DNA of 64,000 nt from Capitulum mitella (taxonomy: Eukaryota > Arthropoda > Thecostraca > Pollicipedomorpha > Pollicipedidae), in contig CP099846.1 in the NCBI GenBank assembly GCA_030062745.1, forward strand, positions 1,922,001 through 1,986,000, given 5' to 3'. Under the pieces are notes generated by a model. It saw nothing but the letters and a program-made list of their open reading frames with translations. It was not told the origin of the DNA and searched no databases. Shown here piece by piece: positions 1-64,000 of this stretch; the first letter of the stretch is position 1, and every line of letters begins with the position of its first letter. The translations under genes were made by a program, and so were the position numbers.

Positions 1-172
1 GAGGTGGATGGGGTGTTTACTATTTTTTGTGTGGAATGTGTCATATGTCACCTCATGTTGTGTGGAAGGAAACATCTTAAAAAAGTGTACATCTGATAAA
101 ATTTTTCACCATGGCTGTGTATGCTACAGGTTTCTTAGTTAAAACTACTTTCCAGGGTCAACAGTCAAGCAC

Positions 173-323
173 ATGCTCCTAAGTAAGAAGTTTCAAAGAT
201 TTCTGGAACTTTGGCCTGGAAAGAAGACATTTGGGATTTACAGATTCCTACCATTCTTTTTTGTTCTTGGAGCTGCTTTAGAATTCTCTATGATAAACTG
301 GCATGTTGGAGAGGTGAACTTCT
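173..323 (+). CDS. SMIM4/sloth1: Sloth1/SMIM4 coding exon 1
   Basis: This exon runs from ATG at 173 to the donor after 323 and ends in phase 1. It holds the conserved GIYRFLPFFFVLG core and the membrane segment. Its codons are AT-rich (for example TTT, ATT, AGA), unlike the GC-rich second exon. Confidence 0.9.
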
Positions 324-3300
324 GTAAGTAATGATACATCTACTTATATGATTAAGATGAGTAGTTTTATGCCACAGATTTGTGAGTAGTTTTATGCCTT
401 TTATGTGCTTGTCATTTCATTAGGAATGCATTGTCACTGTTCTGGAAAGGAGTTTCAGAATGGTGTTGTTAATCTCTGACAGCTTAAATGCCATTTGTTA
501 GTTGTGCAGTGTCAAGAACAGTAGCATTAACCCTTGCTAGATGTAAGGATTTCTGCATTTTCACCCAATATGGGGAATGGTTGTCCAACCCCTTTGCTCA
601 TTGTACTATTAACTGATGTCAAATGATGAAGTGGAAATGAATTTGTAGATTGGTTCTGATTCTAATGATGCCTGATTTGACCCCTACCTGGTGGCCTCTC
701 AAGTTGCTGTGAAAGACAGTATCATCCTGTTTGCTGTCTCCACTGTCATCTCAGTGGTTTTATAGCAAAAGGCCTGGAAACTATACTTTTATAGCAGGGT
801 GGTTTTGAAATATGAGCACTGCTTATATTCAGCAATTGTTTTGTATTTCCAGGTCAAGGTCACATCAGTGAGAGTTCAGATATCATCTTTCAGACTTCAG
901 CTAGTGCCAAAAACTGTGCTCTGTTACAGCAGAATAAAATTCTGATCACTAGGAGGGTTAAACGTAGTTGTCATACTAAAATCGGCCCCAAGAATTGCCA
1001 TAACACTGGTTCACATACATGTTGAGGTCATATAAGGCTATTGGCCCCACTTGACCTCAGAAATATTACTGACCCACCAGATCTCAGTGCTTTGTTAACC
1101 TTCTGCCGGCCAGGGGGCGGAAATCCGCCCCCCAGGTTTTCAAACGTAGCGAAAAACGGCGGCGTGTGGCGCCGCGAAACTTTGAACATCTTTTTCTTGC
1201 CCATTTGGAAAATTTGAGGCATCAGGCATATCAAGTCACCGACCGAGGTCCGTGTCAGGTCAGCCTTCAGAAAAATTGCAACCCTAATGGGTTTTTTTAG
1301 GGTTGGACAGCTTTGTATGAAGCTTGCGGGAGTAACAGAATGTAGTAAGCTTAACAACTTGTGTATTTCGGATTTTTCGGAAAATTCAATGTCAGTGACC
1401 TCAGGTGAAGTCACTTCTGGGCACATTGTGAGGTTTTGTTTAAATTTCAGGTTGTGTGGTTTTCATGCTCCAATATTGTCAAAAACATGGCCAGTGACAT
1501 ATGCTACCATCATATTACCACAACACGCGTGACCTTGGCTCAGGTCGTGACTCCCGATATTGGTATCCGTTGCCCTAAACATACGGTTTCCATAAAACCA
1601 AAGCTATGTACCCAGAAACAATAGGCTATTTTTCTAGGGTAGAAGCAGATGATAAATCAATTGCAGCGCAAAATTAACCCTATTCCCGCAGAGGGGGCTG
1701 AATCGGCCCCCCTCGGGTTTTTTTGCTTGCCAATTCCAGGCTTTTTAACGCAGCTTTACGAAACTTGGTGAATTTTCCTAGCTAGTTTTTCTACGCACCG
1801 TGACAAAATTTCAAAGTTCTATTTTGCTCAGGGGCGGAGCCAGGCTACGTTTTTGGGAGGCACCTCAGGCCGTTTTTGGCCATGTTGAGGGTGAAAGGAA
1901 AATGTCTGCCAAAAACAGAGTGTTTAAGATGGAACTTAAAACTTTATATGGATGTATAGCTAAATAGTTGGGCAATGTGTAGATATAATTTTGTTCATCT
2001 GAGGTCACTTTACAAGGTCAGGTCAAGGTTAAAATTCAAAATTTGTTTTTTTGCAATAATTGCGGCGCCGTTTTTTCAAATGCGAAAACCGGAATATATA
2101 TCACGTAGAACGGTGCCCTCTACCTGTGTGCCAAGTTTCAGCTTGATATCAGGTCGGGTCACGGAGCTATGACCTAAAATATCAGTGCGCATACCCTATA
2201 TTGCAATGGCCATAAAACGGAATTTTTGAAATAGAGTGAATTCAAATGATTGAAAATGTTTACAGATACTATTAAATGCACACAAGATCATTCCAAGTGA
2301 CTCCAAGGCCACTGGAGGTGATTTAAGGTCAAAGGCGACAAGTTGATCTGAAGAATGTGTGACCTTGACAGTTTCCCCCTTTTCATGTCCCTGGCACCGC
2401 CTATGCTAACATTTTACAAACATTGTGATGTGATTTGTATTTCTTTAGCATAACATGACTAGCAGAAGCCAAAAAAGTGTTATTGCATCTTTTGTTCATT
2501 CAGTTGTAAGAAAACTAATCCTCCTATTTTTGAAACCCTGTGAACACCCATGAATTTTCCCAAAATTTCAGATTTGTGTACCCATGGTAAAAGCCCTATC
2601 CATATTTTCTCGATTCATGCCAGTTTCACTGAAATCGGTCGATAAACAACGGTGTTATAAGAAGTTCAAAAATACCCCTGATTTTGACATTTTCGCCCCC
2701 CCCCCTGTATCCACGCATTTCAAAATTTTGAAAATTTCTTTTTATAAAAATGTAATTCACGTCATGGCAAATCGATTGCGGTTTGTTGCGATGAAATCGG
2801 ATGTGTAGTTCTCGAGATCTCAGGGGGGGCCGAATCCGCCCCCTCACCTGCTGGGAGTCGACCATACCGTCTAACCCTCCGGGAATAGGGTTAAGCCTGT
2901 TTAGGGTCACCAGAAGTCATCAGAGGTCAGTGGCCTCTGATGACCTCACTTGATCCGGGTTGGGCTATAGTGCAGTGACAAATGCTTATCAGGTGTTTAG
3001 TATGTTTCGTGCATCAACTGCAATCCAACTTGTGACCAAACCACTGGGTGAGTCAAAGCGTGATGATATATATATATATATATATATTCTTGTAAGGTGA
3101 AAACTACGTCAATTTTCCTTTTTATCCCACTTCCACTCCAGCTCAGTCTGACCTATCATGGCCTCCGATGACCTCAGTGTTGACCCAGGTTAAAAAAATG
3201 CGCTCATTCGACGTACTGTGATGAGTTCTTCATGGAGGTATTTCATTTTTTTTGTTTTATGTCACATCTCACATCATGCTGTGCGATGCACAGCACCTGA

Positions 3301-6300
3301 GATCCTGGGACCGGGGGTGGATACCCACCTCCCCTCCCCGGGCCGAGTGAAGTGCATTTTGAGGCCCGGCCGGGCGCAGCTTAAACTAAAAAATCTTATT
3401 CGGCGAGGCTTAACCCTCACTGGATTTTGAGGGATAGTTACCATCCCTCCCGACCCATTTTTTCAAGCCATCAGGCCATGCCATCATATTTCTGAGAAAT
3501 AAATTAAAATGTGGGTACCTGATGCAAGAATTTCTCTGGCAGTCTAAGAAAAAAACTTGTGTGCCAACTCCCCCTGTCTGCCGACGGCTAAGACGATAAA
3601 CCGTTATTTCTAGTTATGTAACGCGACTTTTGGGTTTATCATACTTCTAAGTTGAAGGCATGTAAAAGTGAAAAGCTATTTAAATGACTGTTCATCAAAT
3701 ACTTACATGAACTGACATGACTTTGATATGACAGAGTGAGAAAACATTGTTAATTAAGTTACAAGTCCTGAGGGCCGTAGACTGGGAAGTGCTTCAGAAT
3801 GCGTTTTTCGGGTGGCGTTTAAAAGGTGAAATATTTTGCAGCACAACGGCTTTTTTTTTAGAACATGCCAGTGTGGGTGAATTACAGGCACGTAGCCAGG
3901 ATTTCCCTCAGAATAAGGCCAAATGTCCAATTTTGTCATATGCCACTGGCATATAACAAAATTAGCGGGAAAGAGCAGCATTTTTATGTAACTGACATCG
4001 TATTTAACGCACGGGAAAAGCATATAATGTTTGTGTTTGCTCTTTATATGCATATACGATCGCTATTCCTTATTCTTGCGAGATCGCTAAATATCTAGTG
4101 TAGACCGCTTGGTTCAGGGTCGCATGGCTACGGGGGCCATGGGGGCATGGGCCCCATTGCCCCCTTGGGTACGTGCCCGGTGATTTCAAATATATATGGT
4201 GCATTCTCGCGGCCACCGCATCACCAAACAGACAATTCAACGCCCTCATCTCTCCGATTTTGACAAAAAGAGATTGATTGGGTCGTATTGGGTGCTCAGC
4301 TCGCCCGACGCAATTACACCACGATGAGAAAAAAAAACAGTTCACGAGTTACAGTCTGTGGTAATACCAGCCTTGTAGACGATTGAAATATTTTCTTAGG
4401 CCTGTAATAATAGAGGAATGTGCTAAACTCAGTCAATCCAGGCGCGAATCCAAGGGCGGCAATGTGGCGACCCGCCCAGGCCTGAGAAGGGGCCCAGTTT
4501 GAGGGTCACGGGGTCCATATGAAGACGTGACAGGTTCTTGATCCAGTCATGGGTGTCTGTGAGAGGGTTAGATGATCCCTGAGATTCATAGAGGGGCCCC
4601 TGGAGTTCCCAAAGGGCCCCTGAGACCACAACAGGGCCCCAACACTGCAGATTGCCCCTGAAACCGCCAGAAGCGTCACAGGGCCCCTGAGACAGCCAAG
4701 ATGAGGACTGAGTCCCTAGGACGGCATAGGGGCCTCTGGAATGGCATAGTGGCCCCGGATGGGTTTCACGGATCTGTGTGAAAAGCTGAAGGTTCCTGAT
4801 GCAGTCAGAGTATCAGACCTGATGAAAGTGAGGGGGCGGGGGTTAATGAGACCCTGAGATGGCAGGATAGTCCTTAAGATAGAAAAAAGGGCCCCTGATA
4901 CTCTGTAAGGGTCCCTGGGACCGCAGGAGGAGCTTCAGGACTGCATTGGGCCCATAACACCAATTAAAGATATTCAAGACCATAGAGGGGCCCCCATCGG
5001 CCTGTAGCAGACCCCCTGCCGGTTAGCGCCCCCTGCCAGTCTGTGAGGACCCTCTGCCAGCTTGTAAGGGTCCTCTGCCGGTCTGCATGGGCCCCCTGCC
5101 GGTCTGTAGGGGGGCATCCTGTCGGCCTTTGGGACCCTGCAGGCCTGTAGGGACCACCTGCCGGTCTGTAGGGACCACCTGCCGGTCTGTAGGGCTCCCT
5201 GCCGGCCTGTGCGCCCCTGCTGGCCTGTGGAGGGACCCCCTGCCGTTTTATGGGGCCTTGCCGGCCTGTAAAGGCCCCTGTCGGTCGGAAGAGGCCCCTG
5301 CTTGCCTGTAGCAGGCCCCCTGTCGGCATGAAGGGGCCCCTGCTGACATGCAGGAGCCTTTGCCGCCACCTGTAGGACCTCCTGCCGGCCTGTGGAGGGC
5401 TCGCTAACGACCTGTGGAGAGGCCCCCTGGCGTGTAGAGGAGCGCTGTCTGCAAAGGTACCTCTTGATAGCTGTGGAGGCCCCCAGTAAAAAATTGCTTC
5501 CGGCGCGATCGTCTACAGTCAGAGAGCAGCCAGCTGTTGCAACTGATGACGTTTGGGGACGGCAAGCGTCCAATGCCGTTAAATTTTTACTTGCAGTTTT
5601 TCTTCAGGGGGACCACACATAGGATACGGGCTCACCATTAATCACGCATCCCCGAAATTTTGGGCCGACTGTATCCCATTTCGAGTCTCTTGTGGAATGT
5701 CATGTTAATACTTTTGTTCAGGGAGGCCAGATGAAGTGAGGACGCCCATCACTGGGCGAGGACCCCCGAAATTTTGGCCGGCTGCGCCCCTGCCCCTGAT
5801 TGTGTTAGGCAGGCTCCTGGCACGGGAAAGGTCCCCCTGAGATTGCCAGCGAAGCCCCTGAAGCGCCAACAAAAGCCCCTGATACGGCTAAAGGGGTCTT
5901 CAGACTGCCAGATATACCATATGTAACAAAGGGGCTTGATACAGCCCTGGAGACTACCAGGGACGATGATAAGGCCCATGACACTGCACAGGGGCCCTGA
6001 AATCGCCAGGTCTTTTGTAACTGCGAGAGGGCCCTGAGACGGCAAAAGTTTCCCTCAGGGACGATAACAGAGGTACCAGGAGCACATGGAGTCCACTGAG
6101 ACTGTCAGAGAGGGGCCTTTGAGACTGCTAACTAGAAGTCTCTAGCGATAGAGGCCCTGAGACGACCAGAGGGGCCCCTGAAACTACCGAACCTTGAGAC
6201 GTCCATACAGCTCTTGAAAAGACCAAAGGGCTTAGATGATTGCCTGAGGCGCCTCTGTCACGGCAGAGAGACTGGTAGAGGACCCTTGTTACTGCCTGAG

Positions 6301-9300
6301 AGGCCTCTTGGATGGCGAAATTTTCCGAGGGACGACAGAAGGGGACCCGAGATAGCTTAAGTGTCCCTAAAGCTGCCAGATGGCTCCATGACACTGTCCG
6401 AGGTGTCCCTGCAGCTGCCAAAAGAGCGCCTGAGACGTCCCGAGGAACACGTGAAACTGTAAAAGGAACCGGGACCACAAGAGGGCCCTGACACGGCAGA
6501 CGGCCTGAGATCACCAAAAAGCTAGCCAAAAAGTCTCCAAAAGCTGCAAGAGGGCAGAGCTCCTGAACCAGATACAGGCACGACATTTGTAGAGCAGGAA
6601 GGGACGCAGCCGCCTAAAATCACGCCGTTGTCATATTCTGGGCAGTTGGTAGGGGAACAAAGCAACAAAACATTTCCTGAAATGAGGTCGCATTTGTTTT
6701 TTTTTCAGTTTCTTTAGATGGAAAAAATGCAAAATTACATCAAAGATTTTAGACTGGGTCCAAGTATATCAACGCTTTCCGTATGTAAAGAGCAAAAAAA
6801 GGATGTAAAAGCGCGGGCCCCCTCCTCTCTTGGCAAAATCCTGGATCCGACCCTTAATCAAGCTAAACGTTTCTAGGCTCACAAAGGAACATAAAATGCA
6901 ACTTAAAAAGGTAAATTTAGGATTAAATGACGTGATGATTGACGTCAGAGGTCTCGGCATGACGTTTGCCTTGTTTTCTGCAACATTTATTTGACAAAAA
7001 ATAAGTTGGCTAATTATCTTTGATAGCAAACGTGGAGTCTCGCGCGAAATCTGCAAGGGGAATCACCTAGGGGAAGTCTGCTTGCCGCACAAACGCCATC
7101 AGTTGGCAGAAACATTGATTTGATTGGATCTGACGGAACTTTGGGGAGGGGGCATTTGGGGTTAAAAGTGGACATGATCTGAATGCCTTGTTTGGACTTG
7201 ATTCCGTTTTTCGTTTCTTCTGCGTCCACTATTTTCAGTGCTCCCAGGTACTGGTTCAATGCAGGAGCGTAGGAACATCAAGAAAAGTGTGTGTGGGGGG
7301 GGGGGGCAGAGACGTTTTTTCCATAGGGATTATGTTACATTTTCCCAAAAGTGGGGGTCACGATCCCCCGCCCTTCTCCCCCGTTTCTACACCCATGGCT
7401 CAGTGTCCAAGAGGCGTGGTCAGATGTCTTTGAGGAAATGATGGTGCGGCAAAGTGGACGGCTGTTGCAAGGAAAAGTCTGATCAGTTCAGTTAACCATA
7501 TCCTGCAAGCCAAGGATTTTACGGAATTCTGCATAAAGGGTGCAAATCACCAAGAGTTTCATTTTCGTCCCAGAATCTGAACCTCCTTGTCACAGAATCA
7601 GACATCAGGCACGCCTGAAATGCTCTGTGCGTGATTCAAAACAGCCAAGCCCAATCGACGCACACGGAAATGTACCTGATGTACCGCGTGGAAACGCTCG
7701 TGGGTTACTCGCGCGTGGTCGGGAGTCGTCCTCACCTCGCCGAAGTGTTCTAGAACTTGTGTTTTATTGAGTCGCCGGCGGCTGGGGTGGTGAGTTAATT
7801 TAACACGCGCACTGGAAGGGGGATCTTTTTGTATCCCCCGCCTGTTTGGCAATTGAATAACTCGTCGATTGATGCGGAAAAATCGGAAATCGGCCAGAAA
7901 TTTTTGAAGCTCCAAGCATTTCAAGTCAGGCAAACATGACGAAAACGACGGTTGTCGCTGACAAATGGGAACTTTGTGAAGAAACTAGCGTTCTGCTTAA
8001 GACTACCGTTTGAACGCAATCAGACGATGTCATTCGGGCATAAATGATGGATGCACCAAGATCACAGCCAGATTCAATAAGAGTCAAGGTCATCAAAGGT
8101 CAAGGTCAAATAGCTTGTGACCGGATCCAGATTTGCTTTGCGACATGTCGGTTTGTATGAAATATGCATTCAAAGACCCTAATAAAAACACACATCGACC
8201 TAGGGTCATGAAAATTGCGCACAATGTAAATCGAGATCGGAGGGGGCACTTTTAGACCCCCCTTCCAGAGCACGTTAGTGCGAAACCCCCTTCCACGGCG
8301 CGGGTTAAGCGCAGTGAAAGGTAGACGCTCAGTCGCAGCTGTCATAGTCTGGATGCCAGATCGCGGACGGCAGTGTGTATTGCTGGCGAGAGGGATGTCG
8401 CAGCGGACAGATCTCTACGCGATGTAAGAGGCTGTTTTGACTTGTCAAACGCGAGTTGCGTTTTGCACACTTTCTTGCAATGTATACCCAAGAACCCGAA
8501 ACGAAATTTCAGTTTTGCGAGAATGTCTTAGCCTCGCTCGTCGTGCGCCTCACGTAATACGCCTTACTGGCTGTTATTGTTGAATGCTTTGTTCATTGTT
8601 GAACGCTTTGTTCAACATTTCCACGGTTGCCGTTCGACAAACTCTGAGGTTTACTGTGCCATGAAAAAGAAGGTACCTGAGGTTGCACATCGTAGCCATT
8701 GACAAAAGACTTAGGAGTGCTCAACAGAGAGGGGACAACAGGAAGGCGCAAGGACTGAAGCCGAAACTAAGCCTGCAGTTTCGGTCGTTCGAGTTTTACC
8801 CTAAATGCTCTCATGAGGCGTCAGGTCGACTCCATGAGTGCTTTTGCCAACACGTGGCGGTCTGAAAGATGGTAATACGGTGACAGGTAGACATCGTGGG
8901 ATTCTTTTTGTCAGGAAGTGTTTATATTATGCAAAGACAGTGAACCTTTAATGTGCTTTATGACGGAAAATGTTACGAACGGAGATTCGACGTAAGGCTT
9001 CGAGTATTTCTCTCACTAATACGGTCATAAGAACACCCCAGTTGTCGAAGTGCTGAGGTGTCGTCAGGTGTCAGCTCGTGACCCGTTTGTCTGATTGAGA
9101 TGAAGTTGTGCCAGACAAAGTCAGCTCTAAGAAGATTGTATTAGCCAAGTTTCAACAAAATCTGGGGGATTAGGGTGCCAGGCTTGTTGCGCTGGGTCGT
9201 ATAATATTGAAATCCGTCAAGATATCCTAGCTGTTTCATAAATGCATTTAATATCTCATGAATGGGCGATAATTGAACATGTGTTCTATGGTTTTCTGTT

Positions 9301-9675
9301 ACACGTGTAAAATATCTTGAATTGTTCTATTCTTGGTATGGTCTCCTGATCATATTGCCGCAAAATATCTAGCCACCAAAGGATATGTTGTCAGAACACT
9401 GCTTATACATCTGGTGCTTATAGCTTTATTGCTCATGTAAACCATTAACCTGTCTATCACTGAATGTCTGCATTCGACTCAAACTGCGCATGTCCGTACT
9501 GCTTTTATCATTGCATGCTGATTTCTCCGTTTTGAGCCCATATGGTTTCATCATTGCATGGAAAGTTCGTCGTCGCCGCCTGTTTTGCCGTGACCCGATT
9601 CCGTCCGTCCGGCCGGCAGATAAGACGTTCAAGCGTCGCGAGGCCCAGCGGGCGCTGGACCGGGCCGGCGGCTGA
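173..9675 (+). CDS. SMIM4/sloth1: Sloth1/SMIM4 (UQCC5) complex III assembly microprotein, two exons
   Basis: Join 173-323 and 9620-9675, giving 68 aa (human SMIM4 is about 70). Exon 1 encodes residues 1-50 and one base of codon 51. It contains the family core PGKKTFGIYRFLPFFFVLG (residues 15-33), followed by a hydrophobic segment to about residue 43, so the product is a single-pass membrane peptide with a short basic N-terminus. The donor is GTAAGTAA after 323. The acceptor is CCGGCAG before 9620. Phase 1 joins to form a Tyr codon, and the rest reads as a basic C-terminal helix (KTFKRREAQRALDR) ending in TGA at 9673-9675. Known for the family: the protein is in the mitochondrial inner membrane and is needed for assembly of respiratory complex III. 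The start at 173 has a weak Kozak context (C at -3). A 5' UTR acceptor (TTTCCAG, ending 155) suggests an upstream noncoding exon, probably outside the window. Identity is by recognition of the conserved core and exact phase. Confidence 0.9.
531..957. mobile_element. Candidate TTAA-flanked MITE (427 bp)
   Basis: TTAA at 527-530 and 958-961 flank a segment that starts CCCTTGCTAG and whose other end, read inward on the opposite strand, starts CCCTCCTAG. TTAA duplications with CCCT-first inverted termini are typical of piggyBac-type elements. The inverted repeat is short and imperfect and there is no coding capacity, so this is tentative. Confidence 0.4.
1678..2890. mobile_element. Non-autonomous piggyBac-type element (1.2 kb)
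   Basis: A TTAA target duplication (1674-1677 and 2891-2894) flanks perfect 11-bp terminal inverted repeats, CCCTATTCCCG. Both ends also carry an inverted subterminal copy of an AGGGGGC-GA-TCGGCCCCCC motif (about 1690-1713 and 2822-2842). There is no transposase ORF, so this would be a deletion derivative or MITE mobilised in trans. A second, unrelated element appears to be nested inside (1833-2409). A related subterminal motif near 1112-1136 suggests a second, incomplete copy. Confidence 0.65.
1833..2409. mobile_element. Nested MITE-like element
   Basis: The left end reads GGGGCGGAGCCAGGCTACG. The right end, on the opposite strand, reads TAGGCGGTGCCAGGGACATG. The shared GGCGG-GCCAGG pair looks like decayed terminal inverted repeats within the TTAA-flanked element. 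No ORF is present, and target duplications are not clear. Confidence 0.35.
3065..3088. repeat. (TA)n microsatellite
   Basis: A run of about 11 TA dinucleotides in the Sloth1 intron. Confidence 0.9.
3887..4177 (+). mobile_element. MITE-like element, copy 1
   Basis: The segment begins GGCACGTAGCCAGGATTT and ends TACGTGCC, giving inverted ends (GGCACGTA-CCA). An internal near-palindrome CATATGCCACTGGCATAT lies at about 3940. The same element occurs in opposite orientation at 58944-59212. They share the ends, the palindrome and a block containing TATCTAGTGTAGA. No coding capacity. Confidence 0.6.
4440..6575. repeat. Degenerate GC-rich tandem-repeat domain
   Basis: Units built on GGGCCCCTGAGAC followed by a variable spacer recur irregularly across about 2 kb. 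They are diverged and interrupted by unique sequence near 5470-5750. Long open frames here are by-products of the repeat. Confidence 0.6.
4990..5450. repeat. Minisatellite built on CCCCTGCCGGTCTGTAGGG
   Basis: Roughly twenty imperfect units of about 20-25 bp (core CTGCCGGYCTGTAGGG) lie in tandem inside the larger degenerate domain. Two adjacent units near 5147-5190 are identical. Confidence 0.75.
9620..9675 (+). CDS. SMIM4/sloth1: Sloth1/SMIM4 coding exon 2 (C-terminus and stop)
   Basis: Two bases complete the split Tyr codon, 17 further codons follow, then TGA. The upstream tract GATTCCGTCCGTCCGGCCGGCAG is pyrimidine-rich and serves as the acceptor. The same exon continues into the Sloth2 ORF after 11 nt. 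Confidence 0.88.
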
Positions 9676-9686
9676 GCGCCGCCGCC

Positions 9687-9896
9687 ATGCCCGCCGGCGT
9701 CACGTGGCCGGTGTACCTGCGCTTCACGGCGGCCGCGCTGCTGGCCATGTTCGCCGGCTCGCAGGCCGTCCACCTGGTGTACCGGCCCATGGACGACCTG
9801 CCGCGCTACATAGAGGAGGAGCGGCTGCGGCGACAGAGCGTGGCGGCCGACCCGCCGGCCGGCGCCGCCCAGCACGGCCCCAATGGGGCGAAGTAG
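9687..9896 (+). CDS. UQCC6/sloth2: Sloth2/Brawnin (C12orf73, UQCC6) microprotein, second cistron
   Basis: This is an intact single-exon ORF of 69 aa. It starts MPAGV, followed by YL, AA-LLAM-AG, VH and YRP in the same order as human C12orf73/Brawnin. One hydrophobic helix lies at about residues 9-31, then a charged tail (IEEERLRR, residues 42-49) and an Ala/Pro/Gly-rich C-terminus. The family sits in the inner mitochondrial membrane and is required for complex III assembly. The ATG is in a near-ideal Kozak context (GCCGCCATGC) and begins 11 nt after the Sloth1 stop in the same exon, so both proteins are expected from one mRNA. No promoter between them is possible within 11 nt, although an intronic promoter upstream of 9620 could make Sloth2 alone. 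Stop TAG at 9894-9896. Confidence is high because N-terminal residues and gene order both agree. Confidence 0.9.
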   Translation: MPAGVTWPVYLRFTAAALLAMFAGSQAVHLVYRPMDDLPRYIEEERLRRQSVAADPPAGAAQHGPNGAK

Positions 9897-11515
9897 TGAG
9901 CACGCCCGGAGGCGAACGGCCGCGCAGGAGCCGGTGCGGTGCCGTGAATGGATGTACGTTGTGCATTTTGTGGGAGGGAGAACGCCGTGTACTGTTTGTT
10001 GTGAAATGCAGCCTTCTGAGTGACATTACGCGTTTATTGGGATGCGATGATGAGGCGTTCGTGCTCTACGTTTCGAAAGGAGTCAGAGCTAGTTTTTGCA
10101 AGCTGTAATGAATGCAAACAAGGAATGATAGTATCGATGACATTGCGATGCAAACAAACACTGAACTACGGATGGTTTCGGAATGGGGAAGCGACGTTGG
10201 TTGTGGCCGTTCATGAATTGCACCACATGACGGATGAAACACAGCGAGGTCTGGTGGTCGACTAGCTTTGTTCAGTGAGGGCCACCCGGGATCGCCTGTG
10301 AGCCGGCCGGTCAGTCACGTGACCGGGCGCCCCGGGGCACAGCCCGGCGACCGCCGCCGAGCGGCCACGGCGATTCAGTGTCGCAACGGATACTTGGCCG
10401 ATCCAACCACAGACGAAATGGGTGTATCGTGGAAAGGTGGCCTTACGGGTCCTTAAGAAGTGCGCCCTGCTCGTGGCAAGAGCAGGCACCGCCGAGGAGG
10501 CGTCCGTTACCGTGCTACCGTTTAGTGAGGTCGTTAGGACTTATCTGCCCCGTTTGGACCATCGCCCATCGCCTTGCCATTTTTGTAATGTTTGAGCGTG
10601 TGTCAATGGTACAGCAGAAACGTACCATCGTAGAGACCAGAGTAGCATTCAAGCTTTTATCACACAGCATTTTTAACTTCCAAACGGCAGCGAGCGATTA
10701 CGTACATTTTAGATCTCTTTTGCGGAGGGATAATGTAGCCGGTGAGCACGATGTATTTATATATGGCGGGTCACGAGCACATTCTTCATATAAGCATGCT
10801 CCGATTACAGAACCCACGCAAACAATCATGCGATGCAAAAATTTATGCGGCGGTTTTAACACGTACTGAATTGCCCTCCGTCTACAGCTCAATAATTTAC
10901 CATATAATATTGATACAATGCACAACGCAAACTTATAACAACACAATTCTGGAAAATATACGTTTTGTGTAGAAATATAATCTTCGCACTATAAATCAAA
11001 ACAACCTGGGCGTCATTCAGGCGCCTCCACAACCTTCCAGAATAAAGGCGCCCAAATCTCAGTGGAAATCTCCGACACACCACCGGACCGGCACGCGCTT
11101 TTCACGCCATAAACGGCATTGTGCGGAACTTGAAGAAATCAACGCCAGTCGCGTACAGGCATGTTTCAGGCATTTTCAACGTCTCGCGGGAGGGCCGAAC
11201 GTCCGGAGAACGAGAATAAACGATTTCAATGTGCAGTTGGCGGATACACAAACTCGCGCCACAAACTTGTCATCTCTGCCTGGTGCCGCGTAGCGCAACG
11301 GCCCAGCAAGCTGCGACAGCTCGAACACCCCGCGCCCGCACATTTGTACAGAAACGTCCGAAAGGCACGCGCAAACACGGTCCCCGCTGTCCCGAGCCCA
11401 CATTATGCAGCAAACCTCAGCAATCGTCATCTGCAAGACGACCAGCCGCCCCAAAATGGTCCCCGAGCCCCCCCCCCCCCCGCCCCGAGACGACTGCCGG
11501 CGCCGTTCGCGGGCA
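9897..11515. other. Convergent intergenic region between Sloth1/2 and GMPPB
   Basis: The 3' ends of the plus-strand Sloth unit and the minus-strand GMPPB gene face each other here. A possible plus-strand AATAAA lies at 11041-11046 and a minus-strand AATAAA at 10030-10035, so the two 3' UTRs may overlap. The segment 10570-11000 is AT-rich. No additional gene is recognised. Confidence 0.55.
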
Positions 11516-16101
<4,586 letters not shown>

Positions 16102-18700
16102 ATTGCAGCCAGAATATTTTGTTCACACAAGAACAGGAAATCTAAAAAATCAAGACAACTGCAATAACATAAAACTCCAAAGCAGCAAGCACACACATGC
16201 AAATGCAAATCCAAAGCTTGCAAGGCTGGTATGTCTAAGCAGGACAGGCACTTTTGGGGGAGGGCTTTCTGTTTAACCATACTTGGTCTAAAACCCAAAA
16301 TAAGGGGACATGCATATAGATCAATGCATAGCAGGCACAACTGATAGATGACAAAAGCCAACACATCTCAAAACAATTATAAAATGACTTACAAGTACTT
16401 GAATGATGTTGCCCAGTGGTCAGAAATGTATCCTGACAAGATTACTGGATGTTTTCAGATAGTCTCCTGAAAAGAAAATAATACATACTAAATGCATATG
16501 GCATGTGCATACCACGAAAAAATCCCATAACAATCACATGGCTTTTCATGAGCAAAATGGATGCAAGATGATACAGGCCTGTAAGGCTGACGCAACCACA
16601 GACAGAATGAGTAGAATTTTAACCCAAAATCGACGTCTAGCATCATCACTTACACTGAACTTCGTGTCATTTCGCATGAACTACAATCATACATCACACC
16701 GACGCATAACACCACCAGGACTGCTGAATACTTCCCGGCCCCTGGCCAACCAACAGGACCTGTTCGAAACTGAAGATCAAGAACCCTCCCCGGTTTGAGA
16801 GTGCTTATTAAAAGAAAAAAACTTTTTGACGTTGACTAGCCTGATCTCCCTATTCTGTTACAGCTCGCGCAACATCATCAGTGTATGATCAGCTTGTGAT
16901 ACATCTCTTGCCATAGGCATTAAGGGTCATAATGCTGTGGGAAAATTCTTCAAATGAGCGGGATGCATTGTGACTGCTTGAACGCTTTAAATATGTCGAA
17001 ATCTTGTCAAGATTGTCCAGAAAGAACATCATAACAGCAAATAGCAATACTGCGTTTATTCCCGTATTCCATTAAGTTCCCGCATTAAATTGTGGCGGGC
17101 TATATTCATAAAACTATTTCCTTCCCTTCAAAAACCTAAGAAAAAGATCTTCAGAGTAACAGAAAGGGTGCTGGTGAGCAACATGGTGTACGGATCCGTG
17201 AAGATGTTGTTATTACGTGCACGGACAAACAAAATTAGCTGATGATGAGCTGATTGCAAATCTAAGGTATCATGGCGCATCTGCTACATATTCGATGATG
17301 TATGCATGTTGTATTTCACAGACATGTCAATGGCTGTTGTAAGACAGTTGTGCGAGACGTAAACAAAGGCGCGTGTGGATGCGCAGCAGACGGATATACG
17401 GCTATCAGTCTTCCTCGGAAGGGTTGTCCTCGTTATCGCAGGACATAGAGAACTGGACTTGTCATCGCAAGGTTGCGGGCTCGAACTTGACGCCTGTAGT
17501 TCTCGATCAGAGACATGTGTGCACTGTTTTGGACATCGGAGGGCTGAGCCAAGTGGCTGCACGTCCTAACCCAACACCAACCAACCACTGAAGAGTTGGC
17601 ACTGGCAGATGATGCCATAAGACTGGCAGGATTTGTTCTGAAAGCATCTGTTTGTATGGAATAGCCTTGAAGTGCCAAGGTATGTTTGCATGATAAGAGT
17701 GGCAAGGCCCAGTGCACTAGGGGCAGCTCCCATCCTTCCACATACAGTCTGGGTTACTGGACCAGATGTTTTTTGACCATGTGACGACTGACAGTAATAT
17801 GTGCAAAACATGAAGCTACATTGGAATGCCATATGGATTTGAAGAGCAATGACAGTTTTTGTAGTCACATGGTGTAAATCATTGGATGTATGTCTATGGA
17901 ACAGACCTCCTTTAAGTCTGCATGATGGAGGTTGTTGAAGCAAGGATGGCAGAAGCATGGAACTGCATGAGCAGGTACATCATACACTCTGGATTTATGG
18001 TAATAGGTCCTGTTTTGTATTTTTGCAACATTGTGCCAGATGAATTTGAATCTGTTGCATTTTTTTTTTTGTCACTGTCAAGCAGTGTAACAAATGGCTG
18101 CCTAAGCAACCAGTCCTGTCATGCTGTTGAGGTCTGAAGGGTAGGTGCACAAGAGTGCATTATGGGTGTTTATCAGGGTGTGAAGCACATGGCTGCTTGG
18201 AGCCAAAGATCACCAGGTTATTGCAGGATGGATGGTCTAGTTGATGTTCCATCCCTGGTTCCACCCAAGGCAGTTTGCTCCTGGATGTTGGCCACTATAC
18301 AGAAGTGGGTTGTTGTGGATTTTAGGTAATGTGACCATGCAGCCCATTGTGAGTCTTTTGGAAATTGTCCAGATTAGTGCCAGACAAGGCAGTAAGGCAG
18401 ATCAAATATGACCATTAGTTCTAGACTGCAACAGGAATGGTACCACAGACATATCACTTGGACTCCATCAGAAGAATTATCCATCATCATCACAAACCAT
18501 CATTCATATGTTGGATCTCATGGGAATAGCACCACCAGAACTCCACCAGAAATGGATATATTAAGTTGGCTTGTGTAATAGTTGTTGCCAGACATTTAAA
18601 AAAAGGCTGCAACAGCCAGACAAGCCAGATGCTGCTGACATGCTATGATAAAGAGGCCTGACTCCTGGGGTTCCATAACACATGTTCTAGCTGCTGGCCG
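16102..18700. other. AT-rich intergenic region between GMPPB and the FGD gene
   Basis: The two genes are divergent, so this region should hold the GMPPB promoter and any 5' UTR exon. Minus-strand donor-like sites occur near 16387 (GTAAGTC) and 16653 (GTAAGTG). A SINE-like piece lies at 17420-17600. The block 17600-18660 is different in composition and looks like decayed mobile DNA, but I cannot assign it to a family. Confidence 0.5.
17420..17600 (+). mobile_element. Possible tRNA-derived SINE fragment
   Basis: The stretch GGACTTGTCATCGCAAGGTT followed by GCGGGCTCGAACTTG resembles a tRNA anticodon arm and a polymerase III B box (GGTTCRANNCC). After it comes a non-tRNA body ending in CAACCAACCA-type repeats. 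The A box is poorly preserved. This is one diverged copy, so the assignment is tentative. Confidence 0.35.
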
Positions 18701-18779
18701 AGCTGATTGCCACCAAATGCCATAACACTAAGTCCTGGCTGTTCGAGTACCATCATACAAGCTGTGGGAATGCCATTAG

Positions 18780-19154
18780 ACCACGGTTCAGCTGCCCGGG
18801 GACCTCAGGCGGAGGTCCGGCTGCCTGTTTGCCACCAGACAGGCCTGGGATGCCGGTGTATCCGGACCCGAAGGTCCGGCTGCCGGAGCGCCATAGCGCG
18901 AGCGTCCAGCCGGCGGCCGGGTCGGAAGAGCCGGCCGGCGGCCCGGCGCGCCCCGGGCGGTGTCGCCGGCGGCGGGGGGCGGCGGTCGGGGCCCGGCGGG
19001 CTATTTCTGAGCGGGCTGGGCGGAGCGGGCCGAGCGCCGTCTCTGGCAGCTGTTCAGCTGGTCGGCGGCCAGTGCCGCGTCCGGCGCCGCAGGGCCGCCC
19101 GCGCCGCTGTGTGCCGCCGCCGCGCCGCCGGCTCGGGACCGACCAGCCGCCGAC
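18780..19154 (+). promoter_or_regulatory. CpG-dense 5' region of the FGD gene
   Basis: A sharp shift from AT-rich to CpG-dense sequence just before the start codon suggests a CpG-type promoter and 5' UTR. No TATA box is evident. The island continues through exon 2 to about 19900. Confidence 0.5.
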
Positions 19155-19173
19155 ATGGCCGCCGCTGCGTGCG
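19155..19173 (+). CDS. FGD5/6-like: FGD gene exon 1 (start, six codons)
   Basis: ATG in a good context (GCCGACATGG) opens MAAAAC plus one base, then a donor GTAAGC. It joins exon 2 in phase (G plus AG gives Glu). The assignment rests on context, donor and phase, not on homology. Confidence 0.6.
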
Positions 19174-22100
19174 GTAAGCAGTCCCCCGCCGGGGCCAGAC
19201 CGGCGGGACGGAGCCGAGGCAGCTGCTGCCGGACTGAGCTGCCCCCGCGAGAGCTGCTTCCCGGACAGAGATGCTGCCGGGACAGAGCTGCTGCCGGAAC
19301 AGCTGCTGCTGGGACGTAGCTGCTGCCGGGACCCATTTGAGGAGCCAGGCCATTCATCCGTCGTCTATTCCCACGACCTCTGCGATTGGTCTTATTGCGT
19401 TCCAAGTCCATGGTTACGTCATGCAGAAGCTAAACAAACCAACAATCTGCTTCTGTGCCCGACCGTAGCGCCATCTAAGGGCGATGCATTGTACCGGCTC
19501 GAGCGTTGCATGCATTGCGCCGCGTGCGCGTGTTCCTGTCGATTCGCGGTACCGCCGCACTCTCGGCCGTCGCTGTGCGAGGCTCAGCGGGCCAGATAAG
19601 CGACAGAAGCGGCTGGAGGCGGCAGACGGTCGTCCGGAGTCGCGCTCCGTCCGCGCGAGGCTGCGCCTGTTCGCCGCGAGCCGGGCGGGCAAGAGGCGGC
19701 GGCCCGGTGTCTGGTGTCCCGGCCGCTGCGCGGCCGTCAGTCACCGGGCGGCCTGCTGTTTCAGAGCGCGTCAAGTTTCCCTGGCTGGGCAAGCACAAGC
19801 GCTCGTCGTCCGCGCCGGCCGTCGACGAGGCGGACCCGTCAGCGTGAGTGCCAGGCGGCCGGCTCCGGCCGCACGCCCTGCGTGGTGTCCGCCGAGGGTG
19901 TGTCGGCCGCAGCAGGTCCTCAGTGTCGTGATCTGGGGTCCAGTGACGCGGGAGACGTCATGTCAGTGGTGATTGGTAGCTGCAGTTGGCCAGGAGAAAT
20001 CCCGCGACTTTCCGGCGTTTGCCAAACATGATTATCACCAAACGAATGCCGCAACTTTGTATTTATTTCCGTTCGCGTCAAACCCTGCGTGTTCAAATTT
20101 TCCTCCATGACTTCAGCAATTATGGCCCAATCCTGATGAAACTTTACATATCGTCATTTCACTGTAATCGTTGATTTCTAGAAAAAGTTCGGTGAAAATC
20201 GAACGAAGACCAAAGGTGCTTCCCATAGGAGCCAATGCTTCGCAACTTATTGCTACACATGCTAAAATTGACGCCTGGATAGAGGCTTTGAGACCTTTGG
20301 CCGATTGGTTGCCGGAGGCATAGACGCACTCAAGAATAAGAAAACACTGTACCTGAGCTTCTTCCACAGGCCATCTGTCGGAATGATAGAAACGTTTGTC
20401 CCAGCGTAGATTACGGAGGAAGTTATAAATACTTGCGTTATTTGCATCACACCTTCTCTAATGTCTAACTTCATACACATGGTTGCGGCCCTGATTGCAG
20501 AAATGCGGTAGAACGGGCCAGCCGACAGGTGTGCGTATACATGAATGCTCGGGTTGTGAATACTTTCGGGTCGTGGCGCTAGAATAACGACCTGTAATGA
20601 ATGCAGGGCAAGTGCATGAGCCGATAACAGTGGCAATCTGCATGTTGGCATGCGTGGATGTGGGCAGAGGTCAGTGGCGCATGACGCATTCGTTGTTTTT
20701 GTCGTATTTTTAACCTTGCAGACAACTTCTCTTGGTTCTCCTGGTGTTTTTTTCCGGTGCCACAGTCAAGCCTTGTTCGCCACCGCGCGAAATTTCGTGA
20801 ATTTTTATTTGTGTTTGTTTGACACATGATGTCAACATTTCGACGTCCTAAATGGACCAGGGATGGTTCCCAGGGGTCTGGGAGTCATGTTAGACCGTTT
20901 TGCGGCCGTTTTAGAATCGTGCTTAAGATATCGCTGTTGTTTGCCAATATTTGGGAGGACGATGATTCCGATAATTACCCATCCACACGGCGTATAACTT
21001 ATCTAAAAATTGCCAAGGTCGGATGCAGGAGACACCAGAAAAGGTAATGGACGCTTTGTGTAAGTTGTTTCTGATTCTGAATGCAATATATGGGTCGATA
21101 AATAAACGTTTTTACAAATTACTACATTGATACAAATGGCACATTTTGTGGAGGGGACATAAAACAGAGATCAAGGCCGGAGCTAGGTAAAGACATTTGG
21201 GAAGTTCATCCTTCGATCCACGTGTACCAGTGGCTTCATCACTGAGCTTTACTCAACGGAATAAGATTATTTTCGAGAAATGCAAATACGACAAACACCC
21301 ACACATGCATTGGCAGCGGCGGATTCAGGAAAAAGTGAAAGAAGGGAAAGCAAGAACAATGGTTTGATTTTCAGAATGCACATTTGACATTCCCGTGATA
21401 TTACAGTCGCCTCTGTTTTGGTTCTCTGGGCCCGCCATTGACGTTTGTAATTGGCTTATCATAATCTGACAAAGCATATTGAAACCGGCACTATCAGTTT
21501 GGCAAAACTTGGTGAAGATATCCCAAAAGTTCGTAAATGGTTGCTCTCCCGCTATGTTCTGGTCCCTGAATTCGTCACGGCTCCAAAAAGTGTTTCCAAA
21601 CAACTTTGATACTAACAAAAGGCCAAAAAGTGTATTTCAAAGTAAGTGCTTGGAGCACCGTATGTCATTGAGGATTGAGCGCTTCAGGCTCAGCGAGAAT
21701 CGACGGTTTACGGTCTTTTGTGCTGCCTTAAAGGCTCATTTTTTAGAATACTTTTCTATCATTAAAAGTTAGTTCAGGCAACAAGGTTTCGTTTGCGCCC
21801 TGTTTCGCTGAAATTGATCCAGCAGGTCTTCATATCTCGAGAGGAGGCGAATCGACCCCATCCCCTCATGGCTGTCCGTGGCGTGGAAATAAGATTGAAT
21901 GTTAAGTGCAGAGAAACACCGCTACATTTTCTTTGGACGCCTGAATGGCCTTTCACATGACGCGATAGCTTTCCACGAAGCCACGCCTGATAGGCCCGTG
22001 AATCCTTTTCGCAGGATGATCTGGGCGTCAGGCCGCCCGCAGACGTTTGTTTTCTCTCCGCTTGAAGCCATCGTGGCAGCTGAAGCCTGGGCACCTTGCC

Positions 22101-25100
22101 GAGAAAAACACGGATTGCCTTGAATTCCCTGGTCTGGCGCATTAGCAAGGACGCGCCTACAGCCCGGCCTGTGGGACGGACCAGGCCCCTCCGTCAGTGC
22201 AGTCGCTCTCTCCGCTACCGCAGCCGTCGTCTGACTGCGGCTTCTCCCGGTCTCGCTCCGCGCTCTGCCCGTGGTCTCCAGGCAGCGAGTTCAGGATGTG
22301 AGTCACTCGGTCGGTAGCGCCTCCCGCAGCCGTTTGGACTCTGTCGTCCTCTTTTCTCTGAGCTCACGTTTTCTCCCTGACTGAGGTGAAACGTCCCGTG
22401 CGGCCAGCCGTTCATACAAAGACGCGTCTTGTCTCCTCCACGTCACGAGCGCAGGCTTCTGGTACTCCAGCAACGGCATTAGGGCACTTCAGCGCCGGCA
22501 TATCGCGTAAAAAAACACACGAAAAAACCGATTGTTTGAAAGGTCAGGTTTGGGACCCGCCAACTGTTCAGAGCCTCTGCTATGGGGCTGGCGCCTCGGC
22601 TCGGCTCGGCTCGGCTCGGCTCGGTTCAGGTCGTTTCTGTCCGGTGTCCGGCGGTCCCAGTTCGGAGGCTTTGCTGCGATTGTGGCGGCTCAGCCCCGGC
22701 CGGGCTCGTTCCGAACTGTCTCCGTCCGCGGTCCGGCTGTCCGGCTTTGATGCGACCGCCCGGCCCAGTGTCCCTGTCCCAGTCCAGTCGTCTTTCCTGG
22801 AGGCGATTGGAGCCGGCGCCGAGGAATGTAGCAGGCGCGCATTGTTGAGCGCCTGCCAGGGGCCACGGCCGCGCCGCCGCCGCCGCCGCCGGCTCGCTCC
22901 GGGTCTGGGTCATCCTGGCCAGTGCCAGCCGAAGTGTCAGCGGCGGCGCGCTCCAGCCGTCGCAGACCGCACCCTGGTCCCCGCCGACGGTCCGGAACCT
23001 GGTCTCCTTCAGGAGACCTGCTCTCGAGTTTTGAGCTCCGTGTGCGTGTTTGGGGGGGGGGGGAGATTTTGGTCCCTCGCGAAGGAAGGAGTTCCCTGTC
23101 CCCTCGCAGACAGATGAGGCCCGTGTGTGCCACGGATGGCTGGGCCTGTGAGGTTCAGAGATTAAGCGTTGCTTTGTGCTGGGGAAGAGTGGAGGCCGGG
23201 CCCTGTGTTTGGCAGGGAAGGAAGCGCATCAAGCGGTGGACGTGGACGGTCCCCGGTCCCCGGTCTCCGCGGCTGCCGCGTTGTCCTTTTTTTATAGTAC
23301 CCGCTGTGCGTGGATGCCGGTGGGCGAGTCTTTTGCCGGGATCGCCGGGTTAGCTAAAGAGATGCACGAGGCCAGTTGTGCGCGATGCCTGAGACGGTGT
23401 CTGAAGAGATCCCGAGGCTACTTAGAATGCTACGAGAGGGAGGAACATGCAGTATTCTGCTTTCAGTCCGTGGAGACCGAGCCCAGTAAGCTACCGTCGC
23501 CGGAGTGCAGCATGAACACCACAAATGCACCGCAGGCTTAGGATGTCCGCCCGATCGCCGAAAAGACGAAACAGTCAGCGAACACAACGGACTGCGTTAC
23601 GGCGCTTTCGCCAAATTTGACTCCATTTCGTAGTCAGCCTGCTGGCGTCGTTGGAGAGCGAGGTCGAGGCCCGGTCGCGTCCCGGTTGTCCACTCCAGCC
23701 CGTGCCGACCGTGACGGCGCCAGCTGAGAGACATTTAACGGCGTGCGGGTCGGGTGGGAGGAGGCGGGGGCTGCGCCAAATCTGATTCCTTGCGTGCAGC
23801 TGGCCGGCTGGTCTGGTGCTAGTTACCGATGTAGCGAGCCTCACCTCCGGTAAGGGTCATTCCCATCGGACTGGAGGACGACGGCATATCGGCACGAGAA
23901 ACATGCCTGTCCGGGGCTTTAGAGTCAGGCCAGTACCCGATTGGCTACAGAGGATCGCTATGGGCCCCGGAAATATAGCACGATTAGAAATGTGCGACGA
24001 GGCTCGTCACCTCAGCAGAGGCTTGCGGAGACGGTAAACAATGACAGCAAGGAAACAGCCAAAATATTATCGCGAACAATGTCGAGCTGCGGACGGTTTC
24101 ACTGCCGCCTCAGCGGTTTCGGCCTCTGGAGAGGCGCCTCCGCTCAATTCGGTGTCGTGTGACCTCGGCACGGATCCTCGGATATGGTGGCGGCCTCTGT
24201 GGCAACGGGCGGCCATCTGCCGAGACATCTACCGCGCTGCGATGCACGCGAGCCGGTCGGCCGATGGAGCGGCGCCGTGTCGCTAATCCGGCCGTCCGCC
24301 CACCGACCAGGAGACCAAGGTCAGCACGTGCCGGTTGCGGCGCCGGCCGTATCTGACTGGCGCTGAGCTCCCGCTGGGCGGTCACAGGTGGGGATGGACG
24401 GAGACTGAACGGTTTGAGAATATACTGGCAGCGACTGCATTGTCAGAGACTGCACTGTCAGATACTGGAACTGGACTGTCAGAGATTGGACTGTCAGAGA
24501 CTGTGGTGTCAGAAACTGGGCCGTCATTGATTGGATGGCCAGATAGTGGTTTGTCAGAGACTGTACTGTCAGAGACATGACTGGAGTTGTCAGAGACAGT
24601 GAGTTGGCTGACGGAACCTGAATGGCCAGAGATAAGGTGGGGAGAGACTGACTAGCTGGAGACAGTACAGTCCGAGATTGGCTGGTCAGAGACTGGACGA
24701 TCATAGACTGGATGACAAGCTCCCGGGCCGTGCACTGCCGCTCCGATGTCTCCGGACTGTGGCAGAAATCCACCGAAGGCCATCGCAAAGAGAGCGGCAC
24801 ACGTGACGCGGCGAGGCCGGCCGGCACCGTTCGTGCGGTGCGGATTTAGACTCCTTCCGTGCCGCGCGATCTGGGCAGTGCTGTTTGCGGGTGTCGGCCT
24901 CAGGATTGTTTCCAGAGGTCCCGCGGACCGCTCGGGCCGGCCGGCCGCCGGCCGTGTGACCTGACCGGTCGCCAGCGCGCTGGAGCCGTGTCGCGCCCTG
25001 TTTTACGATATTTTTAGCCGCGGTCGGCGGCGGTCCCCGTTGGCTCGGCGGGACCGCCGCTCTGCCAAGAGCAGCCGCTCGGCGGCCGGACCGCTGCCAG

Positions 25101-28100
25101 CCCTCTCGCCTTCGACCGGCGCCGGCCGCCGTCCGTCCGTCCGTCCGTCCGTCCGTCCGTCCGTCCGTCCGTCCGTCCGTCCGTCCGTCCGTCCGTCCGT
25201 CCGTCCGTCCGTCCGTCCGCCCGCCCGCCCGCCCGCCCGTCCGTCCGTCCGTCCGTCCGTCCGTCCGCCCGTCCGTCCGTCCGCCCGTCCGTCCGTCCGT
25301 CCGTCCGTCCGTCCGTCCGTCCGTCCGTCCGTCCGTCCGTCCGTCCGTCCGTCCGTCCGTCCGTCCGTCCGTCTGACCGGCCCGTGTGTAGGCGGCCGCG
25401 GCCGTACCGGGGGAGCAAAACACCTCGCGAAATCTGCTGCCCTGGATTGCAGTGCACACCGGCCACTATTTACCGGCACGGTTGACGACGAGGCCGTGAT
25501 TCGAAAAACTTGGCTGTAGGTGAGGCGGTCCGATCCATTGGCCTGGGTATTTCTTTGGTGGGTAAAACGATCCGATGCACTAGTCTCCGTAAGCAATTGT
25601 TTGACGCTCTACTAGCTCCTTATTTTCCAGATCACCATGATTAATGGCACATCGCTACTGTCGTTATCGTTTGCACCCGTACGTGCAATCTGACACCCGT
25701 AGGCTCGTTATTTCGTGACTGTTGCAGTCAGGAGTGAGAGGGCTTCGTGATAATGTTGCCCTCGTATCACAATGTTATGGCCTTGAAGTGTTGACGTTGC
25801 CCCATTCAGCTACCAATAACGACCTCGATTTATCTTAATATGGGTAGTTCTGGCATTCAGGAACAGCCGGGTGTGATTGTCTTCTTCGATTAAGCCATGT
25901 TGGTGAAAACCGAACTCATGAACTCTCGGAAAACTCGGTCTGCATTTTTTTTTGTCGACTTGCGGTCGGCGATATAGCCGGTTCTCGCGTCTCAAAACGG
26001 GCGTATTTCTCCCGCACCCCGGACGGCTCGTTTCCGACGTGCCCCGTCACCATCAGTTCTGTCTGCCTCAGCCTGGGGTGACCTCAGTCCCGTCGCGTCC
26101 CGGCGTCCCACCGCAGCGATCCTCACCCCGGCCCCACCGACGAGGACCCACCCCCCACCGACTCTGCCCTCCGCGGGCCCACGTCCACACCGCGGTCACG
26201 AGACGGTATTCACGAGGAGAAGCACGGGCCAGACCGCGCCCCTGCTCCCCGCGGTGGCCCGTGCTGACGTCACTCGCCGCGTGACGGGCGGTTTGGTACC
26301 TGCGGTCATACAAATGTCGCGGCGGCGGCATGTCGGGCGGCGGGCGCGCCGCGGGGCCTTACGGTGCCGGCGAGAAAGTACCGCCAGCCGGCCGGGGCGG
26401 CCTCTGTAGCGGACTGGGTCTCGTCGGCATCAGTCACACTAGAAAACTGCTAAATAAGCTCGCTGCGGGGCGGGGAAAGCGGCGCTGGCTCGCGCCGCGT
26501 CGGAACGGAGGGGGGGGGGAACGGAAACATGGGCCGGCGCGTGAAATGAGTGCGGACCTGGCTGTGCCGACTGGCAGTGCCACTACTCCCGTCCTGAAGG
26601 CGCGCCGCTGTACCGGCAAGACGGGAACATTGTGACTGACGGTCCTCACTGGGCGGCTGTGGCCCGCGCTGAAAGACCGGGCTGATGGCGAGATGTGGAG
26701 CTCAGCTGGCCCCCCGTAAACGGGGCCGGGAACCCCTGTCCGCCTGCCCCCGCTCGGTGGTCAGGGCGGCGGGGAAGGTCGGCGGCCGGGGTCAGCGACC
26801 CTGACGGCTGGAGCTCGAAGAAGCCTCTGGTGGTTCGCTGACCCAGATAGAAACCCGCCGACCGTTCGTAAACTCAAGACTGCATCCGGCGAAAACGCGA
26901 CAACGAACGGCGGCGGGGCGAAGTGCTCTATTCTGCCGTCAGATCGACATGGAAGGGAAATTTTTCCTCCAGCTGAATGCGGGAACGGACTCATCTGTTA
27001 ACACCAGATGGCAGCAGGTATTAAAAGGTAACAGCAGGCGGCTCATCCCCATCCTTGGCGGGCGGGCAAACATCGGACAGTCCCGCTACGGCGACGCCAA
27101 CAGCGGTCGACCAAACCGACCAGAGCACGGTGAGGCGCGTGCCAGTCCACCGAGAACGACGTGGGCAGCGGTCCCAGGTGTTTTTTTGCAGTGTTTGCGA
27201 ACGACAAGACGTCCGCGTTACCCGATCGGTCCGGTCCGGTCCGGTCCGGCGGCGACACTGAACCGGACGGTTTCCGGCCAGTCCCCAGCCCAGTCCAGCT
27301 CAGCCACAAACGAGGCTTTCGTCGCCGGACGGGACTTTCGTGTGGGCAGCGGCCGGCCGATGGAATGAAAGCGCCGGGGGCCGGGCCGTCGGCGGCGGCG
27401 GCGGCCGGAGAAACCAGCGCTCGCCGTCGCGGCCGGCGGCAGACGGTGCGCGGCGGTCGCCCCTGCCGGCCCTGTCGCCGGTCGCCGTCGGCTCGGCTCT
27501 CTGCGGTGCGCGCTGGCGAGCGGCTCTCGGTCTGAGTCAGCCCACCTGTTCCCCGATCGGCGACCGCGCCGCCCGCTTCGGCCGCGTCAGCGTCACCGGC
27601 GGCGCCGTGATTCAGCCGTCCGTCAGCGGCGATAGCGCCGCGCCGGCGGCCGTCGCGGCGCGTGCCGGCGTTAATCTGCCGCTGGCGGCCTCACCTGATG
27701 GTCGCGCCGCCGCTGTGTCGCCGCTCCGCCGCCGCTGTGCCGTGCCGCGCCGTCCGCTGCCGGTGGCTGACTGAGCGCCGTGCCGGCGCCTCCACGCATC
27801 CTCCGCCCGCGGTGAAAGGCCTGCTCGGCCCCGGGCTCCGCCGGCGTCTCCTCGGCCGGCCCCAGGTGAGCCGATCGGGTTGAGGTGAGGGGGGGGGGCA
27901 GTGAAGGACGCCGCCCCCTGACGTGGCGGTCAGCGGCTGCCGTCTGCCGCCGCTCGGTGCAGGCTCCGATCCGGCCGCGGCGGCGCCGGCTGGCCGGCCG
28001 CTGCCCGGGAGAGCGGTGCTCTAAGCTGCCCGCCGGTCCCCGCCCGGCGTCGTGTCGGTCGCGGCGGCCGTCAGTGCCGGCAGTCCGTTCCGGTCAGATC

Positions 28101-31100
28101 AGGTCATGTGTCGGGTCGCCGGCCGGCCGGCCGCCCGTCCTGACGGCGGCTCGGCTGACCACGCGCAGGCCGGCCGTATCGGTCCCGTTATCGGGCCACG
28201 GATAACGGTCCGCCGACGGCCGGCGATCCTGTAACGGAGTCAGCAGCGTCCTGTCCATCGGGCCCGCCCGGCCCGGGGCGCCCAACGGTCACAGGACGCG
28301 GCGGAGACGGGGGCCTGGCCGCCCGACCGGGACGCCCAGCGGGCCCCAGACGCCCGCAGCCGGCCCCGGCCGACTGGGGCGCCCAGCGGTCCCCAGGCGC
28401 CCGCAGCGGGGCCACCCGTCTGGGGCAGCCAAAGGTCACTAGGTGCTGCGGAGGCATTGGGCTAGCCTTGCGTGACGACACGTCAGGTCCATTTGCGTTT
28501 TGTTGTCTGCGGTCTGTTCTGGCTGCGGGATACGTGGTCGCCAGTCGTGAGTTGGACTTTCTGAGGACAGAGCGGTTCTTGCGTCAGACCAGCAGATCAG
28601 GATAGCAAGGATACGCTTGCGCAGAATGCATGCGTTGCTGAAAACTCTGCACCTCACGTATAGCACAATAGTGACATTTGCATGTGTTCCGCCCGCATTT
28701 GTTCGTGTGGGTCCAAGGTCATTCTTCAGAAGGGCATTGTACGCAGTAAGAGCGTTTGCGTTGCGGTGAAATGGGAAAACCGCACTCCTTGAGTATTTGG
28801 GCGCGAGTTTACTACTTTACGTTCTGATGTTGCTCTGACTGGTACCACACTGAGTTAAAGTAATCACCTTCTAGCACTGCTATCGGTCTTTCATCAGCTG
28901 GCGGCTTGCCGCACGCAAAAACTGGTGTTTAGAGCGGTGCGTCATTCCTCCCACGTTGCCGCCAGCCAACGGGTGTGCCGTGTCAGGCGGCCTCCAGTGC
29001 GCGCTGATCCCTCCCGGCCGAGCAGGCGGCTCACTCGCCGGGCCTCTGGGCGGCCGTGCTCGGTGTTGCCGCGTCCAGTTTCGGTCCTCGCGGGGTCTGT
29101 GTGTGGACTGTGCGGGGGTCTGTGTGCGGGTGTCGGCCGTGTTCGCGCTCCGGAGGCGGACCTGAAGCGCAGCACGCCGCCCTCGGTACGTACCCGGGCC
29201 GTGGCCAAGGTGCCGGGCCTGTGAACACAGCACGCCACCTTCGGTACGCCTTCTCCCCGGCGGCGGCCAGGCCGCCCGACATGACAGGGCCGTCCGCTGG
29301 GGCTGCTTTGTTTCCTGTCTTCAGCAGCACGCGCGGCCGCCGGCGGCGGTGGCCCTAGCTCGTTCGTCTCTCGCTGTGGGCGGCAGGCCAGGAACCACTG
29401 GTGGCTTAGCACTCCCAGACGCAGCCAGGTTCGTACGACTTGCAAAGTCTGGGCAGCTTCCAAATCTGGTGTGTTACGCTGGGCTACTCTTGCCATCGGC
29501 CTGCCTGTGCAGCGCTGGGTGCGCCCCGGTCGATAGTACTCTAATTTCGCCACCCGGCCATGAATTTCGCGTCATCACTCGTTATCGGCCACCTGTGCAC
29601 GCCGTGTGTTCCGGTCTGCGTGGTCGAGCCTGCTGAAACTGCCGGCGTCCCAGCAAAACAGCCGGCGGGCGGGATTCCACAGCCCGTCAGCAGGGGTCAG
29701 ATCGGCCGTCAGCGCACCCATCCGGCCGGGCTACCTGGGTCAGGTCGTGCCCGCTCTCTTACTGTCGTGGTCGCGTGTCACTGGCGTCGTCACTTCCACA
29801 TCAGTGGTTACTGCAGACTGTCACAGTCAAGGTGACGGTCACGTTTACCGCCACGGTCATAGAGCTGTCCGTTCACTGCCACCTTCACCGGCACCATCAA
29901 AGTTACAGCCTCGGCCACCGCCCCTGTCACCATCACGTCCGTCACGATCGTAATCTCTGTCACGGTCAAGGTTACAACCACGGCCAAGGTCACCGGTGGG
30001 GCCGGGCGCCACCTTTTTCACATTCGTCCCAGTCGGACCCGTGCGCCAGGCGCGGCCGAGGTGGCCGTGGCTCTGGTTCCCATATCCGCCGCGGCGTGCG
30101 AAGCAGAAGCAGCCTCTGGCCCCACGTCGCCGCCCAGGACAGACGTCATCTTTCAGCTGCCGCTGTGACGGGATCGGGGACGCCGGACGGCCGGCTGATG
30201 ACGTCACAGCGGGCCCGGCCGGCAGCCTGGGGCTGGTTTGGGACCGGCCCGGCGAGCCGAACATCTCCCGACCTTGGCGCACGGAGAAAGGGTGTTTGTG
30301 TGGCCGCCTTGCCCGGCGTCTGCTCGATCCAAAAGCCGAGACTCGGCGCCGGCGACGCCAGGCTGTTTGTGACGAACAGACTCGGCCTGGCTCGGTATGC
30401 CGGCCGCCCGGGGAGGCCCCGGCAATAAAGAAAACCTGCACGCACGTCTTTGGGGTGCCGAGCGGCTCAAGCAGGCGGGTTGCAGATGACCTTCGTCCGC
30501 GGTGAAACGGGGGAAGACCCCAGCTGTTTTAGTGCACATGACGCCCGAACGTTCGGACGGCAAGCTCGTGTCCTAAAATCGGTCAGGCTGAAGGTCGGTC
30601 AGCAGTCTGACGTGCACTGTAAGATACGGAGAAGGAAGCTCCGATATGGTCGTCTGTCGTCTGCGCAACACATGCATGCCTCTGCAGTGATATGGCTGCT
30701 TGGTTTCCCAGGAACGTTACGTTATATCACTAAGTCGACATTTGTGCCGGCAGATGGTACTTCACACACATTTGAGCATTGCTTTATTTCAGGATGTGAC
30801 GCACGGTATGTGGAGTATCGGCCACATTTTCCTTCGGATATGGCGAAGTTCGCGGCTGGTCTGGCAGCAGGCCCCCAGACCGCAGACCGGGGACCTCCCG
30901 TCGCGCGTCTGGTCTGCCCGCCTCGCGTGCTGTGTCTGGTCTGCCGGCGCCAAGAGGCCCGATATGTGGCGCAACCGAGCTGCCGGCGCCGCGGCAGCCA
31001 GCCTGGGCGCGGCTATCGCCCCGGGGCCGGCTATCTCGCCCGGCCGGCTGCCGTGTGCGCAGTACGCGGACTTTGTCATTCCCCCGGAACGGCCGCCGCC

Positions 31101-34100
31101 CTCTTATCCTCGTTAAGCGCAGTCGCTGCAGTCAAAACCCTTACTTTCCGGTCCCTAACAAAGGTGCGACTCAAACCCATGTCCTAGTCTCATGGCTTCG
31201 AAATGATCAAGACTGTCTGAAGAGGCCCATCCTCCTGACCAACCAAGTAACCGCGGAACAATAAAAGTGCTTCCCGGTATTGGGGGGGGGGGGGATTAAG
31301 GTACGAATGTCGGCTCCCCGTACCGTTATGACTAGGCTGGTGGTTTCCCGTCCTGTAGATTCTGCTGCCTGGCGGGGCGGGGCCTGCACCTGGTCCCTGT
31401 CTGAGGCGGGCATGGCTTGTGTCAGGACTGGGGCCGTTGTCAGTGACTGATACCAGTGGCCCGGCGTCATTGGCGCCGTCATCGGCGCCGTCACCACCGA
31501 CGGCCATCCCTGGCCGGTGGCGTCGGCGGTACTGGAGCACGGGCCCTCCTGTGCCGCTGTCGGTGCGTTTCGTTTGACGCTGACGCACGTTGGAGCGGCC
31601 GAAGTCCGGTCCACTTGACGACAGGAGATTGTCTCATGGGCTCTGTTGGTCGTAGCAGGTCCTGGCTCCCGGGCCGGGTTTGTGAGTTTGTCCGCGTTGG
31701 CCGAGCCGACTGGAGCACTTTCTTAGTTACTGTAGACCCTCGTCTTGTTCATCATCCAAACCAGCAATCGATCTGATGGCCTGCTATGTTGTAGACATGG
31801 TTTTCAGTGAGACCAAGTCTTGCCACAAGGCACCAGATATCAGGGGACCACGCGTGGCTGCTTAGCATAACTCACCGGATCAACCAGATCAGATTGCACA
31901 GAGCACCCTGGCATGTTGCAAGTTGCAGAATTCCCCGTGGGGTTACGCAAAACAGGCTGGTTTGGACGACTGCACCCGTCTGGAGCTAGGACTGATGTGT
32001 GGTGGGCATCTGGAGCTTTTGGTGATTGCATACATGTTGGTTTGCCCAACGGCAGATACAGAATTGAAGACATGGACGGGATTTCACGCAAAGGCAAATC
32101 TTGTCTTTCGTAATTCTGTACTCTTGCTGTCGCCACCTTGATCAGATTGATACATGGTCGATTTGTCCATGTCTGTCTCCTGGCGCCCTTATAAGCCTGG
32201 TGTATTTTTTTGTAATATTGGTAACGATGCCGAAAATCAACTACGGACCCTTTGCAGTCGAGGAACTATTCTTGTACCGGTGTATTGCGAATATTAATTG
32301 TTAGGGATCAGGAGATTTTAGAAGCCTCATGCATTCAGCGATTGAATAGCAAGGAACGTTCTGTACTCCCTCGTAGCGCCAGATTGGTCCATGCGTCGAG
32401 GAGTAGTTATGAGCAGTGAGATGCACCAGCTGCCGAAACCGGTCAACTGCTCTTGCGCACTTGCACGGAAGTAGGGCTGGTCTGTTTTTGAAGGGGTAGG
32501 GGGAATGGGGAAAAAGTATTCGTCTTTAAGAAAGGATTTTGCAGGATGTATTGCAAACACATATTTTTTTATATTGTCGCCTTTATTTTGGATAGACAAT
32601 AAAGCAAATAGTTGAAACTTACACAAAGCTAGACAAGAGACAAAAAGCAGTTTCCCTTGATAGAGGAGCCTTTTTGTCTCCTGCCTCTTGGCTACACTTT
32701 TGCGCATGTGCCTCTTCAGTCAGCTGCCTTCCTCGGAATGAATTCTGGGAAAAAACACACCGTAGGAAATATGTTGATTATTCTTTTGAATGAGCCGCGA
32801 GACATCACCTGCCTTCGCGCCACCGTCTGGCAAATAGATATCCATAGGCTTAGGAAAGTTTGTGAGGGTGTAAGCTATTTTAACACCCTACCTGTCTTGG
32901 GATGTTTTTGATGGAAAGGACTACCGTCTCTGATGTTTCCCTGCGGTCCGGCCGCCGCTGACCCAGGTCTGCCCCAGTGTCGGACCGCCGCTGACCCAGA
33001 CCTGCCCCAGTGTCGGACCGCCGCTGACCCAGGTCTGCCCCAGTGTCGGGCCGCCGCTGACCCAGGCCTGCCCCAGTGTCGGATCGCCGCTGACCCAGGT
33101 CTGCCCCAGTGTCGGACCGCCGCTGACCCAGGTCTGCCCCAGTGTCGGACCGCCGCTGACCCAGGTCTGCCCCAGTGTCGGACCGCCGCTGACCCAGGCC
33201 TGCCCCAGTGTCGGGCCGCCGCTGACCCACGTCTGCCCCAGTGTCGGACCGCCGCTGACCCTGGTCTGCCCCAGTGTCGGGCCGCCGCTGACCCGTTCCG
33301 TCCGTGTTCCAGCTCGGGAGAGGCGCCCGGCAGCGGTGCGGAGCTCGAGTTCCGGCCGGCCCGCAGCATCAGCCAGGAGCTGGTCCGCCCGGCCAGCGTC
33401 ACCGAGCGCTGGACTGACTCGCTGCGCAAGTCCCGCGACAGACTGCGCCAGCGGCTCTCGCTGCGCGACGGCCGACGCACGCCGAGCGAGCCGCCGGAAC
33501 CGAGCGAACAGAGCGAGCCGGCCGAGCCGCCGGAGGCCGAGCCGAGCGGGCCGGGCGGCGGCAGCCCGCGCCAGAGTCGCCGCGATGCGGCGCGCCGCGC
33601 CGACGCCCTCCTGCAGCCGGTGCGCCGCTTTGGCCGCGTAGCCAGCCGCAGCGCCGTCGGCAAGCCGGTGGTGCGCTTCGCCAAGACGTGCCGGCGCGAC
33701 GTGCCGAAGCCGTACCGGTTCCTGCGCGACAAGCTGCGTTCGCGGAGCCCGGCGGAGCGCCGGCCGCGCTCCGACAGCCCGCGCCCCCGCTCGCTCTCGC
33801 CGCCCAACGGCAGCAGCAACAACGACGACGAGATCGTGTTCGCATTCGGCGCCGCCAAGGAGCCCGAGGAGCACATCTACGACCCGGTCGGCGAGCCCGT
33901 CGGCGCCGACCAGTCGACCGGCGCCGCGGCCGCCGGCGCCGACGCGGCGGGCGCGTCCGGAGACGAGTTCGCGCGGTTTTCGCGCCTCAGCAACGCGCCG
34001 ACCGCGCGGGAGGCGGCCGGAAAGCGGCCCGCTAAGCCGGAGCCGGCCGCTAAGCCGCAGAAGGGCGAGCCGGTAGCGGCCGGGCCGCCTGTCGAGGAGC

Positions 34101-37100
34101 CGGCCGCCGAGCCGGTGGAGCCGGAGTCTCTGCCGCGCACGCCCGAGCCGTGCCTCAAGGACAGCGACAGCGCGCGCAACAGCCGACCCAGCTCGCGCTC
34201 GTCGCGCACGGAGGACTTCCCCAAGTCGGTCCGCTTCGGCAAGAAGCGCGTCTCCAGCGACAGCGACAGCCTGGGCGTGCGCTTCAAGCCTCTGTCGACG
34301 TCGTCGAGCAAGGACGAGGACCTGGGCAGCTACCACGGCCTGCAGCGCGTCAAAGTGCAGCTGCGCGACGACGTGTCCGGCCTGAACCTGGTCAGCAAGT
34401 TTGTGCAGCCGGCGCCGGACGTGGTGGACCTGCCTCCGATCGAGATCCAGCAGCTGGAGGAGCCGCCGCGCGTGCTGCGACCGCGCCCCGGAGGCCGCGA
34501 CTCGAGCGAGCCGCCGCCGACGCCGGAGATCACGCTCACGGCCGACTGCCGGCCGCCAAGACCGCCGCCGCCGGCGCCCGAGACGCTGGAGCGCTGCCGC
34601 CGGCCGCTGCAGGCCGTCGATAACCTGCCGCCGCCGCAGCCGGCGCCGCAGGAGCCGCCGCCGCCGCCGGCGCCGCCGCGCGAGCCGTACCAGGCCAAGA
34701 TCCGCGAGTACTGGGAGAGCCGGCGCGCGCTGACGCTCAAGCCGCCGCGCAAGAGGAAACGCGACGAAGAGGGCAACCCGCGCTCCCAGTCGGCCGACCA
34801 GGCGGACAGCCGCACCATCGCCATCTTCGGCACCGCGTCGCGGCCGCCCCGCTCCAAGCGCGCACCGCGGCCGGCTTCGGGCGAGGCGCCCGCCAGCCGC
34901 GTGCCGCCACCGCGGCCGCCGCCGCCGGCGCCGCGCCGCCCGCCGCGCAGCCGCAGCCGCGGCCGCGGCACCGTCTCGCTGCTGGACGTGCGCTACGCCG
35001 ACGAGTCGGCCACCGAGGAGAGCAACGACTACGGCGACGGGCGCAGCTACCGCCGCCTGCTGGACGACGCCGACACCGGCCCGTACCGGCCGACCCGCTC
35101 TCTGCGCCCTCCGCGGCCGCCGGCCGAGCCCGCGGCCGTCACCTCCCGGCTGGTGGTGAACATCCGCGCGGCCGAGCCCGCTCTGCCGGCCCAGACGGAC
35201 GCGCCGGCCGCCGGCGCCGTCCACGTGGAGACGAGCGCGCCGCCGGCGCCGACCCGACCGAGCCGCGCCGGCCGGCCGCCGGCCGCCGACGCCGCCGGCG
35301 CGCAGGCGGCGCACGACGAGACGTTCGACAGCATCGGTGAGGGTCCCGACCAGCGCGAGCCGCTGGCAGTCGGCGCGCGGGGCAGCGTGACCAGCGACGG
35401 GCCGCGCTCGCTGCACTCGTTCCAGCAGGAGGAGCTCGGCAGCGGCGATGAGCTCATGCTGATCGTGCACGACGACCACAGAGACGCCCACCGAGAGGAG
35501 AGCGAGCTCAACCGGCCGCCACCGCCACCGCCGCCGCCGCCGCCGCAGGAGGAGGAGGCCGACCAGGACAAGGAGAACCAGCCGCAGGTCGAGAGGCGCC
35601 GGCCGACGCCTGGCAGGCCCGAGTACGCGCACGTGCGGAAGCGTTCGTCGGTGCTGCAGCAGCCGGAGCCGGAGTACGACTACCCGCCGCCGGTGCCCAA
35701 GAAGCTGGGCGACCTGCGCACGCCGTCGCCGGTCGTACCGCCGCGCCGCCGGCCGGCCAGCTTGTCGCCGGGCCGCGCCGAGCCCGACGGCAACGCCACC
35801 TGGCCCAAGCGGCGGCACCGCACACCGCCGGCCGCCGAGCCGGACGAGCCGGCCGTCGCGCCGCCGCCGCGCACCGTCAAGCGGAACAAGATCCGCAGCA
35901 GCACGGTGCCGCGCGGCTACAAGTCGAGCCGCGGCGCTCGGCCCACGCTCTATCACCTGGCCAAGCAGCGCTCGCAGGAGGACAGCGTCAGCATGAAGAA
36001 CCGGCCGCTGCCTCCGCCGCCGCCGCCGCCGCGCAAGAAGCCGACCGGCCGCTCGGACTCGGCGCTGGCCGAGTCCGCCGGGTCCGCCGAGACGCCGCCA
36101 CCGCCACCGCCGCCGCCGCGCGGTGAGGTCTCGCCCGGGCGGCCGGCCGCGCCGCCGCGGGCCGACACGCCGCCGCCGTCCGGGCCCGGCGACCTGTCGC
36201 CGGCCGGCTCGGACCCGAACCTCTCCTCGCAGGCGACCGACCCGCCGTCGGAGATCACGCTGCGCTCGGAACCGGGAGAGGCCGACCTGCGCGCCAGCCA
36301 GGCGACGCTGACGTCCGACCGCGACCCGGGCTGCGACTCGACCGACGACGAGTTCTTCTCGATGGCGAGCGAGGCGCGGCCGGCGGTGCCGGCTCGGCGG
36401 CAGGAGCAGCGCCCGGCGCCGGCCGCCGGCCAGGTGGCGGCCGCGCCACGGCACGTGCTCGTGCCGCACTTCATCGAGCGCGTCTCCACGTCCGAGATGG
36501 ACGCCGCGTCGGCCAACATCATCGACCTGACCGCCGGCCGCATCAAGGTCACCGAGCTCGAGGTGGACCGCATCTACATCCGCGAGGGCCGCGTTAAGCT
36601 GCTGCGCCACGAGGACGGCAGCGACGACGAGGCGCCGGGCGGCGCGCGGCCGCCGGTCGGACCTGCCGAACCGGCCGAGCCGGCCGCGCCCCCGGCCGGA
36701 GCCGGACTGCCGGCGGCTGGCGCGGCGCCAGCGCCCGGCGGCGGCCCGGCGGCCGGGCCGAGCCCGCAGGCGCGGCCAGCGGCCGAGCCGGCCAGCGGCT
36801 CCGACTCGTCCTCGGAGAGCCGGCCGCCGGACCCGGGCCTGCTGCGCGAACTCGACAACATGGAGAGCCTGTTCCGCCAGATCGGCTCGTGCCTGTCGGA
36901 GCTGCAGCAGCCGGCGGCGCGCGGCCGTAGCGAGCCGGCGCGCGCCACGTGCCCGCCGCCGCGGCCGAAACAGGACTTTACCCCGCGCGGCGTGCGTGAC
37001 TCAGAGCCGCCCGCCGGCTGCACCAAGCGGAAGAGTGCCGAGTGCGAGGACGCCAGTGCGCCGCGGCCGCCCCTCGACGTCGGGTCTGGCCTGTCCGCTC

Positions 37101-40100
37101 GGCTGCAGGACATAAAAAGCACGCTCGAGCAAGTGATAACGCCTGCCGAGGCGGAGCGCCGCCGCCGCGCCGGCGAGTCGCTGTCGAGCGGCGCCCCCGA
37201 GGCGGACGGCAGCAAGCCGGGGCCGCGCGCCGACGCCGCCGACGCCGAGCGCATCTACGGCATCCCGGCGGAGGTGACGGACGCGCCGGGCCGCCGCGTC
37301 CGGCTCAGCCAGCTCTTCAGCTCGTTCGGCAAGGGCCTGAAGAAGAAGCCGGCGGCGCGCAAGGAGCGCCGGGCGCACAGCCAGTTCTACGTGGATCTGG
37401 ACCGCTCCGACGCCGAGTCGGACAACAGCAGCAGCGGCGGCGCCGAGCCGCAGCCGACCCTCAGCTCCTCGTCGTCGGAGACGGTGGTGATGGGCGGCAC
37501 GTACAGCTCGCCGGGCGGCCAGGTGCTGGCCACGGCGCCGGCCGGCGCCCAGTTCGCCGACGGCCGGCTGCAGTACGCGCGCGTCATCGAGGAGTTCAAC
37601 AGCAACGTGGCCAACATGTACAAGCAGATCAAGGGCGAACGCGGCCCGTCGGCCGACGGGGAGCCGCTCAGGTTGGAGCCGGAGCCGGCGCCGAAGCCGG
37701 AGCCGGAGCCAGAGCCGGAGCCGGAGCCGAAGTCGGCCCCGGAGCCTGAGCCGGAACCGGAGCCGGAGTCGGCGAGCGAGGCGCTGGTGACGGCGCCCGA
37801 GCTCTCCGACAGCGACTCGGACGCCGAGACGCTGCACACGGCCTGCGACCTGCCGGCGCCGGCGCCCGACGCCAGCAAGTCGTACCTGGTGGCGCGCGAG
37901 CTGGTCAGCAGCGAGGAGGCGTTCGTCGACGTGCTGCGTCTGCTCAACGAAGACTTTCGGCGGGCGGCCGAGGCGGTGCCGCCGGACGCCAAGCCGCCGG
38001 GCATCCCGGCCGCCGACCTGTCGGCCATCCTCTGCCACCTGCCCGAGCTGCAGCGGCTCAACGAGGAGCTGCTGGCGGACCTGCGGGCCCGGCTGGCCGG
38101 CTGGGCCACCCACCCGCTCATCGCCGACGTGATCGTGCGCAAGGGCCCCTTCCTGAAGCTGTACTCGGCCTACATCTGCGACTTCCAGGCGCAGTGCCAC
38201 ATGCTGACCGACTGCCGACACCGGTACCCGGGCTTCGACGCGGCCGTGACCAGCTTCGAGGCGAGCGAGCGCTGCCGCCGGCTGACCGTGGCGCACTACA
38301 TGCTGAAGCCGGTGCAGCGGCTGCCGCAGTACCGGCTCCTGCTGGAGGACTATGGGCGCCGACTGGCCGTCGACTCGCCCGACTACGACAACACGCGCGC
38401 CGCGCTCGAGGTCGTCTGCGAGGTGGCCGAGCACGCCAACAAGAGCATGCGCGAGGGGGTGAGTACTGAGCAGCGAGCGCCGGCTGCCGGCGAGGCCGCG
38501 TGACGCTGGGCGAAGTCCGGGGCGTGGTTTCGGGGCGTTAGAACGGCGTTCTTTTCCAGCGTAAAAGCCGAACCTTCGCCGGGTCTGTGTATAGGTTAGT
38601 TTCATTGTTGTTCGAAAGGGCGGGATCCAAGCTCTCTTCCTCGTGCCGTCCGCGCTCCACGCGGATGGCACGAGCAGAACTCAGCTCAGATAGCAGCAGA
38701 ACTCAGCTCAGCTGCAGCACGAGCGGCGGCCGGCTGTCTGTCGGCGCGCGAGGTGATAGCTGCTGTTTCACCCTGATAGGCAGCCGGCTTTACTCACACC
38801 GCCTGCCCCCGCCCCGCCTCCGCCCGCGCCTCCTCATCACGTGCCCGTGTCTGCTGTCTGTCTGCCTGGAGCCGGCCCGATGTCTGCGCCGGACGGATGC
38901 TGCTAACGCGGCGAAGGGCCTCTGACGGGTCGCGCCGTCTGCCCTGGCGGACGCCTCAGGTCACGGCGCGGAACAAGGGACGTAGGACCGCGAGAGTCTC
39001 CGTCCTCCAGGTGTTGCAGTACTTGCGCTTGGACAACTACAAAATCCGTGCCTTTTTACGGGTGTGCGTTCTTCGCTGCCTTCCTGCCCCCGCTCCGTTA
39101 CCTCTGGACGCCGGCAGTGGGTTTGTTCGGTGCTGCTGGCCTTTCGCTCCGAACTGTGACCTAAATCCCCAGTCGCTGGCCCCGCCGGCCCCGCTCGCTG
39201 GCCTACTACCCCGCCCCGTCGTGGCCGGCTGACGGGCGCAGATCACAGGCGCGTGGGCCTATTGTCGGTCCGGCGTGGCGCACGGATGTGTCAGAGGGGC
39301 CTTCCCGGCCGCCAAGTGGGCCACGGAAGCTGGGCTATCACCCACTCATGTCCAGTCGGGAAATGGAGCGAGTCCGGCCGAGAGCAGACTGTGTCCGTCG
39401 GAGGAAGCAGGCTGTGTCCGGCAGAGGGAGCAGACCGTGTCCTGCTGAGGGAGCAGTCTGTGTCCTGCTGAGGGGGCAGACTGTGTCCATCGGAGGAAAC
39501 AGGCTGTGTCCGGCAGAGGGAGCAGACCGTGTCCTGCTGAGGAAGCAGTCTGTGTCCTGCTGAGGGAGCAGACTGTGTCCTGCTGAGGGAGCAGTATGTG
39601 TCCTGCTGAGGGGGCAGACTGTGTCCTGCTGAGGGAGCAGGCTGTGCTGCTGAGGGAGCAGACTGTGTCCGGCACAGGGAGCAGAACGTGTCCTGTTGAG
39701 GGAGCAGACTGTGTCCTGCTGAGGGAGCAGACTGTGTCCTGCTAAGGGAGCAAACTGTCCGGCACAGGGAGCAGACCGTGTCCTGTTGAGGGGGCAGACC
39801 GTGTCCTGCTGAGGGAGCAGACTGTGTCCGGCACAGGGAGCAGACCATGTCCTGCTGAGGGAGCAGACTGTGTCCTGTTGAGGGAGCAGACCGTGTCCTG
39901 CTGAGGGAGTAGACTGTGTCCTACTGAGGGAGCAGACCGTGTCCTGCTGAGGGAGCAGAATGTGACCGACAGAGGGAGCAGACGGCGTCCGGCACGGGGA
40001 GCAGACTGTCCGGTACATGAAGCAGACTGTGTCCGGCACAGGGGGTTAGACTGTGTCCTGCTGAGTAAATAAATTGTGTCCGGCTGAGGGAGCGACTGTG

Positions 40101-43100
40101 TTCGGGTGAGGGAGCAAAATGTGCCTTACTGAGGGAGCATTCTGTGTCCTGCTGAAAGAGCAAACTGTGTCCAGTTCAGAGCGCAGACTGTGTCCTGCTG
40201 ATGGAGCGGACTGTGTCCTGCTGAGGTAGCGGATTGTGTTGCTGAGGGAGCAAACTGTGTTCTGCTGAGGGAGCGGACTGTATCCTGCTGAGGGAGCGGA
40301 CTGTATCCTGCCGAGGGAGCGGACTGTGTTGCTGAGGGAGCGGACTGCCTGGCATAGGAAGCGGGCTTTCCTACTAACATGTCGGCTCGAGTGAAAAAGC
40401 GAACTGTTGCTCAGTCTCGAGCGTCCTTCCGTCGGTTTATCTGCCGAGCGTCCGCTCGTGACGCGGCGCGGAAGCCGGGCCCCTTTGTTGAGAATCTCGA
40501 CGGGAACCAGACGTTTGCGTGTCAAGTCTAGACCATTGCCCGTGCCGCGGGCCAGAGATTTGGCGTGACCGTCCGACCGAAGCGTTTCCTGAAGTCGTCG
40601 CATGCGAACACGGCCGTAATTAGGGGTGTTTGGGACTAGGCAACCGGTCGTCATTGACCATCGCGGTGGTTGTTATGGCTGGGATTGCATGACCGGCGCG
40701 CAGCGGGCTTCAGAGAGTGGGCCCCGCAGAAGTCGGCTGAGCATGTAGAATAGTAACCAGAACTAACGCTCTCAGTCGTCCCGCCCCTCTTGCGCTTTGC
40801 TCTCTCTTGGTTGGTTGGACACCACACCACCCGGCGAGCCTTTGTCTGGCCTTAATGAACGCCGGCCGGAGAATCCCAGTAAGACAGACACCAGCGTTTT
40901 GGGGATTTGTCGAGCACCGTCCAGAGAAAGGCGTTCGACGTTTTCGGCCACGAAAATTGCAGTGCTCTTTTTTCAAACCCTGTTGCCGTGTCAGGCGAAG
41001 TCCGCATATCGTAGCATTTGAGAGTGATAGGGATATCCTCCCGAGATCGGTGTAGTCTATCGTTTCTAGAGGACCCCGTGATTGCCTCGTGACTGGGATT
41101 GCCCCGAGGCCAAGATTCCTGGCAGCACTGAGGTGCTGGGACCCAGAGGATGGGGTGGCGTCATTGAGCGACGGGCCCAGGCTAAAGTGACGCCATTTTG
41201 TCCTATCAGCTTGACGTCACGCCGTTTGGCTGGTTAATCTGTTGTCACGCCGTTTGACCAGTCAGTCGGTTGCCGTTACGTCTGACCGCCAGTTTGCTGT
41301 CACGCCGCTCGGTCGGTTGGACTGATATCTCCGTTTTGAGTCGGAAGAACATTTCATTGCAAACGACGTCGGCAAAACGATCACAAGCATGAGCATATTT
41401 GGACTGAAGGTAAAAAACCCTCACGCTGTCACATGCCTCACGCGACGCACACACACACACACCATCACACGCGCGCAACACTGCATTGCGCGTGATAGCA
41501 CATAGAGAAACAGAAAAACTAAGCACTGAAGTTGGACGAATGTCTCACTCATCGATCGATCAGTTGGTTGTCACGCCGATTGGTCGGTCGGCCTGTTGTG
41601 ACGCCGATTGGCCGGTCGGCCTGTTGTGACGCCGTGTGGCCGGTCGGCCTGTTGTGACGCTGTGTTGCCGGTCGGCCTGTTGTGACGCCGTGTGGCCGGT
41701 CGGCGTGGTGTGACGCCGTGTGGCCGGTCGGCCTGGTGTGACGCCGTTTGGCCGGTCGGCCTGTTATGACGCCGTGTGGCCGGTCGGCCTGTTGTGACAG
41801 CGGGTGGTCGGCTGGCCTGGTGTGACGCCGTTTAACCGGTCGGTCCGTTCTGACGCCGTTTGGCCAGTCGGTCGGTTATGACGCAGTTTGGCCAGTCGGC
41901 CTGTTGTGACGCCGTCTGGCCGGTAGGCCTGTTGTGACGCCGTTTGGTCGGTCGGCCTGTTGTGACGCCGTTTGGCCGGTCGGCCTGGTGTGACGCCGTG
42001 TGGCCGGTCGGCCTATTATGACGCCGATTGGTCGGTCGGCCTGTTGTGCGCCGTGTGGTCGGTCGGCCTGGTGTGACGCCGTTTAACCGGTCGGTCTGTT
42101 CTGACGCCGTTTAACCGGTCGGTCCGTCCTGACGCCGTTTGGCCAGTCGGTCGGTTATGACGCAGTTTGGCCAGTCGGCCTGTTGTGACGCCGTGTGGCC
42201 GGTCGGCCTGTTGTGACGCCGTTTGGTCGGTCGGCCTGTTGTGACGCCGTTTGGCCGGTCGGCCTGTTGTGACGCCGTGTGGCCGGTCGGCCTGTTGTGA
42301 CGCCGTTTGGCCGGTCGGCCTGGTGTGACGCCGTGTGGCCGGTCGGCCTGGTGTGACGCCGTTTGGTCGGTCGGCCTGTTGTGACGCCGTTTGGCCGGTC
42401 GGCCTGGTGTGACGCCGTGTGGCCGGTCGGCCTGTTGCGACGGCGTGGCGCGGCGGGCGATAGCCGGGGCGGATGGCGCCGGCTGGTGGAAATGAGGTGG
42501 CCGCCGGCGCCTCGCCGTATCCGTCAGGCAGCCGTTTTTCCGCGGCTGCGCGCGGCAGCTCCGGCTCGGCCAGCCGCTTCCCGCCCGGTCACGTGCCGAT
42601 GACGTCACGACAGTGCACTGATGACGGAGACCCGTGATGTGGTAGTGCGATGAGCAGAGCCACGTGTCGATGGCGTGCTGATGATGCGCTGACATGGGAC
42701 AGTGGGCGGCATGACATTGTCTTCAGCCTATCCAGAGTTCGAAGACCCAAATAACCAGCGAAACAGCTCCCGCGAGGCTTGTGCTCATGGCGTCCTTATG
42801 ACGATGGTACCGGAGAAGTGCTGGTGACGTTTGCTTTTGGCTTTGGTTGACGGCACGGTGTCCTGAAAAGTAATTGGGTCCTGCTCAGTTCGTTTGACCC
42901 TCTGACGCTATTAATGCATCTCTGCACATCTGAGTATTGCAGGCTATTAAGCGTAGAGGAAAACTGCAGATGCGGCGATACTTTCACAGTTATGGGACGA
43001 AGCCCAGCGTTACTGCTTGTGGGTTGATGGAAGTGAGACGGATGAAATGCGTTGTCTGTTTTCTGAAGACTAGAAACGTTTGCACGCCCGCAGTGCTGAT

Positions 43101-46100
43101 AACTGCGGAAAGCTTGATGGATGGAGGGATTCATGACTCACCTCTTTCACCCGCCGACGATAGTCTTATCCATTGCTTGATGATGACCGCGATAGAAATT
43201 ATTTGACCGCGTGACCTTGTTTGCTTAGTGACTTATGTCTAAGAGCTCCGTGTCGAACTCTGACAAAGACTTCAGGGTCGTGTATGGAGAGAGCTTTACA
43301 CCAGAGAGTCTTTGGTATTGTCGGTAGAACACGTAATGCGGTCTTCGGACTGTGGCGAGGCGACGTCACAGCATGCGTACTTTCCGTGCCACCGTTCGAG
43401 TTTCATCTGCCGCCGGCAAAAGCGTAACGTCCGTTGTGTAGTTCTCTTTGCGAGCAACAGAGGGTGTTGTGTTCGATTGTGAATCCGTTATTTGATTCTC
43501 TTGCTTTTTCGGATGAATGTTTATTGATTGTTTGTACGCCAAAGTATGAAAAGCTGCGTTTTTCGGGCCGTATCACTTCATTTTATTCTGGTTTCACTGT
43601 TCTCGTGTTTCGGTGTTCATGCCGTAACTGAACACCTTGTTTACAAGGCCTGTACTTATAGCCGGTTTGCACGATTTGTTTGGTTTTGGTCCTCCCTCTC
43701 ATCCTCGTTTCCCGATCCTTGTCCTTTAAACCACTCCTGTCCGTCACATCTAAATGGCTCTTTTCCCTCTTCTATCCCGTAGCTGCGCAATGACCGGACG
43801 GGTCGAAGGAGCTCTGGCCAAATGCTCACCGCCCACCCATGGACTGGTAAGCGTTATCTCGAGATAGGCGCTATGTGCAGTCCTAGATTGCTGTGTAACG
43901 TTCCTCGGATAGGACGTGCTCTCGCGGCCGGGGATCCACCGCGCTGTCGCACAGCACGGGCGGAAGGTGCTGGTTTACGGCGCGACCCCCGGCCGAAAAC
44001 GACTTGCGCAATGGAATCGCGGGCAGAGGCGTGGCATGTGCCTTCTGCTACACGAGCCTCGTGGCATGATGTGCTCGCTCGCAGGCACACACACTGTATG
44101 GCAACGTTGAAGGGGTAGGACGCGGGGGGGGAAGAGAAAGAATGGAGGAGGAGGAGGTGCGGAGAGGATGTTCCAGAAAAGCTTATTAATAGGGATGGGC
44201 TGCCGTTGAAAAAAAAACAGAACATGTTCATCTTTTGCGATACGTCGTGCGATGCCTGAAATTCTGGACGTTTCTTAACGTGCGAGGGCTTACTCAAAGC
44301 CGCCTGAAAGGGAGAAGACATGACGTGTGCCGAACTGAAGCAAATGCTTCAGTGCGTGCTGATCCGACGAACCATTCGTCACAGCGTGACATCACGCATT
44401 CCGCGGGCAATTGACGCGTTCCGCGGTCCGTCTGCCGCACTCATGTTCTCTGTTCCGGTATGCTGGCTGAGGCCTCGGGGGAATGCGCGGTGCCGGTCTT
44501 CAGGTGGTCGGCGGGGCTGTCTCGCTTCCGTCCGTGGCAGGTCCGGCACGCTGTGAGGCGGACCCCGCTGGGTGTCTCGGCCCCGTGGCAGGTCCGGCAC
44601 GCCGTGAGGCGGCTCCCGCTGGGTGTCTCGGCCCCGTGGCAGGTCCGGCACGCCGTGAGGCGGACCCCCCCTCGCTGGGTGTCTCGGCCCCCCGTGGCAG
44701 GTCCGGCACGCCGTGAGGCCGGCCTCCGTCCCGCGGAGCCGGACTCCCAGTGCTCGTGTTTCCCCGATCTGCGGCCGTTCTCGGCGGGCTGGCCGGTGCG
44801 GCTCTGGCGCGGGCGGCGCCCTCCACTCCCGAAATAGGCGCCGGCCGAGGCCGCTGCCGGCCGTCGCTCTCGTTGTGAAATGGGCGCTCTGTGGAAGCTC
44901 GCGCGCTGGCGTGACGGAAAACCGTCAAGGTCGGGCAACGGCAGGAAGCTGCGTCCTCTGGGGGAGGGGCATGGGAGTGGATCTAAACGACAGTCATTGG
45001 ACTGAGCTGTTGAATTTTGTGCCGTGGTTTATTTGGCGGGAACGACAGCGGGTTAGGTTAGAGGCGTGGAGAAAATTAATGCTCGGGCAATTCCTGTGCA
45101 CGAGCATTAATTTTCACAGTTTAGTCACAGTTTAGACGTGCCCGGCGACCGGAGTCGTGACCGCAGCTTCCGGCGGATGCAGCCGGCTGCAGATTGTGTT
45201 GTGCTGTGCCAGTTTGACGAGGTAGTCCTTTTTCTCCGCGCTTTTTGTGTTTATCGTTCGTACTTCGGACGCACAAACGCATCTGTTTCTGTTTGTGGTC
45301 CAGCGAACAGGTTGTCGTTGTCGTCATGGCTTGTGCGGTATCAGATTTCAGTGTATTAATGCCACCATTTGGCCATTTTGGGGGACGGCACCGCGCTGTG
45401 CTTCAGCTGCGAGCCATAGAAACGATTCGCTGCACTCTGAATGCGGTGCGATGGGGTCAAAATTTTTTTCGCGGGACGGCGTTTAAATGATGCGATGAAG
45501 TCCTTCCCTATTAGTACGTGCAGTGTGGCGTGTGTTGACTTCGAGCTGATCTCGTTCCGTGTGCGCGGGCCGGTCGCGGCGTTGACCGGCTTCCCGGTTC
45601 GGCAGGACAACTTCCGGCGGATGCTGCAGCTCCAGGAGCGGCTGCGCTACATGGAGATCATCAAACCCAGCCGCGGCCTGCTGCGACAAGGAGAGTTGCT
45701 CAAGCTGTGCCGCAAGGGCCCGCAGCCGCGCTTCGTCGTACTGGTACGCCGAGCCTCGGGAACTCTGTGGTGACCAGGGCGTGGAATTTTCCAGATGCCT
45801 TTGTGAATGCACGCAGGCGCCAGGATTTCCGTACGGGAGGGGCCGGCCGAACCTGAAGTTTCCCTGAAAACCAAAAACTCCTCGAATTCCGGCCACTTTG
45901 TTTTCGAATTCCGAGATTTTGGATTTGTGACCAAATATAAAACATTGGGAGCTCAGGGGTCTGAATCCTCGTTGGTGCGCCTGTGGATGGGTCATGTCTG
46001 TGGCTCATTTTGTTAGTCATGTGATGGATGCACACATGTAAATGCATATTTGCTTTTTTCTGGACATACTGGCCTTTTTGTGTCGTGAGAGTCCAGGTAT

Positions 46101-49100
46101 TGTTTTTGGGGTCCTGAATTGCTTTTTGCCTTGTGGGTGCACCGACCATGTTTGTGGGTACACAAATCTGGTTTCTGGGTACATGTGCACCCACATGCAA
46201 AGAGAGATATAAAGTTACGCTCACTGTTATTCGGTAGTGAGAACTGTCATATAGTGTATATCGATAGCTGTTATGCTGTCGGCAGTGCGAACTATAGTAG
46301 GGTGGTAACTGTTATAAGTGCGTAGTGATAGCTGGTATACGCGTGTCTGCTGCTTTGTGACGCTGCGTACTGCAGCAATCTTCCTCGTGTTCCATCCAAG
46401 CGCCGATGGCGACGTGAATTCCTTTTTCCACTCCGCTTTGTTTTTCGGCAAATTTCCATAAGGCTAGCCAGTTTTATGGGGAATTTCTAGCTCATTTGGC
46501 GTCGCGCCCCGTTTTTCGCTCTGCGCCTCTCGTTTCCCAAAATCTGGAATCCGCGTCTGCCGCCGGCGCGGCCAGTTTGTTTGCGCCGTATTTATGCGTG
46601 CTCGAAAGCGAGCCACTTCACATGTGCCCGAATTCCACTTTGTGGTTGCCCGTGCGTGGTTGTAGGTGTATCGTATTGGCAAAATCTCCCTCGTGTGTCG
46701 TACAGCATGCGATGCCGCCACCGCCCCGTTCTCTTCCCGGGAATCACCGTTTGCTTGAGTGCCGCTCAGCGAGAACGCCTTCCGTACGGTTTCTGAACAC
46801 TGCTGCGCCCGTGCGTCTGTTTGGGCGGCAGCGGTGCAGCTTCTTGCGGTTGTGTGATCCCGATACAGCACGCAGGAACCGGCCTCTGTCCACTGTTTGC
46901 TGTAGCTGATAGCCAGCCTGACGCTGCTTGTTGAGAACGTGAACTGTTTGTCACTGCTGATAGCCCGCTGTGGACTCATCATCCGTTGTGTTTCATCAGA
47001 CAGTCTTCTTCGTTCTTTCTGGCAGGCTGCTGTGCTGCAGCTGGCGAACAGTCTGCTGTGGTATGACGGTTTGCGGTGCTGTGGCTGACAGATGGTCCGC
47101 TGTGTTGCAGCAGTCGGCGATTCTACCGCTTCCTGACAGTCTGCCATGTTCTGACAGTCGCCTATACTGCAGCTGACGGGTGGTCTGCCGTGTTCTGATC
47201 CGGTCTGCTGTGTTTCAGCTGACAGACATTGTGCCGTGTTCTGACAGAGTGCCGTGTTTCAGCTGACGGACAGTCTGCCGTGTTCTGACGGAGTGCCGTG
47301 TTTCAGCTGACGGACAGTCTGCTGCTGACGCGGTACTCGGGCCCCTCCTTCGTCGGCGGCCGCCGGCCCTCTCACTCTGGACTACGTGCTGCCGCTGGTC
47401 GGCATGAAGATCAGCCTGCCGAGCGGCACCACCGACGAGTTCCAGAGCGAATTCTCGATCGTCTCTACCACGCGCAGCTTCAGCCTCACGGCCAGGTCAG
47501 CGGTTACCGGGCGCCAGTCCGCGGGGGGGGAGGGCACTGGACGACAACCGGGCGTCGCCATTGGCGTAGCCCGTGGGCTACTCCTGTTGGCGGTCGATGG
47601 TCTGAATTTTGGCCTCTCTTTTGTCTCGCGTTGAGGTAAGCGAGCGACAGCACTCGGGGAGGAACTGTGGAGCTCAAAAGCCGCGTCACTTTGTCAGCAG
47701 CAGGAGCCACCATAGTTTTCGTTTCTGAGCTGCGACGAAAGTCTCTGTACCGTAAGTGGGTTTGCTGTGCTAGCGACACCTGGACCCATTCATGGTCCGG
47801 TAATGCACTCCTCGCCGACATTGTTTCGCTGAACACGATCCGATCCGTGATGGAATTTCCCACAATCTGATATCTGGCGCAAATGGAGATGTCTGTTCCA
47901 CAAACAAGCGGCTCAGCTTTCGTTGGCATGTGACGCGATGCAGTGCCGCATGACGTGACCTTCTTCAGGAAACACGGTAGCGCGCCGATCGGCACACACC
48001 GACGTATCAGCCTTCACAGCGACGTGGCCCTTGGGTCGCCTGAAGAGGGTCGTTATCACAGCATTTCTCACGACGCGACATGACGACGGTCGTTGGGGCC
48101 CGCGGGGAATCAGACGTCGCCTCCGCTGTAGTCTCTGTTACGGAGGCCATTATCGCTGTTGGACCTCTGAGACATCCGTGTTTTGTCTGTGCGGGCGAAG
48201 GATGCAGAGTAGTTCGCGGTGATGAAGAGCACTACAGAGACTTCTTAAAAAATACCTAGTGCAAAAAATGTCTGTCAAAAAGCGCCTTCATAAACCGGAG
48301 TTATGTGATATGAGTAGCCACATCATCACGTCAGCCTTGATGCTGACGTGATGATGTGGCTACTCATACCTTGATGCTGACTTTGCATGACGTGGTCATG
48401 CAAAATCGTGATGAGGTCAACTGCTTACCAGTCAGATGTGGCAAGGCACCCCGTAATTATTAAATTGCATCAACGCCACACGCTTTTGTTTACTGCTTGT
48501 CAGACATGATTCGATTTTAAGACTAAGCGTGCAGGCTGTTGCATCGGATGATTGTGCTAACAGAAAGATCAGAATTTGGGATGGAGTTCTGCGTATGTCG
48601 AGAGAGATTCATCTTGGGCCTGTGACATGTCAAGATCCCGCGAGATTATTCTAAATGTCGGAATACTTGAGCATTGATCACCACTCTCACAAGGTCTTAG
48701 ACGTGTTCACAGTCCCTGGGCTTTTGGGCTTCTTGATTTCAGCAATTTTGATCCATTAAATTATTTTTCTCCCTATGGAGTTTTGGGAATTGGAAACCAC
48801 GTGACCACACAGCTAACAGCCCATCGAAAAGCGATCATTGCCAAATACCTTTGGTCGTCCCGTACTGCGTGAGAAATCGCTAGTCAGTTACTTGTCCGAT
48901 TGCTCTTTTAACTCATTGTGTAGCTCAGCATCGCTGTTTAGTTGTAGGAAACTTCCATAAGGCATATTTATTACACATATGTATCAGACATATTTCATAA
49001 GATATATTTTATTAGACGTTATTCCATTAGACATAGTCCATCAGACATATTTTGCGCAGGAATATGTCGTGGAAACGGATACGGAATGGTAAAGGGATAA

Positions 49101-52100
49101 AGAGGAAGCTGCGCTGATCTTACATACCGAATCAGCACACAACCGTAGCAAACGATTACTCCAAGGCAGTGTCTCGGTAGGATATCTAGGGCAGTTCCCA
49201 CTACAGTTTTGCATCTTCCTGCACCGCCTTGAGTATCGTGAAGGGGCTACCCTCTCAAGAGGGCCACGCTTTCCAAGTCATGACACGGCAAAATTGGTAT
49301 TTTATGGTCTGAGATATTTAATAGAACTATTTTCATTTTTACTTTTTACTGTACCCATTATATGATATTTAATTATATTTATATAGTTACAGAATGTGGT
49401 TCGCTCCATAATGTGACGTTTTATGACGTCAGTGACCTGTTAACGTTCACCTGTGCAGTCTGTCCGAGTATGCGGACTATTCCCCCCCCCACATTTTCGC
49501 ATTTTCCGACAGCGGTCGGTGTTAAAACCCCCTTCCAACGCGTTAAAACAAGGACGCGAGTGTATAGACTAGCCGGTTTGGCAGGCAGAGGCGTCGCTAT
49601 ACGTCGGGCCTCGGGCCTACATGCGCCTCTGTGTGCTGGGCCTCCTATGACGGCCCGACAGCATGGTCAGCTGCTCTGCCGACAGCGGCTGGCTGCATGT
49701 GGTCCGGACGTTTGACTGCCTTCCGGCCGGGCCCTGCACGTGGTCTCGTGGTCCGCGGGCTAGTCTGAGTCACCGGCCTGAGTCACGGTCTCACGCGCCG
49801 TCTCCGGGCGGGCCCGGTCGGTGTGTGTAGCCGAGCCGCGGGCCGCCGGGCCGCCGGCCGCCGCATCTGGCGCCCGCTCGGCGTCCGCTGTCGTCGGCCG
49901 CTGGGTCGGCCCGGTCCGGTGGGTCTGTCCCCCGGCTGTCCGGGCCGAGGGCCTGTCCGAGACGGGTCACACTGACCGCGGCCTGCCGGCGCCGTCAGCT
50001 CAGACCCGGTCGGGCCCTCCGACCCTGTGGGCGCCGCGCTCCTGTCGTGCCGCTGGCCGTCTGGACGGGACCTTGCTGTCACGGCTGCGGCCGTATCGTC
50101 GGCCGTTTTCGGGACGCAGCGCTGCCGTCGGGCCGCGCGCGGCGCCAAGGGTCGGGCGTCTTTCCGCCGCGGCCGGTCGGAACGGCCGCGGGACGTAGGC
50201 CGTGCCCCGCTGCCCCGTCAGGGCCCCGGCTGGTCCCGCGGAGGGCGTTGAGATGGCGGTCCCAGCCGGTCTACCACGCTCACGCAGCTCCCATACTGCA
50301 GCTGCGCAGTCCGCGGTGTGAAATTGACAGCTCGTGCGCGCGGCCAGGATCTTGCCGGGGAGGGGGGCTAGCCAAGGACCTTTTGTTTTAGTTATGCCCA
50401 CATCCGAATTTTTCGTGCGTGCAGAATTTCTCGAGGGGAAAGTAATCTGGAACAGCATGTTCGTAGAGTCAGCAGTCTCTTGCTTTCCGCCTCTAATGGA
50501 GGGCATTGTCCTCTGTACGTTCCCTTTGCCCTTCTAACCTCTACCCGTTGCCCTTCTGACCTGTAGTTTTGTTGTTACATTCACTGGTTACTGGGTGGGA
50601 TGCTCCGTGGCTTCGCCGCGCTGGGGCCTGGTGCGGCCGCCGGTGGGCGGGGCCTGGAGGGAGACATCGTGTGCCGTCGGCCTGGTCAGCGACCAATGAC
50701 GTCACACGCCGGGCAGTCATCGACGGCCGAAAACGTCTATCGGCAGGCGGCTGAAATCATGAAATCTTAGCAATAAAAATAAAAGAAGCCGGGCTTTTGT
50801 CTGTGTTCTTCAACAATTTCTTAAGACTATTATCGTTTTCTCCCTCGGACGTCCAAGTGCACGGGACCCAGGGCGAAGTGGGCACTTTGTTCACGGTTGG
50901 TCATACACACAATCCTTTGGTGTCGAGTCTGCTTACGCCTTTCTGGCTGTCAGGGAAATAAGATCACTGAGGAAAGTTATGGCGTTCTTCCAGAATTATG
51001 GTCTCCGGGCATGCAGCTCGTTTATCTCTTGTTTCCTTCCCTCGGTGGAGTGAATTACGCAGTACTTTCACACACTATTCCAGGATTAGATAATTGGAGT
51101 TTAATTGTTCTTGTTTTAGTATATGATGACGACTAACTATATAAACTTCAGGAAACGTTATTTTTTATGGTAAAATTAGGGTTTCGTGGTAGCTACATGT
51201 GAATTGCAAATGACATGTCGAAAAAGGGACAAATGGTAATCCCTTTGGTGTCCTGTTGAGCCTGTCATATGGACATGTTCTCCCTGCTTCGTTTTGCGGC
51301 CTTCATGCATGTATTAGTTGATGACTGTTTTCAGTCATTTTTTTGTTGCGTCGCGTTTTTTTGACACGTTGCGTCATCAAACTGCCGATCGATTATATCT
51401 ACGCCCCTCTTAGGCGAATCGCATCATGACAGCAAAAGGCAAACAGAACCTTCTGCTGTCAGATCCGGACCCTGTGATACGGAGCGCTGTCCCGACGTCG
51501 GCCGGCCAGGCGCAATAAATCCTCCGAGCCCGGCACGTGTCACAACACAATGGAAAGCCTCGTGGGAACGACCGGGAATGATTCCGCGCACCGTCGGGTC
51601 GGGCCGGCCGGCTCTGCGCCGGTTTTGCCTGCCGGCCGGCGGCCGCCGCGCCGTCATTATCTGCGGATTTGTCGGCCGCGTCTCCGGCCCGACCGGCACC
51701 GGCCGGTGACGCCATCTGCCCCGGCCGCCGGTGGCGCCGCCTGCGCCGTCGGCCGATCAATGCGGGCGAAATCGACCAGCTGGCGGCGGCGGCTGCCGCC
51801 GCCCGGCCGGCCGGCCGGTCCTCCCGCGTGATCTCGAAGGCCGGTGTTTTCGGCGCAGGTGGTAGGACACCTCTTGCCGGGCGTGTAAGCTGACCAGCCG
51901 CTGCGGGCGGGCGGCCGGCCGGCGGCGCGCCGTGGCGGCCGCGGCGCCGGCCAGGCGCCTTCCGCGGCTCGTTAGCGGCGCGTCCGGCCGCCGGCGCGTC
52001 GGCGCTCATTAAGGCGTGGCGGCGGCGGCGGCCGGCCCCGCTCGGCCGGGTCGTCTGTCGCCGCCGCCGCCGCGCCTCGCCCGACTGCTGCCGCCCGCCG

Positions 52101-52889
52101 GAGGAGCGGAGACGGCCCCGCCGCTGTTGCCGGCCGGGACGTCCGGGCGGCGGCGGCCGATCGGTCAGCGGCCGGCGGGTCTCATTTTCTGGGCGGCAGA
52201 GTATCGGCCCCCCGCGCCGCCCCAGACGTCCCCCGGGGCCACCGCTGGGCTCGACTGTGGGCGCCGGGTCGCCTGGTGTCGAGGATCGATGTCGCGTTGA
52301 CGTGATAGCCGAAAACCTCCCGAAATTCTGGGAATTGTGTGTGCCGCCCGATACGTCAGGGAGCGAACTGTGCTAGCGCTTACTCAAATTCTAGGTGTAT
52401 GCGTAGTCGTGATCGTCCTAATGACATCATGGATATGTTTCTGCAATAGCTGATGCATTACCACTTTCACGTCGCCTACAGGGTAAAACTGCTGTACTGG
52501 CAGTGCTCGGTGCCTATTTTAAGTAAATGGATAGATTTTTCGTGCACAGTCGACTCGGCAATCTCAGCAGACTCGATCAGCACCTGGTTTTCCAGGACAC
52601 CTCATGGCTCCCAGTGCCCATGTACCTGAGGGGTGAGAGCTCTCGCAGCCATCTGGCTCTCCACCCCGTCGGCGTTCCCTGTGAGGGCTGCGAGGGGCTT
52701 CCGAACCGTGGGGGCCGCTTGCCGTCGTGATGACGCCCGCCGTCTCCGCCCTGTTGCAGCTGTAAAGAGGAGCGCGAGGAGTGGGTGAACGCGCTGGTGG
52801 GCGCCATCGAGAAGAACGCCTCCAACCGGTCCACGTTCAACGCGGACGCTGGCGGCCAGCAGCCGGAGGGCACCAAACTGGGCGAAAAG
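19155..52889 (+). CDS. FGD5/6-like: FGD5/FGD6-type Rho guanine nucleotide exchange factor, 5' part of gene (partial)
   Basis: Exons are 19155-19173, 19765-19843, 33313-38458, 45606-45743, 47307-47495 and 52760-52889. The gene continues past the window. The N-terminal ~1550 residues are low-complexity (Pro-, Arg-, Glu-rich) with polyproline runs near residues 767 and 929 and an acidic EP repeat near 1490-1520. The DH (RhoGEF) domain starts at about residue 1555 (YLVARELVSSEEAFVDVL) and includes KGPFLKLYSAYI, HYMLKPVQRLPQYRLLLEDY and EVAEHANKSM, the pattern of FGD proteins. PH1 follows in exons 4-6 (LLRQGELLKLCRK, LPLVGMKI, SFSLTA, EREEWV). By family, it should activate Cdc42 or a related GTPase and shape actin. 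FYVE and PH2 are not in the window. A one-base frameshift lies in exon 5. FGD5 and FGD6 cannot be separated here. Confidence 0.87.
19174..19764 (+). other. FGD intron 1
   Basis: It has a short CTGCTGCCGGGACAGAG tandem at about 19245-19335. The rest is CpG-rich without another exon that I can support. Confidence 0.55.
19765..19843 (+). CDS. FGD5/6-like: FGD gene exon 2
   Basis: 79 nt between CTGTTTCAG and GTGAGT. It encodes RVKFPWLGKHKRSSSAPA and an acidic stretch, entering in phase 1 and leaving in phase 2. It joins exon 3 in frame (GC plus C gives Ala). The intervening intron is 13.5 kb. The basic-aromatic KFPWLGKHKR stretch is notable, but I know no domain name for it. Confidence 0.65.
24420..24715. 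repeat. Degenerate 15-bp tandem repeat
   Basis: Imperfect units around ACTGTCAGAGACTG recur about twenty times in FGD intron 2. The multiple-of-three period explains the open minus-strand frame across it. Confidence 0.75.
25129..25373. repeat. (CCGT)n microsatellite, about 245 bp
   Basis: A nearly pure tetranucleotide run of about 60 units with a few CCGC units near 25219-25238, 25267 and 25283. It is open in all frames, giving artefactual Arg/Pro/Ser/Val and Thr/Asp/Gly/Arg ORFs. Confidence 0.98.
32948..33296. repeat. 33-bp minisatellite next to the FGD exon 3 acceptor
   Basis: Ten full units and one partial (core GCTGACCCAGGTCTGCCCCAG followed by TGTCGGACCGCC) end about 16 bp from the exon 3 acceptor. 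The last partial unit runs into the polypyrimidine tract. The period is a multiple of three and has no stop, so the exon frame reads through it. Confidence 0.95.
33313..38458 (+). CDS. FGD5/6-like: FGD gene exon 3: disordered region and DH domain (5.1 kb)
   Basis: The acceptor GTTCCAG ends at 33312, immediately after a 33-bp repeat array. The donor GTGAGT follows at 38459. The exon is extremely GC-rich at third positions, which leaves all frames on both strands open for long stretches. It contains SKSVRFGKKR-type basic patches, a polyproline run before EEEADQDKENQ, RPLPPPPPPPRKK, a segment FIERVSTSEMD to IYIREGRVKL that looks structured, VIEEFNSNVANMYKQIKG, and nearly the whole DH domain. The reading frame also stays open through the upstream repeat, so annotation from ORFs alone would start too early. 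Confidence 0.88.
39372..40360. repeat. 23-bp minisatellite (about 40 units)
   Basis: The units start GAGCAGACTGTG and end TCCTGCTGAGG, with variants GAGCGGACTG and GAGCAGACCG. The array degenerates toward 40360. A related 23-bp array lies at 63290-64000. Confidence 0.95.
41448..41462. repeat. Short (CA)n microsatellite
   Basis: About seven CA units in FGD intron 3. Confidence 0.8.
41560..42445. repeat. 28-bp minisatellite (about 30 units)
   Basis: The units are CCGGTCGGCCTGTTGTGACG followed by CCGTTTGG, alternating between GTTTGG, GTGTGG and GATTGG endings. More diverged units appear before a gap at about 41175-41320, so the array was once longer. Confidence 0.95.
44528..44722. repeat. 51-bp tandem repeat, four copies
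   Basis: The units begin GTGGCAGGTCCGGCACGCCG and end GGTGTCTCGGCCCC. The third unit is slightly expanded. Confidence 0.9.
45071..45115. repeat. Perfect 15-bp inverted repeat
   Basis: GAAAATTAATGCTCG at 45071-45085 is repeated inverted at 45101-45115, with a 15-nt loop. Confidence 0.95.
45606..45743 (+). CDS. FGD5/6-like: FGD gene exon 4: end of DH, start of PH1
   Basis: 46 codons in phase 0 at both ends, from DNFRRMLQLQERL to RFVVL. The acceptor is GGTTCGGCAG and the donor GTACGC. The join MREG/DNFRRM matches the continuous FGD sequence, so no exon is missing from the 7.1 kb intron before it. Confidence 0.92.
45744..47306 (+). other. FGD intron 4
   Basis: Mostly unique sequence. From about 47010 it becomes a degenerate repeat built on the exon 5 acceptor, with clean 44-bp copies from 47166 to the exon. 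Confidence 0.6.
47166..47330 (+). repeat. 44-bp tandem repeat carrying the FGD exon 5 acceptor
   Basis: TTTCAGCTGAC occurs at 47213, 47257 and 47301, exactly 44 bp apart, with a diverged copy (CTGCAGCTGACGG) at 47167. The last is the true acceptor plus the first codons of exon 5 (CTGACGGACAGTCTG). The copies before it repeat both the splice site and the exon start, and weaker versions extend back to about 47030. Confidence 0.9.
47307..47495 (+). CDS. FGD5/6-like: FGD gene exon 5: PH1 core, with an apparent one-base frameshift
   Basis: The start reads LTDSLLLTRYSG in the frame set by exon 4. The end reads LTLDYVLPLVGMKISLPSG to TTRSFSLTA in the next frame, the one needed for exon 6. The switch lies between about 47340 and 47380. 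The downstream frame has TGA codons at the exon start, so it cannot be used throughout, and the upstream frame meets TAA at the start of exon 6. The surrounding protein is conserved, so a single-base error or indel (for example in the CCCC run at 47342-47345) is more likely than a dead gene. Confidence 0.8.
48309..48368. repeat. Perfect 27-bp palindrome with 6-nt loop
   Basis: The arms 48309-48335 and 48342-48368 are exact reverse complements (outer TATGAGTAGCC, inner CACGTCAGC), separated by CTTGAT. Confidence 0.97.
48382..48404. repeat. Perfect 10-bp inverted repeat with 3-nt loop
   Basis: TTTGCATGAC, GTG, GTCATGCAAA. It sits 13 bp after the 27-bp palindrome, and the spacer repeats TTGATGCTGAC from that palindrome. 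Confidence 0.95.
52760..52889 (+). CDS. FGD5/6-like: FGD gene exon 6: end of PH1
   Basis: One base completes a split Ser codon, then CKEEREEWVNALVGAIEKNA and a polar linker ending LGEK. The acceptor is CTGTTGCAG and the donor GTGAGC. The REEWVNAL motif is the C-terminal PH helix with its conserved Trp. The next exon should begin the FYVE region and is not found in the following 11 kb. Confidence 0.9.
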
Positions 52890-54429
52890 GTGAGCGGCAG
52901 TGAGCGAGCCGGCGGGAAGGCGGTGAGCGGACCGGTGAGAAGGTCATCGGCCGGCGAGGGATGGGGATATGTGGGAGACATTGTCACGCGTCGTGGGAAG
53001 AAGAGGTCGATCTTGTGGGGGAGAACTAGGGGAGGGGGCGTTGAGGGATTAGCAAGATGAGAGGTCGGCAGCAGTGAGCGGTAAGCGTAGACTCTTCGCG
53101 ACCATGTAGCCTTTGCACCCTTAACATGCTTGTTGCGTTTTTAACATTTGCCCGTGGTCTGGCAGGAGTAGTCGTTTTCCTCGTGTCAGCTTCTCGCTAA
53201 CTTGAAAATATATCGCTCTGTTCGTGTTGTTGATGTCGTGAAAAGCTTTGCCATGTTTTTTACTGCCCTTTGTTAATGCGCGGCCTCGAATGTTGCGGAG
53301 CTGTCCAACGCCGTCAGCGACGCGGTTCCCCTGTGCTGTCAGGGGTTCGGTGGGAATTACCCCGTCTCTGTCGTTGTGGGCTCTTCGTAAAGGTGTGTGC
53401 AAGTTTACTGTCGCCATCCAAGCCGCGTATCCTTTATCATGTCTCCAGCCTGCGGTCATCTGGTGAAAACGCCCTTGCCTTTCGTGTGGTAAAGCAAAGA
53501 ACTGCTTTCCGAACACTTCCAGCCTCTTGCTCAGGCCTTGGAAGACCGCTTTTTTCTGTTCGCCTCGTAACCTCAAAACCTCAAAACCTTGGCATTTTCA
53601 GTGCATGTTGTTTTAAGGGTCTGCGGATGAAGGCTGAACCAAATCAATATTTTATTGGAATTTGATCAGCGGCTAAGGAAACTGACGAGCAAAACCGTCC
53701 TGGATTCGCATTATCTTTCGCTACTAGCAGTCGAGCAGATGAGGGCTTGCGAAATGAGATGAACTCAATATGTTGCATTTTTACGCCAGAGATTTTCCTT
53801 GTGTCTTCTTCAGTCCCTGCAGTGCTGATATTTCTGCTCTGTGGTGGCTCTGAAACGTGATTCCATTTGTGTGTCGTGCTGAGGTGAGAATTGGGTTCCA
53901 CCAGAGCCGAATGGTCAATTTTAACGCTGCTGTCAGTGAAGGGCATTACGGTTGGACTGGTTCGGCCTACTGGCCCTCGAAGTTTACCGATAGTCAAACA
54001 CGTTGGGTCGGCCAACTCGCTCGCAACAAAACGACGCTTAGGATATTCGTACTGCATCAGGCATCGCACACTGACACTGGATTTGCTTGGCATCAGTAGT
54101 GATCAGCGGTGGTTACCGGCACGTGGCGCGTGGTGCGGCTGTGGGACGAGGTCACGAGAGGCGACTCGCGCGGTCGTGACTCGTCACGGCATGCGTCAGC
54201 TGGCCATCACGGCACCATTTTATCCGGAGTCTGGGAGCGGAGGAATTGACGGTTGTGGTGTGTTGTTGTACCTTTGCCAGGATAGTTTTTTTTTTACTAA
54301 GCACCACGTTGCCACGCTTTTAGTCGTTGGTGCCACTGGCAGTATTTAGTCCATTTCGGGGACGCCGGGTTATGGCGTCTACTCTTTATTTACTATGTAC
54401 TGCACACTGTTTATATCAGTATATCTGGT

Positions 54430-54430
54430 A

Positions 54431-54468
<38 letters not shown>

Positions 54469-54496
54469 CAAATATATATATATATATATATATATA
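54430..54496. repeat. (TA)n microsatellite
   Basis: Two TA runs separated by ACATACAAA. Confidence 0.95.
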
Positions 54497-55354
54497 CTTA
54501 TATAGTTCATATTTCTGTACTGTGCTGTTCATGCCGTCACGGAGGTGCGTTTGTCAGATGTTTCGTGTTCCCAGTCTGGTGAATCATCGACTATTTTAAT
54601 GCACACTGGTGTTTTATTCTACCCACGATGGTGTGGTTTTAACTGAGGCCGGCCAGATTAAGCGGTGACGACGTCGGGTGGAAATGCTGTGGTATGATGG
54701 CCAACGTCCTGGTCGCTCTTTGCACGGTACCACATTGTTATCATTGTTTCCCCGGAAAGTGACTTGCGTCGTTTTTTGACCATGATATTTTTCGTATACG
54801 TCAATGTTTGGCCGTAATTTGGTCAGTCATGTTTGACCGCAAATCTACCAGTAACTGGCCGTATTCACCTGCCACTGTTTTTGTGGCTGTTCGCTCCGTT
54901 TACTTTGATTGAGAATCATTAAGGGAGATTTAATCTGCGCGTGTTTGTCATAAAGAAATGCGTTTCCGGGCCAGCGGAAGATTACTGCCGCCAGGCGGTG
55001 CGTGCCTTTGCGGATTAGTGATTGGGTTTTTTCTTTTGAATCATCGCCTCGCTGTATGACGGCACACCCCGTGCCCCGGCACCGCCGCCGCCACTGCCAA
55101 GACGTGACTCAGGGAAAATACCACAGCTGGCGGTAAGGTCAGGCTCGACGGAGCGTCCGGCTGGCCGGGCCGCCGCTGGCTGACGGGACTCTCCGTCACC
55201 CTCCGCGGCGCCGTCACGGCGGCGACCGCCGCGCGTCACTCGTGACCGTCACTCCGCCGCCACCGGCCGTGACGCTGGCCGGATGCGGCTCCGGCCTAGT
55301 CGTATGAGCCTCCGTCGTGCCCCGTGACACGGCGGAGACTGTCCCGTGTCCCGT

Positions 55355-55520
55355 GTCACGTTACCCCGGCCGTGACGCCGGCCGAGCCAGAGGAGCCTCG
55401 GACGCACCTCGCGACACGACTACCCCTGGTCGTGACGCGGGCCACGTGTCTTCGGCCGAGCCACAGGAGCCTCCGTCGCACCCCGTGGCACGATTACCCC
55501 GGCCGTGACGCCGGCCGTGA
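55355..55520. repeat. Diverged 63-67 bp tandem repeat
   Basis: Three copies begin TACCCCGGCCGTGACGCCGG or a close variant (about 55363, 55430, 55493) and share GAGCCACAGGAGCCTC. Confidence 0.75.
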
Positions 55521-57403
55521 CGGCGGGCGGTCTCCCGTCTCGTCACGGTCTCTCGGTCGCCAGTCAGGCCGAGTCGGTCCGGACCGCCGGCCGCCGCGGC
55601 CCCGGCAGACCGCAACAGTGCTTCAGCCGTCCCGTCCGGACGGCCGGCTCGGCAGGAGCGGACCCCGGCAGGCCGCCGTCCGCGGCGCTTGACGGCACGG
55701 TTAGAGGCCGTCGCGTCCCGTCCCACGGGCCATTTCTCCTCCGATGTATCCGGCTCGGAACGGCCTCAGGGTCCTCTGCGGCGCCTGCCGCTGGGAGCGA
55801 GCTGCTCTTGGCGGGCAGGCGTGCCAGTGGCCGCGTTCGCCGCGAGTCCGTTCCAGGGTGTTGGGGTTCTCCCGTTCGGAAGCCGGAAAGGACTCAGCAG
55901 AGAAAAAGAGCCGTCGTAACGTCTTCTGTGCTGGAAGAGTGAGTCCTGACCGCCTGGGCAGCCGACTGAAGTCATTCCTTGTTCATTGATACGCTTAAGT
56001 TGGTGTCGTGCGGAAGAACTCTCTCTCGTCTGTCCCTGCCTGTGAGCTCTGCTCACTGCCCTGACGCTCTGGTTTCTCGGTGGCCGGCCTCCCGGGGCCG
56101 CCGCCGCCGCTCGGCGGGGCAGCGCCCGGGGCCGGGCCCGCCGTGCGCCGCTAACGAACCGAGTGTATGGAGGCTTCCGGCGGTGTGAGGGGCGCCGCCG
56201 GCCGGCCGGGCCGCCTGGCCGCGCCACTGAGCGGCTGATGGCGCCCAGTGCCGGTCCGGCCGGATGGCGCGTGATCATGTCGAGGACGGCCTCCCCGGCG
56301 GGCGGTACCGGCGCCCGACGAGCGTGGAGCCTTCCTGGCGGACGTGGCGTTCCGGTGTCGGGCGGAGCCGCGCCGGACCGCCGGGGCGGCGGGCGCTGGC
56401 CTCCGGGCAGCTGGCGATGCTCTGAACGGGACCGTTTCGGAGCGTTGCTGACGAGGAGTCGGTCTCGGCGGGTCGGATGGTCCGACAGACAACTAGCCTG
56501 TGCTGTTGCACTGGAGAACGGTCCGCTGATTCACGCGATGTTTGTGTTCGGGACTCTTGGCAGCGGATCCGTCAGAACCTGGAAGAAAAACGTGAGCTGA
56601 CGAAACCAAAACGTTCGAATTCATTCCGTGCCTTTGACGGGGTTCGTCTTTGGGTGGACGGAGACAACACTGCGGTGCGTTGTGTTGCCTCCATGCCCTC
56701 ATTATCTCTTTTCCCTTGGCCCCATTTCTCGTTTGACCAAGTTTCGGTGAGCAGTTCTGCTGCGGGCGCTAGGAAACGCATGCCAGTCAAAACGGGAACT
56801 TGCCACTTAAGGATGCAGGAGTACGTTGCGTATGCTTACGTCACCCTGACAAAACGCCAGTCGTGCATTTCGAAATGTTCTGGCAGTAAGTAACTACCCA
56901 GCGCACCGTGCTTTGGCGTCTCAGCACGCCTTACGGGCCACTATTTGCAAGCCACCAATCGTGGCTCGTTTGCGCCATGTGTCCGACATGGAGGCATCTG
57001 CCAGCGATAATTAATGCAGTCCTGCGCCACCCGGTCTGGAATGTTTACATACATCCATTAATAAAGAACCTGATGCGGCGGAAAATGGGCTTCGGTGGCG
57101 ACAGAGGAGTTTACTCATTCATGCCGTGGACTTTAGCTCTTACCTAAAGGACGTGGCGAAGAGACTTACGCTTAGAACCAACATACACGAAGTTATGTTT
57201 TCTTGGGCCCATCGCGGTCTCTGTTAGCCGAGGACGTTTTTCATCCTGGCATAGCACGACAGGGAACTGCTGCTCCCTGTACCGATGGATCCCTGCAAAT
57301 ATTCACAAGCGCATCGCGGGAGTGAGGAAATGCGGAGCGTGGAAAGGCACCACACTCGAACAAAACTCATGAAAACCAATCGTAACACTCTGCAGCCTAA
57401 TGG

Positions 57404-57430
57404 CATCTGGTGTCACATTGACACCAGATG
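57404..57430. repeat. Perfect 12-bp inverted repeat with 3-nt loop
   Basis: CATCTGGTGTCA, CAT, TGACACCAGATG. Confidence 0.95.
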
Positions 57431-57534
57431 GCCTAATGACGCCATACAGCACGGTGGCAGCCGCATATAGCATTATTTATGATGCTATTTATGACGTGGC
57501 ATTTATTTATAATGCCGGGCGGTGCTAGTCTTGT

Positions 57535-58185
57535 CCGAGAGGCACAGCTCCGTCTGCGGTCCGTCTGAATGCCACAGCTCTGCCTCTGGTCGGTCTGAGT
57601 GACGCGACTCGGTCCCTGGTCCGTCTGAGTGGGACAGATGTGTCCCTGGTCCGTCTAAGTGTTGCCGAAGTGGCTTTTGTCCGTCTGAGTGACATACCTC
57701 TGTTTCTGGTCCGCGATGGACACAGTTCTGCCTCTGGTCTGTCTGAGTGGTACAGCTCTGTCTCTGGTCCGAGCGGCGCAGATGCGCCTCTGATCCGTCT
57801 GAGTGACACAATTCTGCCTCTGGTCCGTCTCAGCAGCACAGCTCTGCTTCTGGTCCATCTGAGTGACACAGCTCTGCCTCTGGTCCGTCTGAGTGGCACA
57901 GCTCTGCCTCTGGTCCGTCTGAGTGGTACAGCTCTGTCTCTGGTCCGAGCGGCGCAGATGCGCCTCTGGTCCGTCTGAGTGACACAATTCTGCCTCTGGT
58001 CCGTCTCAGCAGTACAGCTCTGCTTCTGGTCCATCTGAGTGACACAGCGCTGCCTCTGGTCCGTCTGAGTGGTACAGCGCTGCCTCTGGTCCGTCTGAGC
58101 GGCGCAGATGTGCCTCTGATCCGTCTGCGTGACACGGCCCTGCTGCTGACCCCATCTGACTGACGCTGCTCTGCCACTGGTCCCG
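57535..58185. repeat. 30-bp minisatellite with 176-bp higher-order unit
   Basis: Units such as TCTGGTCCGTCTGAGTGACA followed by CAGCTCTGCC are repeated about 21 times. Six units, one of them shortened to 26 bp, repeat as a block: GAGCGGCGCAGATGCGCC occurs at 57771 and 57947. Confidence 0.95.
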
Positions 58186-58943
58186 GGGAGCGGCAAGGGG
58201 CGGCGTCGGACGATGCCGGAAGCGTGCCGCTCGCGTGGATGGCCTGAGGCGCTGTTGGGGGCCGCGGCGCCGGCCGCCAGTCGGAGCCGTTCTGCCCCAT
58301 TACGGCCAGACCCCCCCCGGTTCGACCCGGCGTCACTGTGGGGGGAGAGTAAGGGAGTGGCATTGACCCGCCCGAACCGCCGTTTGGCCCCACGTCTGAT
58401 GCATTGCGCGTGCGGCAGAGGCCCGAGACTTGATGCCTGAGACTTGCCACGGAGACTAGGCGATTAAAGCAAATGGTTTGGACTTGAGAACAGCTCCGGC
58501 AGTATTCAGCGGGCTGTTAGCCGGGTTTTAGTCCGGCTCGCATGTCAAGTGTTGCTTCTTGGCATTTACGAGGGATGCCCGTCCGGCAGTTGGTTTCATC
58601 AGCGTTGATTTATGGTATATATTGATTGATGATTGATTTATGATATATACGCGATGGATACCTGCCTGTCAGAGATAAGGAACAGCACCAGGTTTCCTTG
58701 TTTATTCAAAGCGAAAAGTGGTAGCAGCATGTGGTGCCTTTAAGAATCCTGTTTGAACTTGGCTTATACGTAGCTTGCGATACTGGTTTCGTGCATGTTT
58801 GCTGTGGTGCCAAGGGATTTACGCTAAATCCTTCATTGCCTTCAGCATTTGTATTCATAACGCTATTGTTGAAGACTCGTTCGGGACAACTTTGTCCATG
58901 CTATTGGTTTCCATCCATATCCTGCCCCTCGCGAATGAGACCA

Positions 58944-59212
58944 GGGACGTAGCCAAGAGGGGGGGGGGGACAGGAGGCCATGGCCCCCCCGAGCCAAGCA
59001 ATCTACACTAGATATGTGGCGATTTCGCATGAATACGGAGTAGTTATAATATATATGTTGCAAAGGCAAACATTATATGTTTTCCTGTGCGTTAAATATG
59101 AGATAAATTACAAAAAATTGCTGCTTTTTTCCTGTACATTTCGTCATATGCCAGTGGCATATGACCAAATTTGACATTTGCCCTCCCCCCAGGAAAATCC
59201 TGGCTACGTGCC
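58944..59212 (-). mobile_element. MITE-like element, copy 2
   Basis: It starts GGGACGTAGCCAAGAGGG and ends AATCCTGGCTACGTGCC. Its reverse complement matches the element at 3887-4177 at both ends, at the internal palindrome (GTCATATGCCA-G-TGGCATATGAC) and at a block with CTACACTAGATAT. No ORF is present. It is inserted in FGD intron 6. Confidence 0.65.
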
Positions 59213-60065
59213 TGAATGAGACGTAACATGTTGGCGGACCCGATTAAGAATTTGTTACAACAAATTTCGAGTTTTAAGCAACAAGGCTGTCCAAGAGCAC
59301 CCCGACTGAATTGCTCTTGCGGGAGTACTCGATGTTCTCTTTGCTCTGTGACGGTCGGGGCTCCGTTTGTGGTGCGGCCGGTCGTTCAGGCGCCGGGCAA
59401 AGTCGGGACGTCTGTAGATGGGCACGTGTTGCTCGTAGTCCCGTCGGGGTCGCTACTCTCCGTTGATGGTCCGCTGGGTCTGCACTGCTCCCCTGGTCCG
59501 TTGTCGGGCCGTGTCGGACCCTGTCCGGCACTGTCCGACTGTTGTCCGGCGGCCTCGCCGCGGCCCGGCGACCCAGGCGTCCGGTGGCCACAGTCCTTGT
59601 TCCTGATCACCGCGTCCGTCCTGTTCCCGGCCGTCTGGTCGCTGGTCGCTGTGCGGCCGATGGTTGCTGGCCGTAGCCGTCGAGTCGCCGGCGGCTGGTT
59701 CTGGTTGTGCAGTTACTGTGCGGTTGTGTGTGGTCGCTGGCCGCAGTTCATGGTTGTCTCGGCTTCTCCTGCCGTTGGTTGTCGCTCCTGGTTGTGTAAT
59801 CGGCGTCCGACTATTTGCGGTCGCTAGGTGTCGATCCTGGTTGTGCGGCCGCAGACTGGTTGTGTGGTTGCCTTTAGCGGCCGTGCGGCGCGGCAGACGC
59901 CGGCTGCCGGTCCTGGTTGTGTAGCCTCAGTTTGGTTGTGTGGTTGTTTCCGGCGGCGGTGCGGCGGCCGCCTGCTGGAGGCCTGCCCCGTCAGAGCTGG
60001 CGAGTGTCCCGGTATCGACCCGGTCTCTGGTCACAGTCACAGGCGGCGGCGACCGGGCCAGAGCA

Positions 60066-60175
60066 GCCGCCCTAGACCCGGGCCTCTGGTGTCCCTGGCC
60101 CGGGCCTCTGGTGTCCCAGACCCGGGCCTCTGGTGTCCCAGACCCGGGCACCTCTGGTGCTCCAAACCCGGGACA
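60066..60175. repeat. 22-bp tandem repeat
   Basis: About four to five units of CCCGGGCCTCTGGTGTCCC plus a short spacer. Confidence 0.9.
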
Positions 60176-60539
60176 AACGGCATCATAGGTCCTGCACGGT
60201 TCCATGCTTGGTCGTGTTGCCAGCTGTGGTCCTAGAATGGCGCACATAGCACCAACGGACCCTTCGCCGTCCGACAGGCCTATTGGACCCAGATGGTCTT
60301 CCCAAACCCCCAGGCCGGGGGAAAGCGGACGTGTGAAGGTATGGTGTTGAGGTAGAGTGAGATCAAGACCGCCTAGTCCCTGGAAGAGATTGCATTCCTG
60401 TGTTCCATCTGTCCTTCCACCGTTCCACTTCCGTCTCTACCAGACCACCTCTTTTTCGGCCATTCCACGCCCTCCCTGACACGTCTAGTCAACATTTGCC
60501 TACACAAGTCCACATCTGCCTCTTCTACTCCGTCTCCGC

Positions 60540-60655
60540 CCCATGAGTCCGCCTCTGCCGCCACCAGTCCACCTCTGCCCTCCACCAGTCTGCCTCTGCT
60601 CTCACCAGTCCGTCACTTCCTCCACCAGTCCATCTCTCCACTGCCGTCCAGTCTG
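60540..60655. repeat. Degenerate ~20-bp repeat
   Basis: CACCAGTCCACCTCTGCC-type units recur imperfectly. Confidence 0.65.
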
Positions 60656-61794
60656 GCACCGCGGTGAGAGAGCAGTGCCTGACCGCGTTATCCACGTCGC
60701 AGACCGAGTTGCCTCCAGCGGTGATGGCGTCGCGCGGCTGCGGATCGGACCGTGGCAGTGAGTTCTCCAGCAGCGCGCGGCGGCTGGACCGCCGGCGTCA
60801 GAGCTCCCTCCCCTCCGCCTCCTCCCCCGCAGCCGTGACGCGGCAACTGTTGCGGTGCCCCCCAGGGAGCGCAGGCAGAGCCCGGCTGGGCTGTCAGCGC
60901 TCAGGATCTGGCTCGGCGCTGTTACGCCGTGCCATCTCTGGCGGCCGCCCGGACGCCGGCGAGATGTCCACTCAGAGGGGCCCGGTCGGCGCTCGAGGCC
61001 CTGACTCCGTCCTCTCCTAACGCGGCCACCTGCTGACGCGGAGACGCGCTGCCGGCGCCGTGGCCGCGGCGGCCGGCGGCGACCGGCGGCGCTGGTCCTG
61101 AAACGGTCTCTGGCGGACTGCGGAGGCCGTGGTGGTCGTTTCTGGCTGCGGGGTCAGAGCCGGCACTGGTGGCCGCGCAACGGCACAGCCGTACTCTGCC
61201 TCTGGCGCGAACAGTCGGTCGACTCTGGAGGGGTAGAGCCTCTCCGGCCGCGCACAACTGTTGTAGGCTGTTGCTGCTGGGTATGCACTGACGCCTATCT
61301 TTCTGCGTCCTGTTGGTTACCATGTTTCTGTGCCAGTGTGCGTTTGATCTGTCATGTTCCTCGTCCTCTTCCTCTTCCCGCGTCCGAGTCGTTGTCTGTG
61401 TTTCTGCTGTCTTCTCTGTACGGCTCTGCGTGCCCGTAAGTGTGCGCGTCCACATCTGTTTCTTTGCTTCCGTCTTGTCCGTGCTCATGTTCTGTGACAC
61501 CTTGTCTGTGTCCTCGTTAGTGTTTGCACCACCATCGCTGCGGTGCCCGCCGTTTGCCGAGCTCGGTACGCGGCCCCGTATCTGGTCTGGATCTGTCCAT
61601 ATGACGCCGGACGGCGGCGGCGGCGGCGGCGGCGCCGCTGCTCTAGTATCGACCGGCGGCCGACACGGTCCGTCCCGCCGCCGCGCCGCCTCTGTCGGGG
61701 CGGCGCCGGCCGGGCGTCCCGTACCGCCGCGGGGCGTCCAGAGAAACGGCCGTCGACCTGTGGCCCCCAGGCAGCGGCGCCACGCGCCCTCTGC

Positions 61795-62105
61795 TCGTGC
61801 AGAGATCGTCTCCAGCTGTCCGAACAGAGACGGTCGCCCGCCGTCCAGACAGAGGTGGTCGCCCGCCGTCCCTGCAGGAGCAGTCCCCCGCTGTCCGTGC
61901 GGAGAAACTTCCCCGCTTCTCAGACAGAGGCAGTCGCCCGCTGTTCGTACAGAGGCACTCCCCCGCGCTGGCCCAGAGACGCCCCCCCCCCCTGTCCTAA
62001 CAAAGGCAGTCCCCCGCTGTCCCTACAGAGGCAGTCCCCCGCTGTCTCTACAGAGGCAGTCCCCGTTGTCCCTTCAGAGGCACTCCCTTGCTCTGTATAC
62101 AGCTT
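61795..62105. repeat. 24-25 bp minisatellite
   Basis: Units of AGAGGCAGTCCCCCGCTGTC plus four or five variable bases, degenerate at the left. Confidence 0.9.
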
Positions 62106-62114
62106 AGTGATAGT

Positions 62115-62395
62115 CCCCAGCTGTGCGTCCAGAGGCAGCAGGCCCAGCTGTCCGTCCAGAGGCAGCAGGCCCAGCTGTCCGTCCAGAGGCAGCGGCCCCA
62201 GCTGTCCAAACAGCGGCAGCGGCCCCAGCTGTCCAAACAGCGGCAGCAGTCCCAGCTGTCCAAACAGCGGCAGCGGCCCAGCTGTCCAAACAGCGGCAGC
62301 GGCCCCAGCTGTCCAAACAGCGGCAGCAGCCCTAACTACCCAAACAGCGGCAGCGGCCCCAGCTGTCCAAACGGCGGCAGCTGCTAGCTGCAGCG
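62115..62395. repeat. 27-bp minisatellite
   Basis: Units read CAGCGGCAGCGGCCCCAGCT then GTCCAAA. The first three carry CCAGAGGCAGCAGG instead. They share GCTGTCC with the preceding array, so the two may have a common origin. Confidence 0.92.
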
Positions 62396-62781
62396 GTGGG
62401 ACCCTTTAGTGGCGTCACCTGGGCAGCTGTGCCAGCCGAGCCATCTCTTTTGAGCTCGGCAGCTGTGTCAGCCGAGCCCATCTCTTTTGAGCCTGGCAGC
62501 CGTGACGGCCGAGCCCATCTCTTTTGAGTGGCTTGATCGATGCTGGCGGCGGCGCTGTCTAAACGATGGTGCATGCGGGCGGAATTTAACGGCACTTTGT
62601 GCCGCACAGTCCAGCGAACACGACGACACTCTACGCCACGCAGTCCAGCGGACATGACGGCTCTCCTCGTGTCGTAGTCCGGCGAACTTGGTGGTTCTCT
62701 GCATTGGGCAGGTTTGCGTTGGCTCCAGGCGGTGCTAGTTGTGGCCTCAGTTGTGTGTATTATGGAAATGATTTTACTGAA

Positions 62782-62857
62782 CTTCACTCTTACTCTTCTC
62801 TACTCTTATTACCCTTACTCTTCTCTTACTCTTCACTCTTCACTCTTACTCTTCATT
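62782..62857. repeat. Pyrimidine-rich CTTACTCTT-type repeat
   Basis: A 75-nt, almost purely pyrimidine tract (with scattered A) built from ACTCTT words. Confidence 0.85.
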
Positions 62858-63289
62858 CCCAGGCTGTTCCCATTTCAGGCAGTTCAAATATCTGGGAATG
62901 TAATAATTGAGAAGAGAAGATCCCCGATTGTTTCATGATTGAGATTGATTGTCCGTATCGAAGTGACACGGTCTGGTGCTGCTTTCTCCGTAATGAGCCA
63001 AAGTCCCTCATGACTCTGCGAAGTGAATAGAAATGGTGGCTGACAGGTCTGTGCTTCATGTCTGTGCTTCTTTTATCGTCTGTTATCATTTGTCGAACTG
63101 AGGTGCATAGATTGAATCCACTGAACTGCATGTATTGAATAGCTACCCATAGGCCATAATAGGTTATATTGTGATAACCCATCATGACCTAAACGTATTA
63201 AATATACCAAACAACTTCTTCGGCCTAGGCCAGCCTTCTTAGAGGGATTGGTGGCTGATACTTCACAGTGTCGCGGAGTTAGTGCGTCG

Positions 63290-64000
63290 CTCCAGTCCTG
63301 CTGACCGATCCTGTTGTCTGAGGGTGCGGTGTCTTGCTCTCTTAAGGAGCGGTGTCCTGTTGTCTGAGGGAGCGGTGTTGTGTTGCCTGAGGGTGCGGTG
63401 TCTTGCTCTCTTAAGGAGCGGTGTCCTGTCTTGCTCTCTTAAGGAGCGGTGTCCTGTTGTCTGAGGGAGCGGTGTCTTGCTGTCTTAGGGAGCGGTGTCC
63501 TGTTGTCTGAGGGAGCGGTGTCCTGCTGTCTGAGGGAGCGGTGTTCTGCTGTCTGAGGGTGCGGTGTCTTGCTCTCTTAAGGAGCGGTGTCCTGTTGTCT
63601 GAGGGAGCGGTGTTGTGCTGTCTGAGGGTGCGGTGTCTTGCTTTCTTAAGGAGCGATGTCCTGCTGTCTGAGGGACGGTGTTGTGCTGTCTGAGGGTGCG
63701 GTGTCTTGCTTTCTTAAGGAGCGATGTCCTGCTGTCTGAGGGACGGTGTTGTGCTGTCTGAGGGTGCGGTGTCTTGCTTTCTTAAGGAGCGATGTCCTGC
63801 TGTCTGAGGGACGGTGTTGTGCTGTCCGAGTGAACGGTGCTCTGCTGTCTGAGGGAGCAGTATTTTGCTGTCTGAGGGAGAGATATTCTGCTGTGGGAGG
63901 GAGCGGCGTAGTGCTGTCTGAGGTAGCGATGTCCGGCTGTCTGAGGGGGTGACGTCCTATTGTCTGGGGGAGAGGCATCCTATCGTATGAGGGGGCAGTG
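63290..64000. repeat. 23-bp minisatellite, continuing past the window edge
   Basis: Units of GAGCGGTGTCCTGCTGTCTG plus AGG, about 30 copies, with variants containing TCTTGCTCTCTTAAG. The unit length and words match the array at 39372-40360. Confidence 0.95.

What the first reader, a model, noticed from the sequence alone, without database searches (positions are those of the whole stretch)
9620..9896. Two complex III assembly microproteins encoded head-to-tail on one mRNA (Sloth1/SMIM4 then Sloth2/Brawnin)
One exon carries the Sloth1 C-terminus, its stop, 11 nt, then a full Sloth2 ORF. In humans the two are separate genes (SMIM4 and C12orf73). In Drosophila the orthologous pair, sloth1 and sloth2, is reported as bicistronic and needed for complex III. 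Finding the same linkage here, with different ORF lengths and a long intron, suggests an ancestral eukaryotic operon-like unit kept so that both subunits are made together. Both ORFs are below usual gene-calling limits and would be missed.
Basis: partly seen in the sequence, partly recalled or inferred. Interest (0 to 1): 0.9.

Follow-up and report, generated by a model that had tools for sequence, protein, structure and literature searches.

The report
Linked sloth1 and sloth2 microprotein genes
One gene in an animal genome appears to encode two tiny, presumably mitochondrial proteins back to back on a single messenger RNA, an arrangement already published for the fruit fly and a few other organisms, so this is a good extra example rather than a new phenomenon.

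Summary
Window 173-323 spliced to 9620-9675 gives a 68-aa protein matching Pfam PF15114 (8.1e-33); 11 nt after its TGA, in another frame, a 69-aa ORF (9687-9896) matches PF14990 (5.2e-19). That these families are SMIM4/Sloth1 and C12orf73/Sloth2 is recalled. Sloth1's stop and sloth2's start share one exon, so a message with complete sloth1 also carries the sloth2 start. The linkage is not a new idea: Bosch et al. 2022 (PMC9681215) reported it for Drosophila, a choanoflagellate, a sea squirt and lamprey, with unlinked genes in jawed vertebrates, and gave reporter evidence for leaky scanning. Start contexts here fit that (weak at sloth1, stronger at sloth2), but this is one locus in GC-rich sequence. 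The genome's size and 16 contigs resemble the barnacle Capitulum mitella, without matching either published assembly exactly; no marker gene was tested. No RNA data, no relatives and no genome-wide family count could be obtained. New member of a known kind; modest interest.

The parts
173..323 (+). sloth1 (SMIM4-like) coding exon 1: 50 codons plus the first base of a split Tyr codon; the 5' limit of the exon is unknown
   Evidence: Translation; PF15114 E 3e-25 on its own; donor GTAAGT at 324
324..9619 (+). intron of 9,296 nt inside sloth1 (GT...AG, phase 1), containing a GC-rich minisatellite at about 5028-5344
   Evidence: Boundaries from sequence and frame continuity; repeats. Inferred, not seen in RNA
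9620..9675 (+). sloth1 coding exon 2: end of the split Tyr codon, 17 full codons, stop TGA 9673-9675
   Evidence: Adds 24.3 bits to the PF15114 match
9676..9686 (+). 11-nt intercistronic spacer GCGCCGCCGCC, which is also the start context of sloth2
9687..9896 (+). sloth2 (C12orf73/Brawnin-like) complete ORF, 69 aa plus TAG, in a frame other than that of sloth1
   Evidence: Translation; PF14990 E 5.2e-19
303..317 (+). out-of-frame 4-codon minORF (MLER) inside sloth1 exon 1, G at -3; possible start-stop site for ribosomes that pass the sloth1 AUG
   Evidence: function inferred only, and one such ATG is about what uniform synonymous randomisation gives (mean 1.07 in 5000 draws)

Best explanation
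This is the sloth1-sloth2 locus: one pre-mRNA whose mature form carries both ORFs. Sloth1 is read first from a weak start (GCAC-ATG-C). Ribosomes that pass it scan on and start sloth2, 218 nt downstream in the spliced message, in a stronger context (GCCGCC-ATG-C). Both products are single-span inner-membrane mitochondrial microproteins that together support early assembly of respiratory complex III. Shown here: the two ORFs, their families, order, spacing and start contexts. Inferred from Drosophila and human work: the common transcript, leaky scanning, the mitochondrial location and the complex III role. The confidence given is for one shared message that makes both proteins; for leaky scanning as the main route to sloth2 I would say about 0.75.
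For: PF15114 and PF14990 matches; the same exon holds the sloth1 stop and the sloth2 start, 11 nt apart; consensus donor, AG acceptor and a frame-keeping split codon. One hydrophobic 17-residue stretch in each (Kyte-Doolittle maximum 1.96 at residues 25-41 of sloth1, 1.61 at 15-31 of sloth2) and net charge +7 for sloth1. Start contexts ordered weak then strong as in Drosophila (ACACATG and CAAAATG, 5-nt spacer), with the same CAC at -3 to -1 of sloth1; in the fly, reporter assays supported leaky scanning. Human SMIM4 and C12ORF73 depend on each other and act with newly made cytochrome b, UQCC1 and UQCC2.
Against: No transcript or ribosome data. The GCC-rich sloth2 context may simply follow from the 75% G+C of exon 2, and this animal's own start consensus is unknown. 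An out-of-frame ATG with G at -3 (position 303) lies between the two starts, which pure leaky scanning must pass or restart after. An ATG at 111 in a strong context opens a 23-codon frame that overlaps the sloth1 start; if it is in the mRNA it would depress sloth1. I assumed that the exon starts after it (possible acceptor AG at 154-155), which is a guess. The two proteins show no detectable similarity to each other, unlike the 27% reported for the fly pair.
Confidence: 0.88

Rival explanations
1. Sloth2 is made mainly from its own, shorter transcript that starts in the 3' part of the intron, so the unit is not truly bicistronic in use.
For: Exon 2 lies in an abruptly GC-rich, CpG-rich stretch (G+C 0.425 in 8801-9600 and 0.636 in 9601-10400; CpG observed/expected 1.19 in 9400-10400 against 0.68 in 324-9300), as an internal start region might.
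Against: The whole window is CpG-rich (1.02), so the contrast is weak. In Drosophila a single transcript was predicted and the full-length one was found as a cDNA clone and by RT-PCR. No promoter evidence was found here, but the only scan run was for bacterial-type promoters and says nothing.
Confidence: 0.08
2. Both ORFs share a message, but sloth2 is translated by re-initiation, either after sloth1 itself or after the 4-codon minORF at 303-317, rather than by simple leaky scanning.
For: The minORF has G at -3 and ends, counting from the coordinates, 73 nt before the sloth2 ATG in the spliced message, a distance at which re-initiation after a very short ORF is possible (recalled general knowledge).
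Against: Re-initiation 11 nt after a 68-codon ORF is expected to be poor (recalled). One out-of-frame ATG is about what uniform random synonymous codons give (observed 1, mean 1.07), so it need not be functional. Drosophila reporters favoured leaky scanning.
Confidence: 0.15
3. One or both ORFs are decayed copies or chance ORFs and not working genes.
For: No relative could be fetched to measure purifying selection (not run; searches found none).
Against: Both frames are intact and cover nearly all of their profiles, and the sloth1 exons are joined by consensus splice sites.
Confidence: 0.02

Closest known systems
Drosophila melanogaster sloth1-sloth2 (CG32736-CG42308), Bosch et al. 2022, PMC9681215
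   Same: Same two protein families, same order, different frames, short spacer, weaker start on the first and stronger on the second
   Different: Spacer 5 nt in fly, 11 nt here; proteins 79 and 61 aa in fly, 68 and 69 aa here; 9.3-kb intron inside sloth1 here (fly introns not checked)
Linked sloth1/sloth2 orthologues of a choanoflagellate, a sea squirt and lamprey (same paper)
   Same: Reported as a similar bicistronic architecture; the figure legend says candidate bicistronic or adjacent transcripts
   Different: Other lineages; their sequences are in a supplement that could not be read here, so they were not compared
Human SMIM4 and C12orf73/Brawnin (UQCC5 and UQCC6, names recalled)
   Same: Presumed same protein families and complex III assembly role
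   Different: Separate genes on chromosomes 3 and 12

Membership tests
SMIM4/Sloth1 (Pfam PF15114, UPF0640; the link of name and accession is recalled) | Profile match above gathering score over most of its length | tested here: met
   112.6 bits against a cut-off of 27, profile positions 3-64 of 67
SMIM4/Sloth1 (Pfam PF15114, UPF0640; the link of name and accession is recalled) | Single membrane-spanning segment in a protein below 100 aa | tested here: met
   68 aa, best hydrophobic stretch at 25-41; by hydropathy only
C12orf73/Brawnin/Sloth2 (Pfam PF14990, DUF4516; the link of name and accession is recalled) | Profile match above gathering score over most of its length | tested here: met
   68.1 bits against a cut-off of 27, profile positions 1-45 of 46
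C12orf73/Brawnin/Sloth2 (Pfam PF14990, DUF4516; the link of name and accession is recalled) | N-terminal membrane-spanning segment | tested here: met
   69 aa, best hydrophobic stretch at 15-31, weaker (1.61); by hydropathy only
sloth1-sloth2 bicistronic gene | Sloth1 stop and sloth2 start in one exon with a very short spacer | tested here: met
   11 nt
sloth1-sloth2 bicistronic gene | Suboptimal sloth1 start and optimal sloth2 start | tested here: inconclusive
   C at -3 and C at +4 for sloth1; G at -3 and C at +4 for sloth2 after GCCGCC. In the expected direction, but one locus in GC-rich sequence and the species' own consensus is unknown
sloth1-sloth2 bicistronic gene | One transcript with both ORFs translated | not testable with these tools
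   No RNA or ribosome profiling data
sloth1-sloth2 bicistronic gene | The two proteins resemble each other (27% identity reported in fly) | tested here: not met
   BLASTP finds no local alignment at E up to 100. The gene arrangement does not depend on it, and pairwise BLASTP is weak on such short proteins
sloth1-sloth2 bicistronic gene | Complex III assembly role | not testable with these tools
   Inferred from fly and human work

The most novel reading that the evidence does not exclude
The pair is an ancestral animal operon-like unit that stayed one dosage-locked message through the ancient whole-genome duplication reported for barnacles, with a 4-codon minORF inside sloth1 acting as a relay that passes ribosomes on to sloth2.
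Probability: 0.07. Interest if true: 0.5.

Novelty: new member of a known kind. Interest (0 to 1): 0.25.

Why it matters
It adds what may be a crustacean to the organisms in which the two complex III assembly microproteins share one message, which fits the published view that the linkage is old and was lost on the way to jawed vertebrates. It gives a concrete gene model with a long intron inside the first ORF, useful for annotation. It does not change the picture.

Tried and rejected
Protein homologue searches for both ORFs were not run because the shared database is switched off. Scans of viral contigs with each protein and of prokaryote genome contigs with sloth1 (sloth2 was not tried there) confirmed no relative, which is unremarkable for a eukaryote gene. 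The PDB sequence search gave one match at chance level for sloth1 (Cox5c, E 0.47) and none for sloth2 at E up to 1. Similarity between sloth1 and sloth2 was not detectable.

The own-genome DNA search with 9620-9896 found itself and two short matches (56.3 bits each; 87% over query 207-260 and 81% over query 199-262; L002 and L003). tblastn of both proteins against those loci gave one match to L002 at E 8.2 and none to L003 at E up to 10, so they are not further copies. A telomere-repeat check on six stretches (five contig starts and one contig end) was uninformative: one stretch is mostly N and the longest TTAGG run is 3 units (a first version of the script stopped at its second file).

Of the 101 stop-to-stop ORFs of at least 150 aa in the window I gave 20 to Pfam: one (32912-38500) has a domain above its cut-off, RhoGEF. 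Two further matches lie below their cut-offs (Trypan_PARP in the same ORF, 23.7 of 100 bits; Yae1_N in 24704-25465, 19.9 of 27.5 bits). The bacterial-type promoter scan is not meaningful for this genome. Two passage look-ups failed on a term that was too short and were repeated with longer terms (then 44, 45). A structure prediction was considered and not run.

Full report
Observation. The window carries what the finding describes. Reading 173-323 joined to 9620-9675 gives an intact 68-residue ORF, with a consensus donor (GTAAGT at 324), an AG acceptor (9618-9619) and a codon split across the junction. Eleven bases after its TGA, a 69-residue ORF runs from 9687 to 9896 in another frame. Pfam places the first in PF15114 (UPF0640, 8.1e-33) and the second in PF14990 (DUF4516, 5.2e-19), both well above the curated cut-off of 27 bits. 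That PF15114 is the SMIM4 family and PF14990 the C12orf73/Brawnin family is recalled; the Pfam output names them only UPF0640 and DUF4516. Exon 1 alone scores 88.3 bits and the spliced protein 112.6, so the C-terminal exon across a 9,296-nt intron is supported by homology. Without splicing the frame ends after two more residues, Cys and Lys.

What follows from the anatomy. The sloth1 stop and the sloth2 start lie in one exon, so a mature mRNA with complete sloth1 also contains the sloth2 start unless it ends within a few bases. No AATAAA or ATTAAA lies between 9620 and the sloth2 stop; the next AATAAA after it is at 11041. A separate sloth2-only transcript from an internal start is not excluded.

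How it probably works. In Drosophila the same two ORFs, 5 nt apart and in different frames, are on one transcript; sloth1 has a weak start (ACACATG), sloth2 an optimal one (CAAAATG), and reporter changes fit leaky scanning (Bosch et al. 2022, PMC9681215; I read its sections 5 and 11, its abstract and further passages). Here sloth1 has C at -3 and C at +4, with the same CAC before its ATG as the fly, and sloth2 has GCCGCC before its ATG, G at -3. This is in the same direction, but it is one locus in sequence of 75% G+C, so the sloth2 context could be compositional. Between the two starts in the spliced message lie one in-frame ATG (290) and one out-of-frame ATG (303) that opens a 4-codon ORF. 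Uniform random synonymous codons give a mean of 1.07 out-of-frame ATGs against 1 seen (5000 draws, 72% at or below the observed value), so there is no sign of ATG depletion, which leaky scanning might have favoured, and no need to give the minORF a role. That script took the exon to start at 156, which is an assumption. Upstream, an ATG at 111 in a strong context opens a 23-codon frame overlapping the sloth1 start. Whether it is in the mRNA is unknown; a possible acceptor at 154-155 would exclude it.

Function. In human cells SMIM4 and C12ORF73 are inner-membrane proteins with their C-termini in the intermembrane space; each depends on the other, and together with UQCC1 and UQCC2 they act early in complex III assembly (Dennerlein et al. 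2021, PMC8719881, passages including part of the abstract). [quoted passage not shown] Each protein here has one hydrophobic stretch of suitable length. The function is inferred by family.

Which organism. The window lies at 1,922,001-1,986,000 of contig 8 of a 477-Mb genome in 16 contigs; C1 is 45.52 Mb, C8 30.86 Mb and C16 18.35 Mb. One assembly of the stalked barnacle Capitulum mitella has 16 chromosomes, the longest 45.43 Mb and the shortest 19.66 Mb, from an initial assembly of 463 Mb (PMC8416341, passages); another has 512 Mb and a scaffold N50 of 30.73 Mb (PMC11331182, passages). Neither fits exactly, Pollicipes pollicipes is also drawn with 16 chromosomes there, and no marker gene was tested, so a barnacle is likely but not shown. 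The second paper reports an ancient whole-genome duplication in barnacles, so a second sloth locus is possible. The DNA search found none but would miss an old duplicate, and the family searches of the genome did not complete.

Novelty. The arrangement is published for Drosophila, a choanoflagellate, a sea squirt and lamprey, with the hypothesis of an ancient duplicated pair that became unlinked towards jawed vertebrates. I made ten searches of the open-access library, nine of them on this gene pair and on the barnacle genome. In their listings I saw no report of the pair in a crustacean; one search listed 12 of 23 papers, the one that named crustaceans and barnacles with the gene names, 15 of 637, so this is not an exhaustive statement, and annotation databases could not be queried. 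A review (PMC11475943, passages) repeats the fly result; PMC13303939 (passages) only cites the Brawnin paper. So this is a new member of a known kind. BLASTP did not reproduce the reported faint similarity of the two proteins to each other, which says little for such short sequences.

I mended the wording on papers, lowered the start-context row of the membership test from met to inconclusive, added the below-cut-off Pfam matches and the mismatches with the barnacle assemblies, and said what the 0.88 refers to. The odds themselves are unchanged.

Noticed in passing
window 32912-38503 (+): Open frame of 1,863 aa with a RhoGEF domain near its C-terminus (PF00621, 2.3e-32); long frames are open on the other strand too.
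   Followed up: partly
window 5028-5344: GC-rich minisatellite (units of about 21, 41 and 62 bases) inside the sloth1 intron.
   Followed up: no
window 52093-52181 (+): ARAGORN reports a tRNA-Asn (gtt) of 89 bases; Rfam gave no match in the window at its gathering scores.
   Followed up: no
window 111-182 (+): ATG in a strong context opening a 23-codon frame that overlaps the sloth1 start; whether it lies in the mRNA is unknown.
   Followed up: partly
window 8801-10400: Sharp rise of G+C (0.425 to 0.636) at the boundary between the intron and exon 2; exon 1 is 38% and exon 2 75% G+C.
   Followed up: partly
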